A stretch of DNA of 64,000 bases, taken from the NCBI GenBank assembly GCA_021325145.1, contig JAJPHR010000079.1:62001-126000 (forward strand). The letters are read 5' to 3'. Source of the stretch: Verrucomicrobiota bacterium (GTDB lineage: Bacteria > Verrucomicrobiota > Verrucomicrobiia > Limisphaerales > Pedosphaeraceae). Numbering within the stretch: the stretch's first letter is position 1; the number at the start of each line of letters is the position of its first letter. This document shows positions 1-64,000 of this stretch, piece by piece. A program made the position numbers and the translations under genes. A model generated the notes under the pieces. The model had not been told where the DNA came from. It ran no database searches and saw only the letters and a program-made list of their open reading frames with translations.

Positions 1-23
1 AATTAAACCATTCCCGGAAAACT

Positions 24-1433
24 TCAAAGTCGGCCTCGCAGCCGCGGACCGCTTCGACCGCCCCTGCCGCCGCTCAGGAATCCGTCATAGTGCCGCATCA
101 GCAGGTGCGATTCCATCTGGCGCATGGTATCCAGCAACACCCCCACCATGATCAACATGCTCGTCCCGCCAAAAAACGCCGACACTTGATAGGGGATTCT
201 CATCTCCCGGCTCATAATGATTGGAATCACTGCGATGACGGTCAAAAAGACCGCTCCAGCCAGGGTAATCCGGCTCATCGCGCGATGCAAAAACGCCGCC
301 GTTGCCTGCCCCGGCCGAACGCCGGGAATATAACCACCACCCTTTTTCAAATCGTCCGCAATTTGAAGTTCGTTGAACTGGGTTGCAGTCCAGAAATACG
401 AGAAAAAGAGAATAAAAAGGGTGTAGATCGACAAGTATAACAGAGCCCCCTCGTTCAGCATCTGCGCCCACTTGCCCAAGAACGCCAGCTTGGGCGAGGC
501 GGTGGCCATCCAGGTCAGGATTTGCTGAGGGAACATTAGAAGCGCCTGGGCAAAGATGATCGGCATTACACCCGCAAAATTCAACCGCAACGGCAGGAAC
601 TGCGTCCCGCCGGAATAGATCTTCCGGCCAACCGCTCGTTGCGCGTACTGGACCGGAATTTTTCGCTGCGCTTGCGTGACGGCGATCACCCCTCCAATCA
701 CCAGCGCCAGCAGGCCCACGAGCAGGATGGCATGGCCGAGATTGAACTGACTTTCTCCGCCCGCGGGGAAAAACATGTCCTTCAAGCCGCGTCCAGCCGC
801 TGGCAAGCGCGCCAGGATGCCCACCGTAATGATCAGGGAAATGCCGTTGCCGATCCCGCGCTCCGTAATCTGCTCACCCAGCCACATCAACAGCAGCGTT
901 GCGGTGGTTAAAATCAGCACCGTTTGGACGCGATACCACCAGAGATGATCGTGCGACATTACCAGCGAGCCATGAAACTGGCCGAATCCCGGAATTGATT
1001 GCGGGTGCTCCCAACCGAGAGTCATCAAGGTGCCCTGACCGATGCAAATCAGCACCGTGAGATACCGGCTGTATTTGATGATCTTGACGCGCCCGCCCTC
1101 CTCCCGCGCCAGTTTGCTCAACTGCGGGACCACCGCCGTCAAAAGCTGGATCACAATCGTGGCGCTGATGTAAGGCATGATGCCCAGGGCCCCAACGGCG
1201 CAATTCTCCATCGCCCCGCCGGTGAACAGGCTGTACATGCCCAGGACCGATCCTCCACTGGTCTTGCCCAACTCGTCAAAGAACTGCTGCAACGCCGCTC
1301 CGTCCAGCCCGGGAATGCGGATGTAAGCCGCCAGGCGGCATACCGCGAGCACAAGCATCGTGAACAAAATCCGCGACTTCAGCTCCGGTATCTTGAAGCA
1401 GTTGCTGAATGTGTTGGCGATGGACGAAAGCAT
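24..1433 (-). CDS. secY: Protein translocase subunit SecY
   Basis: This is the channel-forming subunit of the SecYEG translocon in the inner membrane, through which unfolded preproteins pass with SecA. The 469-residue product has the usual ten-helix pattern, and hydrophobic segments can be followed from about residue 20 to 440. The family-typical stretch GIGNGIS lies near residue 190, and a basic cytoplasmic loop reads IPVQYAQRAVGRK near residue 260. Its length is slightly above the common 430-440 residues. It begins 4 nt after rplO ends, as in the classical spc operon, so it is co-expressed with the ribosomal proteins. The C-terminal tail is Gly/Arg rich (GGRGGRSGPRLRGRL), consistent with a cytoplasmic end. 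Confidence 0.98.
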   Translation of the reverse strand: MLSSIANTFSNCFKIPELKSRILFTMLVLAVCRLAAYIRIPGLDGAALQQFFDELGKTSGGSVLGMYSLFTGGAMENCAVGALGIMPYISATIVIQLLTAVVPQLSKLAREEGGRVKIIKYSRYLTVLICIGQGTLMTLGWEHPQSIPGFGQFHGSLVMSHDHLWWYRVQTVLILTTATLLLMWLGEQITERGIGNGISLIITVGILARLPAAGRGLKDMFFPAGGESQFNLGHAILLVGLLALVIGGVIAVTQAQRKIPVQYAQRAVGRKIYSGGTQFLPLRLNFAGVMPIIFAQALLMFPQQILTWMATASPKLAFLGKWAQMLNEGALLYLSIYTLFILFFSYFWTATQFNELQIADDLKKGGGYIPGVRPGQATAAFLHRAMSRITLAGAVFLTVIAVIPIIMSREMRIPYQVSAFFGGTSMLIMVGVLLDTMRQMESHLLMRHYDGFLSGGRGGRSGPRLRGRL

Positions 1434-1437
1434 CTTA

Positions 1438-1911
1438 TTATGACTTTGCCGCTACGGGCGCTTTGGCGTTGATAACTTCGCAGGCGCCGCCCTTCGCTTC
1501 GATCTTGGCGCGGGCCGACGCGCTGAACGCATGGGCGCTCACGGTCAGCTTTTTGGTAAGCTCTCCGGAGCCGAGAATCTTGATCCGGGGCAACCGGCCA
1601 TTGGCCAAACCTGCCTCGCGGAGAACGGCCTCATCCACACGCGCGCCTTCATTGAAGCGGTTCAACGCGTCCAGGTTGACGGGGATGTACTCCACCGTGT
1701 GCCGCGCGTTATTGAACCCGCGTTTGGGAATGCGCCGAATCAACGGCATCTGGCCGCCTTCAAAACCAATGCGAATGGAGCTGCCGGAACGCGCCGTTTG
1801 CCCCTTGCCGCCGCGACCGCTGGTTTTGCCATGACCGCTGCCTTCGCCCTGGCCAAGCCGCTTGCGCCGGTGCTTGGCTCCGGGCCGGTGTTTAAGATCG
1901 TGTAATCGCAT
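1438..1911 (-). CDS. rplO: 50S ribosomal protein L15
   Basis: L15 is a late-assembly protein of the large subunit that binds 23S rRNA. The 157-residue product has the expected Gly/Lys-rich N-terminus (GAKHRRKRLGQGEGSGHGKTSGRGGKG), which threads through rRNA, followed by the GFEGGQMPLIRRIPKRGF motif that defines the family. It lies between rpsE (3 nt upstream) and secY (4 nt downstream). In most operons rpmD (L30) sits between rpsE and rplO; here there is no room for it. Confidence 0.98.
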   Translation of the reverse strand: MRLHDLKHRPGAKHRRKRLGQGEGSGHGKTSGRGGKGQTARSGSSIRIGFEGGQMPLIRRIPKRGFNNARHTVEYIPVNLDALNRFNEGARVDEAVLREAGLANGRLPRIKILGSGELTKKLTVSAHAFSASARAKIEAKGGACEVINAKAPVAAKS

Positions 1912-1914
1912 AAC

Positions 1915-2571
1915 TTAAGCTGTGATGGCGCTGCCTTCCGCCGGGCCGGTTGGCGCCGCTGGCGGTAAAACTGGTGCCGCTTTCTTCACCACCAGCCCAC
2001 GGCTGCGGTAAATATCTTCGCGCAACCTGAGCTGTTGTAAAGCCTTCAAAGTGGCCTTTACCACGTTGGCCGGGTTTTTGGACCCCAGCGACTTCGTCAG
2101 GATGTCTCTCACCCCGGCGGACTCCAAAACCGCCCGAACGGTCTTGCCCGCGATAATGCCGGTGCCCGGCGAGGCCGGACGCAACAGGACCCTGGCCCCG
2201 TCATAATGCGAAAACACCTCGTGCGGAATCGTCACGTCCTTCAACGAAACTCCCACCATGTGCCCGCGGGCCAGTTCGCCGCCCTTGCGAATGGCGTCGG
2301 CCACTTCGCCCGCCTTGCCCAAACCGATGCCCACGCGCCCGCGCTTGTCGCCCACAACGACCAGCGCGCTGAAATTGAACCGCCGTCCGCCTTTCACCAC
2401 TTTCGCGGAGCGGTTGATGAAAACGACCTTCTCGGTCAGTTCCTGCGAGCCCGATGCGTCCGTCGAGAACTCGCTCGATTCGCCCGGCGGCCGGCCCCGC
2501 CGCCCACGGCCCGGACCACGCCCGCCACGGCCTTCGCCGCCGCCGCCTTCGGTTTTGTTTAGTTCAGCCAC
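1915..2571 (-). CDS. rpsE: 30S ribosomal protein S5, with Gly/Arg-rich N-terminal extension
   Basis: S5 binds 16S rRNA near the decoding and mRNA entry region and affects translational accuracy. The double-stranded-RNA-binding-like S5 domain starts near residue 48 ([18 protein letters not shown]) and the C-terminal domain carries SPGTGIIAG. At 218 residues it is about 50 longer than the usual 165-170. The extra length comes from an N-terminal segment of about 45 residues rich in GRGG/RGRR repeats, and from an Ala/Pro-rich C-terminal tail. The extension is in frame and directly precedes the conserved domain, and no shorter start would give a cleaner protein. The function of the extension is unknown. 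Confidence 0.97.
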
Positions 2572-2601
2572 AATATCAATGAGTTGAGTTTGGTAAATTA
2601 A

Positions 2602-2967
2602 TTAAAATTGGAGCCCGGCTTCGCGGGCCGCATCGGCCAGCGCCTTCACCTTGCCATGATAACGCGCCGTGCCGCGGTCGAAGACCACCTGCTTGATCCC
2701 TTTGCTCTTGGCCGCCTCGGCCGCCAGCGTCCCGATCGCCTTTGCCGAGTTCACGTTCGCCGCCAGTTTCTCCCGGTTCGGCGTTGCCTTGCTCAGCGTC
2801 GAAGCCGCCGCAAGCGTCGCGCCGGCGGTGTCGTCGATGAATTGCACATGAATGTTCTGGTTGCTGAAGCACACGCTCATGCGCGGACGATCCTTCGTTC
2901 CCACCACCTTCTTGCGAATGCGCCAGTGGCGAAGCTGTCCCAGTCTTTGTTTCTTTTCGGTTCTCAT
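2602..2967 (-). CDS. rplR: 50S ribosomal protein L18
   Basis: L18 binds 5S rRNA and joins it to the central protuberance of the large subunit together with L5. The product is 121 residues, the normal length. It has a basic N-terminus (RTEKKQRLGQLRHWRIRKKV), the PRMSVCFSNQNIHVQFIDD segment and the C-terminal VVFDRGTARYHGKVKALADAAREAGLQF block that defines the family. It sits between rplF and rpsE in canonical spc order. Confidence 0.98.
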   Translation of the reverse strand: MRTEKKQRLGQLRHWRIRKKVVGTKDRPRMSVCFSNQNIHVQFIDDTAGATLAAASTLSKATPNREKLAANVNSAKAIGTLAAEAAKSKGIKQVVFDRGTARYHGKVKALADAAREAGLQF

Positions 2968-3011
2968 GTTATGGCGGTCACGGAATGGCCGTAACCAATA
3001 TTTTAAATCTA

Positions 3012-3572
3012 TTACTGAACGGTCTTGCCTTCCTTGCGCACGACCTTCTCGCCTTCGTAGCGCACGCCCTTGCCCTTGTACGGTTCCGGCGGATAGAAGG
3101 CGCGAATTTCCGACGCCACCTTGCCGACCAGGTGCTTGTCCGGGCCTTCAATGGTCAGTGGAGTGGTTTCGACTCCGGCCAGGCTCATCTTTTCCAGCAC
3201 AGTCACTTTGATCTGGTCGGGAATCGGATAAAGCACCGGGTGCGAGTAACCCAGGCTCAGGTTCACCGTCTTGCCCTGCACCGCCGCCTTGAAACCCACC
3301 CCCTGGATACCTAAACGTTTGACGAATCCTTCGCTCACGCCCCGAACCATATTGTTGAGCAACGCGCGGCTCAGGCCGTGCATTGCCTTCGCCTCGGCAT
3401 CGTCGCCATCGCGGCTCACCACCACTTTGTCGCCTTCGACCTTGACGCTGGTCCGCCGGTTCAGTTCCAAGTCCAGTTTGCCCTTGGGGCCTTCAACCAA
3501 TACTTTACGGCCGTTCACATTCACCTTCACCTTCGGCGGAATGAGAATCGGTTGTTTTCCAATGCGTGACAT
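3012..3572 (-). CDS. rplF: 50S ribosomal protein L6
   Basis: L6 is a large-subunit protein near the factor-binding site, built of two similar alpha/beta domains. The 186-residue product starts with MSRIGKQPI and has the second-domain rRNA-binding signature PEPYKGKGVRYEGE near the C-terminus, which is intact. Length and position (after rpsH, before rplR) are canonical. Confidence 0.98.
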   Translation of the reverse strand: MSRIGKQPILIPPKVKVNVNGRKVLVEGPKGKLDLELNRRTSVKVEGDKVVVSRDGDDAEAKAMHGLSRALLNNMVRGVSEGFVKRLGIQGVGFKAAVQGKTVNLSLGYSHPVLYPIPDQIKVTVLEKMSLAGVETTPLTIEGPDKHLVGKVASEIRAFYPPEPYKGKGVRYEGEKVVRKEGKTVQ

Positions 3573-3591
3573 AAAACGTTGCGTTTAAAAA

Positions 3592-3978
3592 TTACCAAAT
3601 GTAGCAGAGCAATTCGCCGCCCAGGTTGTTCTTGCGGGCCTGCGTCCCGGTCATGACTCCCTGCGAGGTGGAGATCACCGAAATCCCCAGGCCGCCGCGC
3701 ACACGTGGGATGTCTGTCGAACCCACATAACGGCGCAAACCGGGCGTGCTGACCCGGCGCAACCCCTCGATGACGGATTTCTTGCCATCGTACTTCAGCT
3801 TGAGCTTGATCTTCTTGGGCACCTTGCCCTCGACCTCCACGTCCGCCACATAGCCTTCCTTCTTCAGGATGTGGGCGATGCTCTCCTTCATCTTCGAGTG
3901 CGGCAATTCCACGTTCGGCAATTGCACGCGGCTCGCGTTGCGGATACGGGTCAACATGTCGGAAATTGTATCAGTCAT
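3592..3978 (-). CDS. rpsH: 30S ribosomal protein S8
   Basis: S8 is a primary 16S rRNA-binding protein and, in enterobacteria, the translational repressor of the spc operon. The 128-residue product begins MTDTISDMLTRIRNA and ends with the conserved GVMTGTQARKNNLGGELLCYIW segment, in which the STSQGVMT motif is clear. Only 4 nt separate it from the end of rpsN, so the pair is probably translationally coupled. Confidence 0.98.
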   Translation of the reverse strand: MTDTISDMLTRIRNASRVQLPNVELPHSKMKESIAHILKKEGYVADVEVEGKVPKKIKLKLKYDGKKSVIEGLRRVSTPGLRRYVGSTDIPRVRGGLGISVISTSQGVMTGTQARKNNLGGELLCYIW

Positions 3979-3982
3979 AGGC

Positions 3983-4252
3983 TTACCAGCTCGCTTTGGT
4001 CACACCGGGAATCAGGCCGTTGAGGGCCGCCTCGCGGAAAGTCATGCGCGAGCAGCCGAACTTGCGCAAATAACCCCGGCGTCGTCCACTCATCGCGCAA
4101 CGGTTCACCACCCGGGTCGGGCTGGCGTTGCGCGGCAGCTTCGCCAGGCCGGCGTAGTCGCCCTTGGCTTTCAATTCCGCCCGGAGCGCGGCATATTTCT
4201 TCACCGTCTCCTGCTTCTTCTTATTCCGCTCTTTCCATGCTTTCTTGGCCAT
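3983..4252 (-). CDS. rpsN: 30S ribosomal protein S14, zinc-free form
   Basis: S14 is a small-subunit head protein. I place the start at [12 protein letters not shown] (89 residues); an upstream in-frame ATG would overlap rplE and add seven residues not seen in the family. The conserved C-terminal part [27 protein letters not shown] is present. There is no paired CxxC...CxxC zinc ribbon, so this is the long C-minus form, which does not depend on zinc. It lies between rplE and rpsH as usual. Confidence 0.97.
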
Positions 4253-4256
4253 AAAA

Positions 4257-4802
4257 TTATCTTCCTTCGGCAAACGGCATGCCCATTAGTTTCAACAGGT
4301 CCAACGCTTCCGCGTCCGTCGGCGCGCTCGTCACAATCGTGATGTCCATGCCCTGCTGCCGCTTGATCTTGTCCAGTTCAATCTCCGGGAAAATCGTCTG
4401 GTCACCGATGCCCAGCGAATAATTCCCGCGCCCATCAAAAGACCGCGTCGAAATCCCGCGAAAATCGCGGATGCGCGGCAGCGCCGCCGCGACCAGCCGG
4501 TCAAAAAACTCATACATCGCGTCCCGCCGCAAGGTCACCCGGCAGCCGATGGGCTGGTTTTCACGCAGCTTGAAATTCGCGATGCTCTTGCGTGACTTGC
4601 TGATGACCGGTTTGCGCCCGGTGATCATCGCCAGGTCCTTCGCGGCGTCATCCACCGCGCCCTTTTCGAGCGACGCGCTCACGCCCATGTTCACGACGAT
4701 CTTCTCCATGCGCGGCACCTGGTGAAGGTTCTTGTACTTCCGCTTTTCCTGCAAAGCGGGCCGCACTTCATTCACAAATTTTTCGTAGAGTCTGGCTTTC
4801 AT
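4257..4802 (-). CDS. rplE: 50S ribosomal protein L5
   Basis: L5 binds 5S rRNA and contacts the P-site tRNA from the central protuberance. The 181-residue product has the N-terminal [16 protein letters not shown] motif, the [25 protein letters not shown] segment and the C-terminal [26 protein letters not shown] block. Length and order (after rplX, before rpsN) are standard. Confidence 0.98.
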
Positions 4803-4851
4803 TTCGCTTTTTTCCGGATTTTGCCGGAGCGTTTAATTTATTGTCGGTTCG

Positions 4852-5130
4852 TTAAGCGTTTGCCGGTTCGGGATTCCGTTTCGCCGCGCGCGCGTCAAAT
4901 TGGTCCGCCGCCATCACATTCGAGATGTGGATGGTTCCCTCGCGCTCGATGATCGAGCCCTGCGGAGTCTGCTGGCTCTTGCGCATGTGCTTCTTGATCA
5001 TCCGCACGCCTTCCACAATCACGCGCTCTTTCTTGGCTTCGACCGCGATCACCTTCCCGCGCTTGCCTTTCTCCGCGCCGGAGATGACCACCACTTCGTC
5101 GCCTTTCTTGACGTGAAATCTCTTCTTCAT
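4852..5130 (-). CDS. rplX: 50S ribosomal protein L24
   Basis: L24 starts assembly of the large subunit and lies at the exit-tunnel mouth. The start is set at [18 protein letters not shown], giving 92 residues. An upstream in-frame ATG adds eleven residues that overlap rplN and do not match the family. The KOW motif ([23 protein letters not shown]) occupies residues 7-30. The N-terminal [16 protein letters not shown] block follows in the second half. It is placed between rplN and rplE. Confidence 0.97.
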
Positions 5131-5134
5131 AAAC

Positions 5135-5500
5135 TCAAATGACTTCCGGCGCCAGCGACACAATCTTCATGAACTTCTTGTCCCGCAACTCGCGGGCGAC
5201 CGGCCCGAAAATTCGCGTGCCGCGCGGATTATGTTCCTTGTCGATGATCACGATGGCGTTGCTGTCGAACCGCAAATACGAACCATCCGAACGCCGGATC
5301 GGCTGCCGGGTCCGCACGATCACCGCGTCCACCACGTCGCCCTTCTTCACCGTGCCGTCCGGGGCGGCTTCCTTGATGTGCGCCTTGATGACGTCGCCGA
5401 TCAACGCATAACGCTTGTTGCGGCCGATGACCCCGATGGCGGCGGCGCGTTTGGCGCCGCTGTTGTCGGCCACATCCAAAATGGAACGTACCTGTAACAT
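5135..5500 (-). CDS. rplN: 50S ribosomal protein L14
   Basis: L14 is a highly conserved large-subunit protein at the intersubunit face, contacting 16S helix 14. The 121-residue product begins [18 protein letters not shown] and carries the family signature around [28 protein letters not shown], with the C-terminal [13 protein letters not shown] motif. The length is exactly typical. It lies between rpsQ and rplX. Confidence 0.98.
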
Positions 5501-5515
5501 AAAATATCCGTTCGG

Positions 5516-5827
5516 CTAGACTGCCACCCTTCCGGGTTCCGTGTTCCGCTCCACGACTTCCACCAGTCGCCAGTTCTTGGTCTTCGAGAGCGGGCGCGTT
5601 TCCTGGATGCGCACGCGGTCGCCCAGCTTCGCTTCGCTCTTCTCGTCGTGCGCGTAGAACTTGCTGTAGCCCGTCACCACCTTCTTGTACCGGGGATGCG
5701 GGAACCGCCGCTCGACCCGGACAATGATGGTTTTGGTCATCTTGTTGGAGATGACTTCGCCGATGCGTTCCTTGCGCCGGCCGCGGTCATCGCTCACGTT
5801 GCTGGTTGTCGTTTCAGTTTCAGCCAT
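5516..5827 (-). CDS. rpsQ: 30S ribosomal protein S17
   Basis: S17 is an OB-fold primary binder of the 16S rRNA 5' domain. The core runs from about residue 20 (RKERIGEVISNKMTKTIIVRVERRFPHPRYKKVV) through DRVRIQETRPLSKTKNWRLVEVVE. At 103 residues it has a short acidic/Thr-rich N-terminal extension (AETETTTSNVSDD) compared with the usual 80-87. It lies between rpmC and rplN. Confidence 0.98.
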   Translation of the reverse strand: MAETETTTSNVSDDRGRRKERIGEVISNKMTKTIIVRVERRFPHPRYKKVVTGYSKFYAHDEKSEAKLGDRVRIQETRPLSKTKNWRLVEVVERNTEPGRVAV

Positions 5828-5839
5828 ACCAAATCAAAA

Positions 5840-6043
5840 TTATGCCGCTTTCTTCCGCAGTTGTGAAATCCGGGTCTCAACCCGCGCCACGTCCTTGCGC
5901 AACGTCCGCAAACGCGCCGGCTTCTCAAGCTGGCTGCTCGCCTGCTGCAAGCGCAGGTTGAATATTTCCTGCCGCAACTCGCGGCTCAACGCCGACAGCT
6001 CGAACAGCGTCGCGTCTTTTATTTTCGAATCGGACATCTTCAT
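5840..6043 (-). CDS. rpmC: 50S ribosomal protein L29
   Basis: L29 is a small coiled protein near the exit tunnel and part of the docking site for trigger factor and SRP. The reading frame is open well into rplP, but homology starts only at MKMSDSKIKDATLFEL, giving 67 residues (65 from the second Met). The family pattern ELRQEIFNLRLQQASSQLEKPARLRTLRKDVARVETRI is complete. This start leaves 8 nt after the rplP stop. Confidence 0.96.
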   Translation of the reverse strand: MKMSDSKIKDATLFELSALSRELRQEIFNLRLQQASSQLEKPARLRTLRKDVARVETRISQLRKKAA

Positions 6044-6051
6044 AAATTGCC

Positions 6052-6471
6052 TTACCCGAGCTTGTGCCGGGAAATAAACTTGGTCTTGATCGGCAGCTTC
6101 GTCGCCGCCAGGCGCAGGGACTCGCGCGCCACGGCTTCGGTCACGCCATCGACCTCGATCAGCACGTTGGCCGGGCGGATCACCGCCACCCACGACTCCA
6201 GCGGTCCTTTGCCCTTGCCCATTCGGGTTTCCAGCGGCTTTTTGGTAAAGGACTTGTCCGGAAAAATCCGAATCCAGACCTTGCCGCGCCGCTTCATGAA
6301 ACGGGTGACCGCCACGCGGGCGGCTTCGATCTGCTTGGTGTCCAGCCAGCACCGTTCCAGGGACTGTAATCCGTACTCGCCGAACGCCACGCTCATTCCG
6401 CGCGAGGCCATCCCCGAACGGCTGCCGCGGTGCATCTTGCGGTACTTCACTCTTGCCGGCATCATTGGCAT
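6052..6471 (-). CDS. rplP: 50S ribosomal protein L16
   Basis: L16 lies at the A-site side of the peptidyl-transferase region and organises 23S rRNA. The 139-residue product starts [25 protein letters not shown] and contains [33 protein letters not shown] and the [11 protein letters not shown] motif, all conserved in the family. It lies between rpsC and rpmC in normal S10-operon order. Confidence 0.98.
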
Positions 6472-6492
6472 AACAAAATCCTTCCAGTCAAA

Positions 6493-7167
6493 TTAAGCGC
6501 CCGCGCTGGCGGGGCTGACGGCGGGGGCGGGCGCCTTGTCCATTTTGGTTTCACCCTTGCAAATCCAGCATTTCACTCCCAGCTTGCCATAAACCGTCTT
6601 GGCCTCGGCAAAGCCGTAGTCAATGTCCGCCCGGAGCGTGTGCAACGGCACCCGGCCCCAGTGATACTGCTCGACGCGCGCCAGTTCCGCTCCGCCCAGG
6701 CGGCCCGCGCAACGCAGCTTGATCCCTTCCGCGCCAAAATCCTTCGTCGTCTGCAAGGCCTTCTTCATCGCGCGCCGGAACGACACACGCCGTTCCAATT
6801 GCAGCGCGATATTCTCCGCCACCAGCTGGGCATCCAGTTCCGGAGTCTTGATCTCCAGGATGTCCACGTAAATTTCCTTGCCGGTCATCTTGCTCAATTC
6901 TTCCTTGAGCTTGTCAATTTCCGCGCCTTTGCGGCCAATGACCACGCCAGGCCGCGCAGTCAGGATGGTAATGCGGCAGCGGCTGGCTGCCCGCTCGATC
7001 AAAATCTTGGGCACCGACGCGGACTCGAGCTTTTTCTTGAGCAGGTCGCGAATCTCGCGGTCTTCGGTCAGCAATTTGCCGAATTCCTTCTTGCCGGCAT
7101 ACCACTTCGAGCGCCAGTCCTTCGTGACGGCCACGCGAAATCCAATTGGATTAGTCTTTTGACCCAT
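6493..7167 (-). CDS. rpsC: 30S ribosomal protein S3
   Basis: S3 forms part of the mRNA entry tunnel and its helicase site. The open frame extends upstream into rplV, but the protein clearly begins at [18 protein letters not shown], giving 224 residues. The KH domain ([26 protein letters not shown]) lies near residues 60-90 and the C-terminal S3 domain carries [36 protein letters not shown] short Ala/Pro-rich tail follows. Position between rplV and rplP is standard. Confidence 0.97.
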
Positions 7168-7172
7168 AACAA

Positions 7173-7526
7173 TTAATCGTCTGATAAAACTATTTTGATG
7201 TGGCAGGTCCGTTTCAGGATCGGCCCCGCAGAACCACGCGCCTTGGGCGTGAACCGCTTGAGCGTCGTGGCCGTGCCCGCCACCGCTGACTTGACCCACA
7301 GATTGTCGGTGTTCATGCCCTTGTACTCGTCCTTGTGCAACTTGAGGTCTTCGGCATTCGCCATGGCTGATTTCAGCGTCTTGGCGACGTGCCGGGCCGA
7401 TTTTCTCGGCACGACGGCCAGGACCGCCACCGCCTGCGCGGTCGGCAGGCCCTGAATCTGGCGAACCACTTCGCGCATCTTCTGCGCGGACATGTTCACA
7501 TTGCGAGTGATGGCTTGGACTTCCAT
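7173..7526 (-). CDS. rplV: 50S ribosomal protein L22
   Basis: L22 lines the peptide exit tunnel with its long beta-hairpin. I set the start at [26 protein letters not shown] (117 residues); the frame stays open upstream, but that part is the rpsS region in another frame. The hairpin region [25 protein letters not shown] is intact, without deletions of the kind seen in macrolide resistance. It lies 4 nt downstream of rpsS. Confidence 0.97.
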
Positions 7527-7530
7527 AAAA

Positions 7531-7812
7531 CTATTTCGCTTCGGCCTTGGCGGTGTGGGCGCCGTGCTTCTTGAACGTGCGCGTGAGCGAAAACTCGCCC
7601 AACCGGTGGCCCACCATGTTTTCGGTGACGAACACCGGGTTGAACACCTTGCCGTTGTGCACGTTGAACGTGTGCCCGACAAATTCCGGCGTGATCATCG
7701 AACGGCGTGACCACGTCTTGATCGGCTTCTTCGAGCCGGTCGCGTTCAGCTTCGTTATCTTTTCCAGCAAGTGGGTCTCGACAAACGGACCCTTCTTAAT
7801 TGAACGTCCCAT
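7531..7812 (-). CDS. rpsS: 30S ribosomal protein S19
   Basis: S19 is a small-subunit head protein forming a complex with S13 and contacting tRNAs. The 93-residue product starts [19 protein letters not shown] and has the family core [53 protein letters not shown]. Length is typical. It lies between rplB and rplV. Confidence 0.98.
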
Positions 7813-7818
7813 AAATCG

Positions 7819-8664
7819 TTATTTGTGTTTCATTGGCCGGCCATCGCGCCGGACCAGGATAAAGCGGTTCGACAGCTTGCGCTTGTTGCGCGTTTTCTTG
7901 CCCTTCGTGATGACACCCCAGGGGGTCACCGGATGTCCGCCGCCGGAAGTCTTGCCGGCGCCGCCACCCATCGGATGGTCCACCGGGTTCTTTGCCACCG
8001 CGCGGCTCAGCGGGCGAATGCCGCGATGACGACTGCGGCCCGCTTTGCCCAGAACCACGTTCTCGTGCTCCGTGTTGCCCACCTGCCCGATGGTGGCGTG
8101 GCAGTTCTCGTTGATCCGGCGGATTTCACCTGAAGGCAGCCGGATTTGCGCATAACCTTCGTCCCGCGACATGAGCGTCGCCGCTCCACCGGCCGTCCGC
8201 ACCATCTTGCCGCCCTGGCCAGGAAAAATCTCGAGGTTATGGATGGGCAATCCCACCGGAACCAAACGCAAAGGAATATTGTTCCCGGTTTCCGGCGGCG
8301 CGGTCGCGCCACTCATTACCTTGGCGCCCACTTGCAGACCAACGGGAGCGATAATATACCGCTTTTCGCCGTCCTTGTATTGAAGCAACGCCAGACGGGC
8401 TGTGCGGCGCGGATCGTATTCGATGGCCGCCACCGTCGCTTCGACGCCGTGCTTGTTCCGCTTGAAATCCACATTGCGAATCTTCTGCTTGTTGCCCCGG
8501 CCAATGCCACGGCTGGTGATGCGCCCATAGGAATTGCGCCCGCCCGTTTTCTTGCGGGTGAACACCAGGCTCTTCTCCGGCTTGGTCTTGGTGATATCGG
8601 CGTACGACGCGATCGTGATGTATCGCGTGGACGGCGTCAGTGGTCGATAAACTTTTACGGGCAT
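7819..8664 (-). CDS. rplB: 50S ribosomal protein L2
   Basis: L2 is needed for subunit association and peptidyl-transferase centre assembly. The product is 281 residues against the usual 273-276. The GRNSYGRITSRGIGRGNKQKIRNVDFKR region, the SH3-like core with EYDPRRTARLALLQYKDGEKRYIIAP, and the C-terminal segment NPVDHPMGGGAGKTSGGGHPVTPWG are all intact. That last stretch contains the conserved histidine in GGGxGxxxGGGHP-type context. It lies between rplW and rpsS. Confidence 0.98.
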   Translation of the reverse strand: MPVKVYRPLTPSTRYITIASYADITKTKPEKSLVFTRKKTGGRNSYGRITSRGIGRGNKQKIRNVDFKRNKHGVEATVAAIEYDPRRTARLALLQYKDGEKRYIIAPVGLQVGAKVMSGATAPPETGNNIPLRLVPVGLPIHNLEIFPGQGGKMVRTAGGAATLMSRDEGYAQIRLPSGEIRRINENCHATIGQVGNTEHENVVLGKAGRSRHRGIRPLSRAVAKNPVDHPMGGGAGKTSGGGHPVTPWGVITKGKKTRNKRKLSNRFILVRRDGRPMKHK

Positions 8665-8677
8665 AACATCAAATCGT

Positions 8678-8959
8678 TTAGGTCAGTGTGATCTTGTCGC
8701 CCTTCTTGAGGGTAACGATGGCCTTTTTCCAGTTCGAGGTCACGCCCGCCTGGCTGGTGCGCTGCCGGCGCGGCTTGCCGCGCACGTTCAACGTGTTGAC
8801 GCGGACGACCTTGACCTTGAACAACTCCTGCACGGCCTGGCGGATCTGGACCTTGTTCGCGCGGGGATCGGCCACCACGGTGTATTGGTTGAGCTTCTCG
8901 CCCTGGCGCGTTCCCTTTTCGGTCAGGCGCACGGTTTTAACTATTTCAAAGGAGTTCAT
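8678..8959 (-). CDS. rplW: 50S ribosomal protein L23
   Basis: L23 sits at the exit-tunnel rim and docks trigger factor and SRP. The 93-residue product has VVADPRANKVQIRQAVQELFKVKVVRVNTLNVRGKPRR, the standard family core, and ends with a basic strand. Length is typical. It lies between rplD and rplB. Confidence 0.98.
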   Translation of the reverse strand: MNSFEIVKTVRLTEKGTRQGEKLNQYTVVADPRANKVQIRQAVQELFKVKVVRVNTLNVRGKPRRQRTSQAGVTSNWKKAIVTLKKGDKITLT

Positions 8960-8966
8960 GGCAAAA

Positions 8967-9593
8967 TCAGTCGTTCTTCAAACGCGCCTCGATCTTTTCA
9001 AATGCACCGCGCGTGAACACGAGCTTGTCGCTGCGCAAAACTTCATAGGTATTGAGCGTGTCACTCGTGGTCAACTGCACGCTCGCAACGTTCCGCGAGG
9101 CTCGCGCCAGGTTCTGGTCCAGTTCGTGGGAAACAATCAGCGCCGTGCCGTCCAGCTTCAACGCCGACAGCACGCCCACAAATTCCTTCGTTTTGCCGGA
9201 GGTCAACTTCAGATCATCCAGCACCAGCACATCCCCGGCGCTGAGGCGTTCCGAGAGGGCTTTACGCAACGCAAGTTGCTTCGTCGCGCGCGAAACTTTT
9301 TTGCTGAAATCACGCGGCTTGGGGCCGAACACCACGCCACCACCGCGCCAAAGCGGTGATTGAAACGAACCCGCGCGCGCACGACCAGTGCCCTTCTGCC
9401 GCCAGGGCTTCTTGTTTGTGCCGGCGACTTCACCCGCGTTTTTTGTGCAGGCCGTCCCCATGCGCTGGGCGGCGTTATAAGCCACCACGGTGTCATGGAC
9501 CGCCTGCGTTCCCTTGCCGTTCTCGATCAGCGGGAATTTCACTTCCAGTTCGCCCTGGCTGTTCCCTTTGATGTCTTGAATCTTGAGTTTCAT
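8967..9593 (-). CDS. rplD: 50S ribosomal protein L4
   Basis: L4 reaches into the exit tunnel opposite L22; in enterobacteria it also autoregulates the S10 operon. The 208-residue product has the tunnel loop region AGTNKKPWRQKGTGRARAGSFQSPLWRGGGVVFGPKPRD intact near residues 57-95, then the Rossmann-like C-terminal part with ALIVSHELDQNLARASRNV. I see no S10-leader-type L4-binding structure before rpsJ, so autoregulation is not supported here. Confidence 0.98.
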   Translation of the reverse strand: MKLKIQDIKGNSQGELEVKFPLIENGKGTQAVHDTVVAYNAAQRMGTACTKNAGEVAGTNKKPWRQKGTGRARAGSFQSPLWRGGGVVFGPKPRDFSKKVSRATKQLALRKALSERLSAGDVLVLDDLKLTSGKTKEFVGVLSALKLDGTALIVSHELDQNLARASRNVASVQLTTSDTLNTYEVLRSDKLVFTRGAFEKIEARLKND

Positions 9594-9605
9594 TCGCGCG
9601 CCTCG

Positions 9606-10262
9606 TTACTTTTTGGCTTCTTTCGCCGCCGACTTGGGATGTTTCTTGGACTCGCGAATAACCACGTAATCACCCTTGGACCCCGGAATCGAGCCGTGGA
9701 TCAACAGGAGGTTTTCGGCTTCGCGCACCTGGATGATCTCCAGGCTCTGGGTCGTGCGCTTCACCTGGCCCATGTGGCCGGGCATCCGCATCCCGCGCAT
9801 GACCGTGCCGGGAAACAAGCGCTGGCCAATCGCGCCGGGCCGGCGTCGCCAGCCCTTCGCGCCGTGCGAAGCATCGCCGCCGCGAAAGTTGTGCCGCTTC
9901 ATGACGCCCTCGAACCCGCGACCCTTGGTGACGCCGATGGCATCCACATAGTCGCCCTTCGCAAAAATCGTCGCGCCCACCACGTCGCCCGGCTTCACCG
10001 GCAGCGAAAAGTCACGGAACTCGCGGATGCGTTTCACCGCCGCGCCGTTGTGCTTCTTGATATGGCCGAGCAATGGCTTGGTCACGCGCTGCTCCTTCTG
10101 ATCATCGAAACCAAGCTGGACCGCGTTATAACCGTCGGACTCCTGGGTTTTGCATTGCAGCACCCGGTTGGGACCGACAAGGACGACGGTGACGTGATAC
10201 AGCACGCCCTTGTCATCATAGACGCGGGTTTGACCCAATTTTTTTCCTAGTAAGCCGAGCAT
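9606..10262 (-). CDS. rplC: 50S ribosomal protein L3
   Basis: L3 is an assembly initiator whose long loop reaches the peptidyl-transferase centre. The 218-residue product starts MLGLLGKKLGQTRVYDDKG and has the loop region GFEGVMKRHNFRGGDASHGAKGWRRRPGAIGQRLFPGTVMRGMRMPGHMG. The Gln in GAIGQ of the sort methylated in E. coli is present. A Lys-rich C-terminal tail follows. It is second in the S10 cluster, 4 nt after rpsJ. Confidence 0.98.
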   Translation of the reverse strand: MLGLLGKKLGQTRVYDDKGVLYHVTVVLVGPNRVLQCKTQESDGYNAVQLGFDDQKEQRVTKPLLGHIKKHNGAAVKRIREFRDFSLPVKPGDVVGATIFAKGDYVDAIGVTKGRGFEGVMKRHNFRGGDASHGAKGWRRRPGAIGQRLFPGTVMRGMRMPGHMGQVKRTTQSLEIIQVREAENLLLIHGSIPGSKGDYVVIRESKKHPKSAAKEAKK

Positions 10263-10266
10263 AAAA

Positions 10267-10575
10267 TCAAATCTTGATGGTGATATCGACGCCCGCCGGA
10301 AGGTTCAGCTTCTTGAGTTCATCGACCGTCTTGGCGGTGGGTTCGATGATGTCCAGCAGGCGCTTGTGGGTGCGCTGCTCGAAGGTTTCCTGCGACTTCT
10401 TGTCCGAGTGCGGGGAACGCTGCACGGTGAACCGCTCCACCCGCGTCGGCAGCGGAATCGGACCCGCCACGCGCGCCCCGGTGCGTTTGACCGTGTCCGC
10501 GATGTCGCGGGCCGACTGATCGATGACCCGATGGTCAAATGCTTTCAAGCGAATCCGTATGCGTTGTCCAGCCAT
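10267..10575 (-). CDS. rpsJ: 30S ribosomal protein S10
   Basis: S10 is part of the small-subunit head and, as NusE, partners NusB in antitermination complexes. The start [21 protein letters not shown] gives 102 residues; the open frame runs further upstream into fusA but has no S10 homology there. The core [39 protein letters not shown] is exact for the family. It follows fusA by 25 nt with no tuf gene between, so the str and S10 clusters are joined. Confidence 0.98.
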
Positions 10576-10600
10576 AAAAAGAACAATTGTATAATTTGGT

Positions 10601-12799
10601 TTAGGTTCGCGCCGCCGGTTTCGACTTGGCGCTGTCCAGGATCGCCGCCAGAACGCTGTTCGGCACCTGTTCAAAAGTCAACGGCTCCATCGAATAGGAT
10701 GCGCGGCCCTTCGAGAGGGAGCGAATCGCCGTCGCGTAGCCGAACATTTCGGCCAGCGGCACATGGGCATTGAGAACGGTCTGACCGCTCTTGGCTTCGA
10801 TGCCGATGATGGTGCCCCGGCGCCGGTTGATGTCGCCCAGCAGGTCGCCCTGATACTCGTCCGGCGTGGTGACTTCCACCTTCATGATCGGTTCGAGCAG
10901 GATCGGATTCGCCTTTTTGAACGCGTCCTTGAGCGCAAAAATACCCGCCATCTTGAACGCCAATTCGTTCGAATCCACTTCGTGGAACGTGCCGTCCACA
11001 ATTTCAACCTTGATGTCGATCACCTGGTAACCGGCGTAAACACCACCCTTGATGGCTTCTTCAACGCCGTCCACCACCGCCGGGATGTATTCCTTGGGAA
11101 TCGCGCCGCCGACGATCTTATTCAAGACCTCGACGCCCTTGCCCTTCTCGTTGGGATAAACCTTGACCAGGGCATGGCCATATTGACCACGTCCACCGGA
11201 TTGGCGGATAAACTTGCCTTCGCCATCCGCCTGCTTGGTGATGGTTTCGCGATAAGCAATCTGAGGAGCGCCGGTGTTCGCATCAACTTTGAATTCGCGC
11301 TTCAGGCGATCAATGATGATTTCCAGGTGCAACTCACCCATGCCCGCAATGATGAGCTGGCTCGTCTCTTCGTTGGTAAAACAGCGGAACGTCGGATCTT
11401 CTTCCGCCAGGCGCTGCAAGCCCTCGGACATCTTATCGCGATCGGCCTTGGTCTTCGGTTCGACGGCCATGCTGATGACCGGTTCGGGGAACGTGGGCGG
11501 TTCCAGGGTGATGTCGAAATCCTCGTCGCACAGAGTGTCACCCGTGGTAATATTGCGCAGACCGACCAGCGCGGCGATATCGCCCGCATGGACATGATCC
11601 ACGTCCTTGCGTTCGCTGCCTTGAATGACCATCAGGCGGCTGACCCGCTCGCGTTTGCGCGTGCGCGGATTATAAATGGTATCGCCTTTCTTGAGCTGGC
11701 CCGAATAAACGCGGAAAAATACGAGCTTGCCCGCGTAAGGATCCGTCCAGAGTTTGAAAGCGAGCGAGCAAAATTTATTAAAGTCGCTGGCTTCAACCGT
11801 AACCTTGTTATCTGTGCCCGGTTCAATACCTTCGGCTGGCGGAATGTCCAACGGACCAGGGAGATAGTCCACCACCGCGTCGATCAAAACTTGCACGGCC
11901 TTCTTCTTGAAAGCGGAACCGCACAACACCGGCACCAACTCGATCTTGCAAGTGAGCCGGCGAATGGCCGCCTTGAGCTCCTGCGGTGTAACCGGCTTTT
12001 CTTCGAGAACCAGTTCAGCAATGCGATCGTCCTTGTTGGAAACCGCCTCGATCAATTCCGCCAGCGCCATCGCCGCGCGATCCTTGTCCGCCGGGGCGAT
12101 TTCCTTTACTTCGTAATTAAGGCCCTCGTTGGTAATGTCGCCCGCGCCCCAAACGATCGCCTTCTGATTGACGACGTCAATGACGCCTTCAAAACGTTCT
12201 TCCGCGCCGATGGGCAGGAAAATGGGAAAGGCATACGCTTTGAGTTTGTTGCGCATGTCATTGAGCGCATTATCAAAGTTCGCACCGGTGCGGTCCATTT
12301 TATTGACGAACGCGATGCGCGGCACCTTGTACTTGGTCGCCTGGCGCCAGACGGTTTCGGATTGCGGCTGCACGCCCGCAACGCCACAGAACACCGCCAC
12401 CGCGCCGTCCAGCACGCGCATGGAGCGCTCGACTTCCGCGGTAAAATCCACGTGACCCGGAGTGTCAATGATATTGACCCGGTGAGGAATGTTGTTGAAC
12501 GCCTTATAAATCGCGTCTTCGCCGGGTTTGCCCTGCTTTTGGGTCCAGAAGCAGGTGACTGCCGCGGACGTGATGGTAATACCGCGCTCCCGCTCCTGCT
12601 CCATCCAGTCGGTCACGGTATTGCCGTCATCGACGTCGCCAATCTTATGGATCAGGCCGGTGTAAAAGAGGATGCGCTCGGTGGTGGTTGTTTTACCAGC
12701 ATCGATGTGCGCGGCGATTCCAATGTTGCGCGTGCGTTCCAGCGTGTAAGGCCGGTCCGGCGCATTCACCGTTTTTTGATTGTCAACTGCTGCTTCCAT
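10601..12799 (-). CDS. fusA: Elongation factor G
   Basis: EF-G is the translocase GTPase that moves tRNAs and mRNA after peptide-bond formation and, with RRF, splits ribosomes. The 732-residue product has the P-loop [15 protein letters not shown] near residue 31, the switch [10 protein letters not shown], the G4 motif NKMD, and domains II-V to the C-terminus ([12 protein letters not shown]). It is slightly longer than the usual 690-705, mostly through an N-terminal segment of about 15 residues and insertions in the G domain. The gene lies downstream of rpsG across a terminator-like hairpin, so its level may be set by read-through. Confidence 0.98.
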
Positions 12800-12812
12800 C
12801 TAAATTTTAGAG

Positions 12813-12848
12813 AATAAAAACGCCCCGAGAATTTCGGCCTTCGGGGCG
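12813..12848 (-). terminator. Intrinsic-terminator-like attenuator between rpsG and fusA
   Basis: On the minus strand the 66-nt gap between the rpsG stop and the fusA start contains a perfect 8-bp stem (CGCCCCGA / TCGGGGCG) with a 12-nt loop, followed at once by TTTTTATT. This has the shape of a Rho-independent terminator. Because it lies inside a conserved operon, partial termination (attenuation) is the likely meaning. No promoter is evident between it and fusA. Confidence 0.75.
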
Positions 12849-12866
12849 CGCTTGATTGTCGTTTAT

Positions 12867-13340
12867 TTACCAGCGGAAATGCGCAAAGGCCTTGTTGGCC
12901 TGCGCCATCTTATGCACCTCATCGCGTTTCCGTATCGCGTTGCCCTGTCCCTGGTAAGCCTCGAGGATTTCCGCCGCCAGCGCTTCCTTCATCGGGATGC
13001 CTTTGCGGGCATCGGCAAAATCAACCAGCCAGCGCAACGCCAGCGCGAACTGCCGATCCGGTGTCACTTCCACCGGCACCTGATAGGTGGCGCCCCCAAC
13101 GCGGCGAGCTTTAACTTCGAGCCTCGGCTTCGCGTTGTCAACTGCCCGCTGAAGAACTTCCAGCGGATTCGACGCCGGGTTTTTGTCGGCAATTTGATTG
13201 AAGGCACCGTACACAATTCGCTGGGCGGTGCTCTTCTTGCCGCTGATCATGACCGTGTTAACCAGGCGCGAAACCAGCGTATTGCCGAATTTCGCATCCT
13301 TCATTACCGGCCTTCTCGTTGCTTGACGACGTCGTGACAT
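12867..13340 (-). CDS. rpsG: 30S ribosomal protein S7
   Basis: S7 is a primary 16S rRNA binder that nucleates the head of the small subunit; in E. coli it represses the str operon. The 157-residue product has the helix-rich core NTVMISGKKSTAQRIVYGAF, the beta-hairpin RRVGGATYQVPVEV and the C-terminal NAIRKRDEVHKMAQANKAFAHFRW segment. It follows rpsL by 9 nt. The terminator-like hairpin lies directly downstream. Confidence 0.98.
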   Translation of the reverse strand: MSRRRQATRRPVMKDAKFGNTLVSRLVNTVMISGKKSTAQRIVYGAFNQIADKNPASNPLEVLQRAVDNAKPRLEVKARRVGGATYQVPVEVTPDRQFALALRWLVDFADARKGIPMKEALAAEILEAYQGQGNAIRKRDEVHKMAQANKAFAHFRW

Positions 13341-13349
13341 AAACTTCCG

Positions 13350-13757
13350 TTACTTCTTGGCTTCCGCCCCGGCCGCAGCCTTGGCCGCCTTGGGCCGTTT
13401 CACCCCGTATTTCGAACGGCTGACCCGGCGCTTTTCGACCCCGGCCGCATCGAGCGTGCCGCGGACAATATGATAGCGCACCCCGGGCAGGTCCTTAACA
13501 CGACCGCCGCGAACCAGCACGATCGAGTGTTCCTGGAGGTTATGTCCCTCGTCCGGGATGTAGGCAATGATCTCGAAGCCGTTCGTCAGCCGCACTTTGG
13601 CCACCTTGCGCATGGCTGAATTGGGCTTCTTAGGCGTGCGCGTCATCACCTGGATGCACACGCCCCGGCGAAAGGGCGCCACTTCCAAGGCAGGCGACTT
13701 GGATTTGCGCTTTAACTTACTGCGGCCCTTGCGGACCAATTGATTGATTGTCGGCAT
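13350..13757 (-). CDS. rpsL: 30S ribosomal protein S12
   Basis: S12 lies at the decoding centre and controls accuracy; mutations in it give streptomycin resistance. The 135-residue product has the wild-type [17 protein letters not shown] segment with its key lysine, and the [15 protein letters not shown] segment holding the Asp that RimO modifies in E. coli. A C-terminal Ala/Lys tail adds about ten residues. It is the first gene of the str part of the block and has its own candidate promoter upstream. Confidence 0.98.
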
Positions 13758-13777
13758 TTCAGCTTAAATTTTGCCCG

Positions 13778-13835
13778 GTTTCCCGAAAACGGGGAAACGG
13801 AGCGCGGATAATATCAAAATAAAACATGGTTGCAA
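13778..13835 (-). promoter_or_regulatory. Candidate sigma-70-type promoter and leader hairpin for rpsL
   Basis: In the 103-nt gap between rpoC and rpsL, the minus strand shows TTGCAA (positions 13,835-13,830) and TATTAT (13,813-13,808) separated by 16 nt, which is close to the -35/-10 consensus. The transcript would start about 45 nt before rpsL. Its leader would carry a 7-bp hairpin (GTTTCCC/GGGAAAC, 13,778-13,798). The hairpin has no T-run after it, so it is more likely a leader structure than a terminator for rpoC. Confidence 0.5.
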
Positions 13836-13860
13836 CTAGTATTTGGAACTTTTTCGAACT

Positions 13861-17994
<4,134 letters not shown>

Positions 17995-18056
17995 ACTAGT
18001 CTTATTTGTGGCGAGCGGTCTCGCCCTGAATTTATGTCGTTAATTGCTTGCTTTGC

Positions 18057-21000
18057 TTAACCGGCTGTCAACGCATGCGGTTCGACCGGCTGGTCCAAAG
18101 GATTGGAATAGCCGACCTTCACATCGAGGCCGAGTGATTGCATTTCCTTCACCAGCACATTGAAGGATTCCGGCACGCCAGCCTCCAGGCTGTTGTCACC
18201 CTTGACGATGCTCTCGTAGATTCGGGTGCGGCCCTGCACGTCGTCGGACTTGACCGTGAGGAGTTCCTGCAACGTGTACGCCGCGCCATAGGCTTCCATG
18301 GCCCAAACCTCCATCTCGCCGAACCGCTGGCCGCCGTACTGCGCCTTGCCGCCCAACGCTTGCTGGGTGACGAGGGAGTAAGGACCAACTGCGCGGGCAT
18401 GGATCTTGTCGGCCACAAGATGGCCGAGTTTCATCATGTAAATATAGCCGACGACAATCTCCTGGTCGAATGCCTGTCCGGTGCGGCCGTCGACCAACTT
18501 GATCTTGGCGTGCTCCGGCAACCCGGCCTGCTTGAGATAGCCGCGGATTTCCTTTTCCTTGATGCCGTCGAATACCGGCGTCGCGAACTTCAAGCCGAGC
18601 AACTTGGCAGCCCAGCCCAAGTGCGTTTCGAGCACCTGCCCGACGTTCATGCGCGAAGGCACGCCCAGCGGGTTCAGCACGATGTCCACCGGCGTTCCGT
18701 CCTCGAGGAACGGCATGTCTTCTTCGGCGACGATCTTGGCGACCACACCCTTGTTTCCGTGGCGGCCCGCCATCTTGTCACCGACCGAGAGCTTGCGCTT
18801 GGAGGCGATGTAAACCTTCACCGACTTGATAATGCCGGTATCGACGGTGTCACCGGCCTCGGCGCGCTCGATTTCCTCGTCGTACGCCATTTGCAGGTCG
18901 TCGAACTTCTTTTTAAAGGTGCCGATGATCTCGTTGATCTTGTTGCGAATCGGCGAAGGATCGATTTCGATGCGGTCATAGACCGTCGCCAGCTTGCGCA
19001 AGAGCGTCTTGGTGATCTTGCGGTTGGCGGGAATGATGATCTCGCCGGTTTCCGAATTGACGACATCGAGCGGAATTTTTTCACCGAGCAGGATGTTGCT
19101 CAGCGCCTCGGTCAGTTGATCGCGCAACTCCTCGGTCTTTTTCCGATGTTCCTCTTCGACTTCCTTCGAATGCCGTTTTTCTTCCGTCGCCGCCGCCTTG
19201 GAACTCGCGTCGGCTTCCTTCTTGGCGGAAACCTTCACGTCCATGACGATGCCGTAAGTGCCGGAAGGCACCTTCAGCGAAGTGTCTTTCACGTCCGCGG
19301 CCTTTTCACCGAAAATGGCCCGCAGCAATCGTTCTTCGGGCGCGAGTTCGGTCTCGCTCTTGGGCGTAATTTTGCCCACGAGAATATCGCCCGGCTTGAC
19401 TTCGGCCCCGACGCGAATGACGCCGTCCGGTCCGAGGTTTTTCAACGCCTCGTCGCCGAGGTTGGGAATGTCCCGCGTAATTTCTTCGGGACCAAGTTTC
19501 GTATCGCGGGCGCCAACTTCAAACTCATCGATATGAATTGAAGTGAAGATGTCGTCCTTGACGATCCGCTCGCTGATGAGAATGGCGTCTTCGAAGTTAT
19601 AGCCGTTCCAGGGCATGAAGGCGCAAAGAACGTTGCGGCCCAGCGCCAGTTCTCCACCCTGGGTGCAGGGACCGTCGGCGATGACCTGCCCCTTCTTCAC
19701 CGTTTCGCCCTTGCTGACCAGGATTTTCTGGTTGATGCAAGTGGCGGCATTGGAGCGCATGAATTTGCGGATTTGATAGACGTAAATCCCATGCTCGGGG
19801 CTGTGCTTCAGCTTCTTCTTGGAGTCCGGCATCTTGCCGTCGGGCGTGATGACGATCTGGTTGCCGAGCACCGAGGCGACCTTGCCGGCTTCCTCGGCCA
19901 CGATGACCGCGCGCGAATCGCGGGCCACGCGATCCTCAAGACCGGTCGCCACGAGGGGCGCTTCGGTCACCAGCAGCGGCACCGCCTGGCGTTGCATGTT
20001 CGAACCCATCAACGCGCGGTTCGCGTCGTCATGTTCGAGGAACGGAATGAGGCTCGCCGCCACGGAGACAAGCTGCTTGGGCGAGACATCCATGTAATCC
20101 ACGCGCGCCGGTTCGACATCGATGAAATCGCCCTTGCCGCGGCACATGACGCGATCGCCGGCGAAATGGCCTTTGTCGTCGATGGCCGCGTTGGCCTGCG
20201 CGATGACGAAGGTTTCCTCGCGATCAGCGGTGAGATAATCGATATGGTCGCGCACGCGGCCATTTTCGACTTTGCGATATGGCGTTTCGAGGAAGCCGAA
20301 ATCGTTGATGCGCGCAAAAGTGGCGAGCGACGCGATCAACCCAATGTTCGGGCCTTCCGGCGTTTCGACCGGGCAGATGCGCCCGTAATGGGACGGATGG
20401 ACGTCGCGGACTTCGAACCCGGCGCGGTCGCGCGAGAGCCCGCCTGGCCCGAGGGCCGAAAGGCGGCGCTTGTGGGTCAGTTCCGCCAGCGGATTGATCT
20501 GGTCCATGAACTGCGAGAGTTGGCTGCGGCCGAAGAAATCACGGATGACCGCCGAAAGCGCCTTGGGATTGATGAGCTTTTGGGGCGCCATGCTTTCCAT
20601 GCCCTGATCGAACAGCGTCATGCGCTCCTTGACCAGGCGTTCGGTGCGGGCCAGGCCAACACGGCACTGATTGGCGAGCAATTCGCCCACCGTACGGACG
20701 CGGCGGCTGCCCAAGTGATCGATGTCGTCCAAGCTGCCTTCACCCTTCTTCAGGCGCAGCAGATACTTGGTCGCAGCGACGAGGTCTTCCTTGGTCAGGA
20801 TGCGGGAGTCGCCGCCCTTGATGCCGAGCTTCTGGTTGATCTTGTAACGGCCCACGCGGCCCAGGTCATAACGCTTCGGATCGAAGAACAGGCGTTTGAT
20901 CAACGCGCGCGCATTGGCTGCGGTCGGCGGATCGCCCGGGCGCAACCGGCGATAAATATCCTTGAGCGCCTCTTCTTCGTTCTTGGCGGGATCCTTCTTC

Positions 21001-21869
21001 ATGCATTTGATGATGATCCCTTCGTCGGCGGTGGTATCCACCACGCGAATCTTGGTGATGCCCACTTCGGCAATTTGACGCACCACAGCCTTGGAGAGCG
21101 GCTCGAAAGCGCGCGCGACAACAATGCCTTTGTCGGCATCCATGGCGTCCTCAATGAGGACTTTGTTCTGCAAGTCCTCGAGCTTCTCGGCCTCTTTGAC
21201 GCTCAGGTCTTCGATGTCGTAGAACAGCTTGAGAATGTCCGCGTCCGAGCCGTAACCGAGGGCGCGGAAGAAAGTGGTGGTCAAAAATTTGCGGCGGCGT
21301 TTTTTGCGGTCGAGATAAACGTAAAGCAAATCGCTGGTGTCAAACTGCGCTTCGTACCAGGAACCGCGGTCAGGAATGATGCGGAACGAAAATAGCTCCT
21401 TGCCATTGGGATGAATGGTTTTCTCAAACGCGAGGCCGGGCGACCGATGCAACTGGCTGACAATCACGCGCTCGGCGCCGTTGATGACGAACGTGCCCTG
21501 GGGGGTCATGAGCGGCAACTCGCCCATGAAAACTTTTTCTTCCTTGGTGGATTTTTCTTCCTTGAGCTGGAAGGTGACGTAGAGCGGAGCGCCAAAGGTC
21601 AGGCCCTCGCGCAGGCATTCCAGCCAGTCGAGCTTTGGCTCGCCAATTTCATAGGAGTGAAAGTCCAGTTCGCTCTTGCCATCATAGCTGGCAATGGGAA
21701 AGACTTCCTTGAACACCGCCTGGAGTCCGAGGACTTTGCGCTTGGATTGCGCGACATCGGCCTGCAGGAACTCGACATACGAATTGGTTTGCAATTCGAT
21801 CAGGTTCTGCGGGGCGATGATTTCTTTAATCTTCCCGAAGTTAATGCGTTCAGTTGATCGCGATGGCAT
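18057..21869 (-). CDS. rpoB: DNA-directed RNA polymerase subunit beta
   Basis: This is the second-largest catalytic subunit of RNA polymerase. The 1270-residue product contains an unaltered rifampicin pocket: [40 protein letters not shown] has the Q, D, H and S residues that mutate in resistance. The C-terminal clamp-contact region [24 protein letters not shown] is typical. A charged, coiled segment rich in Lys/Glu lies near residues 890-935. The gene lies 245 nt after rplL, across a highly structured spacer, and 62 nt before rpoC. Confidence 0.99.
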
Positions 21870-21885
21870 TTGGACCTTTAATCAT

Positions 21886-22098
21886 GGCCCGGCGGCTCCG
21901 CCAGGCCTTTTGTTTTCATTAAACGACACAAGGCAAGTGCCCTGTGTTCAACAGGAAACTTGCCGGACAACAGCCGCTTAATGCGGCTTTGTTAATTTCA
22001 ATTCTTTTAATCTGCTTCTTCCGTTCCAGTTTGCAAGTGGCACTCGCAAACCGGTGACGGCAAGCGAATCCGGGTGGTGGAACCCTCCCACCACCCGG
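21886..22098 (-). promoter_or_regulatory. Array of five hairpins in the rplL-rpoB spacer
   Basis: The 245-nt gap contains five separate inverted repeats. They are 22,070-22,098 (perfect 11-bp stem, 7-nt loop, just after rplL), 22,029-22,051 (GTTTGC/GCAAAC with inner AGTG/CACT), 21,973-21,987 (GCCGC/GCGGC), 21,932-21,964 (GGCAAGT/ACTTGCC around CCTGT/ACAGG) and 21,886-21,907 (GGCC-GGCGG/CCGCC-GGCC, just before rpoB). None is followed by a clear T-run. E. coli has an attenuator and an RNase III site in the same spacer; a similar uncoupling of rpoBC from ribosomal-protein expression is inferred here. Confidence 0.6.
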
Positions 22099-22114
22099 GG
22101 GTAAAACCCTCTGG

Positions 22115-22510
22115 TTACTTGACTTCGACTTTTGCGCCGGCTTCTTCCAGCTTCTTCTTGGCGGTGTCCGCCTCCGCCTTGGGAGCGCCTTCGAGCACGG
22201 GCTTGGGAGCGCCTTCCACCAGCGCCTTGGCTTCGGCCAAGCCGAGGCCGGCCTTCACTTCACGAACGGCCTTGATGACCGCAATCTTCTTGTCCGCGGG
22301 GACCGACGCCAAAATCACGTCAAAAGCGGTCTTGGCTTCAGCCGGAGCGGCCCCCGGAGCCCCGGAGACAGCGGCGCCAGCAGGTCCGGTGACAGCGACG
22401 GGAGCGGCTGCGGTCACACCCCAGGCGGCTTCCAGTTGTTTCACCAGTTCTGCGGTTTCGATGACCGTTAATTTGCTCAGTTGATCTACGATGGATGCTA
22501 ATTCTGCCAT
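22115..22510 (-). CDS. rplL: 50S ribosomal protein L7/L12
   Basis: L7/L12 forms the flexible stalk that recruits translational GTPases. I place the start at [32 protein letters not shown] (131 residues); the open frame upstream has no homology. The N-terminal dimerisation domain is followed by an Ala/Pro/Gly hinge (residues about 33-58) and by the C-terminal domain [42 protein letters not shown]. It lies 171 nt downstream of rplJ. Confidence 0.97.
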
Positions 22511-22531
22511 GTTACCTTTCAGTCTCGTCGC

Positions 22532-22629
22532 CATCCGCGGCCACGGATGCTTTAAGCCTGCGGCCTGCAAGCCGACGATTTACTATTTTTATGTTTGTTT
22601 GTTTTCCGCTCCCGTTCGCTTAAAACGGG
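22532..22629 (-). promoter_or_regulatory. Structured spacer between rplJ and rplL
   Basis: The 171-nt gap between rplJ and rplL contains two clear inverted repeats: CCCGTT/AACGGG (22,611-22,629) and CATCCG/CGGATG (22,532-22,549, about 22 nt before the rplL start). The gap is longer than most others in this block. A role in setting the higher L7/L12 copy number (four to six per ribosome, against one L10) is an inference from position only. Confidence 0.4.
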
Positions 22630-22681
22630 ACCGAAACCGTTCGGACTCTCACCGGCCCACCCAAGGACCAGCTCGAAATCA

Positions 22682-23194
22682 TTATGCGCCTTTGTCCACG
22701 CGCGCTTGCAACACCCGCGCCAACTGGCTGCCCGGCGTGTTGAGCAGCGCAACGAGTTTGGTGGCCGGCGCCTTGAGCAGACCCAGGAGCTTGCTCCGCA
22801 GCACGTCGATGGACGGCAAATCCGCCAAGGCAAGAAGGTCTGACGCTTCCAGGCGGTTATTGTTCAAATAACCGAACTGAATTTTCAGCTTGTCGAACTC
22901 GGCGTTGAAATTTTTGACGACCTTGGCCGCGGCCGAAACATCCCGCTGCCCGGTCACGACCGCCAATTGGCCGGTCAAAGCGCCATTCAAATCCGGCACT
23001 CCCGCTTCCTTCGCAGCCATCCGGAAGGTCGAGTTCTTGACGACATGGATCTCCGCTCCGGCCTTGTTCAACCGTTTGCGCAAGTCCGTGATGGGACCGA
23101 CTTTCAACCCTTTGTAATTCACCACGATGAAAAAGGGCGAGGCATTCAGCCGGCCGACGTATTCTTTGCTTAGATTCTGTTTTTCCGCACGCAT
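22682..23194 (-). CDS. rplJ: 50S ribosomal protein L10
   Basis: L10 anchors the L7/L12 dimers to the ribosome base and, in E. coli, represses its own operon. The 170-residue product starts MRAEKQNLSKEYVGRLNASPFFIVVNYKGL and has the family core VVKNSTFRMAAKEAGVPDLNGALTGQLAVVTG. The C-terminal helix for L12 binding follows. Only 27 nt lie between rplA and this gene, so a long L10-binding leader of the enterobacterial type is absent. Confidence 0.98.
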   Translation of the reverse strand: MRAEKQNLSKEYVGRLNASPFFIVVNYKGLKVGPITDLRKRLNKAGAEIHVVKNSTFRMAAKEAGVPDLNGALTGQLAVVTGQRDVSAAAKVVKNFNAEFDKLKIQFGYLNNNRLEASDLLALADLPSIDVLRSKLLGLLKAPATKLVALLNTPGSQLARVLQARVDKGA

Positions 23195-23221
23195 GGTATC
23201 TCGAAATTTAAAACTTAAGGA

Positions 23222-23929
23222 TTAAGCGGCTGCCAGGAACTCGCGCACATCAATCCGCACGGGCGGACTCATGGTCGCCGATAAAGTGCAACTCTGCAAA
23301 TAGGAGCCTTTGACGCTCGCCGGGCGCGCCTTGGCCACCGCTTCAATCACCGCGCGGGCGTTCTCCGCGATTTGGGCGGGCGTAAACGAGGCCTTGCCCA
23401 CCGGCACATGCACGTTGCCGGCCTTGTCCAGCTTGAATTCAACCCGGCCCGCTTTGACTTCTTTCACGGCCCGAGCCGTGTCGTCCGTGACCGTGCCGGT
23501 CTTGGGATTGGGCATCAAGCCGCGGGGGCCGAGCACCTTGCCGAGCTTGCGTACTTCCACCATTGCTTCCGGAGTGGCAATGGCGACGTCGAAATCCGAC
23601 CAGCCTTCGACGCACTTTTTGATCATGTCTTCGAAACCAACATATTCCGCGCCTGCCGCCCGCGCGGCATCCGCCGCCTGACCGTCCCGGGTGAACACGA
23701 GCACTTTCACGGTCTTGCCGCTGCCGTGGGGCAACGGAACCGTGCCGCGGACCATCTGGTCTGATTGCTTGGGATCCACGCCCAGTTTGAAAGCGACTTC
23801 AACTGTTTCGTTGAACTTGGCCTTGGGGAACTTGGCCAGCACTTCGACCGCGCTCTTCAGCGGGTAAAAGGTCTTTCCATCAACCTGTTCCAGCGCCTTG
23901 CGGTATCTTTTACTTGGTTTCTTTGGCAT
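23222..23929 (-). CDS. rplA: 50S ribosomal protein L1
   Basis: L1 forms the mobile stalk that guides deacylated tRNA out of the E site; it is also a translational repressor of the L11 operon in E. coli. The 235-residue product has [31 protein letters not shown] at the N-terminus, the [31 protein letters not shown] motif, and the [10 protein letters not shown] signature in the centre. Length and order are canonical. Confidence 0.98.
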
Positions 23930-23982
23930 TCAGTTTAATTGCGGTGCAAACGAGTTTATGGCTCTCCCGCGGTTTTGGTTAA

Positions 23983-24408
23983 TTAGCCAGTGACGTCGAT
24001 GCCCATGCTGCGGGCGGTCCCGGCCACGATTCGGAACCCGGCTTCATCCGAAGTCGCGTTCAAATCCTTCATTTTCAACTTAACGATGTCCAACACCTGC
24101 TTGCGCGTCACCTTGCCGACCTTTTCCTTGTTGGGGGTCTTCGAGCCCGAGGTGATGCCGGCGGCTTTCTTGAGCAGCACGGACGCGGGCGGCGACTTGG
24201 TGATGAACGTGAACGATTTATCCTGGTAAACCGTAATCACCACGGGAATCACGAGACCCGTATCGGCCTTGGTCGCCGCGTTAAATTCCTTGCAGAAGGC
24301 CATGATGTTCACGCCGTGCTGGCCCAATGCGGGGCCGACGGGCGGCGCGGGATTCGCCTGGCCGGCGGGAATTTGCAATTTGATCGATCCGGTAATCTTC
24401 TTCGCCAT
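23983..24408 (-). CDS. rplK: 50S ribosomal protein L11
   Basis: L11 forms part of the GTPase-associated centre and is needed for RelA activation in organisms that have it. The 141-residue product has the N-terminal [37 protein letters not shown] block with the prolines that contact thiopeptide antibiotics. The C-terminal RNA-binding domain ends [12 protein letters not shown]. It follows nusG by 10 nt. Confidence 0.98.
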
Positions 24409-24418
24409 AAAATCTCAA

Positions 24419-24964
24419 TTAAGCTTTCTCAACCTGCCAATATTCCAACTCGACCGGGGTATTCCGGCCGAAAATATTGACCGTCACCTTCAGTTTGCCG
24501 CGGTCGGGCTCGATTTCCTCGATCACGCCGCTGAAGTTCAGGAACGGACCATTGTTGATCTTGATGGTCTCGCCCACTTCGAAATTGACCTTGGGCTTCT
24601 CGCGCTCTTCGGAGTCCGAAATCTGGGCCTTGATCGACTCGACTTCCTCCGCCGGCGTCGGCATGGGCGGATCGCCCACAAACCCGATGACGCCCTGGGT
24701 GTCCTTGATGAAATACCACGGTTTCTCGATGATCCGCTTGTTTTCATCCAGCAACGCCATATCCACAAACACGTATCCAGGCCACAACTTGCGCGTCGAG
24801 ACAGTCTTCTTCTGGTTGCGGACCTCGACGACCTTTTCCATGGGCACGAGGACCTCATGGATGTACTCGCCCATTTCTTCGGCTTTGATCCGCTTCTCAA
24901 TGCTTTCCTTGACCTTTTGTTCCTGGCCGGAAAGCGTATGAATGACAAACCACTGGCTTTGCAT
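24419..24964 (-). CDS. nusG: Transcription termination/antitermination protein NusG
   Basis: NusG binds RNA polymerase, suppresses pausing and links it to Rho or the ribosome. The 181-residue product has the NGN domain (QWFVIHTLSGQEQKVKESIEKRIKAE; GYVFVDMALLDENKRIIEKPWYFIKDTQGVIGFVG). A KOW domain follows at about residues 125-155 (VGETIKINNGPFLNFSGVIEEIEPDRGKLKVTVNIFGR). It lies between secE (19 nt upstream) and rplK, as in most bacteria. Confidence 0.98.
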   Translation of the reverse strand: MQSQWFVIHTLSGQEQKVKESIEKRIKAEEMGEYIHEVLVPMEKVVEVRNQKKTVSTRKLWPGYVFVDMALLDENKRIIEKPWYFIKDTQGVIGFVGDPPMPTPAEEVESIKAQISDSEEREKPKVNFEVGETIKINNGPFLNFSGVIEEIEPDRGKLKVTVNIFGRNTPVELEYWQVEKA

Positions 24965-24983
24965 GCTATGACCTAAAATAAAT

Positions 24984-25247
24984 TCATTTGCCTGGCGTGA
25001 TGAGGTTCACCAAAAAGAGGAAACTCGCATCCGCCAGAACCGTAAACCCGCCCAGCAATAAAATGGAAATGAGCACGACTATCGTTGAACCTTTGAGTTC
25101 AGCCCACGTCGGCCAGGCGCATTTTTCCATTTCCGCCCAGGTTTCGCGGACGTAGTTCGACAGCCGCATCAGGTGGCCCTGCCGCCAAAGGACGACAAAG
25201 ACCACCGCTGCCAGCACGATCCCGATATATAAACGATAGTTACTCAC
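24984..25247 (-). CDS. secE: Protein translocase subunit SecE
   Basis: SecE clamps the SecY channel in the inner membrane. The 87-residue product has a first hydrophobic stretch near residues 5-20 (LYIGIVLAAVVFVVLW). It then has the amphipathic helix RLSNYVRETWAEMEKCAWPTWAEL with the conserved pre-membrane W/P motif, and the conserved transmembrane helix STIVVLISILLLGGFTVLADASFLFLV. Position between the tRNA genes and nusG is canonical. Confidence 0.96.
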   Translation of the reverse strand: MSNYRLYIGIVLAAVVFVVLWRQGHLMRLSNYVRETWAEMEKCAWPTWAELKGSTIVVLISILLLGGFTVLADASFLFLVNLITPGK

Positions 25248-25270
25248 GATACTTAACTTGCTTTCAAACC

Positions 25271-25360
25271 TGGCGGAGGGGGAGGGATTCGAACCCCCGA
25301 AGGCTGTTAGGCCTTAACGGTTTTCAAGACCGCCGCAATCGACCACTCTGCCACCCCTCC
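25271..25360 (-). tRNA. tRNA-Ser (TGA anticodon)
   Basis: The minus strand folds as a 90-nt class II tRNA. The acceptor stem is GGAGGGG/CCCCTCC with discriminator G and an encoded CCA (25,271-25,273). The anticodon loop CTTGAAA gives anticodon TGA. It has the long variable arm expected for serine (TAAGGCCTAACAGCCTTC region) and T-loop TTCGAAT. It lies between tRNA-Trp and secE. Confidence 0.96.
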
Positions 25361-25377
25361 GGCATCCAGTCCAGGTT

Positions 25378-25453
25378 TGGCAGGGCGGGAGGGACTCGAA
25401 CCCCCAACCGACGGTTTTGGAGACCGCTACTCTACCAATTGAGCTACCGCCCT
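25378..25453 (-). tRNA. tRNA-Trp (CCA anticodon)
   Basis: The minus strand folds as a 76-nt tRNA. The acceptor is AGGGCGG/CCGCCCT with encoded CCA, the D-arm starts TAGCTCAATTGGTAGAG, the anticodon loop CTCCAAA gives CCA, and the T-loop is TTCGAGT. A tRNA-Trp gene between tuf and secE is a widely conserved arrangement. Confidence 0.97.
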
Positions 25454-25562
25454 ACCTGCCCCGAAACCTGCGGGGCCGTTGTTGAGTGGCTATCCCATCA
25501 TCAGGCTAAAAAACGGAGGCGGGAGTCTTCCCCCGCACTCCATAAATTTCCATCGGTTTCGA

Positions 25563-26753
25563 TCAGGAAACCACTTCGCTCACGCGACCGGCGCCAATAG
25601 TGCGGCCGCCTTCGCGAATCGCGAACCGTTGCCCCTTTTCCATGGCTACCGTCGAGATCAGCTCGACATCGACGGAGACATTGTCGCCCGGCATCACCAT
25701 TTCCACGCCCTGCGGCAAGGTCACATTGCCCGTGACATCGCTGGTGCGGAAGTAGAACTGGGGACGATACTTGTTGAAGAACGGAGTATGACGTCCGCCC
25801 TCTTCCTTCGAGAGCACGTACACCTCGGCCTTAAATTTCGTGTGCGGTGTGATGGAACCGGGTTTGGCCAGGACCATGCCGCGCTCAACTTCTTCCTTCT
25901 TGGTGCCGCGCAGCAGCACGCCCACGTTGTCGCCCGCGCTGGCTTTGTCGAGCAGCTTGCGGAACATTTCGATGTCGGTCGCCGTTGTCTTACGGGTGTC
26001 ACCCAAGCCGACAATTTCCACTTCAGACATGCGGTTCAACTCGCCGCGTTCCACACGACCGGTCACGACCGTGCCGCGACCTTCAATGTTGAACACGTCC
26101 TCGATGCACATCAGGAACGGCTTGTCCACTTCGCGAGTCGGCAGCGGAATGAACGAGTCAATGGCCGTGAGCAGATCCTGAATGGCTTTTTCGCCTTCCG
26201 GCTTGCCAGCCATGGCGGCCGTCGCGCTGCCGCGAATAATGGGCGTCTTGTCGCCCGGGAACTGGTATTTGTTCAGCAAATCGCGGATTTCCATCTCAAC
26301 GAGATCGAGCAATTCCGGATCATCCACCAAATCAACCTTGTTCAGGAACACCACAATCGCGGGCACGCCGACCTGGCGGGCCAACAGAATGTGCTCGCGG
26401 GTCTGAGGCATCGGGCCGTCCGCCGCGCTGACCACCAGGATTGCGCCATCCATCTGGGCGGCGCCGGTGATCATGTTCTTGACGTAGTCCGCGTGACCGG
26501 GGCAATCCACGTGGGCATAATGCCGGGTGTTGCTCTCGTATTCCACGTGCGATACTGCAATCGTGACCGTCTTGGTTTCGTCACGGACCGTGCCACCTTT
26601 GGTGATTTCGGCATAGGAGATCTTTGGCGCCAGACCCTTGCGGTTCTGCACCTCGACGATTGCCGCGGTCAGGGTGGATTTGCCGTGGTCAACGTGACCG
26701 ATGGTTCCAACGTTGACGTGCGGTTTCGTTCTTTGAAAATTTTCTTTTGCCAT
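25563..26753 (-). CDS. tuf: Elongation factor Tu
   Basis: EF-Tu delivers aminoacyl-tRNA to the ribosome as a GTP complex. The 396-residue product has the P-loop [14 protein letters not shown] at residue 18, DCPGHADY at about residue 82, NKVD at about 137, and intact domains 2 and 3. The start codon is preceded by AGGAG at good spacing (CTAGGAGAAAGCGTA). It is flanked by tRNA-Thr upstream and tRNA-Trp downstream, recalling the thrT-tufB arrangement of enterobacteria. Confidence 0.99.
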
Positions 26754-26838
26754 TACGCTTTCTCCTAGTGTGTTGGTTATTAATTGCTGCTTACGTGTTT
26801 CTTATTTTTTCGCCGCAAACTTCTATTTTCGTTTAAAA

Positions 26839-26914
26839 TGGAGCCCATGATCAGGATTGAACTGATGACCTCGTCCTTACCAAGGACGTGCTCTGCCAAC
26901 TGAGCTACATGGGC
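26839..26914 (-). tRNA. tRNA-Thr (GGT anticodon)
   Basis: The minus strand folds as a 76-nt tRNA. The acceptor is GCCCATG/CATGGGC with discriminator T and encoded CCA, the D-arm starts TAGCTCAGTTGG, the anticodon loop TTGGTAA gives GGT, and the T-loop is TTCAATC. It lies 85 nt upstream of tuf and is probably the first gene of the long minus-strand block. Confidence 0.96.
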
Positions 26915-26924
26915 ATAGCCAATT

Positions 26925-26953
26925 TCTATAATCCTGACACGCCAAAACGACAA
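26925..26953 (-). promoter_or_regulatory. Promoter of the tRNA-Thr/tuf transcription unit
   Basis: On the minus strand TTGTCG (26,953-26,948) and TATAGA (26,930-26,925) lie 17 nt apart, and the -10 ends 10 nt before the first base of tRNA-Thr. The elements fit a sigma-70-type promoter with ideal spacing. No competing promoter is evident before tuf, so it probably drives tRNA-Thr, tuf and perhaps the genes beyond. Confidence 0.6.
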
Positions 26954-27561
26954 AAACCCATTACCCCTTGCATTTTCCTCGAAAATCGCACAGGGGCTAT
27001 GATTTCTGTCTATTTACGGCCCAAATGACTGATAACGAAATTACGCGGAACCCAAAAACGTGTCAATAGGTTTTTTTACCAATCCGCAATAACTTTGTAT
27101 CCGGTAGGGAATTCAGGCCTGATGCCTTGAAAACCTCCGTTCATTCCCCTCTCCCGCTCCGCATTCATATATACTCCTCTGGACCAGACCCAGACCTGTC
27201 CCAAGCCATTTTTTTTAATTCTACCTCTCGCCTGTGGGTTTGCCTTATGCCCCAGGTTTAATCCCATCACTTTAACGTTAAACCTCATTAACTCGGCCCC
27301 AAAAGGCACCGTCCAGCTGCTTTCCAAGCCCAAATTCCGGTAACAGGAGGCTATCTTCCGAAATCGGGTTCCAGCAGAGGCGCAGAGTGCGGAATTATTT
27401 TCCGGCCCCCTCCACATCGTTCGCGCCTCTGCGGGAAAATTCCGAGTAATTGGCTACCTCAACGTCAGCCCACTCCACACGAAACCCTGGGAACATTTAA
27501 TGGATTGCATCAACCGCCTGGGATGCCTAGTTTTGCGGCACAGAACGAACCAACTAAAACC
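26954..27561. other. Non-coding stretch between tRNA-Thr promoter and the outer-membrane protein gene
   Basis: About 600 nt separate two divergent transcription units. A 113-codon minus-strand frame at 27,076-27,417 is open, but its composition is not convincing, and its upstream end overlaps an inverted repeat made of AGAGGCGC (near 27,374) and GCGCCTCT (near 27,424). That repeat resembles the dispersed 'CTCTGCGCCTCTGCG' palindromes common in Verrucomicrobia/Planctomycetes intergenic DNA. I treat the frame as non-coding. Confidence 0.4.
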
Positions 27562-28185
27562 ATGAAAAAACTCGCATTCTCGAGAACCTTGGTAATTCCC
27601 GCCTTGTTCTTCTGCACGCTGGCCACAAGCCAACTCCAGGCCGCCGACTCCAATTGGTATTTGAAAGCGGATGTCGGACCTTCATTCGCAAACAATTTGA
27701 ACACCACGACCAGTTTTTTTGGCGCCAATCCGACGACCACCCATCTCTCGTTCAAGACCGGTGTGCGACTGGACCTTGACGGCGGGTACCAATTCGATGA
27801 CTCGTGGGCGGTGGGAATGGAAGTGGGTTACATCTACAACGCCGTTGATTTTTCGAATTCCACCCAGACGGGAGCGCGGAGCCTTTACCAGGTCCCGATT
27901 CTGGTCAATGGGACTTACACGCTGCCGGTGAACTGGCGGGTGAAGCCATACGTCGGCCTGGGCCTGGGTGGAATCGTGTCCGGCTTGAATGACCTGCACG
28001 ACATAAACGGCGCCGGGCAATTTGTCGCTGGCGTGAAATACAGCCTCAACCCGCGAATCGATTTGGGCCTCGCCTACAAACTGCTCGCCACCACCAAGCA
28101 CGATTGGAACGACATCTTTGGCACAACCCAGGCCAACCGAACCATTGACAATTCCATCCTCGCGACCGTCACGTTCAAATTCTGA
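27562..28185 (+). CDS. Small outer-membrane beta-barrel protein (OmpW/OmpA-barrel type)
   Basis: The product (207 residues from MKKLAFSRTLV) has a signal peptide with hydrophobic core VIPALFFCTLATS and likely cleavage after LQA. Alternating hydrophobic/polar strands typical of an eight-stranded barrel follow (NWYLKADVGPSF, GVRLDLDGGYQF, WAVGMEVGYIY, WRVKPYVGLGLGG, FVAGVKYSL, IDLGLAYKL). It ends in ILATVTFKF; the terminal Phe is the usual recognition signal for barrel assembly. The ATG used here is the 20th codon of a longer open frame and gives the clean signal peptide. It is an outer-membrane protein by prediction; ligand or channel function is not known. Confidence 0.8.
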   Translation: MKKLAFSRTLVIPALFFCTLATSQLQAADSNWYLKADVGPSFANNLNTTTSFFGANPTTTHLSFKTGVRLDLDGGYQFDDSWAVGMEVGYIYNAVDFSNSTQTGARSLYQVPILVNGTYTLPVNWRVKPYVGLGLGGIVSGLNDLHDINGAGQFVAGVKYSLNPRIDLGLAYKLLATTKHDWNDIFGTTQANRTIDNSILATVTFKF

Positions 28186-28212
28186 CCTCGAGGGCTGGCC
28201 CGGAACACGTTG

Positions 28213-28258
28213 GCATTTTGGAGTGCGGTGGCAAAGCGAAGCGGCCACACCGCTTTTA
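28213..28258. repeat. Palindromic intergenic repeat (GCGGTGG...CCACACCGC)
   Basis: The segment reads ATTTTGGAGTGCGGTGG, then AAGCGAAGCGG, then CCACACCGCTTTT, an imperfect hairpin. This unit looks like a dispersed REP-like family that I associate with Pedosphaera-type genomes. It lies 28 nt after the outer-membrane barrel gene and could act as a transcript end. The rest of 28,186-28,505 shows no gene. Confidence 0.5.
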
Positions 28259-28505
28259 CACGTACGAAACGGGTTCGAACGTAGCGACGCTTTCGTCTCG
28301 CCCGCCAGACCTGTCCTACCTGTCAGATCCGTCTGACTCTCCTTTCGCGCTCGTCCGATGCAACCGCCACACCACGATTGTCTGCCGCCCAAATTCCTGC
28401 CATCATGAATCCCGAGATTGGAAACAACCGATGGCCCATCAACCGAACAACATCTTCGCCGGAACCCAGGTCGTTTCGCTCGTGGAAGGTGCGCGGGCCT
28501 AAAGT

Positions 28506-29792
28506 ATGACAAAGTCTCATTCGGGCAAATCGGTTCGCGTTGCAGCAGGATCATCTGATCCCGTATCCCTATCTCTTCGGGAAGCCCGGACAATTTCCCT
28601 TCGTTCTCAAGGACTGGCCGATAAAACTGCGCCGTTTGGGTCGGGAAAATTGGCTGTGCTGGCAGCGATTGAGCATCTGGGCTATGTCCAAGTGGACACT
28701 GTGAGCGTGATCCAACGAGCGCATCATCATGTGATCTGGTCGCGCGTTCCGGATTATCAACCGGAGATGCTTCACGAACTGCAAAGTCCCGATGCTGCGG
28801 TTTTTGAATACTGGAATCACGCCTCTTCGTATTTGCCCACCAAAGACTACAGGTTTTCGCTTCCCCTGATGCGCAAGCATCGGAGCGAGTTGCATTGGTT
28901 TGATGATACACCCGAGCTTCGAGCCTCCATGCGGCGCATGCTGAGTCTTGTCCGGAAGCGTGGCCCGCTGATGATCAGCGATGTGGAATCAAAGGCCAGG
29001 GTTCAGCAATGGGGCGAGGAATCAGTTGGTAAAATCGAAAGACGCGCGCTTCACGAACTCTGGATGCAAGGCGAGATAATGATTCGTAGTCGAAGGGGGT
29101 TTCAAAAGGTTTTCGATCTCTCCAATCGTGTTTTGCCATCAAACACTGCACTGAATTTCCCCGGCAAGCGCGAATCTGCCGAATTTCACGTTCGGCGAGC
29201 CCTGCGGGCGTTGGGCGTGGCGCGCACTCAGGAACTCCATTACCTGCAAGACGCCGACCGCGCCGACCTGGTCAAGAACGGGCTGTCCAGCCTCATCAAG
29301 TCTGGTGAAGTGGTCGAGTGCCGGGTGAATGAGTTTCCCAAGGTCGCCGTCTTTGTGCTTAAAGAAGCTTTGGATCTCACCTGGCCGTTAAGAGAAAACG
29401 TCATGCGCTTTCTTTCCCCTTTCGATAATCTAACGATCCAGCGCAAACGTTTGAAGTGGCTCTTCGATTTTGATTACACCGTTGAAATCTACATGCCGGC
29501 CGGGAAGCGCAAATATGGCTACTTCGCTCTTCCGATTCTCTGGGGCGACCGCCTCATCGGCCGGCTGGACGCCAAGGCAAACCGCCCCGACCGGCGACTT
29601 GTGGTCAATAATCTTGTATTCGAACCAAACATTGCGGTGACGGAGCCTCTTAAGCCTGCACTGTTGGAAGCGCTGAAAGATTTCACTCGCTTTCAAAATT
29701 GCGACGAATGGAAGATTTTACGCGTCGAGCCAAAGCCATTCCGAAATCTCTTGAACAAAAAATCCTCGTCCTCGCTCCGTCCGACTCACTGA
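28506..29792 (+). CDS. YcaQ/AlkX-type winged-helix DNA glycosylase
   Basis: Members of this HTH_42 family excise alkylated bases and unhook interstrand crosslinks. The 428-residue product has the family start LSLREARTISLRSQGLA and the hallmark YVQVDTVSVIQRAHHHVIWSRVPDY at about residues 59-83. The QVD triplet corresponds to the Q-x-D catalytic motif of the E. coli YcaQ (AlkX) branch, not the Q-x-Q of Streptomyces AlkZ. Winged-helix segments follow (RKRGPLMISDVESKA; RALRALGVARTQELHYL), and the C-terminus has SPFDNLTIQRKRLKWLFDFDYTVEIYMPAGKRKYGYFALPILWGDRLIGRLDAK, diagnostic of the family. It stands alone; the ATG at 28,506 is the first in frame. Confidence 0.9.
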   Translation: MTKSHSGKSVRVAAGSSDPVSLSLREARTISLRSQGLADKTAPFGSGKLAVLAAIEHLGYVQVDTVSVIQRAHHHVIWSRVPDYQPEMLHELQSPDAAVFEYWNHASSYLPTKDYRFSLPLMRKHRSELHWFDDTPELRASMRRMLSLVRKRGPLMISDVESKARVQQWGEESVGKIERRALHELWMQGEIMIRSRRGFQKVFDLSNRVLPSNTALNFPGKRESAEFHVRRALRALGVARTQELHYLQDADRADLVKNGLSSLIKSGEVVECRVNEFPKVAVFVLKEALDLTWPLRENVMRFLSPFDNLTIQRKRLKWLFDFDYTVEIYMPAGKRKYGYFALPILWGDRLIGRLDAKANRPDRRLVVNNLVFEPNIAVTEPLKPALLEALKDFTRFQNCDEWKILRVEPKPFRNLLNKKSSSSLRPTH

Positions 29793-29946
29793 GATTCTTT
29801 TGCCGCTGCATGCCTGAGCGCCGTCACCGACAACTCTCGCGAAAAGATTGTGTGCCGCACAAATTACTGGCACCGTCGCTCGAGTTAATTTCCTGCCCAG
29901 GCGCAGCCCCGCTTCTGACTTTGCGGGGGAAGGTTGGTCCCTTACA

Positions 29947-30615
29947 ATGAGTCTCATGAGCGGCGAACGAACATTTCGGCTGGGTGTGCTGGGTTCCGGC
30001 AAGGGATCGAATTTTGTGGCGATTGCGGACGCTTGTTCGGCGGGCACGGTGCCGGCTGAGGTGGCGGTCGTGCTCAGCGACGTCGAGAACGCGCTCATTC
30101 TGGAACGGGCGCGGGAACGCGGGTTGTCGGCGCGGTTCATCCCGCCCGGGAAGTTTCGGACCAAGCTGGATGAAACGGCGGAGGCGGCATACATCGCGGC
30201 TTTGCGCGAGGCGCGGGTGGATTTGGTGGTACTGGCGGGGTTCATGCGAATTTTGAAGGGCGAATTCCTGCGCACGTTCGCGCAACGGGTCGTGAACATT
30301 CATCCGGCTTTGTTGCCATCGTTTCCCGGGTTGGAAGCCTGGAAACAGGCCCTGGACTACGGGGTCAAGGTCACTGGTGTGACGGTCCATTTTGTGGACC
30401 AGGGAATTGATACGGGGCCAATCCTGGCGCAGCAAACGGTGCCGGTGCTCGCGGGTGACACGCCGGCGACGCTGCACGCGCGCATTCAGGAGGCGGAGCG
30501 GGCGTTGTATCCGGCGGCGATTGCGGCGCTGGCGCGCGGGGACGTGAAGGTGCAGGGAAGGCAGACGGTTTGGGAAACACCAAGTTCCAAGCTCCAAGCT
30601 CCAAACACCAGATAA
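29947..30615 (+). CDS. purN: Phosphoribosylglycinamide formyltransferase (GART)
   Basis: PurN transfers a formyl group from 10-formyl-THF to GAR in the third step of purine synthesis. The product from [18 protein letters not shown] is 222 residues. It has the phosphate-binding GSGKGSNF, the catalytic [14 protein letters not shown] (Asn and His) near residue 115, and the [13 protein letters not shown] loop with the catalytic Asp. A second ATG lies three codons in. The last 13 codons (after QTVW) fall in a palindromic intergenic repeat, so the C-terminal tail [13 protein letters not shown] is repeat-derived. It is a single gene, not in a visible pur operon. Confidence 0.95.
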
Positions 30616-30686
30616 GCACCAAGTTTCAAACTCCAAGCCTGGGTGAGCGTCCATCCAGTTTAGAGCTTGGAATTGGATGTTTTCCT
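30573..30686. repeat. Palindromic 'CCAAGTTCCAAGCTCC' repeat over the end of purN
   Basis: The left arm (30,575-30,594) and right arm (30,663-30,682) are inverted copies matching at 17 of 20 bases. Between them the unit CCAAG(C/T)TCCAA is repeated several times in direct order. Similar CCAAGTTCCAAG/CTTGGAATTTGG elements are scattered through Verrucomicrobia and Planctomycetes genomes. It encodes the end of purN and probably forms the transcript's terminal hairpin. Confidence 0.7.
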
Positions 30687-30729
30687 TTAAGGTTGCCTGT
30701 TGGCTTAAAAGGTTGCACAATGGGTGGCG

Positions 30730-31197
30730 ATGCAGCAGTCACAGAACTCCGAACCGGGCGCTGTACCGCCGTCTGCACCGATTCCGCCGATTGCGTATCC
30801 TGCGGGGGATCCTCGGTCGGTGGTTTATTACGTGGAGACATTTCTGAGCATCGTCGAGGGAGGCATCACGGGCCAGGTCTTTGCGTTCTGGACCGGAGTG
30901 ATCCGCACGGAATTGAAGAGCATCACGGACGAGAGCGTTCGCGCCGAGGCGATGCGCCTGCTTCAGGAGGTGGACAAGGTCGGCGCATGGTTCGCGCACG
31001 AAGCCCAGCGGCCCGGGGAAGTTTTGCCGCTGATCCTGTCACCCATCCGCAAGTTGATGGAATACCTCAAGCAAGCCGGCCAACCTGCCTCACCCGGAGC
31101 GGCGTTGACTGTGGCCGGCACGGCCCATCCGAGCGCTGCCTTGCCCACCCAGTCGCCACCGCCATCGGTGGATGGCACACGCAGCAGCTTGCGATAG
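30730..31197 (+). CDS. Hypothetical protein, helical core
   Basis: I do not recognise this family. The product is 155 residues (ATG at 30,730; a GTG two codons earlier is possible). The N-terminus is Pro-rich (PPSAPIPPIAYPAGDPRS), residues about 30-115 are predicted helical (VVYYVETFLSIVEGGITGQVFAFWTGVIRTELKSITDESVRAEAMRLLQEVDKVG), and the tail is Ala/Pro/Ser-rich. There is no signal peptide or transmembrane segment. The distribution of charged and hydrophobic residues looks like a real protein. It is 25 nt upstream of another unknown gene, so they may be co-transcribed. Confidence 0.55.
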   Translation: MQQSQNSEPGAVPPSAPIPPIAYPAGDPRSVVYYVETFLSIVEGGITGQVFAFWTGVIRTELKSITDESVRAEAMRLLQEVDKVGAWFAHEAQRPGEVLPLILSPIRKLMEYLKQAGQPASPGAALTVAGTAHPSAALPTQSPPPSVDGTRSSLR

Positions 31198-31222
31198 TCA
31201 ATCACTCCTCGGGGCCACGGCC

Positions 31223-31687
31223 ATGATCTCCCGCTTGACCGGCGAAGCCACCTTCTTTGACCTCAAAGTAGCTCCTCAAAAAGTCGTGCCTTCACCGGTC
31301 GGGTGCCGATCCCGCGACCTTTCGGCGAAAGAATGGCGCTGGCATCAGCTTGGTATTTACCGCGCGGATCACGGCAAGTTCGAAGTCGAAGCCCTGACGG
31401 ACAAGGACGATCGCGTTCAAATCCTGCTGCTGGCGCACTCCCATCCATCCTACAAGCCGAACACTCCCGGCGACAGCGAACGCCGCGCCTTCCACGAAGG
31501 CGTCATCAGCACCGACCTCGCCGGTCAGCATGAATTTTCGTGGGGCGAAGTCCTTTGCCGCCTCAACGCCACGGAGAACAAGGATTGGCTTGTGATTGCT
31601 TACACTCGGGGACCGCACGTCCCCGGCCAGACCCCTGAAGTGCTGCTTCGTCTTTATGCTCGCGAGCCTGAACCTTGCGACAACTGA
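31223..31687 (+). CDS. Hypothetical protein
   Basis: The 154-residue product starts MISRLTGEATFFDLKVAPQ and has no signal, membrane helix or motif that I can name. It is mixed alpha/beta in appearance, with a histidine-rich stretch LLLAHSHPSYKPNTPGDSERRAFHEGVIS in the middle and a hydrophobic strand KDWLVIAYTRGPHVP near the end. Codon use is like that of its neighbours. It lies just after another unrecognised gene and before tRNA-Lys, the kind of place where acquired genes often sit. Confidence 0.55.
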   Translation: MISRLTGEATFFDLKVAPQKVVPSPVGCRSRDLSAKEWRWHQLGIYRADHGKFEVEALTDKDDRVQILLLAHSHPSYKPNTPGDSERRAFHEGVISTDLAGQHEFSWGEVLCRLNATENKDWLVIAYTRGPHVPGQTPEVLLRLYAREPEPCDN

Positions 31688-31801
31688 CGGCATTTGTGGG
31701 TTGCGCTTGCGGATTTACTGAGGTATGACGAATTTCCTCTTTTGCTCCTTGACGCCAGGGCGGAGAAAGCGTAGTCAATCCGTCCGGTCAACCTCCGGCA
31801 C

Positions 31802-31830
31802 TTGACATTCCCCGTCGGGGTTTTGATATT
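31802..31830 (+). promoter_or_regulatory. Promoter of tRNA-Lys
   Basis: TTGACA (31,802-31,807), a 17-nt spacer and GATATT (31,825-31,830) lie about 30 nt upstream of the tRNA-Lys 5' end. The -35 is a perfect consensus match and the -10 matches at four of six positions. The spacer contains the short palindrome CCCCGTCGGGG. Confidence 0.6.
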
Positions 31831-31860
31831 GCTGAGTCCGTGGCCGGTTCAAATCGGGTT

Positions 31861-31936
<76 letters not shown>

Positions 31937-31989
31937 CTTTTCCTGAGGAAAATGAGCAAACTGGAGTGGCCCCCAAAGATTCCCCAACA

Positions 31990-32355
31990 TTCCGGGGGGC
32001 GTTACAATCCGAAAGTGAGCAGAAAGTGAACTTCCCGAAGCGGCTCGGCCAGCCACAGCCGTACCGGCTCTACTGGCGGGCGCCGGGTTGACGGCAAGCC
32101 GCGCAGTCGGTTCAAGGACTTCTCCACATACTCGGCGGCGAAGAAGGAAGGCGACAAGTTGGCTGCCAACCTCGCAAAGGGAACTCAAGCTGCGGCGCTG
32201 TCTCCGGAGCAGGCCAGCGACGCCTTGGCCGCGCTCCAGCGGCTGCAACGCTTCTACGAGGCTACCGGCAGGAGGGTTACGCTGCTCGCGGGCATCTTCA
32301 AAAGCTGCGGGAGCCGCGAACGTCATCCAGCTCAAGGCTGAGCAAGCGCCACAGT
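31990..32355 (+). pseudogene. Frameshifted integrase-like N-terminal remnant
   Basis: In frame 1 (ending at the stop near 32,091) the sequence reads VNFPKRLGQPQPYRLYWRAP. From about 32,084 frame 2 continues as RVDGKPRSRFKDFSTYSAAKKEGDKLAANLAKGT and then LSPEQASDALAALQRLQRFYEATGRRVTLLAGIF, before breaking again near 32,300, where the third frame gives KAAGAANVIQLKAE. The joined peptide resembles the N-terminal arm of verrucomicrobial tyrosine-recombinase-like proteins, but the catalytic domain (R...HxxR...Y) is absent. It is a decayed fragment just downstream of tRNA-Lys. Assignment to the integrase family rests on pattern recall and position. Confidence 0.5.
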
Positions 32356-32604
32356 AGCCCCCCACCATCCGTCCGCTGGCGCGGGGGTGGAGCGGCTGGA
32401 TTATCTCAGTATTACGGTTGCCGGGCGCGCCCTTTTCCTTTGCCCGCCCTTGGGAGTTCCAACGCGCCCAACCCCGTAGCGTGCGAATACGACCCTTTAA
32501 AAACGCGCGCACCGGTCCCGCCAGGCTGCGCTGGAACCGCCTTGATCTGGCCTTGACCCGCCCCCGTCTGTCATAAGTGAGGGGATTGCGACGTCAAAAA
32601 TATT

Positions 32605-32633
32605 TGTCACCGTTTCGCAACTGGTCGCATCTA
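32605..32633 (+). promoter_or_regulatory. Candidate ECF-type promoter before the sigma factor gene
   Basis: TGTCACC (32,605-32,611), followed after 11 nt by GGTCGCATCTA (32,623-32,633), lies about 40 nt before the ATG at 32,670. This layout resembles autoregulated promoters of ECF sigma genes. It is a weak call, based on one site. The remaining sequence from 32,356 holds a GC-rich imperfect hairpin near 32,360-32,400 and no convincing gene. Confidence 0.3.
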
Positions 32634-32669
32634 CTTGATAGCTGCTAATGTTGTTTGCGGCGACCGAAA

Positions 32670-35282
32670 ATGAATACTCAAAGGCTTGAACACGATGCGC
32701 GAAGCCAGTCGGTACCAGACGCGGAACTAGCGCGCGCGGCCCAGCGTGGTGACAAGCGAGCATTCGTTGAGATCGTGGCACGGCACCAGGCCATGGTATG
32801 TGGAATCGCTTTGGGAATCCTGGCTGACTTCGCCGCGAGCGAGGACGTTGGCCAGGAGGCGTTTTTAACCGCTTGGCGTAAAATTCATGAATTAAGGGAA
32901 CCAGCCCGGCTGAGGGCATGGCTTGCTCAAATTGCGCGCAATGCCGCTTTGGGGCACCGTCGCTCAAGCAAACCGCATGATCCGCTGGATGAAGGACTCG
33001 AACTCTCAGATGGGTCTCCCACTCCAAGTGAGGCAGCCGCCACCGAGGAGGAAGCCATGTTGGTTCGCCAGTCGCTTGCCAAGCTGCCCGAGGGCTATCG
33101 CTTGCCGCTGGTCCTCTATTATACCGAAGGACAGTCAGTCCGGGCTGTGGCGGAGACGCTTGGCATCAGTGAAGACGCGGTAAAGCAGCGCCTCGCCCGC
33201 GGCCGGGAAATGTGCCGCGACCGGATTTCTGGCCTGATTGAAACCGTGCTGACGCACAAACGGCCGACCGCAATTCTCACTATGACTATAGCTGCGGCGA
33301 TTGGCGCACTGACAGCCCCTGCCGCTGTCGCGGCGACAGTTTTCGCCTCGAGCGCCGCCGCCAGCACGTCTGCCACCACCTCCGCCATCAAAACATTTTT
33401 GGCCACCGTTATGAGCTCCTCCAAAGGTTTCTTGATCGCTACGGCCATTGTCGCCGTCCTTTGTATTCCGATTGGTTATCAATTAAACACTTCGAGTGTC
33501 GTGCCCGTTGCGAAACTGCCCCCGGTGCCGGATGCGACACCGGCCTTGCCAACCAATCCACCCGCGAGCTTTGAAAGCAGCGCGCTGTTCGCGGAGTGGC
33601 GCGCGTTGCACGAACAATATGGAACCAACGCCCAGGCCATGCCCCTGCTGTATAAAGCCGTCAAGGACCTCAAGGATTCATTTCATCGCAAGGCACTGGG
33701 CGCGGCGTTGAGGACGGAATGGGCGCAGGTCGATCCGGCGGGTGGGTTGTCATTTTTTCTTTCGCCCGGCCACGGCAATGACGAGCGCCAGCAATTCTTC
33801 CGGGAATGGCTTTCCATTGACCCGCATGCGGCGGTCACGGGTCTCATGGGCTCGGGTGCAGAGTGGCTGGGGCTGGCGCATGATTGTCTGGGCGACATTG
33901 CTCATGCCGTGCCGGATCAAATCCCCGCCATTGTCTCACAATTACCCAAGGCGGAAAGCTTTTGGGATTACACCGTGCGCGATGCCTTTGCGGTTCTGGC
34001 CCAAGGCGGCATGGAGTCCGCGCGTCTCGCGGCGGAAAGTATCAGCGGTCCAAATCGCGACCAGGCGCTGGCTGGTGTTGCGAAGGCTTGGGGCCGGACT
34101 GATTTGAATGCGGCCATTAACTGGGCCAAAGGCTTGCCCGACGGCGCGGACCGGGATGAGATAATCCGCAATGCGTTGGTTGGAAAAGCCGGCGTGGACC
34201 CGGCCGCCGCACTGGACAATGTGAATCTCGTTCCCGAGGGTGGTCAGCAGATGTATTTTGCCAGCACCACGGGCGCGCGGGTTTTGAGTCAGGCCGCACA
34301 AACCGATTTCGATGCGACCGTCGCTTGGCTTTCAAGCCATCCAGGCCGGGTTGGCAACGAGGATTTAATGGGTCTGGCTGACCCCGTCACGAGCAGGCTC
34401 AACGCCGATCCCGCAGGCTTCCTGACGGCTCATGCGAACGACGGTTCCTTGAAGGTCTTACAGCCGGCCATCGGCAGCGCGTTGCTAAACGGTTCGGCCG
34501 GCGAACGCGGGGCGGTTTGGGATTGGCTCCAGAATCAGCCGGAAAGTGAGGAGGTTAAATCTTTGAAGACGCAGGTGTTGAACTCGGCGGCCTGGCAAGA
34601 CCCAATGTTGGCATTGAAGTTGGGCGGCAGTCTGCCAGACACGGCCGACGGCAACAAGGCAGTCCAGGATCTTGCGCGTACGATTTTCAACGGCGGCAGC
34701 ATGTTGGGACGGGTTGACCAGATGCTTGCCAACGCGCCGGACCGCATGCAAACCCCGTTGGTAGAGTCCGCCTTCAGCTTGCTCAGTTCCGACAACTTGA
34801 TTGACCCTCAGCCGTGGATTTCCAAACTGCAACTTTTACCGGAAGCGGACCGCGCCAAGGGCGTCGAGTCATTGGCAAAAGCTTGGGCCACTCAATCACC
34901 TGGCGACGCCGTTGCGTGGGCTGGCACGTTGCCAACCGCCGAAACGCAAAAGGCGGCCGCTGCAGGCATCGTTAACGGGTGGGCCACCAAGGACGCGCTG
35001 GGGGCAGCCGACTGGGTTTCTGCCATGCCTGCCGGGCCGGGCCGCGACCAAAGCACCGAAGCGCTGGTCATCGCCGCCGCGAACCAATATCCGCAACAAG
35101 CCTGGCAATGGGCCTTGAGCATAACCGACACCACCGAACGCGATCGTGCGGCCACGCAAGTAGTTCAAACCATGGCGGCGCGTGATCCGGCCACCGTACG
35201 CCAATGGATTGATTCCGGGCCATTCACAATGGACGTAAAACAGAAACTTTACTCCGCACTGCAAAATCCGGGGGCTCATTGA
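32670..35282 (+). CDS. ECF sigma factor fused to a membrane anchor and W-A helical-repeat domain
   Basis: The product is 870 residues (ATG at 32,670; a TTG five codons earlier is less likely). Residues about 20-75 are sigma region 2 (ELARAAQRGDKRAFVEIVARHQAMV...ASEDVGQEAFLTAWRKI) and about 138-185 are region 4 (LAKLPEGYRLPLVLYYTEGQSVRAVAETLGISEDAVKQRLARGREM). Two hydrophobic segments follow: AILTMTIAAAIGALTAPAAVAATVFA (about 200-226) and GFLIATAIVAVLCIPIGYQL (about 253-273). The remaining 590 residues are alpha-helical repeats of about 35-40 residues with the pattern WA..DP..A..W...LP......R..A, clearest at about 735-850. The layout predicts a sigma factor tethered to the membrane, with its repeats beyond it. 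No separate anti-sigma gene is adjacent. The next gene overlaps by 4 nt. Confidence 0.88.
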   Translation: MNTQRLEHDARSQSVPDAELARAAQRGDKRAFVEIVARHQAMVCGIALGILADFAASEDVGQEAFLTAWRKIHELREPARLRAWLAQIARNAALGHRRSSKPHDPLDEGLELSDGSPTPSEAAATEEEAMLVRQSLAKLPEGYRLPLVLYYTEGQSVRAVAETLGISEDAVKQRLARGREMCRDRISGLIETVLTHKRPTAILTMTIAAAIGALTAPAAVAATVFASSAAASTSATTSAIKTFLATVMSSSKGFLIATAIVAVLCIPIGYQLNTSSVVPVAKLPPVPDATPALPTNPPASFESSALFAEWRALHEQYGTNAQAMPLLYKAVKDLKDSFHRKALGAALRTEWAQVDPAGGLSFFLSPGHGNDERQQFFREWLSIDPHAAVTGLMGSGAEWLGLAHDCLGDIAHAVPDQIPAIVSQLPKAESFWDYTVRDAFAVLAQGGMESARLAAESISGPNRDQALAGVAKAWGRTDLNAAINWAKGLPDGADRDEIIRNALVGKAGVDPAAALDNVNLVPEGGQQMYFASTTGARVLSQAAQTDFDATVAWLSSHPGRVGNEDLMGLADPVTSRLNADPAGFLTAHANDGSLKVLQPAIGSALLNGSAGERGAVWDWLQNQPESEEVKSLKTQVLNSAAWQDPMLALKLGGSLPDTADGNKAVQDLARTIFNGGSMLGRVDQMLANAPDRMQTPLVESAFSLLSSDNLIDPQPWISKLQLLPEADRAKGVESLAKAWATQSPGDAVAWAGTLPTAETQKAAAAGIVNGWATKDALGAADWVSAMPAGPGRDQSTEALVIAAANQYPQQAWQWALSITDTTERDRAATQVVQTMAARDPATVRQWIDSGPFTMDVKQKLYSALQNPGAH

Positions 35283-36970
35283 ATTCTCCAGTAACAACCA
35301 GAGCACGTCGCATGAGAATAATTTCCAATCTGCGTGTGGTGGTGGTTTCAGCGATCATCGGCATCGGCACGGGATATGCCTTGAAATCCCACCACGTCTC
35401 TAATGCCCAAAGCAGCGTTGGGGAACCAATCGTCCACGCTCAAGCAACGTCCTCTACCGCCAGATCAAAAGGCAAAAGTGCTGGTTCGCAACCCGACGAT
35501 TCTCCACTAACCTCCCAATTGTCGCGTGATTTGTCCAGGTCGTCCCCACTGGATAAATGGTTTTATTGGATGAAGGCCCTGGAAAGCGCGCAGCCCGGAG
35601 ATTTTCCCCGTCTCGCCAGGCTCGCGCGCAATAATCCGGCCATCTGGCGTCTTGTGGTGAGTTGTTGGGTGGAGATGGCTCCGCGTCATCTCTTCGATAC
35701 GCTCGTATCCATTTCCAAATATGGTGGCGATCTGCCGGTCGACGAATTGGGACGCGCACTTTTTGATTCATGGCCAAAGCAAGATCCTGAAGCGGCAATC
35801 GCGGCCCTGAACACTACGGAAAACCTGGGCATGCGAGATATGTGGCGCATCCAAGTGGCCACCGCCGTGACGGACAATAATGCTGAACGCGGGCTGGAAT
35901 TGTTCTCGCAATGGCATCTGGAAAACATTGGCCCACGAATGGATGCCATCGATGCTTGGGCAGCGGCCGACCCGCAGCACGCCGCGGAATTTACTTTGGC
36001 CCACCCGAGCGGTTTTGTCTCGCAATCCGCCATGGACTCCATCGGCAAGATGTGGGCCAAAGCCGACCCGGAGGCGGCGCTGAAGTTTGCGATTTCGCAA
36101 CCGGGCGATCTCAGCTCCAGGCTCGCAACTACGGTCGTGAAAGAATGGGCGGGACAAAATCTCGAAGCGGCATCGGATTGGATTGCCGGCACAGATGACC
36201 GCATCCGCAATCGTCTCAGTCCCGCTCTCGTGGAAGCCTGGGCCGGCAAGGACGCGACTGATGCGTTGTCGTGGAGCTTGGATAATCTCCACGGGGCGCA
36301 GCTTGTCCAAGCCGTCACCAGCGTGATGAATGGTGCGGCGGCAAAGAATCCGGATGCGGCGGCGGCGATGGTGGCCGGGATGGAACCCTCACAGGCGCGT
36401 GCTGAAGCGGCCGGTGTCGTCGCCCAAAAATTGTTTCCTGCCTTTGGCTCATCGGATCCCGTAAAACCCGAAACTCTCTCCTGGTTGACCGGATTGGATG
36501 CACAATCCGTTAAACGGGTGATTGATCAAGTGTCATGGTCTTGGGCGAGAGCAGATTCAAGCAGCATGGCGAAGTTTCTCGCTTTAGCTCCCAATGACGA
36601 GGTGCCGGCGTATGCCGATTCCATTTTGGCACGGCAAATGGTGCGAACAACGCCCGTCGCGGCGTTGGATTGGGCTGCAACACTGCCGGAGGCTCGCGGC
36701 CTGACGGCGGGGGCGGCTGCCTTTGCGGAATGGCAGCAATCGCAACCCGACGCCGCGATGCAATGGATGGGCAACCTTCCAGCGACGGATCCGCGTCGTC
36801 AGCCGTTTTTCGAAAGCATGGTTCATTCGCTGGCGTATTCAGCCCAAGGCGCAGAACAGCTCTCGGCAATGTCCGCGGCAGATCAGGTGGCGGCGCAGAG
36901 CGTGATCGCTAAGATGTCACTTCCGGAGAACACGCGCGCTCGACTCCTGGATTCCCTGAAGCCTCGATGA
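35279..36970 (+). CDS. Membrane-anchored W-A helical-repeat protein
   Basis: The product is 563 residues from a TTG start that overlaps the sigma gene stop (TTGA); an ATG eleven codons on (35,312) is the alternative. A basic N-terminus (RARRMR) precedes one transmembrane segment (VVVVSAIIGIGTGYAL, about residues 19-35). A linker is followed by about a dozen helical repeats of the same type as those in the upstream sigma protein (for example SIGKMWAKADPEAALKFAISQPG, VKEWAGQNLEAASDWIAG, LVEAWAGKDATDALSWSLDN, AALDWAATLPEARGL). There is no enzymatic motif. The shared repeats and overlap suggest that the two proteins interact or sense the same thing; this is inference. Confidence 0.8.
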   Translation: MNSPVTTRARRMRIISNLRVVVVSAIIGIGTGYALKSHHVSNAQSSVGEPIVHAQATSSTARSKGKSAGSQPDDSPLTSQLSRDLSRSSPLDKWFYWMKALESAQPGDFPRLARLARNNPAIWRLVVSCWVEMAPRHLFDTLVSISKYGGDLPVDELGRALFDSWPKQDPEAAIAALNTTENLGMRDMWRIQVATAVTDNNAERGLELFSQWHLENIGPRMDAIDAWAAADPQHAAEFTLAHPSGFVSQSAMDSIGKMWAKADPEAALKFAISQPGDLSSRLATTVVKEWAGQNLEAASDWIAGTDDRIRNRLSPALVEAWAGKDATDALSWSLDNLHGAQLVQAVTSVMNGAAAKNPDAAAAMVAGMEPSQARAEAAGVVAQKLFPAFGSSDPVKPETLSWLTGLDAQSVKRVIDQVSWSWARADSSSMAKFLALAPNDEVPAYADSILARQMVRTTPVAALDWAATLPEARGLTAGAAAFAEWQQSQPDAAMQWMGNLPATDPRRQPFFESMVHSLAYSAQGAEQLSAMSAADQVAAQSVIAKMSLPENTRARLLDSLKPR

Positions 36971-37035
36971 AATTCCATCCCTTTTGCTGGCGCAAATTTC
37001 CTCGATCTTTTCCAAATGAAAAACGTTTAACAAAT

Positions 37036-37794
37036 ATGACACATGCAATTCCCAGCCGTACCAAATGCATTCGCGGGTTCACCTTGGTGGAATTATTGGT
37101 GGTAATGGCGATCATTGCCATTTTGGCAGGGTTGGTTTTAACGACGTTGGGGCGCGCAAAGAATTCCGCCAGCAAGGTGACCGACATCAACAATCTCAGG
37201 CAGATCATGATCGCGGTTCACGCCTTTGCTTCGGATAACAATGACATCCCACCGCAACCGAACTGGGACAATGGCGGTCACATAGGCGGTTACGGGGATT
37301 TTACGAATGCGGGCTGGCTTTATACGCCGGACTTGACTGCTACCGGCACGAATCGATTCAAAGCGCAAACCGGAGTCCTGTGGTCCTCCTTGGGCAATCC
37401 CAAGTTGTATCTGTGTCCCATGGACAAGCCCGAAAAAGCGGTGTACTCCGCCCATGACGGGCAGGTGGAGCAGCGGGCACAACAACTGTCCAGCTACGCG
37501 ATGAACGGCGCCGTGGTCGGTTTCATGAAAATACTTCCCACACCGGTCAAACTGTCGAGCTTGCAACCGGACGATTGCGCGTTCTGGGAAACCGACGAGA
37601 CCGAGCCGTATTATTTCAATGATGGTGCCAATAATCCCGGCGAAGGCGTCAGCGCGCGGCATTTGCAGGGTGCCATCCAGGCTTCCTTCAGTGGCACAGT
37701 TGACTACGTCAAGTTCGACAAATGGTATGAGGCCGAGTCTGATCCCAAAAAGAACCGGCTGTGGTGTTATCCCGACAGCGACAATGGCCGGTGA
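37036..37794 (+). CDS. Type II secretion/type IV pilus-like pseudopilin
   Basis: The N-terminus has a prepilin peptidase site: IRG, then FTLVELLVVMAIIAILAGLVLTTLG, cleaved between Gly and Phe, with the conserved Glu at +5. The body (about 250 residues) has the CPMDKPEKAVYSAHDG and FWETDETEPYYFNDGANNPGEGVSARHLQGA pattern common to verrucomicrobial pseudopilins. I use MTHAIPSRTK (252 residues); an ATG at 36,967 overlaps the previous stop (ATGA) and would give a 36-residue leader, so translation may be coupled. Many such pseudopilin genes occur per verrucomicrobial genome and most lack known substrates. Here it lies in the sigma/repeat operon. Confidence 0.88.
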   Translation: MTHAIPSRTKCIRGFTLVELLVVMAIIAILAGLVLTTLGRAKNSASKVTDINNLRQIMIAVHAFASDNNDIPPQPNWDNGGHIGGYGDFTNAGWLYTPDLTATGTNRFKAQTGVLWSSLGNPKLYLCPMDKPEKAVYSAHDGQVEQRAQQLSSYAMNGAVVGFMKILPTPVKLSSLQPDDCAFWETDETEPYYFNDGANNPGEGVSARHLQGAIQASFSGTVDYVKFDKWYEAESDPKKNRLWCYPDSDNGR

Positions 37795-37819
37795 ACGGGC
37801 GAACCACCTCAAAAAAGAA

Positions 37820-39094
37820 ATGGTGAAGAATAAAAGTCTATTCTGGACGGTGGTTTCAGTTTTAGTCCTCGGGGTGGCATGCGGGTTGTATATGTGGCTA
37901 TGGAGGCCACAAACCATAGTTTTGGCCGACGGCAGCCGTTTGACCCTTCTTGGCGTTACGTACGGCAAGCACCATGCTTTCAAGACCAAAGATGATAAAG
38001 GCCGGACGATTCGAGGGCACCCGCTGGATACGACGAATAATTCGATTTGCGTCTGGGTGAAACAAAAACACAAACCGAATAGTACGCCGCAATATCAATT
38101 GCGAGCGTATGATGCCGCCAACACCTCCTGCGCCAGCAGCTCCGGTATCACCATTGGCAATGGGCCGCTTTGGAGCGAGGCCGAACTTGCCGGCATTTTA
38201 ATCGAGGCGTTTCCTCGGCGTGGCTGGAGGGTTCATATCCGTGCTCAGGCATGGTCTCAGCAAACCGGAATGCCGGAACAGAGCAAGGGAGAATTTGTCA
38301 TCCCAAATCCTGCCCGGCGCGAGCGTTTTCCCGCCTGGGTGTCTTCAGCGCTTCCCGATACACAGCCGGCTGACGATCTGGACGTTACACTGACCCGTTT
38401 GGACCGCAGCGTGGATTTGAACAATTCCGGAGCCGTGCGAACAAAATCCGGCGATCTCAGTAATAAGGCGGTCCTGGCGATATTTCACACCGAACAGAAC
38501 GGCAGCGCCATCACCAATTGGCAGCCGGTTCAAATCGAAACCACCGATGCGACCGGCAACCGCACGGTAAACTTTGTTTGGAGCACTGCGTTAGAAAATG
38601 GCGACAATTCGGTAAACTACCAGTGGGGACTTTGGCCCGACGAACCCGCCTGGAAATTACGCGTGGAGATGTCGCGCTCGTCCGGTTTTAACCGTGATGA
38701 GATATGGTCGCCTTCGGGCCTTTCCCTTACTCCGGGTGATATCAATGACCTTTGGCGTAACGACAGGAAAATGCAGCCGATTGCTGAAACCACGATCGAT
38801 GACCACCACATACAATTGTTCCCGATCATTCAAATCGCGCCGGATCAAGTCCATCAGACGGGTGACATAGAAGCAGTTTTTCGAATCCATTTAGACCCTT
38901 CACCGGAAGGCATGCGACTGACTATCATAAAAATAACGGACGAACGAAACCAACCTGTTGAATTCCAGAACTGGGGATGGGGCGGCGGCGATTATCGCTT
39001 TGGCCTTAAAAAGATGGGCAACACAAGGACAATCAACCTCACCCTGGCGCTGCACCACAGCCGCTATGTGGAATTTACGGCCAAACCGAAATGA
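37820..39094 (+). CDS. Membrane-anchored protein of unknown function
   Basis: The product is 425 residues from MVKNKSLFWTV; an in-frame ATG at 37,784 would add twelve residues and overlap the pseudopilin gene. A single N-terminal membrane helix (LFWTVVSVLVLGVACGLYMWLW) leaves about 400 residues outside. The exterior part starts with a beta-strand segment TIVLADGSRLTLLGVTYGKHH, seen in other verrucomicrobial proteins with the same anchor layout, and continues as mixed beta (WGLWPDEPAWKLRVEMSR; FPIIQIAPDQVHQTGD). No catalytic motif is seen. It is the last gene of the four-gene set. Confidence 0.72.
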   Translation: MVKNKSLFWTVVSVLVLGVACGLYMWLWRPQTIVLADGSRLTLLGVTYGKHHAFKTKDDKGRTIRGHPLDTTNNSICVWVKQKHKPNSTPQYQLRAYDAANTSCASSSGITIGNGPLWSEAELAGILIEAFPRRGWRVHIRAQAWSQQTGMPEQSKGEFVIPNPARRERFPAWVSSALPDTQPADDLDVTLTRLDRSVDLNNSGAVRTKSGDLSNKAVLAIFHTEQNGSAITNWQPVQIETTDATGNRTVNFVWSTALENGDNSVNYQWGLWPDEPAWKLRVEMSRSSGFNRDEIWSPSGLSLTPGDINDLWRNDRKMQPIAETTIDDHHIQLFPIIQIAPDQVHQTGDIEAVFRIHLDPSPEGMRLTIIKITDERNQPVEFQNWGWGGGDYRFGLKKMGNTRTINLTLALHHSRYVEFTAKPK

Positions 39095-39393
39095 GACATG
39101 CGTTCTTTTTTTTATCAAGGCAACGACCAAGCAATTAGTGAACTTGAACGAGTCCGCGCTCGCCATTCCGCAATGGGGCGGTCGGAGGTATCTCATGGGA
39201 GCCGTTTTTACGCCGTCACAGGATGATTTCCCCAGTTTTGGCGGGCAGGGCTCGCCGTACTAATTAGCGACTAAGAACGCGCGGGTACCCAATCGAGCGA
39301 GCTTCCGGCGGTACGGATATTCTCAACTTCGTCCTCGATCACCGACCGCACTGCATTCAGCAAAGAACGGCAGCACTCAAGGAGTGGCGGGCT
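39095..39393. other. Gap between convergent genes, no gene identified
   Basis: This 299-nt stretch lies between the ends of the anchored protein gene (plus) and the NtrC-type regulator (minus). A short T-run (TTCTTTTTTTTATC) follows the plus-strand stop by about 15 nt, without a clear stem. On the minus strand the regulator's frame stays open for 40 codons beyond its TGA stop, to 39,271. Confidence 0.5.
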
Positions 39394-40758
39394 TCAATCC
39401 ATTCCAAACCGCTTGCGCATCCGGTAAAGTGTCGCCCGATCAATCCCCAAAATTTCGGAAGCCTCGGTCATGCCCGGTGTGCGCTCCAGGACCTTGCGCA
39501 AATGCAATTCCTCGATCTTTTGCATGGTAATCGCCGAACCGATTTGCTGTTGGCCATCGCTGGCAATTGTTCCGGCAGTTGGTAAACCGCGCAGTTCCGC
39601 AGGCAAATCCTCGGCCACGAGTTCGTTGCCCCGGGCCAGGATGACTGCGCGTTCAATCGCATTGCGCAGTTCGCGAAGGTTGCCAGGCCATGGATAGGCC
39701 GCAATGCAAGCCATCGCTTCCTTGGAAAAGCCTTTGAGACGGCGGCCACACTGGGCGGCAAAATATTTGAGATAGTGCTCGGCAAAGCGAAGCAGATCGT
39801 CCTGTCGCTCGCGCAACGGGGGCATCACCACGGTGATGACGTTCAAACGAAAATAGAGATCTTCCCGAAAGGCACCTTCGGCCAGGCTCTTTTTTAAGTC
39901 GCGATTCGTGGCGGCGATGACGCGCATATCAGCGTGGCGCGTGATGTTTTCCCCCACCCGCTCGTATTCGCGTTCCTGCAATAGACGAAGCAGCTTGGGT
40001 TGAATATCCATCGGCAGGTCGCCAATTTCGTCCAGAAAGAGAGTTCCACCCGCGGCGGCTTTGACCTTGCCCCAATGGTCCTTAACCGCCCCGGTAAATG
40101 ATCCTTTGGCGTGGCCGAATAACGCGCTTTCCAGCAATTCCTTGGACAGGCTGGCGCAGCTCACGGTCACGAAGGGCTTGTCTGATAGCGGGCTTTGCTG
40201 ATGAACGGCACGGGCGGCGATGCTTTTGCCGGTGCCGTTTTCACCGCAGATGAGAATGGAGGCCGACGTCTTGGCGGCTCGCAGTAACACATCCATTACC
40301 TCGCGCATGGCCGGCGTGGTGAATTCGAGAATCGGATCGACGCTCTGTGCCTTGCTCTCCTGGACTTCCTGTTCCAGCCGCTCAATGTTCTGGCTTAATT
40401 GATGAAAACGTTGCACGCGGGCGAGTACGAGGTGGAACTGTTCCCGCGTGAATGGCTTTTCCAGGAAGTCCATGGCGCCCCGCCGCATGGCGTCCACCGC
40501 GGTTTTTACATTGCCTTGCGCCGTGAACATGACCACCGGCAAACGGGGCTGGTCCTTGAGGATTTGCTCGAGGAGATCAAGGCCGTTCTCCTCGCGCAGA
40601 TGAAGATCCAGCAATACCGCATTAAATTCTCCCGCCCTTAACGAGGCCAGAGCCACTTCACCACAATCCGCGCCTTCCGCATAATTACCGGTGCCGTCGA
40701 TCATCAGGCAGGTCGCATCCCGGAATATTTTGTTGTCGTCAATGACCAAAAAGTTCAT
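39394..40758 (-). CDS. Sigma-54-dependent response regulator (NtrC family)
   Basis: The product is 454 residues. The receiver domain (residues 1-120) has the acidic pair VIDDN and the phospho-acceptor Asp in AVLLDLHL, with VMFTA and the KP lysine (LEKPF). The AAA+ domain has Walker A GENGTGKS (about 172), the sigma-54-contact loop GSFTGA in place of GAFTGA, Walker B GGTLFLDEIG, and the arginine-finger region. The C-terminal Fis-type helix-turn-helix ends TEASEILGIDRATLYRMRKRFGMD. It activates sigma-54 promoters by remodelling the closed complex. It is the third gene of an operon with two kinases, 12 nt after the second. Confidence 0.95.
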   Translation of the reverse strand: MNFLVIDDNKIFRDATCLMIDGTGNYAEGADCGEVALASLRAGEFNAVLLDLHLREENGLDLLEQILKDQPRLPVVMFTAQGNVKTAVDAMRRGAMDFLEKPFTREQFHLVLARVQRFHQLSQNIERLEQEVQESKAQSVDPILEFTTPAMREVMDVLLRAAKTSASILICGENGTGKSIAARAVHQQSPLSDKPFVTVSCASLSKELLESALFGHAKGSFTGAVKDHWGKVKAAAGGTLFLDEIGDLPMDIQPKLLRLLQEREYERVGENITRHADMRVIAATNRDLKKSLAEGAFREDLYFRLNVITVVMPPLRERQDDLLRFAEHYLKYFAAQCGRRLKGFSKEAMACIAAYPWPGNLRELRNAIERAVILARGNELVAEDLPAELRGLPTAGTIASDGQQQIGSAITMQKIEELHLRKVLERTPGMTEASEILGIDRATLYRMRKRFGMD

Positions 40759-40770
40759 GGGTAATTCAAT

Positions 40771-41886
40771 TCAGGGTTGGAGAACGGCTCGCGGGAAACG
40801 AATGCAAAAAGCAGCCCCATTGCCAGCCGTGCTTTCGCACGCCAATTCCCCACCCATCGCGTCCATCAGCTTCTTGACGATGCTCAGGCCAAGACCAGCG
40901 GAGGATTCACCGCCCGTAGGCCGCGCAGAAAGCCGCCCGTAACGGCGGAACATCCGGCTCTTATCTTCCACCGTGAAGCCCGCCCCTTGATCCCGCACGA
41001 GACATTCGACGTAGTCCTTAGCCGGGCGGATGGCGACCGAGATCTGCTTTCCGAGTGGCGAAAACTTCACCGCGTTGGAGAGGAGATTTTCGAGCACCTG
41101 GCTCAGCGCGCTGGAATCAGCCTGCACCAGGGAGTCTTCATCGGGGAGCGACGTCTGCATCGACAGGTTCTTCCGTCCGGCCGCCTCGCGAAATTGCCGG
41201 ATGGCACGCGAGGCTGCATCCGCGAGACTGACGGGTTCCAGCTTTATATGCATTTGATGGTGGGCCGAAGAGTTCGCCAAAAACTCGTTCACAAAAGAGA
41301 GCATCTGGCCGCTCGAATTGGAGATATTCTCAACCAATAGCCGCTGTTTGGGATCGTCCTGCAACCCGTTGCGATCACGGAGCAACTCGGCGCTCATGTT
41401 CATGCCGCCCAGGTGGTTCTTCAAATCATGCGTGAGAATGCCCAGCAATTCATCCTTGTCTTCCGCGAGCTGTTTCAAATCGTCACGGGCGATTTTTAGG
41501 GCCAGGTGCGTGCGGATTCGAGAAATCAGTTCGGCATGGTTAAAAGGCTTGGTGATGTAATCCACCCCTCCGGTTTCGAGCGCTCGAACAATTAGGTCTT
41601 TGTCATCCGCCGACGAGAGGAAGATGATGGGGATGCCCACCCAGGCGGGATTTTCTCTGATTCGCTCGCAAACCTTGAAGCCATCCATGTCGGGCATTAA
41701 GAGGTCGAGCAGAATCAGATCCGGGTGGCAGTTCGCCAGCCGTCCCAGGGCCTGGGCTCCGCTTGTGGCCGGAATAATTTCAAAACCGAGTTTGCCCAGA
41801 GTCGCGCCAATGATCTGGATGTTGGTTTCCTGATCGTCCACGACCAGGAGGCACCCGGTGGTTGCTCCGGAGATGGGGACAGTCAT
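40771..41886 (-). CDS. REC-histidine kinase (soluble hybrid)
   Basis: The start at 41,886 (MTVPISGATTG, 371 residues) is supported by AAGGA five bases upstream, inside the end of the previous gene. Residues about 10-125 are a receiver domain (LLVVDDQETN; LILLDLLMPDMDG; FLSSADD; ITKPF). A short coiled linker leads to HisKA (LAEDKDELLGILTHDLKNHLGGMNMSAELL) and HATPase_c (NLLSNAVKFSP, VRDQGAGF, GLGLSIVKKLMDAMGG). There is no membrane segment. A receiver ahead of a kinase suggests a middle step in a phosphorelay between the hybrid kinase upstream and the NtrC regulator downstream; that order is inferred. Confidence 0.93.
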   Translation of the reverse strand: MTVPISGATTGCLLVVDDQETNIQIIGATLGKLGFEIIPATSGAQALGRLANCHPDLILLDLLMPDMDGFKVCERIRENPAWVGIPIIFLSSADDKDLIVRALETGGVDYITKPFNHAELISRIRTHLALKIARDDLKQLAEDKDELLGILTHDLKNHLGGMNMSAELLRDRNGLQDDPKQRLLVENISNSSGQMLSFVNEFLANSSAHHQMHIKLEPVSLADAASRAIRQFREAAGRKNLSMQTSLPDEDSLVQADSSALSQVLENLLSNAVKFSPLGKQISVAIRPAKDYVECLVRDQGAGFTVEDKSRMFRRYGRLSARPTGGESSAGLGLSIVKKLMDAMGGELACESTAGNGAAFCIRFPRAVLQP

Positions 41887-41893
41887 TGGTTCC

Positions 41894-43675
41894 TTACGCA
41901 TGGACGGTCTGGGCCGAAGAAGCTTCGATGGATAGAAGCAGCTCGGGAAACAAGGCGAGTTGCCGTTCCAAGTCCCCAATGGCGTAGGCATCGGCAAAGG
42001 TCACGAGCGCTGCCGCATAATTTGTGAGCGGCCCGCATTCCGCCTTGTGGCCGAGTGTGAACAGCTTGTGCGCAAACACCCTCGCTTTATTGACGGCCGG
42101 GGTCTGGTGCAGTGAAGACCATTCGCTGTTCAGCAGCCGCCGCAATTCGATCGCGAGGGCCCGCCAGTCATCCGCCTGGCCGAGCGACGGAAGCGGAATG
42201 GCTGAGGTTTCTTCATCGAGATTCCCCGGCTTCAGCAAATCCTTCTGCGGCACTCGCTGGAGGAATTGCGCCAGGGTCACAAACAGCGTTTGTCTGGAGA
42301 ATGGTTTGCGAATGTAGCCGCTGAACTTCGCTTTCAACTCAGCGTCTTCGCTGGACAAGCTTGAAGCGGTCACCGCAATGACAGGCAGCGAGACCAGGTC
42401 CGCTCGCTTGCGGATCTCAGCGAGCGTTGCGCGGCCGTCCATCACCGGCATTCGGATGTCCAACAACACCAGATCCGCTCTGAACTTGTCCAGGCTCTCC
42501 AAGGCTTCCTTGCCGCTGCCGACAAGACGGACCACATGATGAGTTTTCTCAAACATGCCGGCCATCAAATCCCGATTGGTCTCGTTATCATCCACAACCA
42601 ATAGCATGGCCGGCGCAAAGTCATTAAAGTCCACTGCTCCCCCGGGTTCGGCATGATCCCCTACCGGCAGTCGCACCGAAATGGGAACATCTGCGAACCG
42701 GAGATGAAAGACGGTGCCTTTGCCCACTGTGCTTTCGACGGTGAGCGTGCCTTTCATAATCTGGGTCAGCCGCTTCGCGATGGTCAACCCGATGCCGGTG
42801 CCTTGCTTCTCTGCGATTCGGCTGGAGTCCGCCTGGACGAACGGCTTGAATACCTCCTCCAGTTTATTGGGAGGAATGCCGATTCCCGTGTCCTCCACGT
42901 CGATCACCAGAATCCCGTTTCGGCCTTCCGCCTCCTTTTGCCACGAGACCCTCACCTTGACCCAGCCCTGGTCGGTGAATTTTATGGCGTTCCCCAGGAG
43001 ATTCATCAGCACTTGCCTAAGTCGGAGGCGATCCACCAACAGCGCGCGGGGCAAATCAGGTGACAGATCGAATTGCAATTGGAGGGATTTCTTCAGGGCC
43101 TGCTGGGCGAAAACCGTCCGAAGAAATTCACAGGAATCCCGCATGTCCGTGGGATCGGGGTGCAATTCCAGCCGGCCAGCTTCGAGCTTGGACAGGTCGA
43201 GGATATCGTTGATCAACTGCAATAGCGATGCGCCACTGTCCCGAATAGCGCGGACGTACTGGGATTGCCTGGGCGTGAGGCCTTCCGGCTCCAACAGCTC
43301 GCTGAAGCCAAGAATCGCGTTCATCGGGCTGCGAATCTCGTGGCTCATATTCGCCAGGAATGCGCTCTTCTCCTTGACGGCCTCTTCCGCTACCAGTTTA
43401 TCCTCCAGCAATTCGCGTTGCTCTCCCTCCTTGCGATAGCCGATCCGCGAAAGGTAGATCGAGAACAGGCCCGCACCAACGCCCAGCAGGCCGGCGATCA
43501 AGGTCAATTCATGCAGCCGCTCCACTTCCCGGTGTGCGGGCGCTTCCGAGGACGCGCCAATCCCATTGGAGAAACGGTTCCAGACCACCATTCCCATCAC
43601 CAGGCTGGCCAAAGTAATGGCCAGCCAAAAGATGATCAATGGCCCAACAATCCGACGCCGAAATTGGTAAGTCAT
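41894..43675 (-). CDS. Membrane hybrid histidine kinase with REC and C-terminal phosphotransfer-like domain
   Basis: The start MTYQFRRRIVGPLIIF (593 residues) has a GGGGAAG purine run just upstream; longer frames add a Gly/Ala-rich stretch without support. Two membrane helices (about 10-32 and 58-75) flank only about 25 residues, so there is no periplasmic sensor of any size. HisKA (FLANMSHEIRSPMNAILGFSELL), HATPase_c (NLLGNAIKFTD, DTGIGIPPNKL, GTGIGLTIAKRL) and a receiver (MLLVVDDNETNRDLMAG; LVLLDIRMPVMDG; RKPFSRQ) follow. The last 80 residues resemble the helical tails of hybrid kinases, but the usual Hpt His-Gly pattern is not clear (FAHKLFTLGHKAECGPL). The stop overlaps the longer of the next gene's possible starts. 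Confidence 0.93.
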   Translation of the reverse strand: MTYQFRRRIVGPLIIFWLAITLASLVMGMVVWNRFSNGIGASSEAPAHREVERLHELTLIAGLLGVGAGLFSIYLSRIGYRKEGEQRELLEDKLVAEEAVKEKSAFLANMSHEIRSPMNAILGFSELLEPEGLTPRQSQYVRAIRDSGASLLQLINDILDLSKLEAGRLELHPDPTDMRDSCEFLRTVFAQQALKKSLQLQFDLSPDLPRALLVDRLRLRQVLMNLLGNAIKFTDQGWVKVRVSWQKEAEGRNGILVIDVEDTGIGIPPNKLEEVFKPFVQADSSRIAEKQGTGIGLTIAKRLTQIMKGTLTVESTVGKGTVFHLRFADVPISVRLPVGDHAEPGGAVDFNDFAPAMLLVVDDNETNRDLMAGMFEKTHHVVRLVGSGKEALESLDKFRADLVLLDIRMPVMDGRATLAEIRKRADLVSLPVIAVTASSLSSEDAELKAKFSGYIRKPFSRQTLFVTLAQFLQRVPQKDLLKPGNLDEETSAIPLPSLGQADDWRALAIELRRLLNSEWSSLHQTPAVNKARVFAHKLFTLGHKAECGPLTNYAAALVTFADAYAIGDLERQLALFPELLLSIEASSAQTVHA

Positions 43676-43980
43676 GCGCTTCCCCGCCTCGCCACCGGGC
43701 GCGCCTGCGCGTCCGGCCAATGAAGGAGAGATCAGCATATCATGCTTGGGCCATAACGCATAACAATTCTTCCGCATGTAGCAGCTTGGATAGTGCCAAC
43801 GGCACGCTCGCGGTTGTTATCTATTCAATCACAGCTACTTACGCTGGTTGAGATTGAATTTCACGTGGCTTTGGAAGCGGGAAGGATGTTGCAAGCTGCA
43901 CCGGAAACCTATCCTCATGGTGCGTTTTGCCCCGGCGTACCAATGCTTGCGGCGCGTAGGCACAAAGTCCGCCATCGCGC
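43676..43980. other. Gap upstream of the hybrid kinase, no gene identified
   Basis: This 305-nt region lies between the end of the MlaD-like gene and the kinase start. I see no RNA gene, no strong palindrome and no convincing promoter. The kinase-frame extension here lacks the character of coding sequence. Confidence 0.4.
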
Positions 43981-45033
43981 TTAGCGCTTCGAATTCCTCG
44001 GCGAGTTGAACGTTTCCACCGGCTTCCGTTCGGGGTCTCCGGTCTCGGGCAACGGATGAAGCGGAGAGGGGTTCGTCTTGTTCACGTATTTACGGACCAG
44101 CCAGTTCCGTTGCATGGCTTCGATCAACCGTTCCAATTCGCGCATGGAGGTCTGCGTTTGTTGGACCAGACCCGGCAGGTCCTTTGCCTCATCGGCCACG
44201 GCCTTGGTGATCTCCGGCAGTCGCGCCGTGCCATTCTGGACGTTTTTAACCGCAGCATTCAGGTTTGTCGTCATCCCCTGCAACTCGTTCATCGTTGCGT
44301 TCGCCCGCGCCAGGAGATTTTGAGCCTCATCCACAACGGCGGTGTCGGTCATCAACTTGCCAACCGTGCCTTTGCCCGCCTCGATGCCTGCAGCCATATT
44401 TTCCATGCGGGCGGTGAGTTGATCCAGATGCTGCCGGGTTTCGCTTAGGTCCGCACCCAACTGGGTCCATGTGTCCAGCCCAGTGCCGGTTTTTTTCAAC
44501 ACGAGCATGGTTTCGCGGCGGACTTCCTCAATCGCGGATTCCAGCGGGCTTTGAAACTGCTCGTTGCAGACAATGGAAGCATTCTTTTCCATCAGCGGCC
44601 GGCCCTGGCCGCGGGTGATTTCAAAAAACGAATCGCCCGCCACGCCAAATTTCCTTTTGACAACCGCCGACGAATCCGCGCGCACGAACCGGAAGAAATC
44701 GTGGCGAATGCTTGCCTCGGCTTCCATGCGGCCCGTCTCGGCCACAACGACGTCGGAGACGGTTCCCACGAGTGTGCCCAGAAAGTAAACCTCTGATCCC
44801 TGCCGGATTCCTGCCGCACCGGTCTCAGGCAAGACTATCCTCAGGGTGACATTGCTTCTAAACCAGCGCTGACTGCGACCGGTCCACACCAGGGTGGCGA
44901 TCAACAAAGCGATAACGACAAGCACGAACGTGCCGGTGATTTCGTTGACGTGTCGAAATTTAAAGCGCCGCTCCAGCCGTTGGCCCCGCTCATCAAGGGG
45001 TGAGGCTTCAGGGATGTCAGTCGTTTCATTCAT
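43981..45033 (-). CDS. MlaD family (MCE domain) lipid-transport protein
   Basis: MCE proteins form hexameric rings that carry phospholipids between membranes. The start at MNETTDIPEASPLDERGQ gives 350 residues. An N-terminal membrane anchor (EITGTFVLVVIALLIATLVWTG, about 30-51) is followed by an MCE domain at about 60-145 (VTLRIVLPETGAAGIRQGSEVYFLGTLVGTVSDVVV; the usual 'G-x-V...G-x-x-G-x-V' pattern). A long coiled coil of about 150 residues follows. The start codon lies 2 nt after the permease gene, so the two form one unit. Confidence 0.9.
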   Translation of the reverse strand: MNETTDIPEASPLDERGQRLERRFKFRHVNEITGTFVLVVIALLIATLVWTGRSQRWFRSNVTLRIVLPETGAAGIRQGSEVYFLGTLVGTVSDVVVAETGRMEAEASIRHDFFRFVRADSSAVVKRKFGVAGDSFFEITRGQGRPLMEKNASIVCNEQFQSPLESAIEEVRRETMLVLKKTGTGLDTWTQLGADLSETRQHLDQLTARMENMAAGIEAGKGTVGKLMTDTAVVDEAQNLLARANATMNELQGMTTNLNAAVKNVQNGTARLPEITKAVADEAKDLPGLVQQTQTSMRELERLIEAMQRNWLVRKYVNKTNPSPLHPLPETGDPERKPVETFNSPRNSKR

Positions 45034-45035
45034 GG

Positions 45036-45881
45036 TCACAGGTAAGTCAGGAGCGATACAATGCTGGAGATGACAAACAGCCCGGCGACGGAGCGCGTGA
45101 GCGCCCGTTGTGTGGCCTGCGGAATATCCGTCACCGACTTGCCGACACCCAGGCCGCCGATACAACAGGAAGCGCTCGCAAACAGCGCGGGCAGGATGCA
45201 CTTGGCAAGGATGTTGAAAATGTCCTTGGGTTGAACCGCGCTGGAAAGGGTGTTCGCAAATAGAAGCAAATCACGGCTGCCTTTCCCCATCCAGGCCGCG
45301 AAAAAGAACCCGCTCGCGAAGGCCACCAGGATAAAAATAATTGTCAGGCAAAACGTGGCCATTGCCATGCCCAATATACGCGGCATTACGAGGTGCAGGA
45401 ATGGATCGCCTCCCTGCGCTTCGAGCGCACGCACTTCGCCGTTGATTTTGAGGACTCCAAGTTCGGTGGTCATCGCACTTCCACTGCGAACGATTACCAC
45501 AAGGTTGATCAGCACCGGTCCGAGTTCGCGCGCCACGACGGCCACCAGCAAAGGTCCGAGCAATTGTGACTGCCCGGCTTCGCCTACCCAGAAGGTAAGT
45601 TGCACCACCACCGAAATCCCGACGAACACCGCCAACGCACAAACAAACCCGACCGGTTCGACGCCGATTGCCAGAACCTGCCGTTGGAATGCTGTTCTCG
45701 CCGCCTTGGCCCAATATCGCGGTCGAACACTGTTACCAAGCGCCGTTCCGATCACCGCTGCCGCATGCCGAAGATCATCCCAATGCGCTTGCACGAAACT
45801 GCCCGCGCCCGCCAGAGTTTTAAGGCAATAGCGGCTCCACGCGCTCGCCCGGCCCATCCTGTTTCCGCAAGACTGATTCAT
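45036..45881 (-). CDS. MlaE family ABC transporter permease
   Basis: This is the integral-membrane partner of MCE proteins. The start MNQSCGNRMG gives 281 residues and avoids overlap with the upstream gene; GAGG lies just before it. It has the family signature ARELGPVLINLVVIVRSGSAMTTELGVLKINGEVRALEAQGGDPFLHLVMPRILGM in the middle and about five hydrophobic segments. It makes a pair with the MCE protein, but no MlaF-type ATPase gene is adjacent or seen anywhere in the window. The ATPase must be encoded elsewhere if the system is active. Confidence 0.92.
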   Translation of the reverse strand: MNQSCGNRMGRASAWSRYCLKTLAGAGSFVQAHWDDLRHAAAVIGTALGNSVRPRYWAKAARTAFQRQVLAIGVEPVGFVCALAVFVGISVVVQLTFWVGEAGQSQLLGPLLVAVVARELGPVLINLVVIVRSGSAMTTELGVLKINGEVRALEAQGGDPFLHLVMPRILGMAMATFCLTIIFILVAFASGFFFAAWMGKGSRDLLLFANTLSSAVQPKDIFNILAKCILPALFASASCCIGGLGVGKSVTDIPQATQRALTRSVAGLFVISSIVSLLTYL

Positions 45882-45891
45882 TGGATCTGCC

Positions 45892-47079
45892 TCAACTGGT
45901 GAGCAGTTCACTCATGTGCGACATGGCGGGAACGCGATCGCTAACCACCTTGATCGAAACCAGGATCGGCACCGACAGCAAGGCTCCCGGCACACCCCAA
46001 AGCCAGGTCCAGAAGATCAGGGAAACAAAAATGACCACTGGATTGAGCGTGAATCGGCGGCCGAGCAAAGCCGGCGTGATGAGGTTCGCTTCCAAAAGGT
46101 GAAGCAACAGGTACCAGGCGGGCGCAAGCAGCGCCTGTAGCAGCGAGGCCTCAAAGGTCAGCAACCCGACGGCAGCCAGGAGGATGATTCCGGCGACCGG
46201 ACCGAAATAGGGGACAAAATTCATAACGGCCACGAATACTCCCCACATCGCGGCGTTAGGCACTCCGATGAAATAGAGGCCGCCCGCGACAACGACGCCC
46301 AGGCCAAGATTGATCAGCGTCAACGAGAACAGGTAATTGGAAATGTTTTGCTGAATCTCGTGACTGATCTCGACGGCGCGTTTTTTGTCCCCCAGCGTTG
46401 GCATGACTCGAACCAGCTTCTGCAGGAACATGTCGCCCGAAGCCAGCAATAGATAGAGCAACACAAACGTCTCGCCCAGTCCGGCCAGAAAGACTCCCGT
46501 CCAGTTAATGATCGAGGTGGAACTATGATTGTCTTTGACCTGAACCGTTGGGGTTAGCTTTTGTTCCTCCTTTTTTTCCTCCTCCGTCGCCCCGAAGTTG
46601 CCAACCGCCGTCACCGCCTCACTGAACGGCGCACCGGGCGGCAAAATTTTCTGCACTCGTTGCCGCAGCTCCGTCATGTGTTGCGGCGCGTCCTTTACCC
46701 AGGTCAATGCTGGCCGGCCGAACTGAGTGAAACCGATAACGACGCCCGCCACCAGGACCATAAGCAGGATCGCCGCGGAAACAGCCGGTGGAATATGGCA
46801 GTAAGACGACCATCGGATGAGAGGTTTCAGCGTCATGCCCGCAACGCAAGCCAGGAAAATCGGCAGGAGCACCGGCCGGGCGAAGTAGAGGAAGGTGATT
46901 GTTCCCAGCACAATCAAAACCGTTTGGGCAAGGGCCGTTTTGGACAGTTTGAGCGCGACCGGTTGAATTGGCACGGGTTCGCTGGCGGCGCCGGTGGCCG
47001 GCGCCGCAGCTTCGATCGGCAACGAAATCCCGCTCCTGGCGTACGGACCTGGCCCCGCGGCGTCAGTGGACGATGTCAT
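45892..47079 (-). CDS. AI-2E family transporter (PF01594-type membrane protein)
   Basis: The start at 47,079 has a strong GGGAGG with 6-nt spacing; the product is 395 residues. Hydrophobic segments follow the family plan: LAQTVLIVLGTITFLYFARPVLLPIFLACVAGMTL near residue 50-85, then VSAAILLMVLVAGVVIGFTQFG. After a soluble central region with a charged insert (ATEEEKKEEQKLTP) the C-terminal helices end in FWTWLWGVPGALLSVPILVSIKVV, a diagnostic pattern. The substrate is not predictable; the family name does not prove AI-2 export. It is 10 nt from the MlaE-like gene. Confidence 0.92.
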   Translation of the reverse strand: MTSSTDAAGPGPYARSGISLPIEAAAPATGAASEPVPIQPVALKLSKTALAQTVLIVLGTITFLYFARPVLLPIFLACVAGMTLKPLIRWSSYCHIPPAVSAAILLMVLVAGVVIGFTQFGRPALTWVKDAPQHMTELRQRVQKILPPGAPFSEAVTAVGNFGATEEEKKEEQKLTPTVQVKDNHSSTSIINWTGVFLAGLGETFVLLYLLLASGDMFLQKLVRVMPTLGDKKRAVEISHEIQQNISNYLFSLTLINLGLGVVVAGGLYFIGVPNAAMWGVFVAVMNFVPYFGPVAGIILLAAVGLLTFEASLLQALLAPAWYLLLHLLEANLITPALLGRRFTLNPVVIFVSLIFWTWLWGVPGALLSVPILVSIKVVSDRVPAMSHMSELLTS

Positions 47080-47128
47080 CGGGGGCCTCCCGCGAAACAC
47101 GAACCAGATCCAACCAATCTCGCTTGCA

Positions 47129-47344
47129 TCAAACCCCCCTGGGTTTCACCAGCAACAACACGATTCCACCAATGAGCGCGAATGCTCCGGCGACTGGCGA
47201 GATAAAATGGCTGACCGTGGTCTCAAAGTGCATTCCCAGGAACTCAATAGGCTTTCCCGGGGTTGTGAAGCTGAGGCCCGAATAGGCCAGCACCACGAGT
47301 CCCAGAACAACCAGGACGACTGCAATTATAGTTTTTGTATTCAT
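47129..47344 (-). CDS. Small two-helix membrane protein (DUF3185-like)
   Basis: The 71-residue product (from MNTKTIIAVVLVVLGLVVLAYSG) has two hydrophobic segments, residues 5-25 and about 45-66 (ISPVAGAFALIGGIVLLLVKPRG), joined by a short polar loop. This is the build of DUF3185 and related small inner-membrane proteins often found in envelope-stress gene groups. The start is set at the Met following an AAAGAAAACGTA purine run. The assignment to DUF3185 is by appearance only. Confidence 0.7.
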   Translation of the reverse strand: MNTKTIIAVVLVVLGLVVLAYSGLSFTTPGKPIEFLGMHFETTVSHFISPVAGAFALIGGIVLLLVKPRGV

Positions 47345-47403
47345 TACGTTTTCTTTCTTTTCGATGTTTATTTGTTCGGTTGCTTGTTCGCTGATCCGAC
47401 ACC

Positions 47404-47850
47404 TCAAGGCGCGATTTTGTCACTCACCCATTGTCGTGCTTGTTGGAAACCATCCTTTGACGATTCATAAGCTTTCTTGAACCCGCCTTTGACACTGTCC
47501 CAGGTGGACTCGGTGGCGTTCCTGACCTCGTCGAGTTGCTTATCCAACTGCGCCGTTTGGTCGCGCAACGCCTGGAGCTTGGGTTTGGCTTCCGCTTTAA
47601 CCGCGTCGCTGGATTTCTCGATTTTCGCGGCAAGTTGGTCCAAGTCGCTCTTCAACCCGGTCAATTGGCTTTGCATTTTTTCGACGAACTCAGCCTTTTG
47701 CGCGTAGGAGTAGTCCTTGATATCCTGCGCAGCTTTTTCCGTTTTCGCCTGCGCCTTGTCGAGTTGTTGAGAGGTGGTTTCCTCCTTATTGCAGCCCACC
47801 GCGAACAGCGCGGCAGAGAGGAGGGTGATCATCGGTTTATTGAACTTCAT
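47404..47850 (-). CDS. Coiled-coil lipoprotein
   Basis: The start MKFNKPMITLLSAALFAVGCNKEE gives 148 residues with a lipoprotein signal; the lipobox is AVGC, with lipid on Cys 20. The rest is one long amphipathic helix/coiled coil rich in K, E, Q and A (about residues 28-110). It is followed by ATESTWDSVKGGFKKAYESSKDGFQQARQWVSDKIAP, which recalls apolipoprotein or LEA-like helices. It is likely a periplasmic or outer-membrane-attached structural or stress protein. Neighbours are of the same general kind. Confidence 0.8.
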   Translation of the reverse strand: MKFNKPMITLLSAALFAVGCNKEETTSQQLDKAQAKTEKAAQDIKDYSYAQKAEFVEKMQSQLTGLKSDLDQLAAKIEKSSDAVKAEAKPKLQALRDQTAQLDKQLDEVRNATESTWDSVKGGFKKAYESSKDGFQQARQWVSDKIAP

Positions 47851-47951
47851 AGTTGTCTTTGGTTGCGTTACGGGTTTGTCAATCTGGCGGAAGTGGGCCG
47901 GCTTTGGCAGGCCGGCAGATGCGCTTGCATTAGCCAACCGCGTTTAACTGC

Positions 47952-48524
47952 CTACGCGGCCACCGTCAGTTTGGGTTCCTTCAACACGACCTTGACGCCG
48001 TTGATGGGCTTGGTCACTGCCTTGCGAACCGCGTCACTGGCCGCTGAACCTATTTCGCCAGCCGCGTTCAGGGCTCCAGCGGCGGCGGCGGCGGCGGCGT
48101 CCTCGGCACTGACTCCCAATTCTTTGGCGCCTTCGACCGCTCCAGCGACCAGGCCAGTAGCAGCGGCTTCAACGTCACCGCCGACTTCTGCAGTGTCCCG
48201 GATGGCAACATGAGCAGTGTGGCGGATCGTATCCAAAGCCTCCGCGCCTGCCTCTTTGGTGCCGCGCAGAATGCCGAGCATGATCCCTTTGGCAGCACGT
48301 CCCAGGTCAGCGCCGACTTGCACTGCCCCACGGATGGCGCCGCTGACAACGTGGGAAATGCCATCGGTGATGGCTGTGCCGACGTTGCCTGTATCTTTGA
48401 TCGTTGTGCCAAGGATTTGAGCGACGGTATCCACCGTCGTCTGGACGATGTCGCCCGCGCCCTTGATTGCGGCAACAATTTTGTCTTTCACTGTATCAGT
48501 TGTTCCGGATGGCTGTGTGTTCAT
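47952..48524 (-). CDS. Amphipathic-helix repeat protein (MNTQPSG family)
   Basis: The 190-residue product starts MNTQPSGTTDTVKDKIVAAIKGAGDIVQTT and consists of short Ala/Gly/Val/Thr-rich helices with a period near 11 residues (AVQVGADLGRAAKG, ATGLVAGAVEGAKELG, AAAAAAAGALNAAGEIGSAASDAVRKAV). It has no signal peptide or clear membrane helix. Such proteins often coat membranes or granules, or protect during desiccation; that is an inference. Its first 45 residues recur at the start of the gene at 52,355, and its upstream 200 bp recur before the PRC/BON gene. Confidence 0.75.
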   Translation of the reverse strand: MNTQPSGTTDTVKDKIVAAIKGAGDIVQTTVDTVAQILGTTIKDTGNVGTAITDGISHVVSGAIRGAVQVGADLGRAAKGIMLGILRGTKEAGAEALDTIRHTAHVAIRDTAEVGGDVEAAATGLVAGAVEGAKELGVSAEDAAAAAAAGALNAAGEIGSAASDAVRKAVTKPINGVKVVLKEPKLTVAA

Positions 48525-48591
48525 TTTTGGTTTTCTTTCGTTTTGTTCTATCCAATTCGATTTCAATTTGTTTTGTTCTTGCGATTTCCTT

Positions 48592-48787
48592 GGAGCGCTT
48601 CTCGGCAGGTGCAATCCAGTCTCTTTTAGCGGAAACCATGCCATGGAACTCATTTGGTTGGAGCACCTTGATAGGCAACGGGTTAAGAACTTGCAGGCTC
48701 TATAACGCGCTGGTGAATTGATGCAATTTGCCCCATTACTCCTCATCAGATCGTGCGCGCTGCATCGTACCGGCGCGGACTCAATCT
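48592..48787 (-). repeat. Duplicated control region, copy A
   Basis: This 196-bp segment upstream of the amphipathic-helix gene aligns along its whole length with 54,594-54,793, upstream of the PRC/BON gene. Shared blocks include TTCTCGGCAGGTG, AATCCAGTCTCTTTTAGCG, CATGCCATG, TTTGGTTGG, TTGATGCAATTTGCCCC and GATCGTGC. On the minus strand it holds TGGCATG-N4-CCGCT (48,643-48,627), with the GG-N10-GC spacing of a sigma-54 promoter, and the palindrome GCAATTTGC (48,723-48,731) further upstream. The remainder of 48,525-48,841 shows no gene. Confidence 0.7.
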
Positions 48788-48841
48788 GGCAGAATCCCAC
48801 GCTGCGGATGCCTTGCCGACGGCTTACAAGTTTGACCAACA

Positions 48842-50659
48842 TTAAGGCGAACTGACGCGGTAGAAACGCCGCCAACTCGTCGATCCTGGAGCGTCGGTGA
48901 ATTGGAACTGGCCGGGTGAGAATTCCATGACACTGCCCAATTTGATCCAGTTGGTGAGCCGCACGGATGCATTAGTGCTGCCAAACGCGGTGAAGCTCAT
49001 GCCGGGCGTGTTCGTGAAGCCGAATTGGAAAACATCACCCGGCTGCATTTTAGGATGCGTCAAGAGGATCGGCGCTACCGGCACGGTGAAGGCGTACACC
49101 TTGTTGTCGTTGGCGAGGTATATCCGCCCGCGGGCGGCGATGCCGGTATTGAAGCGCCGCGTGCCCGCCATCAACTCGTTTGTGCCGCCGCCCGAGAAAA
49201 TGACCGCGCCCGTGTCACCGTTGAAACCATGCAAACGCTGGTCGTTCTCGGAGCCGATGCCCCAGACAATCACGTTGTTGGTGCCATCGGTGGAAGTCAC
49301 GAAGGGCGAGCCTTTGCCGTTCTGCGCCACGGTCCAAACGCTGGTAATCGTCGGCGGAGCCGTGGCGGTGATGCGGAAGGCGGAAAGCTGGCTGCCGTTG
49401 CCGCAGAAGACGACGTAGGTGCCTAGAGTGGTCCGGTAGGTGGCCGCCGCCTGGATAATGGAACTGGAGGAGACATGCGCCTGCGCCAACGGCGCTCGGA
49501 TGCCACCCAGATGGGTGCGATCGAGCAAATAGGCATTGCCATCCTTGCCGAGCGAAACAACCAGTTTCGAGGGCGTGGCGCCGGGCACATCTACGAGCAA
49601 GGCCCCTGAACCGCCGATGTCCAGGTCGCTGCTGTCGAGCGAGGACCAATTGGTGGGAGCCCAATAGTCATCGGTCACGCCGCTGAAGACCGGGCCGATT
49701 TGAAAACGGATAACCGCCTCGCCGCCACTCCACCCGCTGGCGCCGAAGGTGTTTCCAGTCACGAGGAACGGGCTCGCTCCATCGCTGGCGACACCGCCGA
49801 CACCCCACGACCCGCCACCATTGGCCGTAGTGGCCCACGCCATTACATTGGCAGGATTGTTCAGCGGCACGCCGACCAGCCAGCCGTGATAGGTCGAGCA
49901 ATCGCCGGAGTTGCCGCCGTATGGCACATAGACGATGTTGCTCACAATCACCAAAGCGCCCCGTTCGCCCTGCGCCAACGAGGTGAAGACCGTGGAGCCT
50001 GATTGGGCCGTGGCGCCCACATCCACCGGCCAGCCACTGTTCGTGGTCCCGGTATCCACGTTTAGGGCATAAATGAGGTGTCGCTTGGTTGTGCCGCCGT
50101 CAGGCGTAGTCATCGCGTCAAAGAACAGGCTGCGCGAGGGAAGATCGACGACGGGCGTGCCGGTGATCCCAAGGGGATCGACGTTGCCGCACAGCAGTTT
50201 GGAAAGCGGCACGGGTACGCCCACGTTGCATTGCCAGATGACGCTGCCGTTGGCTGCGTCCAGCGCATAGACATTATTCGACTCCGTAACCGCGATGATC
50301 ATCGCCCTGCCGCCTGGCCCGCCCTCGATGTAGAGCGGTTGAGCATAGACGTTGCCCTTGATGTTGCCGGTGAAGGTCAGGTCGCGCTTCAAGCCGGCGG
50401 CCGCCACGGACGTAAACGCGGGATCCACATAAAGGCCATCGCGAGAGTCGTGGTTGTGGTGTTCGGTCACGTTGACCGCTGCGTTCGCCGAAATATCCGC
50501 GCCCAATGCAGCGAGAACACTGCCGGCGACAACCACCGACAGCCGGCCGATCAAGTGCTTGGTCCACGAACCATGACCCCAGTTCCGGGCGCGAGTATGT
50601 GCGGGGCGCGCGCCAGGCACCGTGAGAAGCAACAACACTATAAGTATATTTAAAAACAT
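48842..50659 (-). CDS. Secreted PQQ-like beta-propeller protein
   Basis: The product is 605 residues. The N-terminal 60 residues contain two hydrophobic stretches (MFLNILIVLLLLTVPG and GRLSVVVAGSVLAALGADISANA), so the true start could be a later non-ATG codon that makes the second one the signal peptide. The body has propeller-blade repeats: GNVYAQPLYIEGGPGGRAMIIAVTESNNVYALDAANGSVIWQCNVG, then LIYALNVDTG, then KLVVSLGKDGNAYLLDRTHLGG. These are PQQ-like blades without clear cofactor ligands. The C-terminus carries a verrucomicrobial-type FYRV ending. It may be an extracellular binding or structural protein. Confidence 0.8.
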   Translation of the reverse strand: MFLNILIVLLLLTVPGARPAHTRARNWGHGSWTKHLIGRLSVVVAGSVLAALGADISANAAVNVTEHHNHDSRDGLYVDPAFTSVAAAGLKRDLTFTGNIKGNVYAQPLYIEGGPGGRAMIIAVTESNNVYALDAANGSVIWQCNVGVPVPLSKLLCGNVDPLGITGTPVVDLPSRSLFFDAMTTPDGGTTKRHLIYALNVDTGTTNSGWPVDVGATAQSGSTVFTSLAQGERGALVIVSNIVYVPYGGNSGDCSTYHGWLVGVPLNNPANVMAWATTANGGGSWGVGGVASDGASPFLVTGNTFGASGWSGGEAVIRFQIGPVFSGVTDDYWAPTNWSSLDSSDLDIGGSGALLVDVPGATPSKLVVSLGKDGNAYLLDRTHLGGIRAPLAQAHVSSSSIIQAAATYRTTLGTYVVFCGNGSQLSAFRITATAPPTITSVWTVAQNGKGSPFVTSTDGTNNVIVWGIGSENDQRLHGFNGDTGAVIFSGGGTNELMAGTRRFNTGIAARGRIYLANDNKVYAFTVPVAPILLTHPKMQPGDVFQFGFTNTPGMSFTAFGSTNASVRLTNWIKLGSVMEFSPGQFQFTDAPGSTSWRRFYRVSSP

Positions 50660-50804
50660 GCGTTTTCTGACAGACTATGATGGATTCATCTGCCCTGCCG
50701 GCAGATCCCGTGCGCTGTCTGACACTCCATTGCGGATGGGTCACCCGCTATTCAAGCCCTGTATTGAACCGAGAGTTGAACTGAGAGCCAACCTCGCCCA
50801 CATC

Positions 50805-51809
50805 TCACTTCTCCAACACCGCGCTCACCACTCCCTGATCAAGGACGGGCGTCCATTCGCTATCCGGATTGTATTCCCTCATCGCCCCCGCAATCCGGCC
50901 CGTCTTTTCGCCAAGATTTCGCTGATAGATTTTACCATCCTGATTGACGATAAACGTCATGATGCCCGATTGGCCCCAATTCTCCGGATAAGCCACCAGC
51001 GCGAATCCGGCCGTCAGATTGCCGTGGCTGATGTAATTCATTTTCCCGCCGGGCGCATCCTTGCCTTGCCGGGTCAGGATCCGAAAATAATAACCGTGAA
51101 ACGGGTGTGGACCAGTGCCCTCCTTATGGCTGACATAACCCTCGGCATGCGCTTGGGCCACCAAAGGCCCAAACGGGCTGGCCGGTTCGTTGCCCGCCGA
51201 CTGCCAGTAGAGGCCGTCCTTTTTTCCGGTCGAACTCTTGAATTTGCGCGCATACATCACCCCTGCGACTGCTTCCGGGTTCAGGCTCGCATACTGCCGT
51301 TGCGCGTCCACGTAAGCCCGGCAAACGCCAATGGCGTGGAGTTCGTCCTTCCCGATATGCCGGTTGATGATCTCCTCCTTGCCCGCCGGCGTGTCGAAAT
51401 GCCACTGTCCATCCGCTTTCACCAACGGAATCGGCATCGGCCAGTCATTCGTGCCCACTTCCAGAACGACCTTGTCCTCCCCCGCTTTCACCTGCTTGCA
51501 GCCCAGCGCCAGGGCGGCGGCGAACCTCTTCCTATTGTTGGCGTCCTGCACTTCGTCACCGGTCATAAGCTCCTTTACCTCCGGGCCGAAAATCTCGTGC
51601 ATCGCCGTTTTATCCTGGGCCTCAGTGGCCGCCTGCAAGGCTTTGACGGCTTCATCCGGTGAAGCGAACGATCGTTGCTTGACCATCGGTTTCGAGAGTG
51701 CTTCCGGCTGCTCCGCCGCGTGAAGGCCAGGCAAAGCAGCCCAGGTGCTCGCCAACAATGCGACGGTCAAAAAGCTGGAAAAACGGGTCAATTGATTTGG
51801 AAATTTCAT
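50805..51809 (-). CDS. DUF2950 domain-containing protein
   Basis: The 334-residue product has a signal peptide (FLTVALLASTWAALPGLHA, cleaved before AEQPEA). The body matches the DUF2950 pattern: FASPDEAVKALQAATEAQD near the start, GQWHFDTPAGKEEIINRHIGKDELHAI in the middle, and YYFRILTRQGKDAPGG...GFALVAYPENWGQSGIMTFIVNQDGKIYQRNLG near the end. It is a periplasmic or secreted protein of unknown function, often found with other envelope-stress genes, as here. Confidence 0.9.
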   Translation of the reverse strand: MKFPNQLTRFSSFLTVALLASTWAALPGLHAAEQPEALSKPMVKQRSFASPDEAVKALQAATEAQDKTAMHEIFGPEVKELMTGDEVQDANNRKRFAAALALGCKQVKAGEDKVVLEVGTNDWPMPIPLVKADGQWHFDTPAGKEEIINRHIGKDELHAIGVCRAYVDAQRQYASLNPEAVAGVMYARKFKSSTGKKDGLYWQSAGNEPASPFGPLVAQAHAEGYVSHKEGTGPHPFHGYYFRILTRQGKDAPGGKMNYISHGNLTAGFALVAYPENWGQSGIMTFIVNQDGKIYQRNLGEKTGRIAGAMREYNPDSEWTPVLDQGVVSAVLEK

Positions 51810-51848
51810 AAATGTGTCAGGTTTGTTTCGTTCAGAAAGTTGCAGCGT

Positions 51849-52355
51849 TCAGCGCCTTCTCCCGTGGTCACCCTCGTCATGGTGCGCGCTCTCACGACTT
51901 TCACCTCCACGACGGCTATATTCATGCACGTCGTGTCCCCTTTCAAAGCCACCCCCGAAAAGCACTACCTCAGGCGGCGGTGGCAGAGGCACGATCACTC
52001 CGCCATAGCCTCCACCCACGTAACCCACACAGCCCACGACGGTCGTCAACAGCGCCAGCGCCATCCCGATCTTGATTCGGCGAACCGCGTACCCTTGCCT
52101 TCGTTCTGTTTCTTTTCCACGAAACATGGAATAACTTCGGAAGTCTTCCCGCCGCAATCGGGGATCCTCCCCGATTCGCTGGCTGGGACCGACATCTGTC
52201 GCTTGATACGGGCAAGCGTTTGGTTCTTTGACCGGTGTGCCAATAATTTGGACGACGGCATCCATCGTCGTCTGGACGATGTCGCCGGCGCCCTTGACCG
52301 CCGCGACAATCTTGCGCTTTGCTGTGTCAATCGTTCCTGAAGGTTGTGTGTTCAT
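51849..52355 (-). CDS. Chimeric gene: N-terminus of MNTQPSG family fused to an orphan lipoprotein
   Basis: The open frame of 168 codons starts MNTQPSGTIDTAKRKIVAAVKGAGDIVQTT, and residues 1-45 are a close copy of the protein encoded at 48,524. After a linker the frame enters RRIKIGMALALLTTVVGCVGYVGGGYGG, a lipoprotein signal with lipobox VVGC near residue 109. A Gly/His/Arg-rich tail follows. Here the signal is internal, so secretion would require a start near residue 77 or 98. This looks like a recombination product that joined the duplicated leader and N-terminus to a small lipoprotein gene. Whether any product is functional is unknown; it may be a pseudogene. Confidence 0.55.
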   Translation of the reverse strand: MNTQPSGTIDTAKRKIVAAVKGAGDIVQTTMDAVVQIIGTPVKEPNACPYQATDVGPSQRIGEDPRLRREDFRSYSMFRGKETERRQGYAVRRIKIGMALALLTTVVGCVGYVGGGYGGVIVPLPPPPEVVLFGGGFERGHDVHEYSRRGGESRESAHHDEGDHGRRR

Positions 52356-52413
52356 ATTAGGTTTTCATTCGTTCTGTTCCATCCAAAGCGATTCAATTTG
52401 TTCATTTTGCGAT

Positions 52414-52668
52414 CTAGACCGAGTCGGTTTCCTTGCCCGTGCCAATCCCGTAATCCATGTTAATGAACTGCTCCGTACTGGGGAAATACCGCACGATGTT
52501 GAACTTGCCAATCGGTTCTGTTTTGGCTGCGGCACAGGCGGTTCTGGTGGCTTCGAAACTGGCTCCATCCTCGGGGCTTTTTGTCCACCGGCCATTCGCG
52601 CCAAGGTATTTCAGGCTCTCGGCGTCTTCGATGAGGATGCGCTTGGAAGAGTGTGTATTTTTATTCAT
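52414..52668 (-). CDS. Small hypothetical protein
   Basis: The 84-residue product (MNKNTHSSKRILIEDAESLKYLGANGRWTK) is soluble, with mixed charge and no known motif. Residues about 45-70 (AAKTEPIGKFNIVRYFPSTEQFINMDYG) read like a small folded domain. It lies between the CBM48-type gene and the chimeric gene, same strand. The amino-acid pattern is convincing as a real protein, but the function is not known. Confidence 0.6.
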   Translation of the reverse strand: MNKNTHSSKRILIEDAESLKYLGANGRWTKSPEDGASFEATRTACAAAKTEPIGKFNIVRYFPSTEQFINMDYGIGTGKETDSV

Positions 52669-52736
52669 ATTATGATCTTTCTTTCTTTTCCCATTCGGCT
52701 CGCTGGTTTCGGCCTAAAGTTACAGAATGGAATGCT

Positions 52737-53051
52737 TCAGACGTGCTGGCTCACCTTCAAAACCGAGTTCATCCCACCGAAGGGATTGGGCACGTTCTCC
52801 CTGGCTAGCGGATCGGGCATGTATTTGCCGTCTACCACCAGGCAGTACTCGTAACTGCCCACCGCCAGGACCGTATCCTTCACCCAGTGTCCACCCGGCA
52901 GGAGTCGCATGGGTTTGGCTTCGGGGTGCCAGTTGTTGAAAGTTCCCGCGATGCAAACGGTGCTGGCGGTGGGATGGGTAAATTCGAATCGAACCGGTTC
53001 CGCTTTGGACTCGTCGCTCCTGCTGTTGACATGATTATGGTTTTGTTTCAT
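52737..53051 (-). CDS. Glycogen-binding (CBM48/AMPK1-type) domain protein
   Basis: The 104-residue product is nearly all one carbohydrate-binding module: VRFEFTHPTASTVCIAGTFNNWHPEAKPMRLLPGGHWVKDTVLAVGSYEYCLVVDGKYMPDPLARENVPNPFGGMNSVLKV. The pattern FNNW...(L)...G.W......G.Y.Y...VDG...DP is diagnostic of the isoamylase-N/AMPK-beta glycogen-binding fold. There is no catalytic domain or signal peptide, so it is cytoplasmic and may dock to glycogen or act as a regulatory subunit. TAGGAAT lies just upstream of the start. Confidence 0.9.
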   Translation of the reverse strand: MKQNHNHVNSRSDESKAEPVRFEFTHPTASTVCIAGTFNNWHPEAKPMRLLPGGHWVKDTVLAVGSYEYCLVVDGKYMPDPLARENVPNPFGGMNSVLKVSQHV

Positions 53052-53134
53052 TTGCTTTATTCCTATATGGAGAGTTTATCCTCGCGAGATGGGGCCGCGT
53101 GCGAGCCGGAATTCATCTGCTGGTTTGCCTTTCG

Positions 53135-53281
53135 TCAGACACGCTTACCTTGCGCTAAACGCAGCACGAGGAGGATAAGGGCGAGGACGAGCAGGACGTG
53201 GATAAAGCCGCCCAGCGTGTAGGAGGTCACTAAACCGAGCGCCCAGAGGATAATGAAGAGTATGATTAGAGTTTCGAACAT
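53135..53281 (-). CDS. 48-residue membrane protein, lmo0937 family-like
   Basis: A short open frame encodes MFETLIILFIILWALGLVTS, then YTLGGFIHVLLVLALILLVL and RLAQGKRV. The arrangement is two membrane segments with a conserved WALGL..YTLGGFIH centre and a basic C-terminus. This is the standard form of the lmo0937-type microproteins found in many Gram-negative stress clusters. It lies 83 nt upstream of the CBM48 gene and 127 nt after the PRC/BON gene. Confidence 0.85.
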   Translation of the reverse strand: MFETLIILFIILWALGLVTSYTLGGFIHVLLVLALILLVLRLAQGKRV

Positions 53282-53352
53282 AACTTTTTTATTTTAGATT
53301 TTAATGGTTGATTAACGAGTAGAGTTCATGACATTCGCGGTTGGGTTTGGTT

Positions 53353-53383
53353 GCCCTGTAACCGCCTGGCGCGGCCACAGGGC
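53353..53383 (-). terminator. Hairpin after the PRC/BON gene
   Basis: A 7-bp inverted repeat GCCCTGT/ACAGGGC encloses a GC-rich loop, starting 25 nt after the PRC/BON stop. There is no T-run, so it may reduce rather than end transcription into the downstream microprotein gene. Confidence 0.35.
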
Positions 53384-53408
53384 CAATTTGATGGGTTATT
53401 TCTTTCAC

Positions 53409-54548
53409 TTACTTGAGGCTGAGGGGGCTCTTCACTTCGATTTGGTTGTCTACGTTCTCGGACTGGGCGATCCGGTCGGCAATGGCGCGGATAAGGTTTT
53501 TCTCCTCGGCGGTGTCAACCGGTCCACGCAAAGTGACCCGGCCGTTCACAGTGGCGATTTGTACACTCCTCGCATTGATGGACATCCCTTTCCCGGCCAG
53601 AACCTCCTTGCGGATCTGGGCAGTTCTGTTCTGGTCGGCAACGCTGTCGCCCTGGCTAAGCGGGATAAGGGCGTTGGCGGGAAGGTTGCTGGAATTATGC
53701 GCCGTGCTGTCGGCCTTGCTCGTGGCGGCGGTGCTGAAGTAAGGCTCAATATGATAAGCGCTATATACTCCGCCCACATACGTGGGCTGGCTGAGATCCG
53801 GCCATTCGCTGGATCTGAAATGCGGCGCGTTTTTAAGCGCCTCCTTTGTGGCGTTGAGCGAAAGCGTGTCGCGCTCCGGGTTCAAGTGCAGCGCTTTGGG
53901 GGGAACAACACTCAACTCGTCGCCCATGCCCAGAAAGCCACCGGACGAAACAATGACTTCGGCTACGCGGCCGTTGGCCAGATCGAGGATGAAGTTTTCC
54001 ACCTTGCCGAGCTTCTCTGCATAGAGGTTCTTGACGGGCAGGCGCATGAGCACACTGGCTTTTTCGACATTACTGAGGTTCTCAGTGGCCGGGCTGGGAC
54101 TGCCAGGGATTTGATCGTCCGCAACGAAATAAGGCTCTTGCCCGAAGAAGTGATACACATCCACGACCCGGGAGTTGCGAATGGACTCCGCCCATTTGGA
54201 CATTTCGAACTCGGGCGCAGTTTTGATCTTTTCCTGGTCGGCGTTGATCACGAGCACCTTGCCCGCGGCATCGCACGTGAAGGCTGCCGGCGGCACCGCC
54301 ACGATCTTGTCACCCAGGCCGATGAATCCCCCGGTGGAGAGGAACACCTCCACAATCCTTCCGCTCGCCATGTCGATGGCCAGATCCTTGACTTTGCCCA
54401 GTTTTTGGTCCTGCGGATTTTTGACTTCCATGCCAATGATTTCGTTCGCCTTCTGCAGGTGCCCTAGGCGCGGCGCTTCGGCGCTCACTTGCAGTGCCAG
54501 GCAGGACACGGCGATTGCGCTACTGAGGACTGTGATCTTTGATTTCAT
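53409..54548 (-). CDS. Periplasmic PRC-barrel (two) and BON domain protein
   Basis: The 379-residue product has a signal peptide (VLSSAIAVSCLALQVSA). The first PRC-barrel is at about 30-115 (NEIIGMEVKNPQDQKLGKVKDLAIDMASGRIVEVFLSTGGFIGLGDKIVAVPP). The second is at about 165-250, of the same form (VKNLYAEKLGKVENFILDLANGRVAEVIVSSGGFLGMGDELSVVPP). A C-terminal BON domain lies at about 305-379 (IRKEVLAGKGMSINARSVQIATVNGRVTLRGPVDTAEEKNLI). PRC and BON domains occur in envelope and osmotic-stress proteins such as OsmY. Its upstream region is a duplicate of that of the amphipathic-helix gene. Confidence 0.93.
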   Translation of the reverse strand: MKSKITVLSSAIAVSCLALQVSAEAPRLGHLQKANEIIGMEVKNPQDQKLGKVKDLAIDMASGRIVEVFLSTGGFIGLGDKIVAVPPAAFTCDAAGKVLVINADQEKIKTAPEFEMSKWAESIRNSRVVDVYHFFGQEPYFVADDQIPGSPSPATENLSNVEKASVLMRLPVKNLYAEKLGKVENFILDLANGRVAEVIVSSGGFLGMGDELSVVPPKALHLNPERDTLSLNATKEALKNAPHFRSSEWPDLSQPTYVGGVYSAYHIEPYFSTAATSKADSTAHNSSNLPANALIPLSQGDSVADQNRTAQIRKEVLAGKGMSINARSVQIATVNGRVTLRGPVDTAEEKNLIRAIADRIAQSENVDNQIEVKSPLSLK

Positions 54549-54593
54549 TTGATTTTGTTGTTTCTAATTCAATTCTTAATCTGTTTGTTCTGT

Positions 54594-54793
54594 GATTCCC
54601 GTGGAGCACTTCTCGGCAGGTGTAATCCAGTCTCTTTAGCGCAAGCCATGCCATGAAACACCTTTGGTTGGCACACCCTAACACGCAACAGGTTATGAGT
54701 GTTCAGGCTCAAATGCGCGGTGATGGATTGATGCAATTTGCCCCTTTATTGCTCTTGAGATCGTGCACGCTGCACCGTGAGGGACTCAAGCTG
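54594..54793 (-). repeat. Duplicated control region, copy B
   Basis: This copy aligns with 48,592-48,787 over its full length. It holds TGGCATG-N4-GCGCT on the minus strand (54,653-54,637, GG-N10-GC spacing), about 90 nt from the start codon at 54,548, and the palindrome GCAATTTGC at 54,733-54,741. The order and spacing of these elements are as in copy A, while the genes downstream are unrelated. Confidence 0.7.
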
Positions 54794-54999
54794 TGCCGGT
54801 GGAGTTGTTCCGTTTCGATGCTCAATCCTGCTGTCGAACTGTTCGTTGTGAATTCAAGTGGAGGAGCAACTCACATCTCCACTGTGAAGTTGGAGAAGAA
54901 GCGTTTACGCGGATGGGCTGGCGACAACGTGAGTTCGCGTCCGCGAGCTCGGCAATTTGGTGGTGATGGCGTTACATCAAATACCTGGCTTTCCCAGGA
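54794..54999. other. Gap, no gene identified
   Basis: About 200 nt lie between copy B of the duplicated control region and the small membrane-protein gene. I see no reading frame of good quality, no RNA gene and no strong palindrome. Confidence 0.4.
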
Positions 55000-55158
55000 T
55001 CAATTGTGTAACAGATTGAAAATGAGCGCGAGAACGGTTAGCGCCAGCAGCAGGAAAACTATCCCACCTCTGGCATCCCGTCTTTGACCCGCCTTCCGGC
55101 GTTCCCGCGCCAGTCTGGAGATTTCGCACTGCTGATATTCATGTTCCTCACTGGTCAT
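55000..55158 (-). CDS. Small single-helix membrane protein
   Basis: The 52-residue product MTSEEHEYQQCEISRLARERRKAGQRRDARGG ends with one membrane helix IVFLLLALTVLALIFNLLHN. A basic region lies directly before the helix, giving a cytoplasmic N-terminus by the positive-inside rule. A longer frame from a TTG at 55,248 exists but would overlap the previous small gene out of frame, so I prefer the ATG. Function is unknown. Confidence 0.5.
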   Translation of the reverse strand: MTSEEHEYQQCEISRLARERRKAGQRRDARGGIVFLLLALTVLALIFNLLHN

Positions 55159-55183
55159 ACCATAATCAGCGTCGAAACCGGCT

Positions 55184-55342
55184 TCACTTTCCGAGATACT
55201 TGGACGGATTCCGTATCCGATCGAGCCGCTCGACTTCCTCTGCGTCAAGCGTTAGCTGCTGTCGCCTTTCCTTGAGCATAACCACGAGCGACTGAGGAAA
55301 CAGCCACGCCTGTTTGACAAGGTTAATGACCGTCAGGAACAC
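55184..55342 (-). CDS. Small protein ending ERLDRIRNPSKYLGK
   Basis: From a possible GTG at 55,342 the frame gives VFLTVINLVKQAWLFPQSLV, then VMLKERRQQLTLDAEEVERLDRIRNPSKYLGK (52 residues). The first part is moderately hydrophobic and the second is charged. The ending RLDRIRNPSKY is one I have seen in small verrucomicrobial proteins. The start is uncertain (an ATG inside gives only 31 residues). It lies between two other very short genes, spaced like an operon. Confidence 0.45.
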   Translation of the reverse strand: MFLTVINLVKQAWLFPQSLVVMLKERRQQLTLDAEEVERLDRIRNPSKYLGK

Positions 55343-55373
55343 GAGCTTTATTATATACACAAATTGATGAGCG

Positions 55374-55580
55374 TCACATGACGCGAGTGTAGATCTCACC
55401 GCCCAAATCATGGAACCTTTGTTGGTCGGCCGGCACTGTCATTTCGCGCATCGTGCCGGCCTCATCAATGGCAGGAGGGAAAGAGAGACCGGTATCCTGC
55501 TTCCGGGACTTACGAGCAGATTCGGCACGACTTGCGCCCGGTTTGCTGGTTGGATTCTTACGAGTGGAAGGTTTGGTCAT
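55374..55580 (-). CDS. Small basic hypothetical protein
   Basis: The 68-residue product MTKPSTRKNPTSKPGASRAESARKSRKQDTG has a Lys/Arg/Ser-rich N-terminal third. A more ordered part follows (LSFPPAIDEAGTMREMTVPADQQRFHDLGGEIYTRVM). A basic disordered head could bind nucleic acid, but nothing proves this. The palindrome GCAATTTGC lies 111 nt upstream (55,691-55,699), as found before two other genes of this cluster. Confidence 0.5.
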   Translation of the reverse strand: MTKPSTRKNPTSKPGASRAESARKSRKQDTGLSFPPAIDEAGTMREMTVPADQQRFHDLGGEIYTRVM

Positions 55581-55763
55581 AGTTACCCGCTTGCCTAGCT
55601 TGGGTCATGCCGACCGGGCCTGGTTTTCTGGAGCCTTGGTGTTTAACGGGTTACGAGCTTTTGGGCCGCGCGGCGGCTTCTCGCAATGGTGCAATTTGCC
55701 CCTGGCCGGCTGATAATATGTTGCAACTTGCTCCTCGGAACATAAAACCATCCAACTAAAATT

Positions 55764-55799
55764 GCTTCCGGCAGCCCCTACGATTTGGCTGCCGGAAGC
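55764..55799 (-). terminator. Rho-independent terminator of the large CBM-like gene
   Basis: A perfect 13-bp stem (GCTTCCGGCAGCC / GGCTGCCGGAAGC, 10-nt loop) starts about 25 nt after the stop codon at 55,825 and is followed on the minus strand by AATTTTAGTT. This is a good intrinsic terminator. Confidence 0.85.
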
Positions 55800-55824
55800 T
55801 TTGCCCGATTTACCCAACCAACAC

Positions 55825-58809
55825 TTATTGCACTTGAACGCGGTAGAAGCTGCTGCTGCCGGTGGCGGGGCCGTTGATCGATCGGACCGCGTTATTGCCC
55901 GGGACAGGACTGCCCAGCGGGCTCCAGGTGGCATCCGTTAAACTATGTTTGAATTGCACCTGGTAATTCGCCCCGGTTTGCGTCGGGAACGAAATCGTGG
56001 CGTTTGTGCCATTGACCGATATTGTCACCACCAGATCCGGCGGCGTGGAAACCAACATCAGGAAGTTCACATTCACCTCAGGTTGGCTGCCGATTGGCGA
56101 GCCACCCAGCTGCAAGGTGTTGGTGGCGCCGGTGAGTGTGACTTTTACCAGGTTGCCGCTGGCGTCCTTCAATGATTGCCAGCCCCAACTCGACCAGCCT
56201 CCCACCGGAACATAGAACGTGCCGAGAAAGTTTTTTGTCTGATTGGTCGTGCCCAATCCGCTGGTCACCTGGGAGAGAATGGCTTCGGTCGGCGCCGCCC
56301 CCTCGGCAAAACGGCCCACCACGTTATATGTCCCGGGCGGATACGACCGGGTATAATTGCACCACGAGCCCCCGCCGAAAAATCCGATGTTATAATCCGT
56401 GCCACTCGCTGCCACAAACTGGTCTCTCGGCTGGTCACCTGCCGGGCTGGTTGGCATGGCGGGAAATGCCCGATAAGGGAATTGCTCGCTGCCATTGGGG
56501 TCGGTTTCCAGAAAATCGACTCCCGGGATGCCGGACTGACCGCTGTAGGCGTCCACCTGTGGATTGTCCTGAAACTGACCGTTATTATAGTCATAATCTT
56601 CCGCCTCCCAGGTATAGTTCGTTGAACTAAAGGTGCCGAAACTATTGGTATAGGCAATGGTTCCATTCGCGTCGGTCAGTGTAATCACAGCGGTGTGAAA
56701 TGCATTGGGTTGCACCGGATGACTGACCTGCAATGCCGTGGCCGGGCCGCTGAAGGTCAAACCGGAAACTATTGCGCCATCCAAATTCAAAACGACGTTG
56801 CTGGTGGCAAGTCCAACTTGGGAATGCGCAATAAAGCTGAGTGAATTGGTGTATTGAAACATGCCGGAGCCGTCCGGCACGAAATTATCCACGTACGGCA
56901 GGACTTTCACCGTAACGTCCGCCGGCATCAACAGGAAGAAATTCGCGTTGTAATTGCCATTGTCGGTGGTGATCCGCAATGTGTTCGTGGAACCGCCGGT
57001 GAATTGCACGAGATTGCCTGCAATGTCCTTCAACGGAACCCATTCATATTTTTGCCAGCCACCGCTGCCGGGAACAGAAAATGTCCCGAGCCTGGTGATG
57101 GTCTGGCTGCTGGTGCCTAAGCCACTGGTCACTAAAGCGAGGCTGGCACTGTCGGAGGAACTGCCGTTCCCGTCCGCCGCGCGCAGATAAATATTATATG
57201 TGCCGGCTGGAAACGTCCTGGTGTAGTTGGCCCAATTGCCTCCGTTATTGAATCCCACGTCATAATCTTGAAAACCAGCGTGGCTCAGGCGCGGCGTGTC
57301 ACCAACGTTTTCCGTGCTCAACCCAACGCGTTGATAGTCCTGCGCGGAGGGATTGTTGTTGATAAAATCAACGCCGCTGATCCCGTCCAGGTGAGTGTAA
57401 CCGTTGATTTGCGGATTATCGATGAACTGACCGCCGCCATAGTCGAAATCCTCCGACTCAAAGGTATAAGCGGGCTGGATGGTATCGAAACTCAAGTTGG
57501 TGCTCGCCGGGTTCCCATTCGCATCAATCACCTGAATGAATGCCGTATAAACCAGGTTGCTGGCCAATGGGATGCTCACACTTTTGTTTGTGGCCGGACC
57601 GGTCACGGTCATCCCATTGCCGTCGGACAAAAGATGAGACGAACCGGCGCCCGCCAGGTTTGTGCTGGCCAATTGCACGGTGATATCGCTGGTGCTGACG
57701 CCCAAAGACGAAGTGATGTTGAAGGTAAGCTCGTTGGTCATCTGGAACTGAACGGTGCCATCGGGATAGATGTTGTTGATGACGGCATCAGCCACACCCG
57801 CGGCATTTGTATCCGCGGGCAGGAGCATGTAAAAGTTTGCGTTCATGTTCCCGCCGTCTATTGTCACCCGCAGCGTCGTCGCCGAGCCATCGGTTGTCAG
57901 TTGCGCGAGGTTGCCGCTCGAATCTTTCAAAGGCACCCAGCCATACACCTGCCAACCGCCGAGCGGCAGCACTGCGAATGTGTATGGCCCACTGCCGTCC
58001 AGGGTCGCGCTGCCGGATGGAATAGACATGCTGGCACTGTCGGAAGTGGGGCCATTGCCATCAGAACCCCGCATAAAAACATTATAGACCCCCGCCGGGT
58101 AACTTCGCGTGTAATTGCCGAAATCGCCGCCGTTGTTGAAGCCGATGTCGTAATCGGTCTTGCCCGTGCCCATGTATTGCACGCGGGGCACATCACCAGC
58201 CGTTTCGGAGGCCAACCCCGGTGGATTGGGACGGTAGCTTTGGCCCCCTGAGCCGTTGTGGTGACAATCGATCCCATCCGTGGCGCTTAAAGTAGCGTAG
58301 GCATTCGTCTGCGGAGCGTCTATGAACAATCCGCTGACACTGTTGCTGGTGTAATCATAGTCTTCGGCTTCGAAAGTATAGGCTGGAGAAATCGTGTCGA
58401 ATGTCACCGTCTTGCTTGCGGAACCGCCGTTGTTGTCGGTCACTTGAATGACGGCGGTATAAAGCCGGTTGGTGGACAGCGAGGCACTCACGCTCTCATT
58501 GTTGGCCGGGCCCGTGATGGTCAAACCGTTGCCGGACGTGAGCGTCCTTAAAAGAGGCGACCCGCCAGTCAGTTTGGCGGCGGTGAGTTGCACCGAGATG
58601 TTGGAAATGCCGGCTGGCGACGAGGCGTTAAACGAAAGTATGCCGGACGGTTCAAACAAGTGCGCGCCATCAGGAAAAACGTTGCTGATGGTTGCCTGAC
58701 CGCGTGACTTTTCGACGCCGAGCATCAGGCATACAATGGCCAGGGCCATGGTTAAAGGCGTCAGAATTCCTTTTGTTGCAATTTGCGGGGACTGAATTTT
58801 TGGCTTCAT
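55825..58809 (-). CDS. Secreted protein with three repeated CBM6-like modules
   Basis: The product is 994 residues. A signal peptide (LTPLTMALAIVCLMLGVEKSRG) is followed by three similar modules of about 300 residues, starting near 40, 345 and 650. Each has a beta-domain (ISNVFPDGAHLFEPSGILSFNASS; INNIYPDGTVQFQMTNELTFNITSS; VDNFVPDGSGMFQYTNSLSFIAHS) and a carbohydrate-binding-like domain. The second type of domain is marked by YTFEAEDYDY, D(Y/I)(D/N)IGF(N/F)(N/G)GG and YTR(S/T)(Y/F)P(A/P)GTYNV, features of CBM6/CBM35-type folds. The C-terminal 65 residues (ISFPTQTGANYQVQFKHSLTDATWSPLG...SFYRVQVQ) form a tail common in verrucomicrobial secreted proteins. No catalytic domain is evident. Two palindromes lie upstream and a terminator downstream. 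Confidence 0.82.
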   Translation of the reverse strand: MKPKIQSPQIATKGILTPLTMALAIVCLMLGVEKSRGQATISNVFPDGAHLFEPSGILSFNASSPAGISNISVQLTAAKLTGGSPLLRTLTSGNGLTITGPANNESVSASLSTNRLYTAVIQVTDNNGGSASKTVTFDTISPAYTFEAEDYDYTSNSVSGLFIDAPQTNAYATLSATDGIDCHHNGSGGQSYRPNPPGLASETAGDVPRVQYMGTGKTDYDIGFNNGGDFGNYTRSYPAGVYNVFMRGSDGNGPTSDSASMSIPSGSATLDGSGPYTFAVLPLGGWQVYGWVPLKDSSGNLAQLTTDGSATTLRVTIDGGNMNANFYMLLPADTNAAGVADAVINNIYPDGTVQFQMTNELTFNITSSLGVSTSDITVQLASTNLAGAGSSHLLSDGNGMTVTGPATNKSVSIPLASNLVYTAFIQVIDANGNPASTNLSFDTIQPAYTFESEDFDYGGGQFIDNPQINGYTHLDGISGVDFINNNPSAQDYQRVGLSTENVGDTPRLSHAGFQDYDVGFNNGGNWANYTRTFPAGTYNIYLRAADGNGSSSDSASLALVTSGLGTSSQTITRLGTFSVPGSGGWQKYEWVPLKDIAGNLVQFTGGSTNTLRITTDNGNYNANFFLLMPADVTVKVLPYVDNFVPDGSGMFQYTNSLSFIAHSQVGLATSNVVLNLDGAIVSGLTFSGPATALQVSHPVQPNAFHTAVITLTDANGTIAYTNSFGTFSSTNYTWEAEDYDYNNGQFQDNPQVDAYSGQSGIPGVDFLETDPNGSEQFPYRAFPAMPTSPAGDQPRDQFVAASGTDYNIGFFGGGSWCNYTRSYPPGTYNVVGRFAEGAAPTEAILSQVTSGLGTTNQTKNFLGTFYVPVGGWSSWGWQSLKDASGNLVKVTLTGATNTLQLGGSPIGSQPEVNVNFLMLVSTPPDLVVTISVNGTNATISFPTQTGANYQVQFKHSLTDATWSPLGSPVPGNNAVRSINGPATGSSSFYRVQVQ

Positions 58810-58865
58810 ATTTTATAGGCTTTGCCGGGAACGCTGGCAATTTGAGTCAAAGGCATTTCCGGCAC

Positions 58866-58885
58866 CATCCCCGTTTGCGGGGATG
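58866..58885 (-). promoter_or_regulatory. Candidate operator palindrome, copy 1
   Basis: CATCCCCG-TTTG-CGGGGATG is a perfect 8-bp inverted repeat 57 nt upstream of the three-module protein's start. On the minus strand it is followed by GTGCCGGAA. Confidence 0.6.
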
Positions 58886-58996
58886 AGACCTGGAGAACGG
58901 AGACGACATCAAAGCCGCGGGAATGCCATTCTTGTTCCATATTTAATTGGTGTTACGGGGACGTTGAGCACTCTGCGGAGAACCGCAATTCCGCAC

Positions 58997-59016
58997 CATC
59001 CCCGTTTTCGGGGATG
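58997..59016 (-). promoter_or_regulatory. Candidate operator palindrome, copy 2
   Basis: CATCCCCG-TTTT-CGGGGATG lies 25 nt after the response regulator stop and about 190 nt before the three-module protein. On the minus strand it is followed by GTGCGGAA, as in copy 1. No T-run follows, so it is not a standard terminator. Confidence 0.6.
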
Positions 59017-59040
59017 CCTCCTGTGGTCCTGAAAAAAATC

Positions 59041-59673
59041 TTATGGAAACTCGGCCCGATGCTTTGCCACGGCCTCGATTCGGCCGCGCACGTGCATTTT
59101 CTGACAGATGTTCTTGACGTAGGTGCGCACGGTCTCTGCGCCGATGTTGAGTTTATCGGCAATTTCCTTGTAAATAAATCCCTGGCCGAGCAAATCCAGG
59201 ACTTCCCTTTCGCGCGGCGACAAATTTTCGGTTTCGGTGACGGACGGGCCAATGAGATGAAAATGTTTCACGACCTTGCGCGCGATGGGACTGGACATGG
59301 GCGCGCCGCCTTTGTGAACGTCCCGAATGGATTCGAGCAATTGCTCCGGCGGGCCGGATTTTACCAGATACCCGTTCGCGCCCGCTTTCAGCGCGCGAAA
59401 AATGCGCTCGCTGTCCTCATAGATCGTCACCATGATGATTTGCATGTCCGGGACGAGCTTTTTTACTTCGGCCACGCATTGAATGCCGGACATGCCCGGG
59501 AGCTTGATATCCATCAACACGACGTCGGGCCGCTTTTCCAGGATTTGCGGCAACGCCTCCTCGCCGGAGCGAAAGGCGCCAAGACATTTGATGTCGGGCG
59601 CGGTCTCAAGGATTTGCACGAGTTGCTCGCGCAAGCCAGCGTCGTCTTCCACAACCACCACCGTCTTTTTCAT
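59041..59673 (-). CDS. NarL/FixJ-type response regulator
   Basis: The 210-residue product has a receiver domain (VVVVEDDAGLREQLVQ; phospho-Asp in VVLMDIKLPGMSG near residue 54; MVTIYED; YLVKSG). A LuxR-type DNA-binding domain lies at about 145-205 (ENLSPREREVLDLLGQGFIYKEIADKLNIGAETVRTYVKNICQKMHVRGRIEAVAK). It is 59 nt downstream of its likely kinase. Three copies of a palindrome in the surrounding 3 kb are candidate binding sites. Confidence 0.95.
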   Translation of the reverse strand: MKKTVVVVEDDAGLREQLVQILETAPDIKCLGAFRSGEEALPQILEKRPDVVLMDIKLPGMSGIQCVAEVKKLVPDMQIIMVTIYEDSERIFRALKAGANGYLVKSGPPEQLLESIRDVHKGGAPMSSPIARKVVKHFHLIGPSVTETENLSPREREVLDLLGQGFIYKEIADKLNIGAETVRTYVKNICQKMHVRGRIEAVAKHRAEFP

Positions 59674-59732
59674 AAGCTTTTATCGGCTGGTTCTTTTTTC
59701 ATGCGTATTGCTGGCTGATAATCAATTGGGCT

Positions 59733-61424
59733 TTAGGAAATCTTTGGCGGCAAATTAAGTGCCAGCCGCACCTGCACCAGGGTGCCTTTGCCGAGCTGGC
59801 TTTCGATGGTGCAGCTTCCGCCGACGTCCTGCAGCCGCCGTTTCATGTTGCTCAACCCGTGGCCGGTCATGCTCCTGGCCGGATCGAATCCGCAGCCGTC
59901 GTCCTGCACCAGCACGCTGATTTCATTTTCACTGAATGTCATTCGCAGCGTTACCTCGGACGCCTGGGCGTGCTTGATGACATTGTGAACGGCTTCCTTT
60001 ATGGCCATGATGATATTGTGGCGTATTTGACTGGACACCTGGATTTCGCGGGGCAAATCCAGCATGTTAAAACGGCAGCGAAACCGGCTTTGTTCGCAAA
60101 GCTGGTTCACCATCTGGCAAAGATAATTTCCCAGCGCGTCGAGGTTGTCGTTTTCCGGGCTCACCGCCCAAACCGTTTCATAAAGCGCGGAAACCAACTC
60201 GCGCGACATCCGGGAAATGCGATCAAAATCCGCGCGCGCTTTTTCGGGAAATGCGGGATTTTCCTGGGACATGGCGCTGACCAGGGAAATCTGGGTCACG
60301 CGCGCACCCAAATCGTCATGGATGTCGTGCGCGATGCGCAACCGCTCGCGTTCCAGGGTTTGCTGGGCCTTGAGACGGAACATTTCGCGCCGCATTTTTT
60401 GCCAACCCAGGTAGCGCGCCCCGCCGACCGTGGCGGCAGTGACGGAAATCAAAACCGCACTCCAAAACCACGACCTCTGCCAGAACGGGGGCGACACGAG
60501 GACCCTCAGCGAAGTTTCCACCCCTGTGGGCACCCCCATGACGTCGGCTTCCATTAAATGAAGCGCAAATGCTCCCTGCGGCAGCTTCTGATAATTGACC
60601 GAACGGAAATCGCCGATTCCCATGCTGTACATCTCGTTCCACTCCACGACGAGATGATCGCCGGGATTGACTGCCGGAGCGAATTCCTTGATGGTCCGCC
60701 ACTCCGCATGACTGATGGGATCATCATCAAGGACCGCAAAGGCCTTTATCGCGGGCTCCTGCCCAAAGGTGACAATCTTCGCCATACTGGGACGAATGCC
60801 GTCCGGAGTCCAACCGGTGGGAATCCCATTTGCATCGGCAGGATATTGCGGAGAATCAAATGGAGATTGGATCAGCGCTACCGGCGGCTGGCCCGGGGAG
60901 GACTTCGACACGAGCAAATTGGCCACCACGTAGATGCCAACACTCGAGGGTGGACCGGCGGAAGAAATCACAACCCACACTCGCGAAGCCTGCGGGGGCA
61001 CGACGAGCGTTTCGCGCCGATGGGAGAGCGGAGAGTTTTCCATCGAACCCGTCCATCCTGCGCTGTCGCCTCGCACGTTGAAAATATTCTGGCTTATCTG
61101 GTCTCCCGACTCCGTGTAGAAGCGAATGTTCAAGGCCATCTCGCCGCCGCCTTCGTGCCACTCGTTGTCGAAGCCTTCAAGTTTGTACCGCAGCCGGATT
61201 GGCGGACGGGTTGAGTTGGTTCCCGGCCGGAAATTGAAGGAAATGTTTTCCGGAAATGAGCCTAAGTTCACGCTTCCATCGCCCCTAAGCGGCGCCGGTT
61301 TGCCATTTACTGTCACGGACTGGATCTCGAGCGTATTGGTCGCGGAATAAATCGGCAACTCGCTCCCCGCCACGAGACAGCCAACGCACACGATCCAAAT
61401 GACGATTCCACGTTTTGGGTCCAT
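59733..61424 (-). CDS. Sensor histidine kinase (NarL-partner type) with Y_Y_Y-like sensory region
   Basis: The start MDPKRGIVIWIVCVGCLVAGSELP gives 563 residues with a signal or anchor helix. The periplasmic part (about 30-330) includes IRLRYKLEGFDNEWHE, the pattern of the Y_Y_Y domain that ends hybrid two-component propeller sensors; here there is no propeller. A second membrane helix (WFWSAVLISVTAATVGGARYLG, about 340-360) leads to HisKA_3 (RLRIAHDIHDDLGARVTQISLVSAM) and HATPase_c (IKEAVHNVIKHAQASEVTLRM; DDGCGFDP; GHGLSNMKRRLQDVGG). The His-Asp dyad fits a NarX/DesK-type kinase. Upstream lies copy 3 of the palindrome. Confidence 0.93.
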   Translation of the reverse strand: MDPKRGIVIWIVCVGCLVAGSELPIYSATNTLEIQSVTVNGKPAPLRGDGSVNLGSFPENISFNFRPGTNSTRPPIRLRYKLEGFDNEWHEGGGEMALNIRFYTESGDQISQNIFNVRGDSAGWTGSMENSPLSHRRETLVVPPQASRVWVVISSAGPPSSVGIYVVANLLVSKSSPGQPPVALIQSPFDSPQYPADANGIPTGWTPDGIRPSMAKIVTFGQEPAIKAFAVLDDDPISHAEWRTIKEFAPAVNPGDHLVVEWNEMYSMGIGDFRSVNYQKLPQGAFALHLMEADVMGVPTGVETSLRVLVSPPFWQRSWFWSAVLISVTAATVGGARYLGWQKMRREMFRLKAQQTLERERLRIAHDIHDDLGARVTQISLVSAMSQENPAFPEKARADFDRISRMSRELVSALYETVWAVSPENDNLDALGNYLCQMVNQLCEQSRFRCRFNMLDLPREIQVSSQIRHNIIMAIKEAVHNVIKHAQASEVTLRMTFSENEISVLVQDDGCGFDPARSMTGHGLSNMKRRLQDVGGSCTIESQLGKGTLVQVRLALNLPPKIS

Positions 61425-61575
61425 CTCAGCGGTAATCAATATTTGCCGCGGCGGGGGGAGGCACTGCTGGTCATCCCGGCATTTTGGGTCTGCCAGATTG
61501 AAATTGCAACTCAAAGCCATTTACAGGATGCCAAAAACGATTGAGCTCAGTTAATCAATACGCCGGGTTCCTGAG

Positions 61576-61594
61576 CATCCCCGTTTTCGGGGAT
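61576..61594 (-). promoter_or_regulatory. Candidate operator palindrome, copy 3
   Basis: CATCCCCG-TTTT-CGGGGAT lies 152 nt upstream of the kinase start and 34 nt after the stop of the next gene. On the minus strand it is followed by GCTCAGGAA, sharing the distal GGAA with copies 1 and 2. Confidence 0.55.
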
Positions 61595-61627
61595 AGCAAA
61601 CCAGACACGACTCCGCCCTGCACTTTA

Positions 61628-64000
61628 TTATGGATGCGCCAGGCGGAAAAAAACGCTGCCGCCGGTTGGGTTGATTAGAATTGTGACTTGGTTCGTGGCG
61701 GTCGAAGTTTGAATGGTTGTCCAATTGGTGCCCAGGCCGAGGCCGGTTTGGTTGGTCTGCATTTGCAGCATCCAACCCAGGTGATCTTGCGGCCATGCGA
61801 GTTGCAATTGCGTACCACCGACTGCAAAGCTCAGTTGCGGTGGGGACATGGAAACGGGCTGGGCGCTGACCGAAGCGGTGTTGGGACTTTCCCCAGCCAG
61901 GTTTGTGGCTGACACGATGAAATAGTACGCCACCCCATTCGTCAGGCCGGTGTTGGTAAAGTTGAGGGCATTCAGGTTCGTGGCGATGACTTTGTAAACT
62001 CCATTTGAAGCGAGGGAGCGCTTCACATTGTAACCAGTGGCGCCGATGGACGAGTTCCAGGCCAGGGATGCCCGACCATCGCCGGGAATGGCCACCAGAC
62101 CGCTGGGAGCCGATGGCGGAGCGCCAACCACGCCCACCACGTTAAATTCGTGAATGCTCCACCACAGTCCCGAAACGTTTCCGGTTTGTGTCACCCGGAT
62201 ATAGCGCGCGGTTTGAGTTGGAAATGTAATCAGTGTCAGAGCAGAAGTTCCCGAGCCGGTCGCCACCGGGGAACCCCAGTTGATCCCATCGTTCGAAACA
62301 TTAACCTGATAGCCGCGCGGATAATCGCTGGATGAAGCGGCGGCATCCAGCACCAGCTCGTAAAAGGTGTTGGTCCCGTTCATGTCCACTTGGAACCATT
62401 GCCCGTTGGTCTGGGGCGTGCCAGTGGACCACCGGGTGTTGATATTGCCATCAATCGCATTTGCCGGTGAACCGCCGGATTCGCTGGAAGAAGCGCTGGC
62501 CGCCCAAACGGAGCGGTCAAGCGAGCCGGGCATCGTGACGGCCTGCGCGGAATTGGTGCTTTCGCCGGCCGGATTGAGCGCGGTTATCACGTAATAATAG
62601 GTCGTGGCATTCGTCAGGCCGAGGTTTGTATAACTCAACCCCGTTACATTGGGCGCCACGATCCCGTATGGTCCGCCATTGGTGGTGGAGCGCCTAATAT
62701 TGTACGCGGTCGCGCCTGCGGCGGCAGCCCAACTTAAAACCGCCTCTGAATCGCCAGGTGACGCGGTTACACCGCTAGGCGCTGGCGGCGCGAAACCATT
62801 GACGAACCCGACCGCGAACGATTCCTGCGCCCCAACTGTTGTCGCCCTGGCGATCAGGACATTCCCATTCAGGCTGTCCACCGTGACGTACTTGCCGTTG
62901 TTCATGGCTCGTAGGCCGATGTTGCCATTGCCGGCATCCACCTCGGTGAAGGTTTCCCATAAGCCAACGCCAGTTCGATTGGCAACCAACGGAGAATTAC
63001 CGTTGTTGTCCGCGCTGACATAATCATTGTTGTCCAGGCACCGAAGCGCAATGTTCCCGCCACCCGCATCCACGATTTGGAACTGTTGTGGAGCGTTAAT
63101 CGCCGTTCCCTCAGCAAACAGTAAATTTGTGTGGCCGCTGTCCTCCGTGACGTATTTTCCGTTGCCGAGCGCGTTCAACGAATAAGTGTCGCCCACGGCC
63201 AATTGATGCGAAAGCGCCGGGGGTGCGTAATAAAAAGCGAAATACTCCACCTTGCCCAACATTCCGCTTCCGCTGAAAAATACCAGGTAAATAGTGTGGC
63301 TCCCGCTTGCGCCGCTGATGCCGCAATACGCGTTGGCGTACGTTTGCGCTCCGCCAGTATTCGGAATCAAGCACGTCCCAATCAGAGTTCCATTGGTGCC
63401 ATCAAGGTGAATCTCCACACTGCCACCAGAATTTGTGCTGGCGACCCTGGCGACAAAAGCATTTATGCCGCTTAAATTGACATTGTTGTAAGCCGCCCAA
63501 GCTCCAGTCGTAATGTTGCCGATGTCCTGTCCTCCTTCGCCGCAAATCTCCGTCACAATACCCAGCATATTGTCGTAGCTCGTGGCGGACGTTGGAATAA
63601 TGCCCGCGTAGGCGACCGAGCTGTTGGTAAACACGAGTCGCCCCGCCTTGAGCCCCGAAACGCTATTGGAATAAACGAGGGCGTTCCCCATGACCCCCGA
63701 GCCAAGATCCGGCGCTCCAATGGCTATCGCATCAAGCCCGGGATTTGTGATGGTGTTCCGCTGGAAAACAATATTCGTGCCGGTTGAGAAGCCGACCGCA
63801 TCATACAGCGAATCAACGATAATATTTGAAGCGCAATAAACATTGGCCACCGTTCCAACGCCCTGACCGTCGCCACCATTGCCAATCATCAACGCCTGTT
63901 GCTGTTGATTGTAACCATTGCCTCCGCAGCGCAAGACTGTGTTTCCGGTCACCTTGGCCGACAGAAGATCCGAGCCATTCACGCCGAACTTCATCACCCC
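61628..64000 (-). CDS. Large secreted multidomain carbohydrate-active protein (5' end beyond window)
   Basis: At least 790 residues lie in the window and the frame runs off its end, so the N-terminus is missing. In order: the end of a right-handed beta-helix (GNTVLRCGGNGYNQQQ; NIIVDSLYDAV; FQRNTITNPGLDAIAIG); a CBM6-like module near 165-265 (INAFVARVASTNSGGSVEIHLDGTNGTLIGTCLIPNTGG); a fascin/beta-trefoil region near 275-400 with three units (ALGNGKYVTEDSG, CLDNNDYVSADNNG, AMNNGKYVTVDSLNG); and FN3 near 410-495. An F5/8-type C (CBM32) domain near 500-640 (ANAIDGNINTRWSTG; PRGYQVNVSNDG; RYIRVTQTG), a second FN3, and a tail ending VFFRLAHP complete it. The beta-helix suggests a polysaccharide lyase or glycoside hydrolase, but the active site is not visible. 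Confidence 0.85.
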   Translation of the reverse strand, partial: GVMKFGVNGSDLLSAKVTGNTVLRCGGNGYNQQQQALMIGNGGDGQGVGTVANVYCASNIIVDSLYDAVGFSTGTNIVFQRNTITNPGLDAIAIGAPDLGSGVMGNALVYSNSVSGLKAGRLVFTNSSVAYAGIIPTSATSYDNMLGIVTEICGEGGQDIGNITTGAWAAYNNVNLSGINAFVARVASTNSGGSVEIHLDGTNGTLIGTCLIPNTGGAQTYANAYCGISGASGSHTIYLVFFSGSGMLGKVEYFAFYYAPPALSHQLAVGDTYSLNALGNGKYVTEDSGHTNLLFAEGTAINAPQQFQIVDAGGGNIALRCLDNNDYVSADNNGNSPLVANRTGVGLWETFTEVDAGNGNIGLRAMNNGKYVTVDSLNGNVLIARATTVGAQESFAVGFVNGFAPPAPSGVTASPGDSEAVLSWAAAAGATAYNIRRSTTNGGPYGIVAPNVTGLSYTNLGLTNATTYYYVITALNPAGESTNSAQAVTMPGSLDRSVWAASASSSESGGSPANAIDGNINTRWSTGTPQTNGQWFQVDMNGTNTFYELVLDAAASSSDYPRGYQVNVSNDGINWGSPVATGSGTSALTLITFPTQTARYIRVTQTGNVSGLWWSIHEFNVVGVVGAPPSAPSGLVAIPGDGRASLAWNSSIGATGYNVKRSLASNGVYKVIATNLNALNFTNTGLTNGVAYYFIVSATNLAGESPNTASVSAQPVSMSPPQLSFAVGGTQLQLAWPQDHLGWMLQMQTNQTGLGLGTNWTTIQTSTATNQVTILINPTGGSVFFRLAHP

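Follow-up and report, generated by a model that had tools for sequence, protein, structure and literature searches.

An extracytoplasmic-function (ECF) sigma factor fused through hydrophobic segments to a long repeat domain (gene 1), and a protein of the same repeats lacking the sigma domain (gene 2), form the conserved core of a four-gene locus in the window, i.e. the whole stretch of 64,000 nucleotides of a Verrucomicrobiota genome analysed here (Table 1). Gene 1 is best read as a variant of the membrane-tethered ECF sigma factors, a kind already known. With moderate confidence, we favour a one-protein transmembrane switch, in which a membrane-held ECF sigma factor would carry an extracytoplasmic solenoid as receptor and be co-encoded with its sigma-less twin, gene 2. 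The domain order, the two-gene core, the promoter-like element and the family-wide fusion architecture can be read directly from the sequences.

Table 1. Features of the locus (positions in the window)
Feature	Position	Strand	Evidence and remarks
Promoter-like element TGTCACC-N15-GCATC (ECF-type -35/-10), proposed autoregulated operon promoter	32605..32631	+	Exact upstream of fusion in 6/7 loci
Gene 1: ECF sigma factor, hydrophobic segments and alpha-solenoid fusion, 870 aa	32670..35282	+	Full-length orthologues 26-54% identical
Sigma-70 region 2, gene 1 residues 36-100	32775..32969	+	PF04542, E 5.9e-14
Sigma-70 region 4, gene 1 residues 131-182	33060..33215	+	PF08281, E 7.2e-13
Hydrophobic segment 1, gene 1 residues 200-224	33267..33341	+	Marginal; estimated dG 1.1 here, 0.4-4.3 in orthologues; interfacial, hairpin or true TM
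Hydrophobic segment 2, gene 1 residues 253-269	33426..33476	+	Estimated dG -0.01; Lys before segment conserved; likely single TM, N-in/C-out
Alpha-solenoid of W-A repeats, gene 1 residues 301-870, ~570 residues, predicted extracytoplasmic	33570..35279	+	AlphaFold2 all-helical, mostly pLDDT 75-93; period 31-32
Gene 2: partner, N-terminal anchor and W-A alpha-solenoid, no sigma domain, 552 aa	35312..36970	+	AlphaFold2 mean pLDDT 82; adjoins fusion in 6/6 other loci; hhalign to gene 1 98.9%
Gene 3: pseudopilin-like protein, 252 aa	37036..37794	+	PF07963, E 1.7e-8; 41% identical to pseudopilin overlapping C31 sigma fusion; not conserved at orthologous loci
Gene 4: anchored protein of widespread family, 424 aa	37820..39094	+	In 36/146 order genomes; hhalign 98.5%, E 2e-15 to C31 ectodomain

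Sigma fusion, partner gene and promoter-like element

Sigma regions 2 and 4 were both recovered by the Pfam scan within residues 1-182 of gene 1, in agreement with the original prediction, and zero Pfam domains above cut-off were found beyond these residues. Gene 1 scored 87 bits for TIGR02937 (cut-off 42.9) and, as expected of an ECF factor, has sigma-70 regions 2 and 4 but neither region 1 nor region 3. Its best relatives were solved ECF structures; its score for TIGR02989, the Rhodopirellula/Verrucomicrobium sigma family, was 84.2 bits, under the curated cut-off of 124.55. An anti-sigma domain was not recognisable in the extension with Pfam matches taken to E up to 1, and the Pfam scan revealed neither a zinc finger in the extension nor a SnoaL-type C-terminal domain after region 4. 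The proposed absence of an adjacent anti-sigma gene was borne out in the neighbouring proteins scanned with Pfam.

In each of the six other loci found, whether the fusion was intact (four), frame-split (one) or broken (one), the repeat partner lay next to it, which supports the second repeat protein as a constant companion; at the loci with intact fusions, the partner starts within 43 nt after the fusion stop or overlaps this stop. The four-gene order had been expected in other genomes. The pseudopilin and gene 4 are absent from all six other loci, and by this comparison the four-gene unit is therefore local and the conserved core consists of two genes. Two gene starts had to be displaced. Gene 2 had been placed inside the stop of gene 1 (TTGA, start TTG 35279) and gene 3 at the ATGA in the stop of gene 2 (start ATG 36967); the starts of orthologues align to ATG 35312 for the former, and the 41%-identical homologue of the latter has a similar short leader, fitting ATG 37036. 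From these corrected starts, the intergenic gaps across the four genes are 29, 65 and 25 nt without overlapping stops, the last one in line with the predicted start of gene 4 within 26 nt of gene 3.

Shared two-block elements numbered 8, against 0 in 200 shuffles; housekeeping-type promoters and terminators in the region were not above shuffles. In five genomes, the operon's own TGTCACC-N15-GCATC is the only exact site directly upstream of any gene start, and the gene 1 sigma factor therefore probably drives mainly its own operon, which lends no support to a wide surface programme. A broad regulon was considered and rejected, the other exact matches lying inside genes; sites with one mismatch were mostly intragenic and delineated no coherent gene set.

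Repeat solenoid and membrane topology

The W-A motif was counted 4 and 5 times in genes 1 and 2, against 0.37 and 0.39 in shuffles, and the self-similarity of the W-A repeat domains peaks at 31-32 residues. Plain BLASTP between the two repeat domains was weak (E 0.001), whereas profile comparison identified them as homologous (hhalign 98.9%, E 2.6e-17). The repeats are confirmed in both proteins. By sequence, neither a named repeat family (Pfam) nor a solved relative (sequence search) was seen for the solenoid. The fold searches listed generic alpha-solenoids alone, most of them from eukaryotes, at Z up to 10; on membership of a HEAT, ARM, TPR or PPR-type family, the evidence consisted of these generic matches beside a Pfam scan with zero matches. 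AlphaFold2 confidence was <50 for the sigma and membrane part of gene 1, a range in which the model says nothing on contacts between sigma domain and extension.

Both hydrophobic segments announced for gene 1 are present, segment 1 near residues 200-224 and segment 2 near 253-269; segment 2 is the better membrane helix and segment 1 is marginal, according to dG values that are our own home-made estimate. If segment 1 were a true transmembrane helix, the repeats would be cytoplasmic, together with the sigma domain, and the solenoid would act as an intracellular scaffold or inhibitor holding sigma at the membrane. All orthologues do have two hydrophobic segments, with comparable estimated insertion energies in most of them, but this two-helix arrangement appears unlikely in view of three features: the very poor segment 1 of L110 (4.3 vs 1.9), the Lys of an M-[ST]-[ST]-S-K motif directly N-terminal to segment 2, kept in all fusions, and the single N-terminal anchor found ahead of these repeats in gene 2 and in almost every stand-alone W-A repeat protein, which would place the repeats outside. 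Because of this conserved Lys and these single-anchor relatives, the repeats of gene 1 probably sit outside the membrane, as first proposed.

The position of gene 2, always the next gene and thus in the usual place of anti-sigma genes, could designate it as a classical anti-sigma factor of the fusion. We regard this as very improbable, since its membrane helix is preceded by only ~6-8 residues and followed by nothing but solenoid, leaving no cytoplasmic anti-sigma domain; zero Pfam matches were obtained for this protein.

Pseudopilin-like protein and the family of tethered fusions

The prepilin motif confirmed in gene 3 agrees with its earlier recognition as a pseudopilin; only models of this N-terminal motif scored above their cut-offs, and the match to GspG, the major pseudopilin of type II secretion, reached 30.8 bits, under the curated cut-off of 88.85. 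Gene 3 and the C69 fusion had no BLASTP match, and profile comparison gave just two short matching blocks. Gene 4 is devoid of W-A repeats and belongs to a separate anchored family, the members of which are usually encoded as stand-alone genes; by hhalign, its domain corresponds to the ectodomain of another sigma fusion, on contig C31.

Gene 1 is one of about 15 fusions of ECF, membrane and ectodomain parts in this genome, and up to 33 were counted in one relative. In several cases among relatives, the gene after the tethered ECF encodes a sigma-less copy of its ectodomain, one such copy being 59% identical and beginning exactly at the membrane segment. Across relatives, a pseudopilin follows 11 of 91 fusions against 4 of 404 other genes (P=3.4e-6, an optimistic value as the 91 fusions include related copies), so that the suspected link between tethered ECF factors and pseudopilins holds family-wide. 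The association in this particular operon could be accidental, given that the other loci lack both the pseudopilin and gene 4 and that gene 4 relatives usually stand alone. We consider this rather unlikely in view of the excess of pseudopilins after fusions, and of the gene 3 homologue overlapping the end of a further sigma fusion with a gene-4-like ectodomain. Literature searches found no account of Verrucomicrobial tethered ECFs or of an ECF/pseudopilin link. New here are the membership of gene 1 among about 15 such fusions in this genome, the pseudopilin link across relatives and the conserved promoter-like element. Pseudopilins are abundant in these bacteria, and their association with tethered ECFs offers an initial clue to the function of some of them, or to what senses them.

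Proposed mechanism and known systems

As a rule, transmembrane control of ECF factors involves two partners, the sigma and a distinct anti-sigma protein. In the present case a single protein seems to unite receptor and sigma, and such proteins recur many times in one genome, with varied outer domains and often with sigma-less twins. In the switch that we favour, the ECF sigma factor would be retained at the inner membrane through its own anchor, the extracytoplasmic alpha-solenoid being the receptor part. The solenoids of genes 1 and 2 would pair with each other or bind a common ligand in the periplasm and keep the sigma domain tethered and inactive. An envelope change, either a ligand or the condition of a pseudopilus or secretion machinery, would free it, with regulated intramembrane proteolysis as the likeliest route. 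Once free, the sigma would read TGTCACC-N15-GCATC before its own gene and amplify mainly its own operon, which the pseudopilin and the anchored protein may have joined in this genome. A sensor or anti-sigma function of the gene 1 extension, a proteolytic release and a surface regulon are what we infer. An RseP homologue was found above cut-off, which, RseP being widespread, offers weak support for release. With its conserved pair, its promoter element and a small predicted regulon, the system lends itself to testing in a heterologous host.

The fused extension might alternatively serve for localisation only, tying the transcription of envelope genes to the membrane without sensing or release. 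A defined sensor domain is absent and the sole predicted target, the own operon, encodes membrane proteins; nevertheless the ectodomains differ widely among paralogues while the sigma-anchor part is kept, as for receptors with different inputs, and we judge localisation alone quite unlikely. More broadly, and tentatively, Verrucomicrobia may have a class of receptor sigma factors with sigma as cytoplasmic domain and exchangeable outer domains, partly derived from pseudopilin or envelope proteins, which would signal through pairing with a sigma-less version of the same outer domain encoded beside them, several of them monitoring pseudopilus-type machinery. Given the numbers of fusions in this genome and its relative, such a class would rank with two-component systems and sigma/anti-sigma pairs as a main way of signalling.

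Long C-terminal extensions with predicted transmembrane segments are also borne by planctomycete ECFs (ECF01-Gob), from a related phylum; their extension domains appear to be different. IutY of Pseudomonas putida (ECF243) similarly combines an ECF sigma with a C-terminal membrane-bound regulatory extension, cleavage of which by Prc and RseP activates it, the one case among the systems compared with proteolytic release shown (PMC8999054). Its extension is however a fused membrane-bound anti-sigma acting in iron cell-surface signalling, a hallmark domain not recognisable in gene 1 (Pfam, E up to 1), which has instead an alpha-solenoid and a sigma-less twin gene. ECF48, ECF52 and ECF53, e.g. SCO4117 of Streptomyces coelicolor, also have a C-terminal extension with one or two TM helices, and sigma release by proteolysis has been proposed for them (PMC8999054); they differ by being actinobacterial and by a zinc-finger anti-sigma-like domain, of which none was found in gene 1. 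ECF41 shares a large C-terminal extension and a single-transcript regulon (PMC3426412), but in ECF41 the extension does not consist of a membrane anchor plus repeats, its SnoaL-type domain had no Pfam match in gene 1 after region 4, and it acts on genes for a carboxymuconolactone decarboxylase, oxidoreductase or epimerase, whereas the predicted target of gene 1 is its own operon. The ECF41 promoter, TGTCACA-N16-CGTC (PMC3426412), resembles the present element in its -35 and overall shape and differs in its -10, which sets the element outside the ECF41 consensus.

Architecture and conservation of the fusion and its partner

The first gene of the operon encodes an ECF sigma factor (87 against a cut-off of 42.9 bits with the general ECF model), and its closest solved relatives are ECF factors. 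The Pfam scan placed sigma-70 regions 2 and 4 (E 5.9e-14 and 7.2e-13) within residues 1-182 and no further domain beyond them; next come two hydrophobic segments, which precede residues 301-870. The W-A motif occurs four times in gene 1 and five times in gene 2, versus about 0.4 in shuffled sequences, and the self-similarity of the two proteins peaks at 31-32 residues, in agreement with the original prediction of sigma regions, hydrophobic segments and repeats in one protein. Its description of the second product as an anchored protein with the same repeats was likewise confirmed, by the anchor and by homology of the two repeat domains in profile comparison (98.9%). Structure prediction of both repeat proteins, proposed as a check, gave helical solenoids of good confidence for both domains with AlphaFold2, and in gene 1 pLDDT below 50 across its sigma and membrane portion, from an alignment that held four sequences only. 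The orthologous partners begin at the residue aligned with ATG 35312, and the supposed start of gene 2 within the TTGA stop is therefore unsupported.

No Pfam family matched the repeat domain of gene 2, which was detected in 19 of 146 genomes of the order at E 1e-12, source genome counted. Stand-alone anchored W-A proteins of about 700-900 aa occur across the order (L085-L101). A third W-A repeat protein, of about 930-990 aa (L046), is encoded ~10 kb away from another tethered ECF fusion, which has a pseudopilin directly after it.

Within the 146 genomes, the search detected the fusion in the source genome and, in different families, in two more. Scanning named genomes gave the same two loci and three new ones, and a phylum sample added a more distant locus (26% identity over length), from a different family of the class. 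At each of the six other loci (L103, L104, L105, L106, L107 and L110), the search for the four-gene order recovered the anchored partner as next gene after the fusion; at none did the pseudopilin and gene 4 occupy the third and fourth positions. Judged from gene order, the conserved unit is the gene 1/gene 2 pair. A frame change splits the fusion in L106, and in L107 a large part of the sigma gene is deleted and a stop interrupts it, next to an intact partner gene; both may be assembly faults or decay. The L107 record is labelled Akkermansia muciniphila, possibly wrongly.

Membrane topology and promoter-like element

By a rough insertion-energy estimate, segment 2 of gene 1 is the better helix (-0.01 vs 1.1), segment 1 being marginal there and very poor in L110; L104 is an exception, its segment 1 outscoring segment 2. 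The main alternative, two transmembrane segments with cytoplasmic repeats, would require segment 1 to span the membrane. An N-in/C-out topology with external repeats is quite probable, since segment 2 is the better helix, the lysine immediately N-terminal to it is conserved, and a single N-terminal anchor is found in gene 2 and in almost every stand-alone repeat protein of the order.

Five orthologues share a two-block element, TGTCACC-N15-GCATC, within 250 nt upstream of the fusion (0 in 200 shuffled sets). Exact copies occur in the window and in L103, L104, L105, L106 and L107, and in none of the other fetched loci save duplicates of these; L110 keeps TGTCACC and lacks GCATC. Its shape matches that of the ECF41 promoter, TGTCACA-N16-CGTC (PMC3426412), and it is presumably recognised by the gene 1 sigma factor. 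Five genomes hold 2, 2, 2, 1 and 1 exact copies, of which only the pre-fusion one immediately precedes a gene start, the others being intragenic; in L103 this copy overlaps the open frame of the fusion itself where that frame extends upstream, ~20 nt before the likely start. The simplest reading is autoregulation with a very small regulon.

Coordinates of the operon features and of other loci mentioned
Feature	Location	Coordinates	Description
Promoter-like element	window, before fusion	32605-32631	exact TGTCACC-N15-GCATC
Gene 1	window	32670-35282	ATG start; 870 aa
Gene 2	window	35312-36970	ATG start; single N-terminal hydrophobic anchor, gene-1-type repeat
Regulatory genes	window, minus strand	39394-43777	sigma-54-type response regulator gene beside two histidine kinase/response regulator ORFs; convergent with operon
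Third W-A repeat protein	L046 (C19)	13560-16358	
Broken fusion	L107	7898-9203	promoter-like element and intact partner retained
Gene-4-like tandem	L221 (G131:C298)	1001-3725	two anchored proteins
Fusion, then anchored protein	L037 (C27)	304-1947 and 2457-3278	
Fusion with pseudopilin-like blocks	L041	4948-5322	

Pseudopilin linkage and the wider family

Genes 1-2, 2-3 and 3-4 are separated by 29, 65 and 25 nt. Gene 3 carries a prepilin motif in the Pfam scan; the proposed start at ATG 36967 is unnecessary, its homologue on contig C31 having a similarly short leader. Gene 4 encodes an anchored protein lacking W-A repeats, of a family found in 36 of the 146 genomes searched in the order, whose members mostly have neither a sigma gene nor a pseudopilin beside them. 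On C31, a pseudopilin 41% identical to gene 3 overlaps the end of another sigma fusion, and the outer domain of this fusion and gene 4 are homologues (hhalign 98.5%). Genes 3 and 4 consequently look like pieces of a second tethered-ECF module located after the pair, possibly brought there by transfer.

The source genome encodes about 15 further ECF sigma factors with a hydrophobic AP-containing region, a membrane segment and varied outer domains, and relatives up to 33; the outer domains include coiled-coil types and one with a weak secretin match. A prepilin motif lies within 500 nt downstream on the same strand for 11 of 91 fusions with sufficient downstream sequence, against 4 of 404 other genes of the same loci (P 3.4e-6, optimistic because the fusions are partly non-independent). 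Some pseudopilins escape the motif pattern; in all, the source genome has 84 prepilin motifs. In the C69 fusion and two relatives, two short blocks of the outer domain resemble pseudopilin globular domains, which is suggestive only. Two short blocks, of LAF-xx-AND and FADGHVE type, are shared with such domains by the outer domains of three tethered ECFs, the L041, L133 and L161 fusions.

Several other fusions are followed by a sigma-less copy of their own anchor and outer domain: in L118 the identity is 59%, counted from the membrane segment onwards, L161 is a second case, and similar ones occur in L111, L148, L188, L041, L044, L123 and L129, the coiled-coil ones being weaker evidence. The window pair is thus a single example of an arrangement that recurs with outer domains unrelated to each other.

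Putative mechanism

The architecture, the conserved pair, the promoter-like element and the family context are established at the sequence level. In the mechanism they suggest, the gene 1 repeats would lie outside the membrane and pair with the gene 2 solenoid, the tethered sigma domain would be held inactive until released by RseP-type proteolysis, and the freed factor would feed back positively on its own operon. RseP-type proteases are widespread, and the source genome has an RseP homologue. Tethered ECFs with proteolytic release are already known in principle, from IutY, and predicted for ECF48/52/53 (PMC8999054); these have anti-sigma domains, whereas none of those kinds was found in gene 1. 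Our literature search, of partial coverage and outside the key ECF classification papers, returned no paper on the W-A repeat, sigma-less twins or a pseudopilin link. The sigma domains closest paralogous to that of gene 1 belong to two fusions with polytopic C-terminal parts (L036 on C105, and L037). Downstream of each, the same strand encodes an anchored protein (273-282 aa), and these two proteins are 46% identical.
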